Source: a virus. From it: a DNA stretch of 41,714 nt. Location: the IMG/VR virus record IMGVR_UViG_3300001349_000030, positions 22-41,735 of that record; one strand, 5' to 3'. The notes beneath the pieces were generated by a model. It had not been told where the DNA came from, made no database searches, and saw only the letters and a program-made list of their open reading frames with translations. How positions within the stretch are numbered: the first letter of the stretch is position 1; each line of letters begins with the position of its first letter. The translations under genes were made by a program, and so were the position numbers. Of this stretch, positions 1 to 41,714 are shown in pieces.

Positions 1-54
1 GTAGAGGCTCCTGTAGCTGTGGAAGCTCCTGTAGCTGTGGAAGCTCCTGTAGTT
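1..54 (+). repeat. 18-bp tandem repeat, three copies, in coding sequence
   Basis: Three nearly identical 18-bp units (GTGGAAGCTCCTGTAGCT type) are in frame and encode VEAPVA. Unit 1 has GAG for GAA, and unit 3 ends in GTT instead of GCT. More copies may lie upstream of the window. Confidence 0.85.
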
Positions 55-168
55 AAGGCCGCACCAAAGGTCTTAAAAAAGAGCAAATATAAAAAATCAG
101 CAACTCAAGCTGTTAAGTCAGTAGCTAAGGAAACTGCTAAAGTCAAATCAGAGACTTCAAAAAAATAG
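1..168 (+). CDS. C-terminal part of an Ala/Pro/Lys-rich protein (5' truncated)
   Basis: The reading frame is open from the first base to a TAG at 166-168, giving 55 residues. The first 18 residues are three copies of a VEAPVA-type hexapeptide. The remainder is a basic Lys/Ala/Ser tail (KKSKYKKS, then several K-x-A/S-x-K steps) with no aromatic core, resembling the disordered tails of histone-H1-like or nucleoid-binding proteins. Its globular part lies outside the window, so no function can be assigned. A strong terminator follows at 198-229. It converges with the minus-strand gene, whose stop is only 8 nt away. Confidence 0.7.
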   Translation, partial: VEAPVAVEAPVAVEAPVVKAAPKVLKKSKYKKSATQAVKSVAKETAKVKSETSKK

Positions 169-176
169 AGAAACTA

Positions 177-410
177 CTATAGTATTTCTTTGTTAAGGAT
201 CTTCTCCAGCTTGGAGAGGATCTTTTTTTCTACCTGACATATACGCATTCTAGTTACGCCAAAAATATCACCTATCTCTTGTAATGTTTTTGAGCCGTTT
301 GCAGATTCAGATATTACACATTTATTTTCACATTTTTCGTTCCAAAATCTACATTCAGTTTTTTTACAATTTGTTTTCTTTGTTTTGTTCTCTATGTAAC
401 ACGTATTCAT
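177..410 (-). CDS. Small sigma-70 region 4-like HTH protein with Cys-rich N-terminus
   Basis: This 77-residue protein is the only minus-strand gene in the window. Residues 41-73 (TLQEIGDIFGVTRMRICQVE and the following LSKLEK helix) match the helix-turn-helix of sigma-70 region 4 closely, where the family pattern is TLEEIGxxxGVTRERIRQIE followed by a Leu/Lys helix. The N-terminal half has five cysteines (4, 15, 20, 27, 31) and an ECRFW motif, suggesting a small metal-binding element. Region 2 is absent, so it is not a complete sigma factor; it may bind DNA or the RNA polymerase beta flap as a regulator. Start chosen: ATG at 410, with only a weak AAGAG upstream. An activator or anti-sigma-like role is equally possible. 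Confidence 0.8.
   Translation of the reverse strand: MNTCYIENKTKKTNCKKTECRFWNEKCENKCVISESANGSKTLQEIGDIFGVTRMRICQVEKKILSKLEKILNKEIL
198..229 (+). terminator. Rho-independent terminator inside the 3' end of the opposing gene
   Basis: The 10-bp stem (198-207 with 213-222, including one G-T pair) has a 5-nt loop AGCTT and is followed directly by seven T residues (223-229). It would stop + strand transcripts from the gene ending at 168. The hairpin lies entirely in the coding sequence of the minus-strand sigma-like gene (177-410), over its last helix. Confidence 0.85.
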
Positions 411-437
411 TTATATTTTTACTCTTTATGATTGAGG

Positions 438-457
438 ATTTATAGTTTAATATAAAT
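438..457. promoter_or_regulatory. Divergent TATAAAT boxes between the sigma-like gene and phoH
   Basis: The + strand reads TATAAAT at 451-457, upstream of phoH, and the minus strand reads TATAAAT at 444-438, upstream of the sigma-like gene. T4-type late promoters consist mainly of TATAAATA at -10, and a gp55-like factor is encoded in this window. No convincing -35 was seen. The sequence is very AT-rich, so chance occurrence is a real risk. Confidence 0.35.
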
Positions 458-497
458 TATTATTTTTAATTGTTCACAATGAAAAGGATTCTTAATA

Positions 498-1802
498 ATG
501 AAAAAGCAAAAAACTTTTATACTCGACACGTCAGTGCTTCTTTACGATTGCCACTCTATTCATACTTTAAGTGGTCATAAGGTCATTATACCTATTGTTG
601 TTCTAGATGAACTGGATAGGTTTAAGGACAAGCAGTCATTAATCGGAGAGAACGCCAGGTACATAAACAGATACCTTGATGGTCTAAGATCAAAAGGAAA
701 TATCAACAAAGGTGTTGAGATAGAAAATGGTCAAACAATTAGAGTTGAACTAAATTGTTATGATGATAAAATTCCAGATGGTCTTGAGATCGATTATGGA
801 GACAATAAAATACTTGGTGTTGCTAAGTACATACAAGAAAATGAAGACAAAGATGTAATAGTTATCACTAAAGACATAAACTTTAGAGTCAAGTGTGACG
901 CTATAGGAATTTCTGCTGAAGACTATTACAGAGATAGAATTGTAAAAGAGTCTAGTGAGTTTTTTACAGGTCAAGTTTTGCTTAACGATTTTGACCCTGC
1001 AATTATAGATGAGTTCTATTCTGACGGTTTTGTTGAAGCAGACGAGTTTGATTACAAATTTATACCTAATGAATTTGTTGTCTTACAGACTAGCTCATCA
1101 AGACAATCTTGCATATGTAGATATGATCACAAAAAAGACAGACTAGTAAAAGTAGAAGAATTTCTAAATAGAACAATTGATGTAAGTGCAAGGAATAAAG
1201 AACAAAAATTTGCACTTGATCTACTAACAAGAGATGACGTGCCCTTAGTAACTCTGTCAGGGCTAGCAGGTTCAGGTAAAACATTCCTAACTCTTATGGC
1301 AGGACTGTCTGGGATTAACGATAAAAAATATGAAAGAATTGTTATTACGAGGTCGATTCAACCAGTAGGTAAAGAGATTGGATTCTTGCCTGGTGATATT
1401 AACGAGAAAATGGATCCTTGGCTTGCACCTATTGTTGATAACTTTAGACAGGCATTTAATGATTTATCTTATTTTGAAATGATGAGAAAGAAAGGGCAAT
1501 TTGAAGTAGCTCCTCTTTCTTATATTCGTGGGCGTACATTTGCAAATACTTTTTTCATTGTTGATGAGGCTCAAAACCTAACTGTTCATGAACTTAAGAC
1601 CATTGTAACAAGAATAGGTGAAGGATCAAAAATCATTCTTCTTGGTGACCTTGAGCAGATAGACACACCTTACATAGATACATTGTCTAATGGGCTTACC
1701 GTCTTTATCGAAAAAATGAAATCATCACATCTTTCAGGACACATTACATTACAAAAAGGTGAAAGATCAGAACTTGCCACTGCTATATCAAAAATGATTT
1801 GA
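498..1802 (+). CDS. phoH: PIN-PhoH family RNA-associated ATPase/nuclease
   Basis: The 434-residue protein fuses an N-terminal PIN domain to a C-terminal PhoH P-loop ATPase, like bacterial PhoH2/YlaK proteins. PIN acidic residues are visible at D10 (LDTS), E38 (LDEL) and D126 (TKDIN). The ATPase has Walker A GLAGSGKT at 255-262 and Walker B FFIVDEAQN with D356/E357, followed by an ILLGDLEQID sensor region. Known PIN-PhoH proteins combine RNase and RNA helicase activity; the role of PhoH in phages is unsettled. The ATG at 498 is preceded by AAGGA. The gene stands between the divergent control region and the tail-fibre cluster. Confidence 0.93.
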   Translation: MKKQKTFILDTSVLLYDCHSIHTLSGHKVIIPIVVLDELDRFKDKQSLIGENARYINRYLDGLRSKGNINKGVEIENGQTIRVELNCYDDKIPDGLEIDYGDNKILGVAKYIQENEDKDVIVITKDINFRVKCDAIGISAEDYYRDRIVKESSEFFTGQVLLNDFDPAIIDEFYSDGFVEADEFDYKFIPNEFVVLQTSSSRQSCICRYDHKKDRLVKVEEFLNRTIDVSARNKEQKFALDLLTRDDVPLVTLSGLAGSGKTFLTLMAGLSGINDKKYERIVITRSIQPVGKEIGFLPGDINEKMDPWLAPIVDNFRQAFNDLSYFEMMRKKGQFEVAPLSYIRGRTFANTFFIVDEAQNLTVHELKTIVTRIGEGSKIILLGDLEQIDTPYIDTLSNGLTVFIEKMKSSHLSGHITLQKGERSELATAISKMI

Positions 1803-1818
1803 AAAGTAAAATAATTTC

Positions 1819-1843
1819 GTAATATTTATATTTAATACTAAAC
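1819..1843 (+). promoter_or_regulatory. Recurrent GTAATATTTATA element, copy 1
   Basis: GTAATATTTATA at 1819-1830 continues as tTTAaTAcTAAaC. The same 12-mer, with a matching continuation, occurs upstream of the gene at 39769. Here it ends 24 nt before the ATG at 1854, in a 51-bp intergenic gap. It could be a promoter core. Its reverse complement reads TATAAATATTAC, which resembles a T4 late box in the wrong orientation, so the direction is uncertain. Confidence 0.4.
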
Positions 1844-1853
1844 GGGATTCTTA

Positions 1854-2174
1854 ATGGGTGCAACTAAATCAAAAAAGATAAATAAAAACGTATTTAAAAA
1901 AGTGTATCCATACGTTAGAAGAAGACCTGTATATACAAGCGAACTCGACAAAGAAACTATAATAGAGACAGGTAGAGTATACTTTGACGCAACTGCATCA
2001 GTAACATACTCTTTTGTTGAGACATTTACAGCAATACCTATGATTACTGCAGTTGCAGAAGTAGAAGATTTAAACGTATTTGTTACTCTTATTTCAACTA
2101 CAAGCGTGACAATTAATACAAGTGATACGTTTACAGGATGGGTCAACTTTCACGCTATTTACGTGTCAGAATAA
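1854..2174 (+). CDS. Small beta-rich virion protein, H-type-lectin-like (paralog 1)
   Basis: The protein has 106 residues: a basic N-terminus of about 30 residues (SKKINKNVFKK) followed by an all-beta domain. The beta domain aligns by eye with the next gene along its whole length: IIETGRVYF versus IYETGKVVF, then F/Y-T-x-IP, an STTSVTI/TTTGFTM strand, TSD, and a final hydrophobic strand. The order 'FxxxF, IPxI/V, beta, T-T-x-F/V-x-hydrophobic, final Trp/aromatic strand' is reminiscent of H-type lectin domains on phage tails. That fold is an inference and needs structure prediction. It is probably an appendage or receptor-proximal protein. Confidence 0.65.
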   Translation: MGATKSKKINKNVFKKVYPYVRRRPVYTSELDKETIIETGRVYFDATASVTYSFVETFTAIPMITAVAEVEDLNVFVTLISTTSVTINTSDTFTGWVNFHAIYVSE

Positions 2175-2407
2175 TGATTTCGATATATGAAACTGGAAAA
2201 GTAGTTTTCACGCCTAGTCAGTCGAGTGTAGCTGTAACTTTAAACGGTGAATATACAGTAATTCCTGTTGTGAGTGCTACTGTATATGATTCGAATCTCG
2301 ATATAAACATCACAATACAAGACATAACAACAACTGGATTCACAATGCTAACAAGTGATATTCCAGGATCAACAATGACTGTAAACTATATAGTTTTCGG
2401 AGAATAG
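2174..2407 (+). CDS. Small beta-rich virion protein, H-type-lectin-like (paralog 2)
   Basis: I chose the ATG at 2174, which overlaps the previous stop by one base (TAATG), giving 77 residues. An in-frame ATG at 2138 would add 12 residues copied from another frame of the upstream gene and has no correctly spaced ribosome site. The product is almost exactly the beta domain of the preceding protein without its basic N-terminus, with the same order of strands. This looks like tandem duplication and divergence, with translational coupling. A role in the same appendage complex is inferred. Confidence 0.65.
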   Translation: MISIYETGKVVFTPSQSSVAVTLNGEYTVIPVVSATVYDSNLDINITIQDITTTGFTMLTSDIPGSTMTVNYIVFGE

Positions 2408-2410
2408 AAA

Positions 2411-3898
2411 ATGGCAAAAGATTTTAAAGCTGGACAAATTAAATCATCAAAAATTATTAGTAAAACTGATAGTCCTCTTTTTGTTTATTCATCTAAGCTT
2501 GCCGGCGTAGCCGATGATGGTGTGAATACAATTGTTACTACTGATATAGGGACAGATGTATCTGTATATTTTCATGGTGAGGCGAGCGGTGACTATGCAA
2601 CAGGAAACGGTTCAACTCTATTTAATGGCGACGTAATCGTTTCTGGTTCATTAAAGGATGGAACAGGAACAGCCTTTAGTACAAGCGCCTCAGTAGGAGC
2701 AGCTGGTCTTGTTCAACTAAGTGCAACAGCAGGAGCATTTGCTTCAGCAGACGATCTAAAATATAGTTCTGGAATGGTGAGCTTGAGAACTACCGCTCAT
2801 GCTTTTGATTCTAAGCTTCATGTAGAGTCCAATATAGCGGATTCTGTTCCTACTTTAACTATAACGACAACTGGTACAGCTAACGTAAATGAGTCGCTAA
2901 AAATAGTCAATGAAAGTACTACAGCTACAACCAAGATAGTAAAAATAGACTCTGCCGGAGATGAGTTATTTATACTTAAAAAAGACGGGCTCGCTAAGCT
3001 AAGTCATGCCGATCCTAATCTTTCGGTGCTCTCTACGGGAACAACTTCGCTTATCACTATAGAGAATACATTACCAGGTTTGTCAAGCACACAAATATCT
3101 CAAAACAGCGGAAACTTTAGCATTGAGAATGTAGGTGATAATAAAATAGTAGAAATGATTGGTACTTATGGTGGTGGTTCACCTGTAAAGTATGATGTAA
3201 TCCGCGGTTGGGTAAACGTATCTAATTTTCCCACTGTTATGATTCTAACTAATCCAGTAGTGCCTGCAATGTCTAAAGCTTATGATGCATCAGCCTCTAA
3301 TGATATTAATTTTTATGTAGAAGGAACTGCTGCTACTTTAGGCACTTCAGTAAAGGCATCATCGTGGTTTGGTGGCGATGTAAAAGTAGAGGGTTGTGTA
3401 GCAAGAGGTAGCATATCACAATTCTATATAAACGCAAATCAGAATTACAATGAGACAGTAGGCGCTGGAGCTGGTTCAACGACTACTAATAATAGTGTAG
3501 TGTGGAATGCAAATATAATAGCTGATCCTCTTTTTTATACTCAGTCTGGAAAAGACATCACTATACTGAAGACAGGACTTTATAAGATAACTTATACTAT
3601 AAACAGTAGTCAAGTACAACCCGCCGGTGGTAGAATAAATTATCATACAAAAATAATACTAAATCCAGGAGGTGGATCTTCTATTTTACCATGTTCAGCA
3701 GCATATAGCTATGGTAGGGGCGACGGTTCAGCACAAACAACTTATTTGTCCACAAACACTATGACAACAGTTGCTAGTTTTACTGCTAATGACATCATTA
3801 ACTTAGATATAAATCATGTTGCTGGAGCCACATCTACTACAATAGAATTTAATATGCTGGCTAATCAAACTTGGATATTATTAGAAAGAGTAGGATAG
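2411..3898 (+). CDS. Tail-fibre/adsorption protein with C1q/TNF-like C-terminal domain
   Basis: The protein has 495 residues, is rich in Ser/Thr/Gly/Ala, lacks a signal peptide and has repetitive fibre-like stretches. The N-terminal region contains FNGDVIVSGSL, a pattern common in trimeric phage fibres. A YGGGSPVK motif near residue 255 recurs in the S74 fibre at 26558. From about residue 362 to the end the sequence has the C1q/TNF jelly-roll pattern: DPLFYTQSGKDITILKTGLYKITYTI, here split as an initial strand, TGLYKI, and a terminal WILLERV strand. Such tips act as trimeric receptor-binding heads. The start has GGAG upstream. The gene ends the appendage cluster. Confidence 0.75.
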   Translation: MAKDFKAGQIKSSKIISKTDSPLFVYSSKLAGVADDGVNTIVTTDIGTDVSVYFHGEASGDYATGNGSTLFNGDVIVSGSLKDGTGTAFSTSASVGAAGLVQLSATAGAFASADDLKYSSGMVSLRTTAHAFDSKLHVESNIADSVPTLTITTTGTANVNESLKIVNESTTATTKIVKIDSAGDELFILKKDGLAKLSHADPNLSVLSTGTTSLITIENTLPGLSSTQISQNSGNFSIENVGDNKIVEMIGTYGGGSPVKYDVIRGWVNVSNFPTVMILTNPVVPAMSKAYDASASNDINFYVEGTAATLGTSVKASSWFGGDVKVEGCVARGSISQFYINANQNYNETVGAGAGSTTTNNSVVWNANIIADPLFYTQSGKDITILKTGLYKITYTINSSQVQPAGGRINYHTKIILNPGGGSSILPCSAAYSYGRGDGSAQTTYLSTNTMTTVASFTANDIINLDINHVAGATSTTIEFNMLANQTWILLERVG

Positions 3899-3946
3899 CC
3901 CCATCAAGCTTTAGATTTAGCTTAGCCCGCCCAACCTATCCCTTTT
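3893..3946 (+). terminator. Possible composite terminator after the fibre gene
   Basis: GGATAG (3893-3898, ending on the stop codon) can pair with CTATCC (3936-3941). An inner AAGCT/AGCTT stem sits between them, and TTTT follows at 3943-3946. The stem is discontinuous, so this is weaker than the hairpin at 198-229. Confidence 0.35.
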
Positions 3947-4067
3947 ATTATATCAGTGATACTCGTATTGTTTATTAAAAAATGTAATTGTTCGTTACAC
4001 TCACAAACATAAAAAATATTAATACAATAAATCAGTATACAGTATTATCTGTAAGAGGTGATCTGTA
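3899..4067 (+). promoter_or_regulatory. Longest intergenic gap (169 bp): palindrome, -10-like box and strong SD
   Basis: This is the largest non-coding stretch in the window. It holds a palindrome TATCA-G-TGATA at 3951-3961 (operator-like), AATATTAATAC at 4015-4025 (loosely like the recurrent AATATT motif), and a -10-like TATTAT at 4043-4048 without a good -35. It also holds AGAGGTGATC at 4054-4063, an unusually complete complement to the 16S rRNA 3' end, placed correctly for the ATG at 4068. Expression of the glycosyltransferase block probably begins here. Confidence 0.5.
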
Positions 4068-5945
4068 ATGAACAGTCCATTTGACTCTCTGACTATAAAT
4101 GACAATACTGAAATTGTTTTAGTATCTGACTTATTCTCTTCCGATATTAATGGTGGAGCTGAACTAACTACTGAAGCTATATTCGAAAATACTGAATATA
4201 ATGTACAAAGAGTTTATTCTAAAGACGTTACTATTGAGTTGTTAGAACAAGGATATAAGAAGTTTTGGATCTTTACTAATTTTGCCTCTATTAATCTCGA
4301 TTTATTGCCCTCTATTATTGCTAATCTAAAGTATTCAGTCATAGAATATGATTATAAATTTTGCAAATATAGATCAGTAGAGAGACATAATCATATTGAA
4401 GATAGAGACTGTAGCTGTGCTAATGAAAAACATGGACAGTTAATTTCTACTTTTTATTATGCTGCAAAATCATTATGGTTCATGTCAGAAGGACAAAGAA
4501 AAATATATGAATCTAATTTCACTTTCTTGAAAGATGCAAATAGTTTTATTCTATCATCTGTTTTTTCATCTTCATTTTTTGACAAAATAAAAGAGCTAAC
4601 AAAGAACAAAAAGAACAACAAATATGTTGTTTTAGATTCACAAAGTTGGATAAAGAATACAAAGGCTTCTACTGATTGGTGTGTCGAAAACAAAAAAGAT
4701 TATAAACTACTTTCAGGTCTTACACATGATGAATTTTTACAAGAACTTTCAGTATCAAGAGGGATATCTTATTTTCCGTCAGGTAATGACACATGTCCAC
4801 GAATAATAATTGAAGCAAAACTATTAGGTTGTGATATTCAAACAAATGAAAACTCACAACACATAAATGAAAAATGGTTTACTGGATCAAATGAAGATAC
4901 TATTGATTATCTTAAGTCAAGACAAAATTTCTTCTGGAGTGAAATAGAAAACAATATAAAGAAGCAGACTATATCCGGATATACAACTACATATAACTGT
5001 ATTGATCAAGGTTATCCATTTGAGGCGTCTATAGTGTCCATGGCTTCATTCTGTGACCAAGTAGTTGTAGTTGACGGTGGTTCCAAGGACGGAACATTAG
5101 AAAGGTTACAGTCATTGTCTGAGGCCCACGAATCAATAAACGTGTATGTGGTACCAAGGGACTGGAGTGACATTAGATTCGCACTGTTCGATGGACAACA
5201 GAAAGCTGAAGCCAGAAAACTATGCACATCAGATTTTTGCTGGCAACAAGATGCAGATGAAATTGTTCATGAGGAAGACGGACAAAAAATAATAAACCTT
5301 ATAGAAAGTTTTCCAAACACTATGGACTTAATAGCTTTACCGGTTGTTGAATATTGGGGAGGAAAAGAAAAAGTTAGAATAGATGTCAACCCATGGAAAT
5401 GGAGACTAAGCAAGAATAAAAACTACATAACACATGGGATACCATCACATTTAAGAGTCTATGATGAAGATGGAAAAATGTTTTCAAAACAAGGTTCAGA
5501 TGGATGTGATTACATACGAAATGACAATGGTCAACCAATACCTTGCGGTAATTTCTATAATCAAGAATTGCACACTCTAAGAATTGATGCTCTTAAAGGG
5601 AGCAAAACTGCATTAACATCATATCAAAATGCTATGGAAAGAATCGTTAATGAATACCCAGGCGTATTTCATTATTCTTGGTTTAACCTTGAAAGAAAAA
5701 TAAAGACTTACAAGGGTTATTGGTCTAGACACTGGCAGAGCATGTATAATATATCTCAAAATGACACTAGTGAAAATAATATGTTCTTTGACAAACCGTG
5801 GTCTGAAGTAAGTGATGATGAAATAAAGCATCTTGCCGAAGAATTAAAAAATAAAACAGGAGGATGGATATTCCACAAAAAAATAGATTTTACAACCCCT
5901 ACACCTTCAATAAAAATATGTAAATCACCAGACTCTATAGTATAA
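4068..5945 (+). CDS. Two-domain glycosyltransferase: GT-B-like N-terminus plus GT2 (GT-A) domain
   Basis: The protein has 625 residues. The C-terminal half (about 305-560) is a family 2 glycosyltransferase. It opens with TYNCIDQG and SMASFCDQVVVVDGGSKDGT (nucleotide-binding D336), followed by the metal-binding DADE at 395-398. The N-terminal 300 residues look like a GT4-type fold with a glycine-rich start (SSDINGGAEL) and a late RIIIEAKLLG segment that may be the degenerate donor-site helix. A cytoplasmic enzyme transferring sugar from an activated donor is expected; the acceptor (phage DNA, virion protein or host polysaccharide) is unknown. The start is set by the strong SD. The N-terminal domain assignment is less secure than GT2. 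Confidence 0.85.
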   Translation: MNSPFDSLTINDNTEIVLVSDLFSSDINGGAELTTEAIFENTEYNVQRVYSKDVTIELLEQGYKKFWIFTNFASINLDLLPSIIANLKYSVIEYDYKFCKYRSVERHNHIEDRDCSCANEKHGQLISTFYYAAKSLWFMSEGQRKIYESNFTFLKDANSFILSSVFSSSFFDKIKELTKNKKNNKYVVLDSQSWIKNTKASTDWCVENKKDYKLLSGLTHDEFLQELSVSRGISYFPSGNDTCPRIIIEAKLLGCDIQTNENSQHINEKWFTGSNEDTIDYLKSRQNFFWSEIENNIKKQTISGYTTTYNCIDQGYPFEASIVSMASFCDQVVVVDGGSKDGTLERLQSLSEAHESINVYVVPRDWSDIRFALFDGQQKAEARKLCTSDFCWQQDADEIVHEEDGQKIINLIESFPNTMDLIALPVVEYWGGKEKVRIDVNPWKWRLSKNKNYITHGIPSHLRVYDEDGKMFSKQGSDGCDYIRNDNGQPIPCGNFYNQELHTLRIDALKGSKTALTSYQNAMERIVNEYPGVFHYSWFNLERKIKTYKGYWSRHWQSMYNISQNDTSENNMFFDKPWSEVSDDEIKHLAEELKNKTGGWIFHKKIDFTTPTPSIKICKSPDSIV

Positions 5946-5970
5946 TATATTATAAAAGGAGCTGTATCAA

Positions 5971-6819
5971 ATGAGTGAAGAACTATACGTACTACCAACT
6001 GGTAAATCACACGTCTCATTCTCTGAAATAAAAGAGTGGGCTGAATGTGGTTGGCGGCACAAGCTTGCAAGAATAGACAAGATTGATATGTTCAAGCCAT
6101 CACCTTATCTTGGTTTTGGAACTGCAGTTCACGAAGGCTGTGAAAACATGCTTGAAGGAAAAGATCTAAATAAAGAAAAACTGCTAAACGACATCAGAGA
6201 TGATTTTAAAAAGCACGGATTCGACGACCCAGCATGGGTAGACAAACAGCCAGGATGGTATAAAAAGTCTTCAAATGTCGGTGTAGAAAAATGGTGTGAA
6301 TGGGCAGAAAACATGTGGGCGGAGGTTCCCGATTATCTTGATAAAGAGTTCCCAGGTTGGGAAACAGTCAAGGCAGAGGAATATCTTTATGAACCAATCG
6401 AAGGTAAACCTGTAAAATTTAAGGGATTCGTTGATGCTATCATTAAAGTTCCAAAGAAGAGAGGAGAGGGACACGTTTACTGGATACTTGACTGGAAAAC
6501 AGCAGGAGCGTATGGTTGGCGAAGGGACAAGAAACAAGACTTTACTCTACAAGCCCAGTTAGTTTTATACAAGCATTTTTATTCAAAAAAATATGATATT
6601 GAACTCAAGGATATTCGTTGTGCCTTTATTCTTCTTAAGCGTGGCGGAAAAGTAGGAAATGTAGTTGATATCGTACCGGTCTCTGTAGGACCAAAAACAT
6701 TAGCAAAAGGCGTAAAGTTAATGAACAATATGATCTCTTCAGTCATGCGTGAATTTGCAATGAAAAATAGAAATTCATGTCAATTCTGCCCATATAAGGA
6801 TACACCACATTGTCCTTAA
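5971..6819 (+). CDS. PD-(D/E)XK nuclease, Cas4/RecB-like, with probable Fe-S cysteines
   Basis: The 282-residue protein has the core motifs of RecB/Cas4-family nucleases: GTAVHEG (H54), GFVDA (D155), LDWKTA (D174, K176) and QxxxY (Q196, Y200). A cysteine at 26 (WAECGWRHK) and a C-terminal CQFC...C set (270, 273, 281) match the split four-cysteine layout that holds a 4Fe-4S cluster in Cas4 and AddB, although the last spacing (seven residues) is longer than usual. Such phage proteins are thought to act as exonucleases in recombination or DNA end processing. AAAGGAG precedes the ATG. It sits between glycosyltransferase genes and shares no obvious pathway with them. Confidence 0.88.
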   Translation: MSEELYVLPTGKSHVSFSEIKEWAECGWRHKLARIDKIDMFKPSPYLGFGTAVHEGCENMLEGKDLNKEKLLNDIRDDFKKHGFDDPAWVDKQPGWYKKSSNVGVEKWCEWAENMWAEVPDYLDKEFPGWETVKAEEYLYEPIEGKPVKFKGFVDAIIKVPKKRGEGHVYWILDWKTAGAYGWRRDKKQDFTLQAQLVLYKHFYSKKYDIELKDIRCAFILLKRGGKVGNVVDIVPVSVGPKTLAKGVKLMNNMISSVMREFAMKNRNSCQFCPYKDTPHCP

Positions 6820-6840
6820 AAATTATTTTAAATTTTTTTT
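6818..6840 (+). terminator. AT-only hairpin with T-tract after the nuclease gene
   Basis: AAAAATT (6818-6824) pairs with AATTTTT (6831-6837) around ATTTTA, and the T run extends to 6840. All pairs are A-T, so terminator strength is doubtful. Confidence 0.3.
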
Positions 6841-6845
6841 ATTTT

Positions 6846-6854
6846 TGATATAAT
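6846..6854 (+). promoter_or_regulatory. Extended -10 promoter (TGATATAAT) before the GT4 pair
   Basis: TGA followed by a perfect TATAAT at 6849-6854 makes a consensus extended -10, 27 nt before the ATG at 6881. No clear -35 is present, and none is required for extended -10 promoters. It resembles a host sigma-70 promoter rather than a T4-type late promoter, suggesting the two GT4 genes can be transcribed early. Confidence 0.55.
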
Positions 6855-6880
6855 GTTTAAGTGATAGGTTAATATAACAA

Positions 6881-8122
6881 ATGCAAAAAAAGAAAAAAAT
6901 ATTAGTTTTATCTGATCACGCGATGTCTACATCGGGTGTTGGCACTCAAACACGGCATCTTATTAACGGGCTTCTAAAAAAGAATGAATGGACGTTCAGA
7001 CAGTTTGGTGCTGCAATGAAACATTCTGATTACAAGACAGTTCATATTAATGATGATTTTGTAATTAAACCAATTGACGGTTTCGGCAACAGAGATCTTA
7101 TACGTCTTACGCTTGCTACAGAAAAGCCTGATCTTGTTTTTATTTTTACTGACCCAAGATTTTTTATATGGCTTTGGGAAATGGAAGATGAAATACATCA
7201 AGTCTGTCCAATTGCATATTGGCATGTATGGGACAATGAACCGTTCCCTAAATTCAATGAAAAATTATACGACTCAACTGATACAATAAACTGTCATTCT
7301 TATTTGACATACAAGATGATATCAGAGAATCTACCTAACAAACCACGAGTTAATTTTATACCTCATGCAGTCCCGGAAGAAATATTTCATAGACTCACAG
7401 ACAGCGAAATAAAAAAACATAAACAGAAGATTTTAGGTGTAGGTAAAGAAGATCATTTTGTTGCTATTTGGAACAATAGAAACGCTAGAAGAAAACGTCC
7501 TGGTGATTTGTTATTTGCATGGAAGAAGTTCTTAGAAAAAACAGAAAACAAAGATGCTATTCTAATCATGCATACCGATCCTCACGACAAAGAAGGGTCA
7601 AATCTATTCATATTATCAGAAGAATTAGGTATAAAAGACAGTGTGTTCTTTTCTAGAGAGAGATTAGGCTTTGATAAAATAAACATTTTGTATAATATAT
7701 CTGATGTTTGTGTAAATATAAGTTACTCTGAAGGATTCGGGCTTTCAACACTAGAGGCAATGCAAACAGGTATCCCGATAATTGCAGTAAAAACAGGTGG
7801 TCTAACACGCCAGGTAGTTGATCACAGAGATGGCTCTATAAACGGCGTAGCATTAGATGTTTCAATGAAGACACTTGCTGGCAGCCAAGGAGTGCCATAC
7901 ATTTACGAAGACTACGCATCTATAGATGACATATCTTCAGCACTTTATGATGTCTATTCATATGACAATGAAACAAAGCGCAAAATGTCAAAGAAAGTAA
8001 TGGAATACGTCAGATCAGAATTTAATCTACAGACAACTGTTGATCTATGGCATGATTCTTTAAACGATACAATAGACAACTGGAAGAATGATTACAAACC
8101 ATGGAATATTACAACACTATGA
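6881..8122 (+). CDS. GT4-family (GT-B) glycosyltransferase 1
   Basis: The 413-residue protein is a typical GT-B enzyme. The N-terminal Rossmann domain begins KILVLSDHAMSTSGVGTQTRHL, interrupted here for length at the glycine-rich STSGVGTQ loop. The C-terminal donor domain has NNRNARRKRP and the diagnostic E-x7-E motif (E284 to E292, EGFGLSTLE), followed by GIPIIAVKTGG. It probably transfers a sugar from an NDP- or NTP-sugar in the cytoplasm. No membrane segment or signal peptide is present. Its last codons overlap the next glycosyltransferase by four bases (ATGA), so the two are almost certainly translated together. The acceptor is unknown. Confidence 0.92.
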   Translation: MQKKKKILVLSDHAMSTSGVGTQTRHLINGLLKKNEWTFRQFGAAMKHSDYKTVHINDDFVIKPIDGFGNRDLIRLTLATEKPDLVFIFTDPRFFIWLWEMEDEIHQVCPIAYWHVWDNEPFPKFNEKLYDSTDTINCHSYLTYKMISENLPNKPRVNFIPHAVPEEIFHRLTDSEIKKHKQKILGVGKEDHFVAIWNNRNARRKRPGDLLFAWKKFLEKTENKDAILIMHTDPHDKEGSNLFILSEELGIKDSVFFSRERLGFDKINILYNISDVCVNISYSEGFGLSTLEAMQTGIPIIAVKTGGLTRQVVDHRDGSINGVALDVSMKTLAGSQGVPYIYEDYASIDDISSALYDVYSYDNETKRKMSKKVMEYVRSEFNLQTTVDLWHDSLNDTIDNWKNDYKPWNITTL

Positions 8123-9294
8123 ATAGAAAAAATGTAGTAATTAGAGCACCTCTGCTCAGTCAGTCAGGTTATGGCGTACATTCAAGACAGATAGTAAAGT
8201 ACCTGCTTAACAGAGATGATTTTGTTACAACCTCACAAATAGTCAACTGGGGAAATACGCCTTGGTTGTTAAATCATGACGCCGAAGATGGTCTTATAGG
8301 TAAAATACTCGAATCTTCTATAACAAAAAGGGATAGTTTCGATATATCGTTCCAGGTTCAACTACCAAACGAATGGGATACATCTTTAGCAAAGTTTAAT
8401 GTAGGCGTCACTGCTTTAGTTGAAACAGATAAATGCAACCCAAAATGGATAGAAAAAATAAACAAAATGGATCTTGTAATAGTTCCTTCACAGTTTGTTA
8501 AGAAAACTATCTATGACACAGGCGTCAAAGTTACTACAAAGATAGCTGTTGTAGGTGAATCATATCATGAGTCAATTGACAAAGACATAATAGATATCAA
8601 CTTAAACATTGATACTAAATTTAACTTTTTGGTATTCGGTCAATTTACAGGAATGACTCCAGCAACAGACAGGAAGAATCTTTTTAATACAGTAAAATGG
8701 CTTTGTGAAGAATTTAAAGATAACAAAGATGTAGGTATTGTCCTTAAAACAAATTCCAGCCGATCAACAAAAATCGACAAAGGTATAACTACAAGTCTTG
8801 TAAGTCGTTTGATAAGCGAAGTTCGTGTTGGCCAGTATCCAAAGATTCATTTATTACACGGAAACATGTCACCCGAAGAAGTCGCAGCTCTTTACAAGCA
8901 CAAAAACATTAATGCAATAATTTCAGCAACAAGAGGTGAAGGTTTTGGACTACCACTGCTTGAGGCTGCATCATCTGCTTTACCTGTAATAGCAACTAAC
9001 TGGTCAGGACATCTAGACTTTCTTAATCTTGGTTCATTCATTAGGCTTGACTATGAATTAAAAGAAGTAGATAAAGTAAAAATTGATAACAATATTTTTG
9101 TAATAGGTTCAAAGTGGGCAGAAGTAAATGAAAATGACTTTAAAAAGAAAGCAAAAGATTTTTACAAAAATAGAAAAGGAATCCAGTCAAAATCAAACAA
9201 GTTGGCTGAAAAAATAAAACAAAAGTACTCATTTGATGCTATTTCAGAGCAATATACTAAATTAATACAGAGAAATATTTTACAAAATGATTAA
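8119..9294 (+). CDS. GT4-family (GT-B) glycosyltransferase 2
   Basis: I chose the ATG at 8119, which forms an ATGA overlap with the upstream stop. An in-frame ATG at 8101 would add only six residues. The product has 391 residues. The N-terminal domain starts with the glycine-containing LLSQSGYGVHSR loop. The donor domain carries FGQFTG, LLHGNMSPEEVAALY and the E-x7-E motif GEGFGLPLLE (E274 to E282), followed by ALPVIATNWSG. The family is the same as the preceding gene, but the sequence is distinct enough that recent duplication is unlikely. The two may act in sequence on one acceptor. The stop overlaps the next start by eight bases. Confidence 0.92.
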   Translation: MNRKNVVIRAPLLSQSGYGVHSRQIVKYLLNRDDFVTTSQIVNWGNTPWLLNHDAEDGLIGKILESSITKRDSFDISFQVQLPNEWDTSLAKFNVGVTALVETDKCNPKWIEKINKMDLVIVPSQFVKKTIYDTGVKVTTKIAVVGESYHESIDKDIIDINLNIDTKFNFLVFGQFTGMTPATDRKNLFNTVKWLCEEFKDNKDVGIVLKTNSSRSTKIDKGITTSLVSRLISEVRVGQYPKIHLLHGNMSPEEVAALYKHKNINAIISATRGEGFGLPLLEAASSALPVIATNWSGHLDFLNLGSFIRLDYELKEVDKVKIDNNIFVIGSKWAEVNENDFKKKAKDFYKNRKGIQSKSNKLAEKIKQKYSFDAISEQYTKLIQRNILQND

Positions 9295-9616
9295 TTTTAT
9301 TTCACATTATCACTTGCTTATTATAGGATTGCTTGGACTGTTTAGTATAATATCATCTTATTTTACGATTAAATTTGCAATGATAATACTAAAAACAGAA
9401 GAAAAACTAACAAACGCATTAGACGCCATAGACGAGGAATACATGGAAATATCAAAAGTTCTTGAAAAACCAGTTTTTTTCGACAGTCTGGAAGTAAGAC
9501 AAGTAGTAGCAAGTATTGATAACGTAAGAAATACATTTTTAAATATATCAACTTATATTATAGAGGATTATAAAGATACTGAGACGACTGATGATGAAAA
9601 TCAGGCAGAAAATTGA
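9287..9616 (+). CDS. Small protein with one N-terminal membrane segment
   Basis: The protein has 109 residues. Residues 9-35 (LLIIGLLGLFSIISSYFTIKFAMII) form a single hydrophobic helix; the rest is a polar, acidic, probably helical domain with DIAIDEEY-like spacing and an Asp/Glu/Asn-rich end. The topology is probably N-out with a cytoplasmic C-terminus. The start overlaps the glycosyltransferase stop and its own stop overlaps the TTG start of the late sigma gene, so it sits inside a coupled operon. No family was recognised. Membrane anchoring of a replication or transcription partner is only a guess. Confidence 0.7.
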   Translation: MINFISHYHLLIIGLLGLFSIISSYFTIKFAMIILKTEEKLTNALDAIDEEYMEISKVLEKPVFFDSLEVRQVVASIDNVRNTFLNISTYIIEDYKDTETTDDENQAEN

Positions 9617-10350
9617 TAATAAAAAAAATATCTCGTAAGCGTGGAAAGAAAAAGGGTACAAAAATGTACTTTGGGCGCCCTGCCCATGATGCAATTTGCG
9701 AATTTCAAGCAGAGACAGTTGAAAAAGAAAGGCACAAGATATATATCACTAGAATAAAACAACCTTTTAACAAGCTTGTTGAGAATCTTATCTTTATTCA
9801 CGGATTTAAATCATTAACAGGTTCTTACGAAGATTTAAAAAATGACTGTGTAACTTTTTTATACGAGACGCTTCATAAGTTTGATCCTTCAAAAGGTTCT
9901 AAGGCTTTTTCTTATTTTAACGTTGTAGCCAAGAACTGGCTTATTATACAGTCAAAAAAGAACACAAGAGATATGAAGAGATCTGTATCAATAGACGACA
10001 CAGAGATACTGAGCAATAGGGACAAAGTTGCAATCGAGAATCACTCTATAGCAGAGTCTCAAGACGCTCATATGATTAGAGAGAATGCTATACAAAACCT
10101 TTTCTCTTTATTAGAAGAAATAAAAAATAGAGTAGATGGCGTCAATGAAGTTGCCTGTATTGACTCAATAATTACACTTTTTTCAAGCATAGAAGATCTT
10201 GAATTCTTAAACAAGCGAGCAGTGTTCGTCTATCTTAGAGACATTTCAGGGCTAAATCCAAAACAATTATCTGTTTCAATGTCATCAATAAGAAAGCATT
10301 ACAGATCAATTAAAAAAGATGATCAATTCGACATATTCTTCGGCGGATAA
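9613..10350 (+). CDS. 55: T4 gp55-like late transcription sigma factor
   Basis: The protein has 245 residues. Region-2-like sequence runs from Y72: YEDLKNDCVTFLYETL, then KFDPSKGSKAFSYFNVVAKNWLI, a pattern shared by sigma-70 region 2 and phage late sigma factors. A second helical segment near 197-233 (LRDISGLNPKQLSVSMSSIRKHY) looks like a weak HTH. The final residues QFDIFF (238-243) fit a bacterial sliding-clamp-binding motif; T4 gp55 likewise binds its clamp through its extreme C-terminus. The TTG start at 9613 overlaps the previous stop (TTGA). An alternative ATG at 9664, with AAGGG upstream, would remove 17 basic residues. It probably directs host RNA polymerase to late promoters. Confidence 0.85.
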   Translation: MIIKKISRKRGKKKGTKMYFGRPAHDAICEFQAETVEKERHKIYITRIKQPFNKLVENLIFIHGFKSLTGSYEDLKNDCVTFLYETLHKFDPSKGSKAFSYFNVVAKNWLIIQSKKNTRDMKRSVSIDDTEILSNRDKVAIENHSIAESQDAHMIRENAIQNLFSLLEEIKNRVDGVNEVACIDSIITLFSSIEDLEFLNKRAVFVYLRDISGLNPKQLSVSMSSIRKHYRSIKKDDQFDIFFGG

Positions 10351-10719
10351 ATGACAACAAAAGAAAAATTAAACAAAGAACTTACTAAGATAGCTGACAA
10401 AGATAAAAAAGTAAAACAGTTTTCTGATTTATTAGATTCAATTGAATCAATAGAAGACAAAAGAAAGTTTTTATGGAAAGAGATATATGAGAATGCTGTA
10501 AAAGACAGAGAGTGTGCATCGTTCCTTTTTGCAGATCTGTTTAAAGATCTATCGGGTTCAGCACAACATGCAGTAGCAGGTACAATAGCTGCTAAATATC
10601 TTGAAAGAATGAGCAAGTCAAACGATCAAATGTTAAAGCTTGCAGAACTAATATCAAAAGCAGAAGAAGATAATTCTAAAATAGACTCAGAAGATATTTA
10701 TTCTACAATAATGGGATAG
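10351..10719 (+). CDS. Small helical protein next to the late sigma factor
   Basis: The protein has 122 residues, is highly charged and is predicted to be almost entirely helical (KELTKIADKDKKVKQFSDLL, then a central KRKFLWKEIYENA helix and an Ala-rich AGTIAAKYLERM helix). There is no signal peptide, membrane segment or cysteine cluster. The start follows the sigma stop immediately (TAAATG). Its position and size (T4 gp33 is 112 residues) invite comparison with the late co-activator gp33, but I see no clamp-binding C-terminus and no clear similarity. It is best treated as an unassigned protein of the late-regulation or baseplate-assembly operon. Confidence 0.7.
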   Translation: MTTKEKLNKELTKIADKDKKVKQFSDLLDSIESIEDKRKFLWKEIYENAVKDRECASFLFADLFKDLSGSAQHAVAGTIAAKYLERMSKSNDQMLKLAELISKAEEDNSKIDSEDIYSTIMG

Positions 10720-10741
10720 TTCATGGACAACGGTACGAAAA

Positions 10742-12052
10742 ATGGGAATTGACGACTACAGGAGAGCGACTAGAGATATTTCAACACATGTTGGAAAAGC
10801 TTTAAATAAAAACCCTGAAAGTACATTCGCTGCTTATGTTGTAGATGTAATAGACGATCCAAAAAGAGTCTCTGCAGAAAGAAAAGCAACAATATTAAAG
10901 TTTCTACATAACAAAGAAGCGTTTGACTATTTACCTGGAAAGTCAATAATATTTGCAAAAATAAACAGTCTAGGGAACATGAAAGGAAGCAAAGTTTTTT
11001 ATGCTCTTCCTTTTATGTCACCACATTTTTCACAACCTATAAATGCTGGTGAAATGGCATGGGTATTTAATGACAACGGTTCGTATTATTGGATAACTAG
11101 ACAAACTTCATTGTCAAACTTAGAAGACATAAACTACACTAGTGGTCAAAGAGAAATAAACCCAGAAGACACATCCTCAGTTTCATCTAATATTGACATA
11201 GCAATGGGAGTGGAACAGACTGACGCCACAAAAGAGCCAGACTTTCCACGCATAACTAGTACTAATGATGTTGATCTACAGAGATTATTGACGTTTTACG
11301 ACAGTCATTCATCTAGGAGTTTCATAGGCGAACCTGTTCCTATTGTAAAACCTAAGGGGAATGAATTTCTATTACAAGGTGGTAACAATTCATCAATTAA
11401 GCTAAGTAATAATAATTCACTCAACGCTGGAAACATTGAATTAACTGCTGGAATAACGGCAAATTCTTACAACTCATCAAGAAAAAATGAAAGAGGCTAT
11501 GAAGAAACAGATAGAGCTGTATTAGAGGATCAAAATGTAAATGAAGGTGAATCAAATTATATAGAAGACTCATCAAGAGTGTTTATATCTGCCGGTGATG
11601 ATTCAGTAAATAGATTTATATATGGCGACGCAGGAGATGAAGAACCAGAAATATCTGATGATGATGTTACATCTTTTGTTACAAACCCAAGTTTAAAATA
11701 TGTACCAACTATTGCATCAAAAACTACTGACTATTTTGTAATAACAAACTCAGAGGGTGGAATACACCTAAGAAACAATGGTGGGTCTCACATAAGTATA
11801 AAATCATCACAGATAAATGTTATAAGCGATAGGGTTGTATTGTCTGGAACTAATGATAACCTTGAACCAGCTACAAAATCTAAAAAATTACAAAGTCTCT
11901 TGGAAGATCTTACAGATATATTAAAAGAGTTAGTGATCCCTACTTCTGTAGGACCCGCCCCTGCTGCAGGTGATCCGAAATTCATTGCTGCAATAGCTAT
12001 ATGGGTCAAAAGACTGTCAGAAATAGAAAGCATTTCAGTAGAGCACGATTAA
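10742..12052 (+). CDS. Baseplate spike/hub-like protein with OB-fold-type N-terminus
   Basis: The protein has 436 residues. Residues about 60-120 contain MSPHFSQPINAGEMAWVFND followed by YYWITRQT, which fits the OB-fold of phage baseplate spike proteins (loading strands around a P-x-x-GE-x-x-W core). The middle is an Asn/Ser-rich linker with acidic stretches. Residues about 340-375 (GGIHLRNNGGSHISIKSS) are the short alternating strands typical of a spike beta-helix, and the C-terminus is a helical pair. No lysozyme domain like that of T4 gp5 is visible. The gene precedes gp25 and gp6, the expected place for a hub/spike gene. Homology to gp5 is inferred. Confidence 0.65.
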   Translation: MGIDDYRRATRDISTHVGKALNKNPESTFAAYVVDVIDDPKRVSAERKATILKFLHNKEAFDYLPGKSIIFAKINSLGNMKGSKVFYALPFMSPHFSQPINAGEMAWVFNDNGSYYWITRQTSLSNLEDINYTSGQREINPEDTSSVSSNIDIAMGVEQTDATKEPDFPRITSTNDVDLQRLLTFYDSHSSRSFIGEPVPIVKPKGNEFLLQGGNNSSIKLSNNNSLNAGNIELTAGITANSYNSSRKNERGYEETDRAVLEDQNVNEGESNYIEDSSRVFISAGDDSVNRFIYGDAGDEEPEISDDDVTSFVTNPSLKYVPTIASKTTDYFVITNSEGGIHLRNNGGSHISIKSSQINVISDRVVLSGTNDNLEPATKSKKLQSLLEDLTDILKELVIPTSVGPAPAAGDPKFIAAIAIWVKRLSEIESISVEHD

Positions 12053-12523
12053 ATGCCATTATCACAGGAAAATTTAAAACAAGACTTATTAGATATAGTT
12101 TTTAATTCTGAATTTTCGTCGACGATCACTGCATCAGAGGCTTGGTTAACTGTATTGTCAAATTATATATCAAGTATGTCAGTACCTCCTTCTTCAACAA
12201 TGGCAATTACATCCAAAGCCGCCGCAGCTGCTACACTTTCTGGGTTGTCGACTTCTTTTGCTATAATACCTTCGTTGCCGCCTGTAACGTTTGCGACAAT
12301 TGACACTATTTTTATGCCTTTTTTATTAACTGACGTCAACTCGATTGCGCTCACAAACACTCTAACACCACCTATTGGTTTTGGTACATACGCATTTGCA
12401 GGTATAGTTACCGGTGATGACAATGAAACAATTGCAAGCAAGATGTCGTCAAATATTCACAAAACAATAACAAGTTCAGTCTGGATAAACGCAACAACTG
12501 GCGTGACAGGCACTTGGGCATAA
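12053..12523 (+). CDS. Ala/Ser/Thr-rich putative virion protein
   Basis: The protein has 156 residues. A short helical N-terminus (LSQENLKQDLLDIVFN, then SEAWLTVLSNYI) is followed by Ala-rich and Thr/Pro-rich hydrophobic segments and ends in a TGVTGTWA strand. It lacks charged clusters and cysteines. The ATG abuts the preceding stop, so it is co-translated with the spike-like protein and probably contributes to the baseplate centre. The SSVWINATTGVTGTW ending resembles small structural proteins seen next to spike genes in other large phages, but I recognise no named family. Confidence 0.6.
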   Translation: MPLSQENLKQDLLDIVFNSEFSSTITASEAWLTVLSNYISSMSVPPSSTMAITSKAAAAATLSGLSTSFAIIPSLPPVTFATIDTIFMPFLLTDVNSIALTNTLTPPIGFGTYAFAGIVTGDDNETIASKMSSNIHKTITSSVWINATTGVTGTWA

Positions 12524-12573
12524 TTTAATAACATAATATTTTTATTCATCATATTTAATAACAAGGAATAAAT
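12524..12573 (+). promoter_or_regulatory. AT-rich leader before the gp25/gp6 genes
   Basis: The gap contains CATAATATTTTTAT at 12530-12543 and ATATTTAATAAC at 12551-12562, loosely similar to the recurrent GTAATATTTATA element. AAGGA sits eight bases before the GTG start at 12574 and decides the start codon, because the overlapping ATG at 12572 is out of frame. Confidence 0.35.
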
Positions 12574-13044
12574 GTGGCAAGTTATAATTTTAAAAATGTG
12601 GGTATTGAAAGAAACTCAAATGAACTTAAAACTTCAAGGACTTTTGAATCGCATTACGGTATAAAAACACCACTCACAAAAGGCGAGGGGATGTTGTTTG
12701 AAATGTCTAGCGATTTTAGAAAACAAATAAATGACAATCTAGCAAATCTTATAAAAACGAATAACGGTGAAAGACTAGGTTCCTATAATATAGGAGCAAA
12801 CATCCGTCCATTGTTGACAGAAAATCTAGCAGAAGATGACTTTGCCGAAGTAGTGATGACAAGAATAAAAACAGCAGTATCAAGCAGCATGCCGTATGTA
12901 GAACTGTCAGACTTCGAATATAATATGGGAAAAATCGACATAATAACAGGAGCTGCACCTGTCCTTATAACGTTGACTTATTCAATAAGAAGTGTAAATA
13001 TAATAAACAAAAAACTTAGTGTTATTGTTCAACCCGTGAGTTAA
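12574..13044 (+). CDS. 25: gp25-like baseplate wedge protein (GPW/gp25 family)
   Basis: The protein has 156 residues (T4 gp25 has 132). The family signature runs from HYGIKTPL (27-34) through NDNLANLIKTNNGERLGSYN (53-72; G65-E66-R67) to GANIRPLL (74-81). In contractile tails this protein joins the wedge to the first sheath ring and nucleates sheath assembly. GTG is the start, supported by AAGGA at proper spacing. It directly precedes the gp6-like gene, as in many T4-like phages. The N-terminal 25 residues are a phage-specific extension. Confidence 0.9.
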   Translation: MASYNFKNVGIERNSNELKTSRTFESHYGIKTPLTKGEGMLFEMSSDFRKQINDNLANLIKTNNGERLGSYNIGANIRPLLTENLAEDDFAEVVMTRIKTAVSSSMPYVELSDFEYNMGKIDIITGAAPVLITLTYSIRSVNIINKKLSVIVQPVS

Positions 13045-13045
13045 A

Positions 13046-14881
13046 ATGCAAAAAAAATTATTAAATGAATTAAAAAGTGTAAAAAAGAGATCATTCTACG
13101 GTAGAGACTTTGATGCACTCCGTAGTGATCTTGTAGAATACGCAACAACGTATTTTCCAGATTCAATCCAGGATTTCTCTGATGCTTCTGTAGGTGGTCT
13201 GTTTCTAGATATGGCAGCTCATGTGGGTGATGTTATGTCTTTCTATCTAGATCATCAGTTTAATGAATTAGATATTAATACAGCTGTACAAACAAAAAAT
13301 ATTGAAAAACTTTTAAAAACAGCAGGAATAAAGAACAGATCATCTTCACCTTCAATTGTAAATATAGACTTCTACTTGACAGTACCTTCAGCAGTTGATA
13401 TAAATGGCAATATCGTTGTAGACCCTAACGTTCTTCCTATAATTCTCACTGGCACGTCTATGACGTCAAACACAGGAATTAAATTTGAACTAATGGAGGA
13501 CTTAGACTTCTCTAGAAAAATTTTTGATGAATATACTCATGAACGTTTTATAAACACTGATGATTTAGATGCTGATCTTAACCCAAAATCATATATTATA
13601 AAAATGACAGGAATCTGCGTATCCGGAGAGACAAAAACAAGTGTTGTAGCTGCTGGAAGTTTCAAACAGTTTAAAACAATAGTAATATCTGACTCAGATA
13701 TAAATGAAATTCTAAGAATAAAAGACACAGCAGGAAATGAATACTACGAAGTAGATTATTTATCTCAAGATGTTGTTTTTCGTTCTGTCCAAAACAAAGG
13801 CTACGACTACGATGTTGTTTCTGATAATCTCGAAATAATACCAGCCCCATACAGATTCACTAGAGAGCTAGATAGAATTTCAGGACAAACAGAGCTAACA
13901 TTTGGTAGTGGAAACGAAATGACACTTGATACCGATTATATACCGGATCCAAGCGAATTCGCTCTTCCTATGTATGGAAAGACAACATTAAGTAGACAGT
14001 CAATTGACCCTAACAACATGTTGTCAACATCAACTCTTGGAATGTCACCATACAATACTAATTTAACAATAACTTACAGGAAGGGCGGTGGTTTAAATCA
14101 TAATGTAGCTGCTACTTCTATTAAGACCGTTGAAAAATTATTATTCTTGTATAACAGAAATTCAACGTCTTATATCAATTTTGGAATTAGAAACTCATTA
14201 AGTGTGGTAAACACAAGTTCAGCTCGTGGAGGTGAAGATAAGCCTACATTAAACGAATTAAGGTTCGAATACAAAGGACATCAAAACTCTCAATCAAGAA
14301 TTGTGACTAAGAATGATCTTCTTACAAGAGTTTACACATTACCTACAAACTTCGGAAGAGTCTTTAGAGCAGGACTTTCAAATACAACAAGCAATTTGTT
14401 TTCAACGCAGCTATTTATCATAAGCAGAGATTCAAAAGGAGCTCTAGTATCATCATCAGATAGTCTTAAAAAGAACCTCGAAGTATATCTAAACCAATAT
14501 AGACTAATAACAGATGCTATTGATATTTTGGATGCGTTCATAATAAACATAGGAGTTGAATACGAAATCGTCTCTGATGGTATTGTTAATAAGAATATAA
14601 TTGTTGAAAATATTAATAAAAAAATCAAATCACTGTTTGATATAAAAAAATGGCATTTAGACATGCCAATAAATAAAACAAACATAGAGATGTTAATAAC
14701 TGCTACAGACGGTGTAGTTTCACTAAATTATTGCACAATTCTAAACAAAACAGGGACAGGTTATAGTTCTTATAACTTAGACATAAACAAAAATACATCT
14801 GGAAAATTCTTAGTTGGTCCACCCGGCTCTATATTTGAATTAAAAAGCTCAAAAGACGACATTACAGGATACGTGAAATAA
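13046..14881 (+). CDS. 6: gp6-like baseplate wedge protein (baseplate J family)
   Basis: The protein has 611 residues; T4 gp6 has 660. The N-terminus SDASVGGLFLDMAAHVGDVM (near residues 45-65) is the conserved opening of gp6/baseplate-J proteins (usually D-x-x-x-G-x-x-L-x-D-x-x-A-x-x-x-D-x-x), followed by YLDHQFNELDINTAVQ. The C-terminal half has the KNIIVENINKKIKSLFDIKKW and VVSLNYCTI elements of the wedge-ring core. gp6 dimers form the inner ring of the baseplate and carry the remaining wedge proteins. Its stop overlaps the next start by one base (TAATG). Confidence 0.9.
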   Translation: MQKKLLNELKSVKKRSFYGRDFDALRSDLVEYATTYFPDSIQDFSDASVGGLFLDMAAHVGDVMSFYLDHQFNELDINTAVQTKNIEKLLKTAGIKNRSSSPSIVNIDFYLTVPSAVDINGNIVVDPNVLPIILTGTSMTSNTGIKFELMEDLDFSRKIFDEYTHERFINTDDLDADLNPKSYIIKMTGICVSGETKTSVVAAGSFKQFKTIVISDSDINEILRIKDTAGNEYYEVDYLSQDVVFRSVQNKGYDYDVVSDNLEIIPAPYRFTRELDRISGQTELTFGSGNEMTLDTDYIPDPSEFALPMYGKTTLSRQSIDPNNMLSTSTLGMSPYNTNLTITYRKGGGLNHNVAATSIKTVEKLLFLYNRNSTSYINFGIRNSLSVVNTSSARGGEDKPTLNELRFEYKGHQNSQSRIVTKNDLLTRVYTLPTNFGRVFRAGLSNTTSNLFSTQLFIISRDSKGALVSSSDSLKKNLEVYLNQYRLITDAIDILDAFIINIGVEYEIVSDGIVNKNIIVENINKKIKSLFDIKKWHLDMPINKTNIEMLITATDGVVSLNYCTILNKTGTGYSSYNLDINKNTSGKFLVGPPGSIFELKSSKDDITGYVK

Positions 14882-16095
14882 TGTACAAAATATTAACAGC
14901 ATCAGCCGATACTTATATAACAAATAAAGTTTTAAACAAGGCGACTAGAGCTACTGATGCTAACATGGGAAACGCATCAACAATTGATATATTTAAGCTT
15001 TACGACGAGTCATCTTTTACTGGAGACCCAAAGACCTACAGAGATGATACTGGAACCGTACTATTACATGAAGACTCTGATGGTTTAAGCATTCCAGTTG
15101 AATTGTCAAGAGGATTAGTAAAGTTCGATCTTACAGGATTAGCTACAGGAATACAATCAGAAACTGGATTTGAAGCTACTCTAAAAATGTACGATGTATT
15201 CGGCGGTCAGACAACTCCATCTAATTTTTCACTATTAGTTGCACCGTTAACTTTAGCTTTCGATGAAGGTTCAGGACGTGATGTAGAATCATTTGATGAC
15301 CTTGATGTATGCAACTTTTTAACAGCCTCTTATTCTAGTGGCGTTGAGACTTTATGGGGAACGCATACAACAATAACTCCTGGTGTAGGTGATCCTTATC
15401 TTATTTTCAATATATTGTCTACGGCAGATTTTAACACAGGTTATACAGTAACTCAAGAATTCGAAACAGGACAAGAAGATCTTTCTGTTAACGTCACAGC
15501 GGCAATCACAGCAATGCTCGCGGGAGGAATCGTAAATAACGGATTCAGAATATCTTACATTCAAGCAGAAGAACAAGACAACAAGACACGATTTGTAAAG
15601 AGGTTTGCATCACGTCATTCAAATGATAAAAACAAGACTCCACGATTAATAATAAAATATACAGACGCTACTACAGTAACTAGCAATGTAGATTACACAA
15701 ACTATCAAGCAACAATATTGAATCTACAAAAAGAATACAGCGCTACAGATAAAGTAAGACTTCACATATTCGTTGATGATAGAAACTATAGCTCTGTTGA
15801 AGCTACAAAACTACCGATTAAAAATAAAGGTAAGCTAATAGGATCCTCTGATGCTTTATTAGGTGTTGCAGGGAAGCTTTGTTATTCTTTGATAGATGTA
15901 GGCACAGGTGATATTGTTATTCCTTTTGATAATGATTCTACTGTAGTTTCATACGATACAGATGAGATGCATATGATACTAAACTTAGAAGGACTATCTA
16001 AGGGGACGTCATATGAAATTAAGTTTCGATTAACAGAGACTGCTGGCTCTCTACAGTATACTATTGGCGAAAATAATATCTTCAAGGTAATATAA
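14881..16095 (+). CDS. Baseplate-associated protein with DNRLRE-like (CBM-type) domain
   Basis: The protein has 404 residues. The first 260 match a DNRLRE/carbohydrate-binding-module pattern: SADTYITN (8-15), GLVKFDL near 77-83, a SVNVTAAITAML strand, and a closing RFASRHSNDKNKTPRLIIKY (the usual F-x-S-R-E ... P-x-L-x-V-x-Y). The remaining 140 residues form another beta-rich unit (VRLHIFVDDRNYSS). In bacteria DNRLRE domains occur on secreted surface proteins and are thought to bind polysaccharide. It occupies the slot after gp6, so it is expected on the baseplate periphery. The sugar-binding role is inferred. Confidence 0.7.
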   Translation: MYKILTASADTYITNKVLNKATRATDANMGNASTIDIFKLYDESSFTGDPKTYRDDTGTVLLHEDSDGLSIPVELSRGLVKFDLTGLATGIQSETGFEATLKMYDVFGGQTTPSNFSLLVAPLTLAFDEGSGRDVESFDDLDVCNFLTASYSSGVETLWGTHTTITPGVGDPYLIFNILSTADFNTGYTVTQEFETGQEDLSVNVTAAITAMLAGGIVNNGFRISYIQAEEQDNKTRFVKRFASRHSNDKNKTPRLIIKYTDATTVTSNVDYTNYQATILNLQKEYSATDKVRLHIFVDDRNYSSVEATKLPIKNKGKLIGSSDALLGVAGKLCYSLIDVGTGDIVIPFDNDSTVVSYDTDEMHMILNLEGLSKGTSYEIKFRLTETAGSLQYTIGENNIFKVI

Positions 16096-16097
16096 TA

Positions 16098-19000
16098 ATG
16101 ACAACCTATACAGATTCTGTAAGCAAACTAATAGACAATACTCTATTTGATGAGTTTCCTGAAAGTGACTTTTTTAAAGAAGCGCTAAAATCTATTTCAT
16201 CTACACAGCAGCTTAATCTTGACTGGTCAAAATTTGAAAATCATACATTTTTTAATTCTGCAGTATCAAACGTAAACACGGCTTTTGACAAGCTTGTCAA
16301 TGGGTATCCGATAGATGGAACTAAAAAAGAAACAATAGATTTTATTAATTCGTTGACTGGGTTTGAAAAATATATTCTTGATACTTTTCCTAAAAATACT
16401 GGTTATCTACAGTTTAATAAATCACTAAACAACTATTTAGAAGTAAAAGATATAAAAAATTCTGGTATAGTAATAAAAGAACCCACGGCTCCGACGGGTG
16501 ATAAAGGATTAAATCCTGGTTCAAAATCATTTTCAATAGAAGCTCACATATATCCTACTGATAGTTCAAACTTAAACCAAATAGTTTTGCAAAAACTAGA
16601 AAGCGATAACATTGGTTTTTCATTAGTATTAGAAGCAGATGCAGGAACCACTACATGCAACATTCAGTTCATAGTTACAACTGCAGAAATGGTGTCATTT
16701 GTATCTGCTCCAATTGCAAAAGGAGCCTTTAGTCACATATGTGCAATATTTGACAGAGATAGTGAAACTTCTACTTTAAAGTTAATAGTAAATGGAGTAG
16801 AGACAACAAACGATATAGTACTAGAGATGCTAACTATGGATCCTACTAGTAATTATCTAACTATTGGAAAAGGAAATACTACTAAAATAACATCAGTTCT
16901 AGACTTTGTCCCAGGAGAATATTTCGATGGGTACATGGATGAACTAAGATTTTATCATAAAGCAATAACGTGGGACGTAATAGAATCAAAGTCTAAAAAA
17001 GAGATTTTCCAAGATGATGATCTAGCTTTATACTTTAGATTCAATGAACCATATGACGCCACAGAGACATCGAATACACCAAATATAGCAATAGACAGTT
17101 CAGGAAACGGGTTTCATAGTGTAATAAGTAATTTTACTCCATCACTTAGGAACAATCCTACGTCTATAGTAAACCCTATTGAATTTGAAGATGATAAATA
17201 TTTTCCTATTTTGTTCCCAAACAACACACTTGTCCAAGAATTAAACACATCATTGCTGACATCAGCTATGCTATACGACGATAACAACCCAAACTTAATT
17301 ACAAAACTTGTTCCACCCCATTACTTTCTAGATGGTATGAACAACACAGTGTCTGATGAAAATGGGTTCGGCACTATCTTAGAGGCTTACACAGGAGAAA
17401 AGCCAAATGATGGAAAACTAGGAACAGCACAAATGCTAACCTCGGTTTTACTAATTTGGGGAAAATTCTTTGATGAAATAAAAGTAGTAACAGATAACTT
17501 TTCTAACTTATTAAACGTAGAATACAGCGATGAAGAATCTGCAATCAATACATTTTTAACTTTTGTGGCTAAATACTACGGTTTTGAACTACCTACAATC
17601 TTTCCAGAGTCATCTTGGGAACAGTTTTCTCAGGGTGACAATGTAAGTATGCAAACAACAAAAGCACAGACGGCGTTATCATACATTCAGTCACAAATCT
17701 GGCGAAGAATTCTTGTTAACTTGAAAGACATCTATAAGTCAAAAGGAACAATAAACAGTATAAAGTCTTTCTTGTTGTCTGCAGGAATTGATCCAAACTC
17801 ATTATTGCGCCTAAGAGAGTACGGCGGTAATCTTAAGAACGATATAAAATATTCAAGAGAAGAAAAAATAGAAACATCTACAATGTTAGATTTCTCTGGT
17901 TCAATAGGTATAACTCCAGGGGCAAGTGATAGTTTTGGCGTATATTCAAATATGCCTTATGTAAAGTCTGGCTTCCTTTCAGGATCAAGGCTTGAAATAG
18001 GCTACCCAGAACCAGGTGGGACAATGGCTTCAATAGCTTCTCATTATCCTCCACCTGCCACCATACCTACAGCTGACTCAGAGTCACGACACGGAATATC
18101 AAATGACCCAAACGATGGTATCTATTCATCTGGATCTTTTTTGTTTGAAGGAATCTATTCTTTCCCTGTTGACAGAGTATATAGTGAATATCAAAGTCTA
18201 CTTCGCGTCAACGCAAGTGGCACGACATATAACAACGTAGTCATAAACGTAGTTGCTCATTCTTCTTCAATAGATCCAGACAGTCATGAATTAAAATGTT
18301 TCATAACCCCTTCATCACTTACATCTCCATCAGTTCCAAAAATAAGTCTGATACTAACTGGAGTGAATATTTTTGATGGTTCAAAATGGAATTTAGCTGT
18401 AGGAAGAGACAGATACGATCAGATAGAAAACAACGTATCATCTTCTTACTATATGAAATGCACACGTCAGATGTTCGGTGACATAAAAGAGTATCATAGT
18501 GCATCTGCGCTATATCAAGAAGTAGATACAACAAAAGATATTTTTTCAAAAATAGACGGAACTGAAAACGAATTTGGGCCTTTTTTCTCAATAGGAAAGC
18601 AGCTTTTTGTAACGAATACAAAATACTTGAACAGCTATGGACCTACATCTGAAGAAATGACAACAGACTTTGAGGGCAAAGTCGGACATTTAAGAATGTG
18701 GTCAAAAGGATTTACAGATGATGAATGGAAAGAGCACGTAAGAAATTATACTTCACTTGGTGTTGTATCACCGTTTGACAACTTTAACTTCAACACACAC
18801 GCAACAGGATCATTTCAGAGGCTTAGAGTTGATGCTTCAACAGATCAAGCTATAACTACTGCAGACTCTTCCGGACTAATTCAAATATTTGATTATTCAC
18901 AAAATGAAAAACACTTATCAGGAACTGGATTCGAACTAGAAAATACTGTAATCAAACCAGAAAACTTCTATTTTAACATTATTTCACCTAAGTATGATCT

Positions 19001-19547
19001 TTTACAGTCAAGCAATAAAATTAGAGCACGCGGTTTTATGGATGCAGATAACGTCAAGAACTCAGCAAATGCTATTCAAGGTCTAGTTCATGAGATCCCA
19101 TTATACGAAAAGTTCTTTGATGATTCAAGATTTGCAGTTGAATTCTCGTCAATAGACGCATTAAATGAAGACATAATAAAGATGTTCAGCTCTCTTGATG
19201 TCATTAACAATATACTTGGACAACCAAATCTAATGTTCTCTGATTCTTATATTGATCTAGAGAACTTACAGAAAATCTATTTCAACAGACTTACTGGTAA
19301 GTTAGATATAGATGCTTACTTGGGGATCTTTAAGTGGTTTGATGACGCATATACAAAAATAATAAAACAATTACTACCAAAAAAGACGAAATATATGGGA
19401 ACAAACTTTATAATTGAATCTCATATGTTAGAAAGAAATAGATTTAGATACTTATTCGATGACATCTACATGAACTCATCAGAACGCGACAATTCAAGAG
19501 GTAGTATCTTTCTATCTCAGATTGACGGAAGCATAAAGAAATTTTAG
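16098..19547 (+). CDS. Very large baseplate/tail protein with two LamG/ConA-like domains
   Basis: The protein has 1149 residues. A helical N-terminus (1-95, with FDEFPESDFFKEAL) leads into a LamG/ConA-like jelly-roll (about 100-290: SFSIEAHIYP, AFSHICAIFDR, FDGYMDELRFYHKAI) and a partial repeat ending in DSSGNGFHS. Residues 540-575 (NLKDIYKSKGTINSIKSFLL ... YGG) match a motif of phage tail proteins around receptor-binding regions. A second ConA-like region spans about 680-885 and closes with GKVGHLRMWSKGF. Size and position after gp6 resemble T4 gp7 (1032 residues), but homology is not shown. LamG folds commonly bind glycans or form decorative lobes. Confidence 0.75.
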   Translation: MTTYTDSVSKLIDNTLFDEFPESDFFKEALKSISSTQQLNLDWSKFENHTFFNSAVSNVNTAFDKLVNGYPIDGTKKETIDFINSLTGFEKYILDTFPKNTGYLQFNKSLNNYLEVKDIKNSGIVIKEPTAPTGDKGLNPGSKSFSIEAHIYPTDSSNLNQIVLQKLESDNIGFSLVLEADAGTTTCNIQFIVTTAEMVSFVSAPIAKGAFSHICAIFDRDSETSTLKLIVNGVETTNDIVLEMLTMDPTSNYLTIGKGNTTKITSVLDFVPGEYFDGYMDELRFYHKAITWDVIESKSKKEIFQDDDLALYFRFNEPYDATETSNTPNIAIDSSGNGFHSVISNFTPSLRNNPTSIVNPIEFEDDKYFPILFPNNTLVQELNTSLLTSAMLYDDNNPNLITKLVPPHYFLDGMNNTVSDENGFGTILEAYTGEKPNDGKLGTAQMLTSVLLIWGKFFDEIKVVTDNFSNLLNVEYSDEESAINTFLTFVAKYYGFELPTIFPESSWEQFSQGDNVSMQTTKAQTALSYIQSQIWRRILVNLKDIYKSKGTINSIKSFLLSAGIDPNSLLRLREYGGNLKNDIKYSREEKIETSTMLDFSGSIGITPGASDSFGVYSNMPYVKSGFLSGSRLEIGYPEPGGTMASIASHYPPPATIPTADSESRHGISNDPNDGIYSSGSFLFEGIYSFPVDRVYSEYQSLLRVNASGTTYNNVVINVVAHSSSIDPDSHELKCFITPSSLTSPSVPKISLILTGVNIFDGSKWNLAVGRDRYDQIENNVSSSYYMKCTRQMFGDIKEYHSASALYQEVDTTKDIFSKIDGTENEFGPFFSIGKQLFVTNTKYLNSYGPTSEEMTTDFEGKVGHLRMWSKGFTDDEWKEHVRNYTSLGVVSPFDNFNFNTHATGSFQRLRVDASTDQAITTADSSGLIQIFDYSQNEKHLSGTGFELENTVIKPENFYFNIISPKYDLLQSSNKIRARGFMDADNVKNSANAIQGLVHEIPLYEKFFDDSRFAVEFSSIDALNEDIIKMFSSLDVINNILGQPNLMFSDSYIDLENLQKIYFNRLTGKLDIDAYLGIFKWFDDAYTKIIKQLLPKKTKYMGTNFIIESHMLERNRFRYLFDDIYMNSSERDNSRGSIFLSQIDGSIKKF

Positions 19548-19556
19548 GAAAACACT

Positions 19557-21416
19557 ATGGCATACAAATTAAGAGACGATCCTGGAATTTTAACTCCTTA
19601 TGAAGACGACAGTTCAAACAATAGAAGAGTCGTATCAAGAGTAACTGAAACAAAAACTGGAGAACCATCTAGCACAATAGAGACGCAAACTATTGAAATT
19701 ACTGCTAAAAATTATGGAATCCCTACAACTACCTTCAACACATCAGAAATAACTTCTGCTCTTGTTCGTTTCCCTAATACACAAAGAATTAGAAAGCAAG
19801 ATGAGCCTTACGAGCTAACTGAAGAATTCTCAAAATCAGGACGTCGATACACAAAGATTGCATCAAGAAATCTAAAAGTATACACACGTTCAAGCACATC
19901 CGTTATAAGTGACACATTAAACGTAGTAAGTGCAAAAGATCAAGCAGGTGCTACAGTTTTTACTGCAAATTCAAATATTCCGTTTTTGGCAGCACCTGGT
20001 AAAAAGATGAATAAAACTGTTGCCTCTGTAGATCTAACATCTCCTGATGCATCATTATATCAATACATCGAAATAGTAAACCCTTCAGTAACAATAGGGT
20101 CAACAACAGATAAACAATTCTCAATTTCAATGTGGTTTTATTTAAACAGCAATAAAGAGACAATATTACTAACCAAAGGTGCTTCTGCAACTCAAGAATA
20201 CGAGTTGAAAATAAACTCTGATATGAAAATAGAGTTTAAGACAGTTGACGCATCTGCTAACACTTACGTAATTACATCTTCAATTACCGTTGAATCAAAT
20301 AAGTGGCAACACATAGTAATATCCTCTGCAGGTAACAACTGGTCTTCTTCAGGAGCACTCACTAATAAATTTTATAGACTTTACTTAAATAAAACTATTG
20401 ATAAAAATTATTCTATTGTTTGTTCTTCATATGGAACAGCTGGGACTAGAATTACAACAGAAAATGTCTTCGTAGGTACAAATAAATCAGGTTCAAACAA
20501 CAACATAGACGGCTTAGTAGCTGAAGTAGCTATGTGGCAAGACTACTATCTTAAGAAGAAAGAAGTTGTAGCTATTTACGACTCTGCTACAAAAAATCTA
20601 TCAAAAACAGACACATCAGCAACTGATGCATTTAGACAAGGTGTTAGCGTAACAACAAACAAATACAAGCACGAGTCTTTATTGTTTAAGTTATCATCAA
20701 ACAATCAGAGAAACATAAATCGCCCAGATCATTATATTGAACAAAGAGAGTTCGGGCAGCCAAGTAACTATGAAGGAAACATACCTTTCAGCGATATTGA
20801 AGGAAGATTTAAACCATACGATCTTACTACTCATACTATACTAAGCACAGAAACAGTTCAATATCCTGTAGTTTACGACAATAATATTCTTGAATCAGAC
20901 AGAAATAATGGTGTTCTCGAACCGTTATCAATAAGAGAGGCAATACTCAACAACTCAATTGATTCGCCTTGGCAAGCACACAGAGTTTCTGGTGAAATAT
21001 CTGGAGGAAATTCAAACCCAGAATTTGGATCTATCTTAGTATCGAACGATATAAAAAGAACAGAAGATCAACAAAAAATAGAAAATGTAATGATTAATGA
21101 CGACAGTTATTTTGATGCAAGCGAACAGGCATTTGATCCTGTATTTGATTCTGCGACTTCTACTACAATAACATTCAATGTTCCTGGGTACTCATCTGAC
21201 GTACCACAGACAGAAGTACTGTTTAACGATACAGCAGTTTTAGAAATAAGCACACTAATTTCAGAAGCCGAGGCATTGATTAATATAGCATCTGCTCTAC
21301 CAGATAGCTCTAGATCAAACTATTTAATAAAGTCAGCAACCTCTGGGTTTGTATACGACAGTGTTTCAATTACAGGCACAGACTCTTTAGCGTTCGGTGG
21401 GTTACTTAGAAAATAA
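19557..21416 (+). CDS. LamG-domain virion protein
   Basis: The protein has 619 residues. A Thr/Ser-rich N-terminus with many polar strands precedes a LamG/ConA-like domain at about 150-347 (FSISMWFYLNSNKE, KWQHIVISSA, NIDGLVAEVAMWQDYYL). The C-terminal 270 residues are polar, with a REFGQPSNYEGNIPFSDIEG segment and an ending shaped for assembly. AGGA lies before the ATG. It shares the LamG architecture with the preceding and following genes but differs elsewhere, so these look like modules added to distinct scaffolds. A baseplate or fibre-network role is inferred from location. Confidence 0.75.
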   Translation: MAYKLRDDPGILTPYEDDSSNNRRVVSRVTETKTGEPSSTIETQTIEITAKNYGIPTTTFNTSEITSALVRFPNTQRIRKQDEPYELTEEFSKSGRRYTKIASRNLKVYTRSSTSVISDTLNVVSAKDQAGATVFTANSNIPFLAAPGKKMNKTVASVDLTSPDASLYQYIEIVNPSVTIGSTTDKQFSISMWFYLNSNKETILLTKGASATQEYELKINSDMKIEFKTVDASANTYVITSSITVESNKWQHIVISSAGNNWSSSGALTNKFYRLYLNKTIDKNYSIVCSSYGTAGTRITTENVFVGTNKSGSNNNIDGLVAEVAMWQDYYLKKKEVVAIYDSATKNLSKTDTSATDAFRQGVSVTTNKYKHESLLFKLSSNNQRNINRPDHYIEQREFGQPSNYEGNIPFSDIEGRFKPYDLTTHTILSTETVQYPVVYDNNILESDRNNGVLEPLSIREAILNNSIDSPWQAHRVSGEISGGNSNPEFGSILVSNDIKRTEDQQKIENVMINDDSYFDASEQAFDPVFDSATSTTITFNVPGYSSDVPQTEVLFNDTAVLEISTLISEAEALINIASALPDSSRSNYLIKSATSGFVYDSVSITGTDSLAFGGLLRK

Positions 21417-21420
21417 AAAG

Positions 21421-21429
21421 TGTTATAAT
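21421..21429 (+). promoter_or_regulatory. Extended -10 promoter (TGTTATAAT) before the 1697-residue protein
   Basis: TGT followed by perfect TATAAT (21424-21429) forms a consensus extended -10 in the 48-bp gap, 35 nt before the ATG at 21465. It is the same type as the site at 6846-6854. GGAAAG is the ribosome site. Confidence 0.5.
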
Positions 21430-21464
21430 TATAGATGTATTTATATAAAGTTTTGGAAAGTTAA

Positions 21465-24400
21465 ATGAGCGAAAAAGTTAAAAGTATATTTCTTGATAAT
21501 ACTACGGTCTTAAGCGATCAAATAGTGGATCATAACTTGACTGTGTCTTGGAAGACTATCTTTGGCGATGACAACCCAAACGCAGGCAATAGTAGCCTTA
21601 TCGCTTATTGGAGACTAAACGATATAACAGGTGCTGACAGTTCAGGAAACGGACACAATATAACATGGTTGTCTGGCACGCCTTTTATGACCCAATCAAC
21701 ACCATTTAAAAATAAAAATAATACTGTATTGTTCGATGGAACAGCAAATCACGGAAGTGTTGTTGACCATGACAATTTGTCATTTGGTAATGGCGCATTC
21801 GACCAACCTTTCAGTATAAGTTGTTGGATAAACCCAGAAGCTTTGACTTTGGGTTCTTCTTCTGGAATAGTGTCAAAAGCTGACGAGTATAATCTCTATA
21901 TAGAAAATAAATCTGGTGGTGATAAAACAAATGAATACTCAGTAGTATTACAGCTTGTTGATGCCTCTACTAACATGTTTCAATATGTTTTTGATGAACA
22001 TTCAATAAGTAAAGATTCATGGTTTAACATAGTAGTTACTTATAATGGTCAGAGCTCTGGACCCTCTACAGATATAAACTTTTATATTAATGGAGTACGT
22101 AAAATATCAAACGAAATATCAAATGGAACAACAGGCACTTACGTAGCAATGTCTAATACTGCAAGTGATATGATAATAGGTAGATACGATGCATTACCAG
22201 GCACATATATAAACGGAGCACTTTCAGAGCTAGCAATTTGGAACCGCGAACTAACAGCATTTGAAGCTAAAGCACTTCATGATGTTAAATATGGAGTAGT
22301 AACTTCATTGGGAACTTACACATCTTATTCACCACGAATCATGTTACGTGACAAAGATAACCAACGTGGACAATATTCAACAGCCAGAAGAACAGGTGAT
22401 AAAGATAGAACAGGAACATTTAATATACAGTTCAACGATGAAAACACAGTTGAATTCAAAAAAATTCCAACCGTATACCCAGGCGAAAAAGATAAATCAT
22501 TCTCGATAACAGACAGTGGTTCTAAATACACATACAGTTCACAGGCTAATCTTGTTGCTCACTGGAGACCACAAGATGTAGTGATCCCAACGACTACTGT
22601 ATCTGCTACTCCGCTAACTACTCCAAGTGGGGTAAAACTATTTGTTGGTGGAACAGTTCCAGTAAGTGATACAGCATACATAGAAAATAAAGTAGCCGGC
22701 GGACAAATAGCAAATATTAAAAACTTTGCAACAATACTATCAACAGATGATCCAAGATACAACAGCTACACAGAAAGAGACGGAAAATTATACGATTCAA
22801 TAGGATCAAGAAATTCATACAAATATCTTAGCAATGGAAATAACGTAAATGATGGATTAAACATTGGGACTGCTTCAATTTGGGATGCTATAATTGGATC
22901 AAACACTGCAGGGGGCTCAACTAAGAAAATGACGTTCTCAATGTGGGCAAAAAGAAACGTAGATACCGGAACGGCAAGGTTATTAGATTTTGGCAACACA
23001 GACATCTCTCTATACGTAGATTCAGCTGAGAGAATATGGTTTAAGGCTACTTGGGACAGCCCAGCAGACCCCGTGTGGTGGAACTCAGCCTCTTCAGTGT
23101 TGACTTCTAATTGGCAGAATATTGTAATAACTTATGATGCAACAGTTACAACAAACGATCCAGTCTTATACGTTGATTCTGTTTCGATACCACTTACAGA
23201 GACTAGTGGTCCACCAACAGGTGTCTTAAGCGTAATAAGCACAGATGATTGCTACATTGGAAACGATGCGGGGCTTACAAACGTTTTTAATGGTTATATA
23301 GCTGACGTCGCAATCTGGAACAGCACATTAACATCAGCAGAAGTCAAAGCCATTTACTTGAACGACACACGTTGGAATCCAGACATATCTTCCACTCAGG
23401 AGGTCCAGTATCCCATGGGACTTCTTAAAGGAGACTCACGCCTCCCTGGCTTGGTCACAGACATAACAACGAAAGGATTAATAACCCGCTCACACTCAGG
23501 AGAAAGTTTCAATATTATCACTGATGGTGAGGACATCTCTGCATACAATGATGAACTTGTTAAGACTCAAGACACTGACTTCTACAACACAGGAACAGAC
23601 AGAGAAGTATACCCGGGGTTCTCATCTCCACTAAGAAGCAAGACATCGTTTACTTTCGACATAACGGCAATACAAGATCAATATGTGTTTAGACAGAACT
23701 ATGATACAGTTTCTGCCGGAGAGTTTCACCCTACGACAAGTGATTTTACTGGTTTTTGTTATTATTCGTTTACTGAAAACAAATGGGTTCAAAAAGGAGA
23801 GACTAATTTTAGATATGGGTTTGATCCTAACAATCCAGGTACTACTGGTCCTGTATCATTCCCTTCACAGTTTGCTGGACCTTCAAACTTTCTAACACGA
23901 TTAAACGAAGATACACAAGACTCAACTGTTACAAAAGAAGTTTTAGGTTACGATAAAATCGGCATGCCTACTATTACAAACTTAGCTCCTTGGGCCACTA
24001 AGTATCATGCTCTTGATGCAGAGATTCTTGATACAGACTTTATTAAGTCACCTTTTTTATTAGAAAAAATATCTATTAATTTACCAATCTACGCTAAGCA
24101 TATATTAGACAACAATATTTTAAATGATAGACAGAAAGAAATGTCTAACTATATGGTCTTTCTTTATTTACAAAAAAGAGTTTCAACTGTACAAGACTCA
24201 CAAGATGACATAGATACATCTGAGAGAATTTTGATAGCATCAAGTTCTATTTGTTTCTATAACAAAAACGTTCTATATGACGTAGTTATGGGTGGGCCTG
24301 CTCGCTTAGTAAAAGACTTTTATCCTATTCATGATACTGGGTTTTCACATGGATTTGACTTTACAAATGACGGAACATCTGGAGCTGAAATAAAAGAATT

Positions 24401-26558
24401 TAATGACAATATAACTCTAGAGTTCTTGCCCTCTATATTCGGACAAAATTACACAGTATCAAAAATTCCAACATACGTTCCAAGTGTCTACAGCATCTCC
24501 ACAAACAACTATTGTCATTTTTGGCCTGGTGGCAACTCAATAACCCCTTTCAAGATTGACAACGTAGAGGTTGGCGGAAAATCTTTAACAAATTCACTTT
24601 CTCTAACAAAGGGAACGGACTCAAATTACACACCTTTTGAAGAATATACAAATCTTAAGTCTGTAAGCGAAAAATACAGCAAGATAGGAGTAGATAAAAA
24701 TATACAGAGACATCAAAAGAACATAGGTATAGAACTAAAAGAAACACAAATAACATCTTCAGTAGCTTTAATAAATCAGTCATCTCAACCAACGTCAATT
24801 GAATCTTATTCTACGTCTTCTCCTTTTTTATTATTGCCAGGTGATAGCATCGTCTTAGGAATAGAAAAATGTGCAGGTGACTATATTACAGCCGCGGGTG
24901 AAGAAGAATCACTTTCAGGCTCATACATAAAAATAAAAGCCGAACCGGCGTCAATGACATTATACGGTTCTCTAATAAAAGAGAATAAAGAGTTTCACAA
25001 TACACTAAATCAAGATCTAACATCAAATTCAGTTCACGAAGCTTACTATGGAGAGCCAGTTCTAGATCAGTTCGAAATAGAGCCGATATCAATGTATGCT
25101 AGAACAACAAGAGATGAATACGTTACTGGTGATATGAGTACACTTGACGGTGATAGCATTCCTATTGGGACAAGAGGAGTTACAAAAAGAGTAACAGATG
25201 GAGACGTTGCAGACAGTTGGTCTCTAACGCGATTTAATACTTTTGCTGATGAAAATGAAAGATATTACGATACTTTGTTACCAGACGTAGGACAAATATT
25301 AAACAACATTGGTCTTATAAACTTAAGTGACGCTGCAATAGATTGGACGAGTGGAACATTCATTGATCCTGACGATCCTACAGGTGTGGCAACATTAGCA
25401 TACTCAGATCTTTCAACTAATCTCATAGGAATAAGAACAGGTTCTTTACATATTGAACTTAAGGATCTAGGAGATGGTTCACACCCTCCCCCTTACACAG
25501 GATTTCTAGACACAGTAGACGATACTGTTGCTGGCGTACATGACGCTATTATAGATAAAACAAACTTGTTTGTAGACGGACGCTTGGCAAACCCTCCAAG
25601 CCTCGTACACGTATATCATTCAGAAGACCCAGATTATTCACTGACTTTACCTTCTCTTGATGTTACAAGAGGTATGAAAGCTAAATATCAATATGCTATT
25701 GACTTCTTTCCTGGGCACACTATTCCACATTTTCCGTTTAGTGTTAATGTAAGAAGAACAGACAATACAGAGTTTTCAATATTGACTAGATACGCTACTG
25801 AATATGGTCTATATCAAGAATCAGATTGGTGGAGAAAAGCTAATGGAGACCCGTACCCTTCTCCACCTAATATTATGGATGCTCAAGAAAGTTTCTATCA
25901 TACAGGATCAATTGCAGTCTTAGGCGCTGTTATTGGGTTTGGTCCCCATTATGAAATAATGACAAACACACAAATAAAAAATTTAATATTTAGAAACTCA
26001 ATAGACTCATTGACAACCGAAGATACTGTACAAACACGTCTAGTGTTAGGAACGCCTACTGCTTTCAAATACGAATACGGATTTAATTCAACAATATCAT
26101 CTTCAGGAGAGCTGTCGTCTTACGCCTATGGGGTAAGAGACATAGAATCAGTAACTTCAACTGCTGTATTTAGAAGCAATAGCTACGGACAATTCAGAGA
26201 CATGCTTGAACAACGTCACTATGGAAGATTCTATAAACAGCGTGAATTTACACCACGATTTGCATCATCTCCAGGGTTTCAAGGAAGAAACATGATTGAG
26301 ACTAACGATTTTAAACAATCAAAATTTGTCACAAAAGGTCCCATTGAGATTAAATTTGTAGAAGAAAATTCTTCTACTCAGGTTGCTGACCCACAATTTA
26401 CAAATTCTTCTAATCTTAGCCCATATGCAACTTCATCGCTTCCATTTTTTGATGATCTAACTACATATCCTTCTGGAAGTAATAGAACATACACGTCAGA
26501 CACATTGAATTCAGCTGTATTGTCAACACAATTAACTTTTGATATAAGTGGTGCATAG
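21465..26558 (+). CDS. Giant virion protein with two LamG/ConA-like domains
   Basis: At 1697 residues this is the largest gene in the window. LamG domain 1 (about 43-277) has SLIAYWRLND, DSSGNGHN, FSISCWINPEAL, WFNIVVTYNG and GALSELAIWNREL. LamG domain 2 (about 362-632) has NLVAHWRPQD, MTFSMWAKRN, NWQNIVITYD and GYIADVAIWNSTL. The remaining 1050 residues are a long Tyr/Asn/Ser-rich structural region with a MYARTTRDEY and GRFYKQREFTPRF segment near the C-terminus, and no recognisable enzyme motif. The stop overlaps the next GTG start by one base (TAGTG). It probably forms a long peripheral baseplate arm; the function is inferred from neighbours. Confidence 0.75.
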   Translation: MSEKVKSIFLDNTTVLSDQIVDHNLTVSWKTIFGDDNPNAGNSSLIAYWRLNDITGADSSGNGHNITWLSGTPFMTQSTPFKNKNNTVLFDGTANHGSVVDHDNLSFGNGAFDQPFSISCWINPEALTLGSSSGIVSKADEYNLYIENKSGGDKTNEYSVVLQLVDASTNMFQYVFDEHSISKDSWFNIVVTYNGQSSGPSTDINFYINGVRKISNEISNGTTGTYVAMSNTASDMIIGRYDALPGTYINGALSELAIWNRELTAFEAKALHDVKYGVVTSLGTYTSYSPRIMLRDKDNQRGQYSTARRTGDKDRTGTFNIQFNDENTVEFKKIPTVYPGEKDKSFSITDSGSKYTYSSQANLVAHWRPQDVVIPTTTVSATPLTTPSGVKLFVGGTVPVSDTAYIENKVAGGQIANIKNFATILSTDDPRYNSYTERDGKLYDSIGSRNSYKYLSNGNNVNDGLNIGTASIWDAIIGSNTAGGSTKKMTFSMWAKRNVDTGTARLLDFGNTDISLYVDSAERIWFKATWDSPADPVWWNSASSVLTSNWQNIVITYDATVTTNDPVLYVDSVSIPLTETSGPPTGVLSVISTDDCYIGNDAGLTNVFNGYIADVAIWNSTLTSAEVKAIYLNDTRWNPDISSTQEVQYPMGLLKGDSRLPGLVTDITTKGLITRSHSGESFNIITDGEDISAYNDELVKTQDTDFYNTGTDREVYPGFSSPLRSKTSFTFDITAIQDQYVFRQNYDTVSAGEFHPTTSDFTGFCYYSFTENKWVQKGETNFRYGFDPNNPGTTGPVSFPSQFAGPSNFLTRLNEDTQDSTVTKEVLGYDKIGMPTITNLAPWATKYHALDAEILDTDFIKSPFLLEKISINLPIYAKHILDNNILNDRQKEMSNYMVFLYLQKRVSTVQDSQDDIDTSERILIASSSICFYNKNVLYDVVMGGPARLVKDFYPIHDTGFSHGFDFTNDGTSGAEIKEFNDNITLEFLPSIFGQNYTVSKIPTYVPSVYSISTNNYCHFWPGGNSITPFKIDNVEVGGKSLTNSLSLTKGTDSNYTPFEEYTNLKSVSEKYSKIGVDKNIQRHQKNIGIELKETQITSSVALINQSSQPTSIESYSTSSPFLLLPGDSIVLGIEKCAGDYITAAGEEESLSGSYIKIKAEPASMTLYGSLIKENKEFHNTLNQDLTSNSVHEAYYGEPVLDQFEIEPISMYARTTRDEYVTGDMSTLDGDSIPIGTRGVTKRVTDGDVADSWSLTRFNTFADENERYYDTLLPDVGQILNNIGLINLSDAAIDWTSGTFIDPDDPTGVATLAYSDLSTNLIGIRTGSLHIELKDLGDGSHPPPYTGFLDTVDDTVAGVHDAIIDKTNLFVDGRLANPPSLVHVYHSEDPDYSLTLPSLDVTRGMKAKYQYAIDFFPGHTIPHFPFSVNVRRTDNTEFSILTRYATEYGLYQESDWWRKANGDPYPSPPNIMDAQESFYHTGSIAVLGAVIGFGPHYEIMTNTQIKNLIFRNSIDSLTTEDTVQTRLVLGTPTAFKYEYGFNSTISSSGELSSYAYGVRDIESVTSTAVFRSNSYGQFRDMLEQRHYGRFYKQREFTPRFASSPGFQGRNMIETNDFKQSKFVTKGPIEIKFVEENSSTQVADPQFTNSSNLSPYATSSLPFFDDLTTYPSGSNRTYTSDTLNSAVLSTQLTFDISGA

Positions 26559-27466
26559 TGTCAATAAAAATAAGTGATACAAAAAAATCATTATATATTA
26601 CAAACAACAATAAAATAACAGGTGATATATCTTCGATAATAATACCACACGATTTTGCCATCGGCGTTAACGGACTATCAAAAAGACTCGTTGTTCACGG
26701 AACTGCAAGATTCGAAAGCGATGTTCAAATAATCGGAACGTTATACGGTGGTTCACCTGTCAAAATAGCAGGAGGAATAAAAATAGTAGGAGGAGCAGAG
26801 GTAGACGGAGTAGATCTTTCTTCAACAATATCAGATGTTCCAGATATAAAAAATAGAATAGGTGTAGTAGAGACTGATTATATAAAATCTACTAACTTAG
26901 ACGAAAAAATAACAGATATATCTACAAATAGTACAACTACATTTGGTACAAAGATACTCACGTTACAGACTAAAACAAGTCTAACTGCTGATGTTGAGGC
27001 AATTGAATCATATTGCTTGTTGCAAACAGACCTTGCAACTACAAAATCATCTCTTGAGACAACAGCAAACGATCTAGTGGCTCTTCACGATACGCTATCT
27101 GTGTCATCTTTTGAGTCAGGAGAAAAAGTAGCGCTATTATCAGATAGAAGATTGAAAAACGAAATAAAGAAGATTCAAGACCCATTTAAGATCATTAATA
27201 GAATAGAGCCTGTTACTTATTATTGGAATGAAACGGCATCAAAATTAAATTGTTATGACAAAGACTTACACTTTGGGTTTATAGCTCAAAATATAAGAGA
27301 TGTAATACCAACAATAGTAAGCGCGCCAGATATAAACGGTAATTTATCTATTAAGGTAAATAGTTTAGAATTAATGTCAGTTTTGGTTTCTGCTGTTCAA
27401 GATCAACAAAAACAAATAGAAGAATTGAAATCAAAAGTTTTAGAAATTGAAAATAGTAATATTTAA
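26558..27466 (+). CDS. Tail-fibre/spike protein with S74 intramolecular chaperone
   Basis: The 302-residue protein starts at a GTG overlapping the previous stop. The N-terminal third has short fibre strands (FESDVQIIGTLYGGSPVK, IKIVGGAEVDG). Residues 100-185 are helical and low in complexity. Residue 195 onward is a peptidase-S74 domain: LSDRRLKNEIKKI (S195-D196 with K200), YYWNET, FGFIAQNIRDVIP and an ending heptad coiled coil (QKQIEELKSKVLEIE). In this family the domain trimerises the fibre and then cuts itself off using the conserved Ser and Lys. The motif looks intact. YGGSPVK is shared with the fibre at 2411. Confidence 0.88.
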   Translation: MSIKISDTKKSLYITNNNKITGDISSIIIPHDFAIGVNGLSKRLVVHGTARFESDVQIIGTLYGGSPVKIAGGIKIVGGAEVDGVDLSSTISDVPDIKNRIGVVETDYIKSTNLDEKITDISTNSTTTFGTKILTLQTKTSLTADVEAIESYCLLQTDLATTKSSLETTANDLVALHDTLSVSSFESGEKVALLSDRRLKNEIKKIQDPFKIINRIEPVTYYWNETASKLNCYDKDLHFGFIAQNIRDVIPTIVSAPDINGNLSIKVNSLELMSVLVSAVQDQQKQIEELKSKVLEIENSNI

Positions 27467-27472
27467 TAATAC
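27456..27472 (+). promoter_or_regulatory. Recurrent GTAATATTTA element, copy 2
   Basis: GTAATATTTAATAATAC resembles the copy at 1819 with a three-base shortening. It overlaps the end of the S74 fibre gene and lies 12 nt before the ATG at 27485. This is weaker support than the 12-mer shared at 1819 and 39730. Confidence 0.3.
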
Positions 27473-27484
27473 ACAGAGACTATA

Positions 27485-28708
27485 ATGGCCGGAATATTAG
27501 ACAACAAAAAAAGAATAATGGATACAATCGTTACTCAAGAAGGAAGAAGACAGCTCTCTTCAGGTAAATTTACGATAAAGTATGCATCGTTCACAGATGG
27601 TAATGTATTCTATGAGGCAGACTTGTCAGCTGGAACCTCGGATGCTACTATTAGAGTACCATTTGAAGCAGTCAATAAATTCCAAGATAATATCGTATTT
27701 GAAACAGATGATAGTGGTAATTTGTTAAGTTATCAAGGAGACGGCGTAGAATTGAATGCAGATGGTTCTATTGTTTCTTTAACATCTACATACCCAAACG
27801 ACACTAGAATATACAATGGAAAAATAGTAATAGAAGTAAAAGGAACCACATCTCCAGCTGGACTAGATTATTTTAATTACTACGATGAGACCACTAAATC
27901 AATAGTTTATTGGGTCTATGGGTATGCCAACGATGCAACGTCTTCAAACGGTGCAGGCTCATTGACACCTGGATCAACAGCAGACATAGATGGGTATGGC
28001 TGGTTACTAACTGATAGTACTTATGTCTGGCCAACACTGGCACTAAAATCACACTTTCAGTCAACTGATAACTTTATAACAAACACAATATCTTCAAGGA
28101 ACACGATCTCAGATAGTGCAGGGTTTTCTTCTACTGTAGACAGTATAACTACGGCATCTTTTGATAGTTTCAAACAGCAGAACTTTATAACAACAAAGTC
28201 TAGTAGGAACAATCAGGCATTTAGCGTTACACAGTCCAATGATACTTTTACGTATACTGTTGAGTCTGGGTTCGATAATGAAATTACAGTATCAAAGGAA
28301 TTAAATTCTTTACCTGCTTTGATTAATGATATTAAATTTTCAAATGTTTTGAATTTTAAGTTTTTACCACCCATAAATAAAAATGATAATTCACCTAATG
28401 GTTTATATGCTGATCTAAATGCAAGCAATAAACTAGAATCAATTGACATAAAAAAAATGATTGATAAAAAACAATCTATATCATGCGTTTTAAATAGTGG
28501 TGAAAATGTCAACAAGGTTATATTTCAAATGTTTGAAGAAAACAACGTCGACTTAAAGATAAAAAAGCTAGACATGTTAGACGCAGGCGAATTTAATATA
28601 GATGGATCAGTGAAGAGAGTAATATTTATAGGAAAAGTCTTAATAGACACATTTAATCAGCCGACTTTTATAAACATGTTCACAGTGGAGGTTTCAGATG
28701 ATGTTTAA
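27485..28708 (+). CDS. Virion structural protein with T-x-x-GR N-terminal module and YAND module
   Basis: The protein has 407 residues. Residues 1-47 (GILDNKKRIMDTIVTQEGRR followed by QLSSGKFTIKYASFTDG) share D-x-x-(V/L)-T-x-x-GR-x-x-L and a following F-x-I strand with the start of the protein at 35881. Residues 142-187 (YWVYGYAND ... GYGWLLTDSTYVWP) form a module found again in the protein at 36617. The C-terminal half is polar and beta-rich, with ISCVLNSGENVNKVIF. No enzymatic motif is present. The stop overlaps the next start by eleven bases. It is probably a tail or neck structural protein. Confidence 0.65.
   Translation: MAGILDNKKRIMDTIVTQEGRRQLSSGKFTIKYASFTDGNVFYEADLSAGTSDATIRVPFEAVNKFQDNIVFETDDSGNLLSYQGDGVELNADGSIVSLTSTYPNDTRIYNGKIVIEVKGTTSPAGLDYFNYYDETTKSIVYWVYGYANDATSSNGAGSLTPGSTADIDGYGWLLTDSTYVWPTLALKSHFQSTDNFITNTISSRNTISDSAGFSSTVDSITTASFDSFKQQNFITTKSSRNNQAFSVTQSNDTFTYTVESGFDNEITVSKELNSLPALINDIKFSNVLNFKFLPPINKNDNSPNGLYADLNASNKLESIDIKKMIDKKQSISCVLNSGENVNKVIFQMFEENNVDLKIKKLDMLDAGEFNIDGSVKRVIFIGKVLIDTFNQPTFINMFTVEVSDDV
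27908..28045 (+). repeat. YAND module, copy A (46 residues)
   Basis: This encodes YW-(V/I)-(Y/F)-GYAND followed by an acidic/glycine loop and GYGWLLTDSTYVWP. It aligns by eye with 37274-37429 in a different protein. The nucleotide sequences are much less alike than the proteins, so divergence is not recent. Confidence 0.6.
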
Positions 28709-30941
28709 TATCGACACAATGACAACAAAAAATACAGAAGAAAATTTAGAAAATAAAACTAAATCAACAAGAAGTCGCAAGTCAGTTAAGGGGACAAACA
28801 ATAAAGCTAACTACGATTTTGATCTTGAAAACGACTTACAACTTGAAAGAAAAGCTGAAAATATAGTTCTTAGATTCTCTATGAATGCTAACATACCTCT
28901 AATGCTTAAAAATAAAATTAGAACAATTAGGGTAATTTTATCAAAAGCTAGATTAAGTGAAATTAGAAGAAGTTACGGCAAACAAGACGGGATCATTGAA
29001 GACTTCTACATTAACGTATCTGACTACTTTGACGTAAGAAAAAAAGAAGAAATATTAAAAAACAAAAGCTTAAAGACAATTGATCTAGCTAATTTTAGTA
29101 ATTCGTCTATTAGCTATAAAAATCAGTCACTGCTCGGACTAGCGATAGAAAAAAAGTTACCACTCGGTGAGATATTTAACAAAAACAACAATGAGATAAA
29201 CAAACATTTCAGTTTTTCAAGAGATACAACTAACAATAATGTATTGCAGGCGTCTAAAGAAACTGTCTTAATGACCCATTACATAACAAAGAAGCTAAAT
29301 AAAAAAAATGCCCTTTTTGTAAAAATAATAGAACTGTCAAGCAACAAAGAAGACAATATCGCATCTGTATTTGATGACACTTTAAAATATTACTCTATAA
29401 ACAACTTCAAATTAAAAAATTTCAATAGAATAGAGACAAAGTTTCTTAACATAGAGAGTGAAAAAAACAACAAACTGTTCGCGGCAGGTAGAGAAAATAA
29501 AAACAGAGCTCTTCATGAAATAGAAGTACTCAATGAAGAGTCTGATACGCTTACTATTTTAAAAAAATCAAATCTAAAAGATCGGTTTTCTAAATTAAAA
29601 ATATCTGAAATAAAAAACAGCATAGGACAAAACTACAATATAAGAAATTCAGCACCTTCAATTTATAGAATATTGGACGGAAAAAATAAACTTTACGATG
29701 TTTTTGTCGGCGATGTAAACAAACAACTATTTGAAACTAACCCAAGTGTTCATTCATTTTATCTTGACAACGCTATAATGTTGATGATAAACAACGTTCC
29801 AAGTGACTTTACACATTACACAGTCTACAGATACGAAGAATCAAACAAAAAAAATAAAACTGAAATAGAGACAAATTCTTCGGATTTTAATTTTTTTTAC
29901 GATAACATGCTTATATTAAGAGACGAAAACGTTAATGACAATAAAATGTATGGGTATCAAGTAAAGTTCAACACAAAAAACAATACAGATATACTAACTA
30001 ACGTATCTAACAGATCGACATTTATAGAAACAACAGGATCATATACGCTTAGCAGTGAGATTGTTTCAAAAGATGGTGAAAATTCAATAGTGTTTACGAC
30101 CACAGTCCCAACAACAGATTCAGAATACATATATGATAGTATTAAGAGCAATTATCCAGACATCAGCGACGATTATAAAAACAATCTTGTAGAAAACTAC
30201 TCGTATTTATCGTTTGTTAAGCTAATGGCACTAGATCTAAAAACAGGAAATATAACTGTAATCGGTATAAAATCTGCAGAATCAAATAAAATAGAGTTTC
30301 CAATGTCTAATATAAACTTGGATGAATCTAATCATATATTTTTTGGAGAAATGTTCTCAAACTCAATAATCTCTATGATTGAAAATATGAATTCTTCTTC
30401 AAGATACCAAGATGGAAAAAACGACTATATTCCACAAGTATCATACGATTTAAGTAGCTTAAATCTAGATGTTGATAATTTTGTCTCTAAATTTACAAGC
30501 TACTCGTCTATGAACACTGGAACTCTAACTTATTCCAGGGCACTTTCTGATGAACCGGGCAATCTAATAGAGACATATAAAACTGGTGTAACTACAATAG
30601 TAAACAAACCGCAGTTTATTAAAAACGATAATACATTAAATATTGATAAAAAAATAGAAATAAATAACAGAAACGTTCCTACAATAACAATAAACTTTAA
30701 AAGCAATGCACCTGACTCTGTTCTAGTTGTAACGTCTTCCGAAAAAGGAATAAATTTTAGGACTGAGAAGGGAATAACAGAAAATGGAACTGTAGTGTTT
30801 TACGATCACTTAGCAAAGTTTGAATTTTTAAATGAAATAATAGATTACTTTATAATTCCAGTGTATAATAATTATAACATAAACAATGTTGTAAAATTAG
30901 GAACAGTAATATGCTCCAAAGACAATTTCAGGAGCATATAG
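28698..30941 (+). CDS. Large virion protein with FN3-like domain
   Basis: The protein has 747 residues. A Lys/Asn-rich, apparently disordered N-terminus (1-45) leads into an alpha/beta region of unknown type. A fibronectin-III-like segment lies at about 355-440 (DFTHYTVYRYEESNKKN and a following MYGYQVKF strand). The rest is beta-rich with many Asn/Ser. GGAGG at 28687-28691 precedes the ATG at 28698 (a second ATG follows at 28701). No catalytic motif or signal peptide was seen. It forms an operon with the next three genes, which are likewise unassigned. A tail-associated role is inferred from location. Confidence 0.6.
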   Translation: MMFNIDTMTTKNTEENLENKTKSTRSRKSVKGTNNKANYDFDLENDLQLERKAENIVLRFSMNANIPLMLKNKIRTIRVILSKARLSEIRRSYGKQDGIIEDFYINVSDYFDVRKKEEILKNKSLKTIDLANFSNSSISYKNQSLLGLAIEKKLPLGEIFNKNNNEINKHFSFSRDTTNNNVLQASKETVLMTHYITKKLNKKNALFVKIIELSSNKEDNIASVFDDTLKYYSINNFKLKNFNRIETKFLNIESEKNNKLFAAGRENKNRALHEIEVLNEESDTLTILKKSNLKDRFSKLKISEIKNSIGQNYNIRNSAPSIYRILDGKNKLYDVFVGDVNKQLFETNPSVHSFYLDNAIMLMINNVPSDFTHYTVYRYEESNKKNKTEIETNSSDFNFFYDNMLILRDENVNDNKMYGYQVKFNTKNNTDILTNVSNRSTFIETTGSYTLSSEIVSKDGENSIVFTTTVPTTDSEYIYDSIKSNYPDISDDYKNNLVENYSYLSFVKLMALDLKTGNITVIGIKSAESNKIEFPMSNINLDESNHIFFGEMFSNSIISMIENMNSSSRYQDGKNDYIPQVSYDLSSLNLDVDNFVSKFTSYSSMNTGTLTYSRALSDEPGNLIETYKTGVTTIVNKPQFIKNDNTLNIDKKIEINNRNVPTITINFKSNAPDSVLVVTSSEKGINFRTEKGITENGTVVFYDHLAKFEFLNEIIDYFIIPVYNNYNINNVVKLGTVICSKDNFRSI

Positions 30942-30942
30942 A

Positions 30943-31209
30943 ATGGCAGATGCAAGAATCAGTGGAAATGTAAAAAAACTTTCAATGAGCAGAGTTTCAG
31001 CTGAACGTTCATTTCAAGAACCACCATACACAATAAATCTTGGTGTTGAACTCATTGCAATTACAGATGTCTATCCACTAAAAACAGGAAATGCTTCAGG
31101 AGAAATAGATACTGAGTATTTAGAGATAATATTGCTTAAAAAGAATTTTTTTGACAAAGTAACTGAGTATGGCGATAGTCTTTTAATAGAATCTCCGGTG
31201 AGTAGTTAA
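30943..31209 (+). CDS. Small conserved-looking protein between large virion genes
   Basis: The protein has 88 residues. The start follows the upstream stop by one base, with AGGAG upstream; the next gene begins one base after its own stop. The sequence has a basic N-terminus (ISGNVKKLSMSRVSAERS) and a short beta/alpha core (NLGVELIAITDVYPL, LEIILLKKNFF). It has no cysteine, transmembrane helix or recognised motif. Its tight coupling with two much larger structural genes suggests a joint assembly partner or chaperone; this is inference only. Confidence 0.6.
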   Translation: MADARISGNVKKLSMSRVSAERSFQEPPYTINLGVELIAITDVYPLKTGNASGEIDTEYLEIILLKKNFFDKVTEYGDSLLIESPVSS

Positions 31210-31210
31210 T

Positions 31211-33946
31211 ATGCCTGTATCCACCATATTGGACTCATTCTCAGCTGTAACACCTCCAACATCAGCTGAAATAAAACAACTAATTTCTTCTAGTAGTACA
31301 AATAGTCGTAGAGAGTATGTCGAAGTAAACAACTATGATGATCTTTTAGAAAACTACAGTATAACAACAGAAAATATAAAAATTGCTCTTGATAACGTAA
31401 AGTCACTACGAGAGTCAATAGACAGCTATTCAAATGAAGAAATTTTAAAAACAGAAGAGTTCGTAATAACTGAAATAAACTGGTCAGGCGACGCTACTGG
31501 AAAAACAAACGCAATAGAGCCAATAATCAAGATAGATTCATCCGAAGATACTCTAAACAAAGGTTTTAAAACTACACTTTTTGAAGATGGTATGGGCTTA
31601 AGATCACAATTGTCTGAAATAGTTGAAAGATATTATAACACAGATTCTGCACCAAATAACATAAATGAAATAGTCACAGAATACGAAAATGATTTTACAG
31701 GACTTCAGTCTGTTACTGACATTTTTACATTGTTAACATATCATAACGAAAATATAAATGACACTTTAAACAATGTAACAGACGCAATAAATGTTATTGA
31801 TGGGTTAAATATGGAATTAATTCCTGAAAGTATCACTGATTTTTATCTCGATACAATTGTTGAAAAAGTCAGTGGGACAAACACAGGAAAGGTCTCAAGC
31901 ACAATATCTGAACTAGACAAAATTCTAACTGCAATTGATAATATAAACAAGAAAAATGCAGGAACGACTTTCTTGTTTAGAGTCACAAGCAGACTACACA
32001 ATGTATTGTTGGCTGCATCAAATATATTAAGCAGCAATGAAAATCTATTGTATGGTTTTCTTCTTGAAGAATTTAGCGACGACAAAGATATGTTTGAAAA
32101 ACTATTTACAGAAGATGAAGCTATTTCATCAAGTGTGCAAAAAGACATAACTAAAAAATTAACATCTAAATGGGAAGATAAATTTAGAGAATACAGCAAG
32201 TTTGACAAAGATCGCACTGATGATGAAAAGTACGCAGATCTGAGAATAAAAAGCAGCAATCAGAATACAATTGTCTTAGACAGAGGGGCTTCTTATACTA
32301 AAAAAGATACAACATATTATTTAGATACAGACAGTGCTGACGAAAAACAGTACAAAGATACATTGTCTTCAATTGGAGAACTCTTTGATAGCTTTAGAAC
32401 GACAGAAGAAAGACAGATAGTTGCTGTAATGATGAGAATAATGCTTTCAAGCTCAAATAGAAAAACGCTCGTAGTTTCAAATTCAGGCTACGCTTATACG
32501 GAGCCTGCAAAAAACAGTATATACAAAGCTGACATATACGTTAGGGAAGCGGATGAAGGAGTAGGCAAGGAAGCAACTTCTGTAATTGAAATTGAACTGT
32601 CACCAATAAGTGAATTAGTTGATAATTTTGATACAGTTTTTCTTGATGGAAAAAATATACAAGAAACCTTCATAGACGGGCCTGTCTCAAGGATCGAAGG
32701 ATTAAAAGACGAACAAATCAGAAGCATTCAAGAAGATTTCTTTGGCGGAGAAAATGCACTTGACTTTTTTGCAAATGACTGTGTAAAACACTTTATTCCC
32801 ATTCAACTTCATATAAAAGAACTAAATTCTATAGCCACAAGAATAGAAAAGCTAAAAGAGCTACTTCAGACAGTAGACGAAATAGACGCAGAGAGTCTTA
32901 GTATCACATTTGACAAAGACTTTAGTGGGTTATTAAGAAATGGTGATATAAACTTAGCACTTGCTGTAAAAGAATATTATGACATTTTACAAGAAAGTAA
33001 CAATCCTTTGATTCAAAATAGATTTTCGCCTATTAATGATCAAGAAAAAACAGCATTAGAGTCACTATTCAGCGAGCAAAACTTAATTCAAGGCAACATA
33101 GACGAACAAATAAAAATATTTTCTTTAGGGCTCACTAGGGAATCAATCGGTGAAATATACGCACCCAAGAAAATATCAGTAGTCATAACAAAAATAGACA
33201 CACTCTATCCAGAAATAGTCTTTGAACCCCATAAATTAGATATCGATATTTTAAACTTCCCTGTTCTAAACAACTATAACTTTAACACTACTCAAACAAG
33301 TTCAGAAACTACGCTTAACGAAATAGGAACAGCAATATCTTCTGCTTCAACTAAATACACATCATTTAAAGACTTTGTTCAAGATGGTATGCATTTTTTA
33401 AACTTAGACGAAATAACAGCAGGTTCAGCAATAAACTCTATAGAACCAAAAACTTTTGATGAAATAATAGCATCAGACGATGACGCCACAGCAACTGAGA
33501 TTAAATTATTAAATGCTGCAAAAAGCTATGTATTGGGAATATACATTAGATCACTTATCGGGACTGAATTTAAAGGAAGTGACTTAGACGAGAGGTATGA
33601 TGATGTGTGGTACGACGAAAATGCAGTAGAAAACTTTGAAAAAATATACGACTTACCTGATCCTGAGACAGAGCTATCTAAAAGATTCAAAAACATAATG
33701 TTATATAATTCTACAATTCTAAACAATCAAAAAATAATAGACGATGTATTAAGTCTTCACGACATTATGTATACTTACCATGCCATGCTAAACATAACTA
33801 CTGACTTCGCCTACAACGAAGAAGACTACCCAGATTATGATCCAACAAAAACACTTCAGAATCTTGAGTTCGAAGTTTCTTCATCATTTGAATCTGACAT
33901 ACAACTGACAGTAGAACAAGTAATAAAAGGTGAGGAGATAGAATAA
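31211..33946 (+). CDS. Large acidic helical virion protein (unassigned)
   Basis: The protein has 911 residues, is dominated by Asp/Glu/Lys/Ser/Asn and is predicted largely helical, with many coiled-coil-like stretches (ENIKIALDNVKSLRESIDSY, IATRIEKLKELLQTVDEID). No enzymatic or fold motif was recognised. A central charged loop (VYVREADEGVGKEATSVI-like) separates two helical halves. The start lies one base after the preceding stop; its own stop overlaps the next ATG by one base (TAATG). An extended scaffold, long-tail-fibre-connector or tape-measure-like role can be imagined, but it lacks the hydrophobic segments typical of tape-measure proteins. Confidence 0.6.
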   Translation: MPVSTILDSFSAVTPPTSAEIKQLISSSSTNSRREYVEVNNYDDLLENYSITTENIKIALDNVKSLRESIDSYSNEEILKTEEFVITEINWSGDATGKTNAIEPIIKIDSSEDTLNKGFKTTLFEDGMGLRSQLSEIVERYYNTDSAPNNINEIVTEYENDFTGLQSVTDIFTLLTYHNENINDTLNNVTDAINVIDGLNMELIPESITDFYLDTIVEKVSGTNTGKVSSTISELDKILTAIDNINKKNAGTTFLFRVTSRLHNVLLAASNILSSNENLLYGFLLEEFSDDKDMFEKLFTEDEAISSSVQKDITKKLTSKWEDKFREYSKFDKDRTDDEKYADLRIKSSNQNTIVLDRGASYTKKDTTYYLDTDSADEKQYKDTLSSIGELFDSFRTTEERQIVAVMMRIMLSSSNRKTLVVSNSGYAYTEPAKNSIYKADIYVREADEGVGKEATSVIEIELSPISELVDNFDTVFLDGKNIQETFIDGPVSRIEGLKDEQIRSIQEDFFGGENALDFFANDCVKHFIPIQLHIKELNSIATRIEKLKELLQTVDEIDAESLSITFDKDFSGLLRNGDINLALAVKEYYDILQESNNPLIQNRFSPINDQEKTALESLFSEQNLIQGNIDEQIKIFSLGLTRESIGEIYAPKKISVVITKIDTLYPEIVFEPHKLDIDILNFPVLNNYNFNTTQTSSETTLNEIGTAISSASTKYTSFKDFVQDGMHFLNLDEITAGSAINSIEPKTFDEIIASDDDATATEIKLLNAAKSYVLGIYIRSLIGTEFKGSDLDERYDDVWYDENAVENFEKIYDLPDPETELSKRFKNIMLYNSTILNNQKIIDDVLSLHDIMYTYHAMLNITTDFAYNEEDYPDYDPTKTLQNLEFEVSSSFESDIQLTVEQVIKGEEIE

Positions 33947-35796
33947 TGAGCATAAATATTGCAAAACTTCTTATTATAGATGAAGCTGACAGTGGTTCTA
34001 AATCTGAAAACTTTAAGCTAGATTTTGTATACAATTATTTTGAAAAAAGTGAAAGAGAGTTTATTAATTCAAATAAAAAACTAAAGAGTCTCAACGGAAA
34101 CTCACTCTCAGTAGTCCCACGATACATAAAAATTAGCTTTGACAGACACTCTAAAGAAGACTATGATGTTCTTCCTGACGGTCCTTTGAAAAACTTTATA
34201 GATAGTGAACCCTCACTTGAAACAATTTTATCAAAAAATACAAATGCTATCAAGTATGAAGAGAAAATATCAGCTGACAGCTATTTTAATTTAATGTTCC
34301 AGGACAAAAAAACAAGCGATGGATTCTATAAATCTTTAAACGACGAAGTTCTATCTACATCAAGCAATATAGCACAAACAGGGCTACTAATACAAGAAAC
34401 TCCTTCAGTCACATTTGAATCTTTAGTTAGCAATCAAGACGGTTTAACTACTTCATTTATTCAAGATACAGATTTTTATCAACCTTGGGATTTTTCAATC
34501 TATTATGCTGCGGCATCAAAATTTCACTCTGGAACTTTTAACAAGCTAGACAACGTGCGCATTAATACACGCGTTAGCACAAAGTATGTAAAAAAAATAA
34601 TAAACAACGTAGTTGCCGATGGAGCCTCACCTTTTTCTGATGAAATGAAAATACTTCAAGATGGTTGGGGATACATCAAAGATCTACCGATTAGAGACTC
34701 AACAGAAGACTATCATGACTTTGACCCAGAAGGAACATCTACACAGACTAAGACAAGCGTAATTGGGTATATTATAGAAAAATATGAAAACAAAATGACG
34801 GGTAACGTAACTAAAAACAAAAATGAGTTAATAAAGCACCCATCAATTTACATAAAAGGAACTGAAAATATTGATATAATAGACAGACACGTTAGATACG
34901 GTGGGTCTTATGAATATAACATAAGAACAGTTGTCGCAGTAATAACAAACGACACTATAACGCAAGGCGACGACAAGTTCAATGCCGATCTTTTAAAAAT
35001 ATTAGTATCTGCTGGAACATCAAAGCGATCTATTTATTGTAGTGAAAGAATATCTCCGCTACCACCAACAAGTTTGTTTTTCCAGTATAATTTCAAAAAA
35101 GACGCACTTCTTGTTAACTGGGAATTTCCTTTCAACAAACAACAAGACATAAAGCGTTTTCAAATATACAGAAGAGATTCTTTAACTTCACCTTTTTCAC
35201 TTTTGCGTGAGTATAACTTTGATGATTCAACAGAAACAGACGGTTTTTCGCCAGCATCTGGGAACCCAAACAACATAAGAAAGAAATCATCACCAGTATG
35301 TTTTTTCTATGATGGCGACTTCAACGAAGAATCTAAATACATTTACGCAGTTGCTTCAATAGACGCAAGAGGTTTGACATCAGGATATTCAGATCAGTTT
35401 CTTGTCAGTTATGATCGCTTTATAAACAAAACACAAGCTAAGTTTATCTCTAGATCAGGAGCACCAAAGCCATACCCAAATATCTTTTTAGAGCAAGATA
35501 CACTTTCAGATGTAATAAAAGAAGACAAGGCAAAAAAAATAAATATATATTTTAATCCTGAGTGCATGGAAGTAACAAAGTCACAACTATCAGAAGATGG
35601 CTCTGTTACTTCACTCCCGTCTGAGTCTATAGTAAAAGACGGCACATACGCTAGCTCAGGAAGTTATACTTTTCAAATAATAAACATTGAAACTCAAGAG
35701 CAGAGCTCTGTTAAGTTTAGTATAACGAAAGAAGATTTTTTGACAGCTGAAGAACAATTAATACTAGAAAACACGTCATACACATCAGGAATTTGA
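33946..35796 (+). CDS. Virion protein with FN3-like domain near C-terminus
   Basis: The protein has 616 residues. The N-terminal half is polar and alpha/beta. An FN3-like domain spans about 370-492: PLPPTSLFFQYNFKKDALLV followed by NWEFP, FQIYRRDSL, YIYAVASIDARGLTSGYSD. The last residue block YIYAVASIDARGLTSGYS is the common F/G-strand pattern of FN3. A C-terminal beta segment follows (GSYTFQIINIETQ). Such domains decorate phage tails and may bind weakly to cell surfaces. It overlaps the upstream gene by one base and is followed by an 84-bp gap. Confidence 0.65.
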   Translation: MSINIAKLLIIDEADSGSKSENFKLDFVYNYFEKSEREFINSNKKLKSLNGNSLSVVPRYIKISFDRHSKEDYDVLPDGPLKNFIDSEPSLETILSKNTNAIKYEEKISADSYFNLMFQDKKTSDGFYKSLNDEVLSTSSNIAQTGLLIQETPSVTFESLVSNQDGLTTSFIQDTDFYQPWDFSIYYAAASKFHSGTFNKLDNVRINTRVSTKYVKKIINNVVADGASPFSDEMKILQDGWGYIKDLPIRDSTEDYHDFDPEGTSTQTKTSVIGYIIEKYENKMTGNVTKNKNELIKHPSIYIKGTENIDIIDRHVRYGGSYEYNIRTVVAVITNDTITQGDDKFNADLLKILVSAGTSKRSIYCSERISPLPPTSLFFQYNFKKDALLVNWEFPFNKQQDIKRFQIYRRDSLTSPFSLLREYNFDDSTETDGFSPASGNPNNIRKKSSPVCFFYDGDFNEESKYIYAVASIDARGLTSGYSDQFLVSYDRFINKTQAKFISRSGAPKPYPNIFLEQDTLSDVIKEDKAKKINIYFNPECMEVTKSQLSEDGSVTSLPSESIVKDGTYASSGSYTFQIINIETQEQSSVKFSITKEDFLTAEEQLILENTSYTSGI

Positions 35797-35880
35797 TGTA
35801 ATAAGATACTGTATAATTTAGTTTTTACTAAAAATCTAGTTTGTATATAATTATTAATAATATTTTAGAGGAATAATAAT
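35797..35880 (+). promoter_or_regulatory. AT-rich gap with -10-like boxes and small hairpin
   Basis: TATAAT occurs at 35812-35817 and at 35846-35851. Neither has a well-spaced -35. A short TTTAGT/ACTAAA hairpin (35817-35832) sits between them without a following T-tract. AGAGG serves the next ATG. A promoter for the gene at 35881 is plausible. Confidence 0.4.
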
Positions 35881-36591
35881 ATGGGATGGTTAAGACACGA
35901 TACAAACGATATCTTCATTGATGCTGTTTTAACGGACAAAGGAAGAGAGCTACTAGCCGCTCAGGATGGTTCTTTTCAAATATCAAAGTTTGCCCTATCT
36001 GACGAAGACTGTGACTACAACGTAATTCAAGAATTTGGACGCGTTGTAGGAAAGGAAAAAATAGAAAAAAACACCCCGGTGTTAGAAGCATTGACTAATA
36101 CTTCGCTTTCACAGAAAAGCTCTCTAATAAGTATCTCTGCAAACAACCCTACAATGAGTCATCTTCCTTTCACTGAACTTGGTAGTACTGTTGTGAATGG
36201 TGTCATGAGCTTAAGTCTAACAGCAATACCGAGCTCTGATGTAACTGTTACTCAAAAAATAGATGTTTCAATAAGCCCAGTTCCTCAAGATGTAGTTAAC
36301 CATAGCTATACAGTTGAAGTTAACAACTTGTTTTTAGAGATTGATGGTCAGAACTATAGCAACATAACTACAGATAATGTAGCAACATACATTCTATCAG
36401 CAACCTCTACAAGCGTCTCAGACGTAAATAAATTATCAACTCTTGTTCTAAATTTGGTTCGTAAGAATATAAATACGACATCATACAGCATGTACATAAA
36501 AAACAATTTAATAAGAACTTATGTTACAATTATGGGAAATCAAGACGGTTCAGAGACGACTTTTGAAGTTCAGATATCAACAATAACATAA
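35881..36591 (+). CDS. Virion structural protein with T-x-x-GR N-terminal module
   Basis: The protein has 236 residues. Its N-terminus (DIFIDAVLTDKGRELLAAQD then SFQISKFALSDEDCDYN) belongs to a type common in tail structural genes of large phages. It shares the D-x-(V/L)-T-x-x-GR-x-x-L core with the protein at 27485. The rest is beta-rich (SVTQKIDVSISPVP, NNLFLEIDGQNY, RTYVTIMGNQDG) without enzymatic motifs. I do not know its exact position in the virion. A late-type box (CATAAATA) overlaps its stop. Confidence 0.65.
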   Translation: MGWLRHDTNDIFIDAVLTDKGRELLAAQDGSFQISKFALSDEDCDYNVIQEFGRVVGKEKIEKNTPVLEALTNTSLSQKSSLISISANNPTMSHLPFTELGSTVVNGVMSLSLTAIPSSDVTVTQKIDVSISPVPQDVVNHSYTVEVNNLFLEIDGQNYSNITTDNVATYILSATSTSVSDVNKLSTLVLNLVRKNINTTSYSMYIKNNLIRTYVTIMGNQDGSETTFEVQISTIT

Positions 36592-36594
36592 ATA
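36587..36594 (+). promoter_or_regulatory. T4-late-like box CATAAATA
   Basis: CATAAATA matches the NATAAATA core of T4-type late promoters in seven of eight positions and lies 22 nt before the ATG at 36617, overlapping the previous stop. The presence of a gp55-like gene makes it plausible. One site alone in AT-rich DNA is weak proof. Confidence 0.4.
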
Positions 36595-36616
36595 GAATAT
36601 AACAGGTTAAAGCAAA

Positions 36617-38269
36617 ATGGCAAAGTTTAAGACAATAACGTCATCAGATATTACAACAAGTAAATCTTTTCTAAATCAATTAGTAGACGTAATACAGGAA
36701 GACATATCTGGATCAACAACAAGACAGAAATATCAAGTATTTGTTACTGGTGGGGTAGGACCTGGTGTGACATCTTCACTATTTCATACAGTTCACGATC
36801 AAGACTTTACTCTACAGACTGCTAACCCAGTTTTTGACGTCACTGTTGGCATGTTTAGAGATTATGTTAGTGCAGGAATGATCCCAAAAGGTAGCTCAAC
36901 CCCTACAATGGGCTCATTACCTACGATAGATGGCACAACAGGAAAACTAACTTTCGAACAAAACTCGCTAATGATGAGAGAGAAAGTCAACCTCTATAGG
37001 CAGTTTTCTCAACTTCTTCTTAACGATGCCGGTGCACAGTTCACAGCTCCTTTCACTGATCCAGCATCAGATGGAACAGACGTCATCAACAACGCAATGT
37101 TCGTCTGCATGAAACGTCTTTTTGCTCGTGACAGTATCAAACGCGAGACATTCGCAATGAAGTTCTACCACTCAGCATCTTATGTGCCTACTGATGGTGT
37201 ATATACAACAGTAGCTGATGGTTCTTGGGACGTATCTCCTACTGGGCTATATACATACACAGACGGGACTAATTATTGGATATTCGGATACGCAAATGAT
37301 GGAGTGGACGCTACAAGTGGACCATATGATGGAACTTGGGACACAGTCACTCCAGCAAACGAAGAAGCTGCTGCTTATGGTTGGTTTGTAACAAACGCTG
37401 CATATGACTGGCCAGATACAGCAGCATCACTTCCTGGAGATGCAGATAAAGTTGACATCGTTAGCGATCTGACATTAGATATAACAAACCTTAATACAAC
37501 CTCTCCAAATGATGTCAAAATCTACACAGACGTCGGTTCATCTACTTCAAAGATGTCTTCATATGCAGGAGCAGTAGGTGATATTGTAGACGCCTCTGAC
37601 ACTAATAAAACAGTTGGACTGATGTTCTATGATCACGGAATAGCTGTATACGACATGGAAAAAATAATGGACTGTACTCAGAAGGTATCTGGTACAATAA
37701 GCTCCGTGTCAGATGAGCTTGCAAATACAGCCAATTGGTTTACTGTGACGCCTACTACTACAGGGCTTGCAGATGGATTTACCTTTATTGGTGCAGAGAA
37801 AACAACCGGAGTTGGAGCCGGACAAGGTTCAGATCTCACAAACCCACACGCAACTTTCGTACCTGACCTAATGTATTCGGGTTCAATTGATAATATCTTG
37901 GATCACATATCAGCTTGTCGTTTTGGAAGTGGAACATTCTCAGCAATGACATTTCAGAATGTAACTAATATCAACTCATCACTTATTTTTTGTCGCGCAA
38001 CTGCAGATGAATTCAACTTCTCTTCTAATTCATCATACACTGATACAGCTGGAAGAATTGTAGTCATAGATGAGTCTGAGATTGGACAACAATCTTCATT
38101 CACATTTGTGACATCTGTTGGTCTGTATGATTCAAGCAACCAGCTCTTAGCTGTTGCCAAGCTATCACGCCCAGTAGAGAAGAACAACGAAAAAGACATG
38201 ACATTCAGAATCAGACTTGACTTCGCCAAACGACAGACAAACATTCGACTCAATCACAGACGAAACTAA
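36617..38269 (+). CDS. Virion structural protein with YAND module
   Basis: The protein has 550 residues. The N-terminus (FKTITSSDITTSKSFLNQLV, IQEDISGSTTRQKYQVFVTG) and the C-terminus (FVTSVGLYDSSNQLLAVAKL, then SRPVEKNNEKDMTFRIRLDF) are of types that recur in tail/neck structural proteins of large marine-type phages. The GLYD-x-x-x-x-LLAVAKLSRPV segment is especially distinctive. Residues 220-271 carry the YAND module also found at 27908. The intervening regions are Thr/Ser/Gly-rich. Codon choice looks somewhat richer in C-ending codons than the neighbours, as often seen in abundantly made virion proteins. No sheath motif is evident, so the exact role is open. Confidence 0.7.
   Translation: MAKFKTITSSDITTSKSFLNQLVDVIQEDISGSTTRQKYQVFVTGGVGPGVTSSLFHTVHDQDFTLQTANPVFDVTVGMFRDYVSAGMIPKGSSTPTMGSLPTIDGTTGKLTFEQNSLMMREKVNLYRQFSQLLLNDAGAQFTAPFTDPASDGTDVINNAMFVCMKRLFARDSIKRETFAMKFYHSASYVPTDGVYTTVADGSWDVSPTGLYTYTDGTNYWIFGYANDGVDATSGPYDGTWDTVTPANEEAAAYGWFVTNAAYDWPDTAASLPGDADKVDIVSDLTLDITNLNTTSPNDVKIYTDVGSSTSKMSSYAGAVGDIVDASDTNKTVGLMFYDHGIAVYDMEKIMDCTQKVSGTISSVSDELANTANWFTVTPTTTGLADGFTFIGAEKTTGVGAGQGSDLTNPHATFVPDLMYSGSIDNILDHISACRFGSGTFSAMTFQNVTNINSSLIFCRATADEFNFSSNSSYTDTAGRIVVIDESEIGQQSSFTFVTSVGLYDSSNQLLAVAKLSRPVEKNNEKDMTFRIRLDFAKRQTNIRLNHRRN
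37274..37429 (+). repeat. YAND module, copy B (about 52 residues)
   Basis: This encodes YWIFGYANDGVDATSGPYDG, then a Thr/Glu loop and AYGWFVTNAAYDWPD. It is the counterpart of 27908-28045, with about six extra residues in the loop. The surrounding host sequence differs between the two proteins. Confidence 0.6.
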
Positions 38270-38276
38270 AAATAGT

Positions 38277-38304
38277 TTTACATAAACTGCTCTATTGGTA
38301 TAGT
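38277..38304 (+). promoter_or_regulatory. Sigma-70-type promoter directly before the homing-endonuclease start
   Basis: TTTACA (38277-38282), a 16-bp spacer, and TATAGT (38299-38304) with an extended TGG just before it. Initiation would be expected seven or eight bases downstream, at 38311-38312, i.e. on or one base before the ATG at 38312. No ribosome site is present between them. Confidence 0.6.
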
Positions 38305-38311
38305 TATTATT

Positions 38312-39400
38312 ATGCCATTACGCGACTATACCTGTAAACAATGTGACAAACAGTTTCAAAACAGAAAAAAAGATAAGAAATTCTGTTCTATGAACTGTTA
38401 CAAACTGTCAAAAAAGAATCCAGAACAAATAATATCATGTCTAAGTTGCGATAAAGAATTTACAGTTCAATATCGTCACAGAAGAAGGAAGTATTGTTCG
38501 CGGTCATGTGCAATGTCACATACTAAGACAAAACTTCGCCATAAACTTACATGTGAAAATTGTAACAAAAAATACGAAGTAATAGAGTGTAGATCAGACA
38601 AGTCAAAGTTCTGCTCGTATGATTGTTTTTTAGATAACAAGCGAGGCGGATTGGCAGCAACAATTGTAAAAACGTGTGAACACTGCGAAAAAGAATTCAC
38701 AGTTCAGTTCTCTAAAAGAAAGAAAAGATTTTGTTCAAAATCATGTTCTAATACAGGTGAAAACAATGGAATGTATGGAAGAGCAGACCTAAGTGTGTGG
38801 ACTGGGAAACCTGCCTGGAATACAGGACTTACTGCCAAGTCAGACGAAAGGCTTGCAGCTCTAGGACAAAAAATATCAAAACAAATGAAAGAAAAGTTTA
38901 AGTCAGGAGATTTAACAAACGAGGGAAAAAATAATCCAAACTTTGGAAGAACACGAGACACAAGAACAAAAGAACAGCTCGACAATTATTCTAGAGCAGC
39001 GATAAAAAGAATAAAGTCATCAAATTCTGGATTTATCACAGGTTACTACGTAAGTAAAAAAACAAATATACGGATGAAACACAGATCGTCTTATGAAAGA
39101 AGAATGATGGTTTGTCTTGATATAGATCCGTATGTAAAATCATATGATTATGAATCTATAACGATAACGTACGGAGACGATTTGAATAAGAGATATATTG
39201 TTGATTTCGATGTTGAGTTTCTTGACAATAGAAAGCTAATAGAGGTGAAGGCAAAAGTTTTTCTAAAAGACCCAGTAGTTATTGCTAAAGAAAAAGCTGC
39301 AATCAATTATTGTTCAAATAAAGGCATCACATACTCTATTTACACACTTAAAGAAATCGAAGAATATGAAAAGAAATTAGGAGTCAAAAATGAAAACTAA
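38312..39400 (+). CDS. Probable homing endonuclease: four zinc fingers, NUMOD3-like repeats, TnsA/Vsr-like PD-(D/E)XK nuclease
   Basis: The protein has 362 residues. Four C-x2-C ... C-x3-C zinc fingers have cysteines at 8/11/25/29, 43/46/62/66, 81/84/101/105 and 122/125/141/145. Residues about 150-225 contain NUMOD3-like segments (NNGMYGR, then NNPNFGR) that bind DNA in homing endonucleases. The C-terminal 110 residues hold a Vsr/TnsA-type nuclease core: SYERRMM (E262), YIVDFDVEF (D298) and IEVKAK (E311, K313). Free-standing nucleases of this type spread their own gene by cutting uninterrupted phage relatives. The gene separates structural genes, has its own promoter, and overlaps the following gene by eleven bases. 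Confidence 0.85.
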   Translation: MPLRDYTCKQCDKQFQNRKKDKKFCSMNCYKLSKKNPEQIISCLSCDKEFTVQYRHRRRKYCSRSCAMSHTKTKLRHKLTCENCNKKYEVIECRSDKSKFCSYDCFLDNKRGGLAATIVKTCEHCEKEFTVQFSKRKKRFCSKSCSNTGENNGMYGRADLSVWTGKPAWNTGLTAKSDERLAALGQKISKQMKEKFKSGDLTNEGKNNPNFGRTRDTRTKEQLDNYSRAAIKRIKSSNSGFITGYYVSKKTNIRMKHRSSYERRMMVCLDIDPYVKSYDYESITITYGDDLNKRYIVDFDVEFLDNRKLIEVKAKVFLKDPVVIAKEKAAINYCSNKGITYSIYTLKEIEEYEKKLGVKNEN

Positions 39401-39719
39401 CATAAACATCGGGTCAAAAGACTATTCAGTCAACTTCACAAAAGAAGACAAGATATTATCTGAGAACGAAACTGCAGACGGCTACATAAACTATACACAT
39501 CGTGAAATAGTCATACGTACTGGTATAAATAAAGAACTAATAAAACAAAATGTAATTCACGAAATATTACATGCATTGCTCGATGACTCAGGGATTGAAA
39601 ATACAATACAGTTACTAAATGATGAAGACAAGTGTGAATCGTTAATTACAGCACTGACTCCAAGAATATATCAGTTCATAAAAGACAACAAAACGTTTAT
39701 TGACAAGTTTATTCTATAA
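39390..39719 (+). CDS. Small HExxH zinc metallopeptidase-like protein
   Basis: The protein has 109 residues. VIHEILHALLDD places HEILH at 57-61, the zinc-binding HExxH signature, and E83 (CESLITAL) is a candidate third ligand, as in gluzincin or ImmA/IrrE-like small phage proteins. The N-terminal half is a beta-sheet (INIGSKDYSVNF, GYINYTHREIVI) typical of such minimal metallopeptidases. There is no signal peptide, so it would act in the cytoplasm. GGAG seven bases upstream sets the start inside the end of the endonuclease gene. The substrate is unknown; cleavage of a host regulator or virion protein is possible. Confidence 0.8.
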   Translation: MKTNINIGSKDYSVNFTKEDKILSENETADGYINYTHREIVIRTGINKELIKQNVIHEILHALLDDSGIENTIQLLNDEDKCESLITALTPRIYQFIKDNKTFIDKFIL

Positions 39720-39729
39720 TAAATTTATT

Positions 39730-39753
39730 GTAATATTTATACTTATAGTAAGC
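39730..39753 (+). promoter_or_regulatory. Recurrent GTAATATTTATA element, copy 3
   Basis: GTAATATTTATAcTTA-TAgTAAgC matches the copy at 1819 (GTAATATTTATAtTTAaTAcTAAaC) apart from one indel and a few changes. It ends its core 28 nt before the ATG at 39769. AAGGG gives the ribosome site. Confidence 0.45.
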
Positions 39754-39768
39754 AAAAAAGGGTACTAA

Positions 39769-41714
39769 ATGGCGTTTGTAAAAATAGACAGAGATCTAAT
39801 AGATGTTGTCACGCTAGAGCTGCACCCAGAATATAAGTATACTTCATCGTCATTGACAGGAGAGACTGGAACAGTAAATGTAAAACCAAGACCAGACAAA
39901 GTGCTAAAGGAAATATACAAACCAATTAGTAAAAACGATTCTTCTGAAGAAAGCCCGGAGAATCTTGAATGGTATCTTGAGTCAATAGTTGACTCAGCAA
40001 ATAAACATCCTTCACCTGTAGAGCTCGATGTAGAAACTCTAATGAACGACTACATGACAAAAGTAAACTCACGTGAACTATCATTTAGAAACGATAAAGA
40101 CCTCGGTGTTTTTAGATTTGATCCACCTTTTTTCTTCAACGAAAACACAGAAATAAAGAACATAATAAAAAATAACGTGATGCCTGCTTATAGGATTCCG
40201 TATCAAGATAGCGAATTTACGTATACAAATTATAATTCATTAAACTTTTTCACATCGTCTGACGTACCAAGCAACTCAGTGTTAATGTACCCAACACCAC
40301 CAGGTTCAGGAGGTGGCAGGACACTTGGAAGATATGTCCCAGATGGACCTTTCTCTGTAGACTTTTATATAAACCCACGCTATCAAAACGATGAAGGGGC
40401 AGAGTTTCATGCAGGAACTATACTTCACTTGTCATCTACACTTGCTGTATCGCTTGTAAGCGGGTCAAATGTAGATCAGTTTGGTAAGTCTACTGGCTTT
40501 AGAATAATGCTTCAAATGGGTGACAGCGCAGACACATCACCTTCTCTTGTAAACGTCGCTGGACTCGATGCTGGGACACATCATACAACTGACAAAATAT
40601 TCTTATCTAAAGATAATTCACTAACTCACAAACACTGGCATCACGTATGCGCTCGGTGGGGTGGATCAATGATCAATAACGGAACAGGAAGTATTCGTAT
40701 TGATGAATCATCTGAAGACTTTTTTCATGTTGCCGGTGACACAGTGACTCCATCTATCTCCACACTTTCAGGGTTAGACAAAAACCCAGTAGACGTTCTA
40801 TTTGTTGGAAACTTTTATGAAGGAAAAAATCAGTTACATGGAGGAACTGAACCTGTTAGCACAGCAGTTACTACTTCAAGATTCTTCTACGGAGACTATA
40901 GTGACAATACCGTGGATGACGTTATAGAACACGATGGGTTAATATGGGGCGACACGACATTAGTTGATACAGGGTATACCAGTGTTGGCGCATTCAATGT
41001 TCCTATGGTAGATACAACACATTACAGTTTCACTCACCCACTAAATGCTGAAATACACGAGTTAAAACTATATGACAGATACCTCTATTCAAAAGAAGTA
41101 GACTCGTTTGAATCATCAAACCCAGAAAGCTTCATACTAACTGGGTCTTTATTATTTTATCTACCCCCTAGTTTTACAAAAGAATCACCCGCTAGACAAG
41201 TTCTAGTGACGCCATTTCAAGAGACGCCGGGTGTAGGAAAAACAGGAGTGACAACAGATGATCCGTTCAACGTGTCATTTTCATTTGGCGTAGGCGGTCA
41301 TATGCTTAACCTTGAGAACTTCGTAAGAGAGTTCAGGCATGGCATATACCCAAGACTCTTTAATCTTACAGGAAGTGTATTAGACGTTACAACAGTTGAA
41401 GTTGATGACACTGCCTATGATGATGATGTAGATGGTGATGGGACAGGAACATCTCAAGGAACGCTTGCCAACGATTTCATTTATGCAACAGGCTCTTTAA
41501 GAAAAAGAAACTTAACCATATTACCATGTGATAACGGACTATTTTCACCAACTTTCTCACATCTAGTCTCTGGATCAACAAGCGGTTCACTCGATAGCAC
41601 ACACCCAATGGAAAAGTTTAAAAATTCATTAGGTAATTACGACATATCAAAAGTCTCTTTAGAAAATCTTGTTCCAAAAAGCACATTATACCCTGGGTTA
41701 ATACAGTCTGATAA
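39769..41714 (+). CDS. LamG-like virion protein (3' truncated by window end)
   Basis: The frame is open from the ATG at 39769 to the last base, at least 648 residues. The N-terminal 110 residues (VTLELHPEYKYTSSSLTG, LMNDYMTKVNSREL) are helical/beta without a known family. A LamG/ConA-like domain covers about 190-450: FSVDFYINPRYQ, HKHWHHVCARWGG (an H-W-H-H variation on the usual W-x-H strand), VDVLFVGNFYEG and AEIHELKLYDRYLYSKE. The remainder includes DDDVDGDGTGTS, a calcium-loop-like acidic stretch near residue 550. It is the fourth LamG-type virion protein in the window, after a gap of 13 kb. Confidence 0.75.
   Translation, partial: MAFVKIDRDLIDVVTLELHPEYKYTSSSLTGETGTVNVKPRPDKVLKEIYKPISKNDSSEESPENLEWYLESIVDSANKHPSPVELDVETLMNDYMTKVNSRELSFRNDKDLGVFRFDPPFFFNENTEIKNIIKNNVMPAYRIPYQDSEFTYTNYNSLNFFTSSDVPSNSVLMYPTPPGSGGGRTLGRYVPDGPFSVDFYINPRYQNDEGAEFHAGTILHLSSTLAVSLVSGSNVDQFGKSTGFRIMLQMGDSADTSPSLVNVAGLDAGTHHTTDKIFLSKDNSLTHKHWHHVCARWGGSMINNGTGSIRIDESSEDFFHVAGDTVTPSISTLSGLDKNPVDVLFVGNFYEGKNQLHGGTEPVSTAVTTSRFFYGDYSDNTVDDVIEHDGLIWGDTTLVDTGYTSVGAFNVPMVDTTHYSFTHPLNAEIHELKLYDRYLYSKEVDSFESSNPESFILTGSLLFYLPPSFTKESPARQVLVTPFQETPGVGKTGVTTDDPFNVSFSFGVGGHMLNLENFVREFRHGIYPRLFNLTGSVLDVTTVEVDDTAYDDDVDGDGTGTSQGTLANDFIYATGSLRKRNLTILPCDNGLFSPTFSHLVSGSTSGSLDSTHPMEKFKNSLGNYDISKVSLENLVPKSTLYPGLIQSD

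Follow-up and report, generated by a model that had tools for sequence, protein, structure and literature searches.

A protein module of approximately 64 residues has been inserted in frame twice in the genome of an uncultured tailed phage, in two otherwise unrelated proteins (A and B) whose relatives lack it. We suggest that it may act as an accessory host-surface-binding domain that one lineage has added to unrelated baseplate or tail proteins, a reading to which we assign a probability of roughly 0.5. The DNA analyzed (the window, 41,714 nucleotides) is part of one IMG/VR virus record of 42,466 bases, and it contains the following features.

27485 to 28708, plus strand: protein A, 407 aa, carries copy 1; no Pfam or PHROG assignment
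27776 to 28105, plus strand: extra stretch of A (approximately residues 98-207), missing in relatives, contains copy 1
27851 to 28042, plus strand: YAND module copy 1, A residues 123-186; BLASTP E 1e-8 with copy 2
36617 to 38269, plus strand: protein B, 550 aa, carries copy 2; member of a conserved family
37181 to 37516, plus strand: long loop of B (residues 189-300, 112 aa), contains copy 2
37235 to 37423, plus strand: YAND module copy 2, B residues 207-269; BLASTP E 1e-8 with copy 1
27908 to 27933 (copy 1) and 37274 to 37299 (copy 2): encode the YWxxGYAND motif
27995 to 28032 (copy 1) and 37376 to 37413 (copy 2): encode the YGWxxTxxxYxWP motif

Two proteins share one module

The module match between A and B comprises 70 alignment columns, of which 28 (40%) are identical (E 1e-8 as a single BLASTP comparison), and it is the only match between A and B in an all-against-all BLASTP of the 29 window proteins (E 5e-6). 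None of 2000 full shuffles reached the module score of 109, the best of them scoring 67. The significance of the similarity relies on this full shuffle and not on a block shuffle of A against B, where one shuffle scored 109 against an observed 110; the block shuffle is a weak test because the blocks retain local composition. At DNA level, the degenerate pattern for each motif occurs exactly twice in the window, while 100 shuffles give an expectation of zero. This agrees with the original prediction that the proteins at 27485 and 36617 have the motif pair in common within a module of about 50 residues. The motif core is of that length, and the full similarity spans from SPxGL to WPxxA, i.e., about 64 residues, possibly extending somewhat further. 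Residues kept in both copies are SPxGL, Y-D-T, YWxxGYAND, YGWxxT and YxWP. The module core is rich in Tyr and Trp, with 12-13 aromatics per 63-64 residues (19-21%) compared to 10% across the window proteins, and it has no Cys and only 0-1 Lys/Arg.

Full-length paralogy of A and B had been set beforehand as the result that would overturn the prediction. When the modules are masked, the A-B score is 37, which is below the shuffle mean of 40, so A and B are not end-to-end paralogs. The conserved cores of the two families also differ, the sequence around the module has no match between A and B, and the similarity is confined to the module, as had been predicted.

Relatives of protein A

Relatives of A were found at 80 viral-contig loci, of which 71 are full-length. 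The family is conserved in its N-terminal region (MAGILDNKxRIMDxIxTxEGRxQ) and C-terminal region (FVGKxxxDxxxxPTFxNxFT), and the module is present in none of the 71 full-length members. The segment that holds the module in A is 197 aa long in the window, 82-124 aa in 63 of the 71 relatives and 241-281 aa in the other 8. These eight long relatives have a different, unrelated extra stretch of approximately 130-150 aa at the place of the module. They are L047, L050, L077, L079, L094, L097, L106 and L109, and most of them contain a sequence resembling YVGTKGGMGPxxFxxAIxxAI...GGPNV in this stretch, for which no significant Pfam match was found in the four members scanned (L050, L079, L097 and L109). 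By eye, the N-terminus of the protein encoded at 35881-36591 (DAVLTDKGRELLAAQDGSFQISKFALSDEDCDY) resembles that of A at 27485-27620 (DTIVTQEGRRQLSSGKFTIKYASFTDGNVFYEAD), and its BLASTP score against A is not significant.

Relatives of protein B

The B family is characterized by the conserved AMTFQNVTNINS and a C-terminal LLAVAKLSRPxEKNxxKDxTxRxRLDF. Relatives were found in 28 viral contigs, 26 of which cover the region in question, and their conserved parts align end to end. None of the 27 relatives with the loop covered (the 26 viral contigs and a contig of a Halobacteriovorax MAG) contains the module. The loop lies between predicted strands at 180-184 and 300-306, and its 112 aa in the window compare to 13-71 aa (median 30) in 22 aligned relatives. 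The longest loop among the relatives, 71 aa, is found in L003 (L003 10001-11539) and includes an acidic run, DTTDGDGDGVYDA.

In relatives, a large protein close by shares the C-terminal domain of B, which is also found in the Rhodothermus phage RM378, the Flavobacterium phage immuto and the Microcystis phage Mel-JY01. In such relatives as L003, L017 and L018, the gene that follows the B relative encodes a large protein whose C-terminus resembles that of B. Distant phage homologs of B are mostly annotated as hypothetical; in immuto, the adjoining genes are named tail fibre and tail spike. The AlphaFold2 model of B, built from an alignment without copy 1, has a pLDDT of 50 with the module segment (188-289) below 50, and a Foldseek search with this low-confidence model gave no match in the PDB. 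Against BFVD, Foldseek returned three significant matches, two labelled as uncharacterised phage proteins and one nameless.

Directly after B, at 38312-39400, lies a gene resembling zinc-finger/HNH homing endonucleases. The 109-kb contig of the Halobacteriovorax MAG (L123, PBIO01000013.1) has relatives of A (end only), of the genes at 33946 and 35881, and of B, arranged as a collinear block; the contig is possibly a hint of the host or a misbinned phage contig.

Insertion and age of the module

In either family, L003 stands closest to the window; the two are collinear throughout the block, and neither L003 gene contains the module. The L003 relative of A aligns only to residues 1-97 and 208-401 of A (phmmer). 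Since all covered relatives are free of the module, the nearest one included, and since both sites vary in length, the module is a lineage-specific in-frame insertion that occurs twice in one genome. In the B tree, the window protein pairs with L003 (support 100/98) among module-free relatives, and gain on the window's own branch is therefore the simplest reading. The eight A relatives with a different insert and the range of B loop lengths further show that both sites tolerate inserts. The original prediction of a mobile module in two otherwise unrelated proteins is thereby strengthened, and as no copy was found outside the window's genome, the word "mobile" refers to two instances within that genome.

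Identity to L003 is 47% for A and 61% for B, i.e., higher than the 40% between the two module copies, so the copies may have diverged before they entered the genes. Either an ancient duplication or two related donors would explain the pair. Among the 57 aligned residues, 28 are identical, and 12 of these 28 use identical codons compared to 13.2 expected if codons were randomised. That the silent sites are saturated while the core is retained argues that the relationship is old and that selection on the aromatic/Gly/Asp core has kept both copies. A recent foreign origin was considered and finds no support in the composition: the module has a higher raw GC, whereas its GC3 is ordinary for the genome. 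No direct repeats were found bracketing either insert.

Searches for further copies

Searches for a third copy were performed by tblastn in 50,697 phage and 72,556 plasmid records, which gave no meaningful E-values. In 2.9 million viral contigs, queries with either copy, with an alignment of both and with two DNA patterns gave nothing that exceeded chance. The same outcome was obtained with a two-copy HMM over 17,816 ORFs (122 fetched loci and the window), in the whole records of the relatives, in a collection of bacterial genomes, and in 129 genomes from the order of the Halobacteriovorax MAG. As a positive control, a search of the module's own record recovered both copies. Most of these searches were seeded by exact short stretches or a two-row profile and would thus miss distant members. 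Matches to the YWxxGYAND pattern in L031-L037 lie in short or unrelated frames where the rest of the module is missing, and they look like chance.

The expectation that an HMM built from both copies would reveal further members was accordingly not borne out, as far as the searches reach. The absence of other copies had also been named in advance as grounds for rejection; the finding stands nonetheless, since two insertions are already evident from the relatives without the module. The module sequence is new in that it is seen nowhere else in the collections searched, and the earlier view that it belongs to no named family holds in Pfam, PHROGs and PDB sequence searches: there is no Pfam match, and the best E in the PDB sequence search is 1.3.

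Genomic setting

The genes at 12574 and 13046, upstream of A, match baseplate wedge subunits, and with T4-like wedge genes the phage seems to have a contractile tail. Three large neighbouring proteins (16098-19547, 19557-21416 and 21465-26558) give four matches to Laminin_G_3 (ConA-like lectin), two of them in the same protein, and the baseplate/tail region of this phage is rich in lectin-like domains. The protein ending at 26558, just upstream of A, has an S74 chaperone domain at its end, a domain typical of tail fibres. Judging from their neighbours, A and B are likely to be located in the baseplate or tail fibres. The original prediction referred to A and B as virion proteins; the gene context supports this well, and it is from this context that we infer the presence of A and B themselves in the virion. 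Elsewhere in the window, two adjacent glycosyltransferase-like genes (6881-8122 and 8101-9294) are both assigned to PHROG 2170, and a third glycosyltransferase-like gene at 4068 lies near this pair.

Possible function of the module

The aromatic-rich core and the insertion of the module at variable places in two proteins that probably belong to the tail together fit an accessory binding domain. The lineage would have gained the module, approximately 64-75 residues, in frame in variable stretches of two structural proteins. On the virion surface, its conserved tyrosines and tryptophans might then bind weakly and repeatedly to a ligand of the host surface (most likely a polysaccharide) and thereby raise the avidity of adsorption. 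The module would not be the primary receptor-binding protein but would only add binding, and selection would retain the aromatic/Gly/Asp core of both copies. The idea that it is a small exposed decoration domain is conjectural, with independent folding and surface exposure being presumed; AlphaFold2 yielded no usable structure of the module, either within B or for the module pair on its own (pLDDT 41). A further and doubtful extension is that the module represents a new small domain family, with most members unsampled, which serves environmental contractile-tailed phages as an exchangeable patch for host binding and moves from one unrelated virion protein to another.

The main rival to host binding is shared docking, in which the module is a structural adaptor that joins A and B, or both to a third partner (e.g., a decoration protein), during baseplate assembly. 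Such a role would suit two copies found only in the same genome, less than 10 kb apart and in proteins that probably adjoin each other in the same assembly, and both copies are retained despite saturated synonymous change. However, all examined relatives of A and B manage without the module, and the conserved aromatics and scarce positive charge would suit ligand binding at least equally, so we regard docking as unlikely.

Length variation at both sites across the families, and the other inserts held by several relatives, would be expected if the module were a neutral surface spacer without binding function that is merely tolerated. A free spacer would not be expected to keep its core while the synonymous sites are randomised, as seen here (28 of 57 residues identical, 12 identical codons), which makes this explanation quite improbable. 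Nor do we favour an ancestral module, shared with L003 or present deeper and lost elsewhere, which we rate as highly unlikely. The L003 loop is the longest among the relatives, and the copies are more diverged from each other than A and B are from L003, so their split need not postdate the split from L003. Nevertheless, 556 of 2000 shuffles reach the score of the L003 loop against the module, i.e., the loop is at shuffle level and was rejected as a decayed module, and deeper presence would require many losses in each of two families.

The first half of the module, SPTGLYxxxDGxxYWxxGxxND, could also be read as a degenerate beta-propeller blade, i.e., as a fragment of a propeller-like repeat such as Synechococcus phage S-SKS1 contains. 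Copy 2 and one repeat of this phage align with a score of 78, which none of 1000 shuffles reached (hhalign probability 73% over 39 columns), and the E of 4.4e-5 within that genome belongs to the same repeat, for which the search of the full phage collection gave an E no better than 2. As the match is the best of a 2.3-Gb search, its pairwise statistics are inflated by selection. The blade is accordingly a very remote explanation: copy 1 scores weakly (reached by 14 of 1000 shuffles), the YGWxxT...WP half has no counterpart, no significant propeller match by both copies over the whole module was obtained, and the S-SKS1 repeat is a local look-alike of the first 40 module residues for which database E 2 does not support homology.

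Comparison with known systems

An accessory binding domain of the kind we propose would work in a similar way to the inserts of lactococcal phages. In the 936 phages, CBM decorations are inserted in Dit, MTP and neck proteins, i.e., in several unrelated virion proteins (PMC6669499), and inserted carbohydrate-binding modules aid adsorption in lactococcal phages (PMC10688798). The likeness to evolved Dit and the 936 CBMs is that of an in-frame domain within a conserved structural tail protein (PMC6669499; PMC10688798), with relatives that lack the insert, binding modules on several unrelated virion proteins, and inserts that vary among relatives. In A and B, the extra segment is likewise internal, and what lies N- and C-terminal of it aligns to relatives without the module. 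The known inserts differ in that they can be recognised as carbohydrate-binding domains, and host binding has been measured for some of them, while the YAND module is known here from its sequence. A and B also give no significant Pfam or PHROG match (nor any PHROG match for the aligned members scanned), and thus match no Dit, MTP or NPS family; they are therefore described as working like an evolved Dit rather than being one. The window phage differs further in its contractile-tailed appearance with T4-like wedge genes.

A fragment common to otherwise unrelated proteins is also what defines domain mosaicism in phages, for which receptor-binding and baseplate proteins are named hot spots and contemporary cases have at least 50% identity (PMC10684548). 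A and B conform to this pattern, with similarity limited to one fragment and none elsewhere. At 40% identity the pair falls below the contemporary cut-off and is thus older, and both of its copies are in one genome. The Laminin_G_3 domains (PF13385) at 16098, 19557 and 21465 are a second repeated domain type, on three neighbouring proteins. They belong to a recognised family of approximately 150 aa without sequence relation to the YAND module, and neither A nor B matches PF13385 at E up to 1.

Significance

The class of mechanism, inserted binding modules and domain mosaicism, is known already; the module sequence is new, and its function is one that we infer. One module inserted twice, each time in a protein with module-free relatives, points to positions at which these phage proteins tolerate additional domains. 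Should the module bind the host surface, a group of apparently contractile-tailed phages with unannotated attachment proteins would have a new small adhesion domain, and differences in adsorption could naturally be sought in the two variable stretches.
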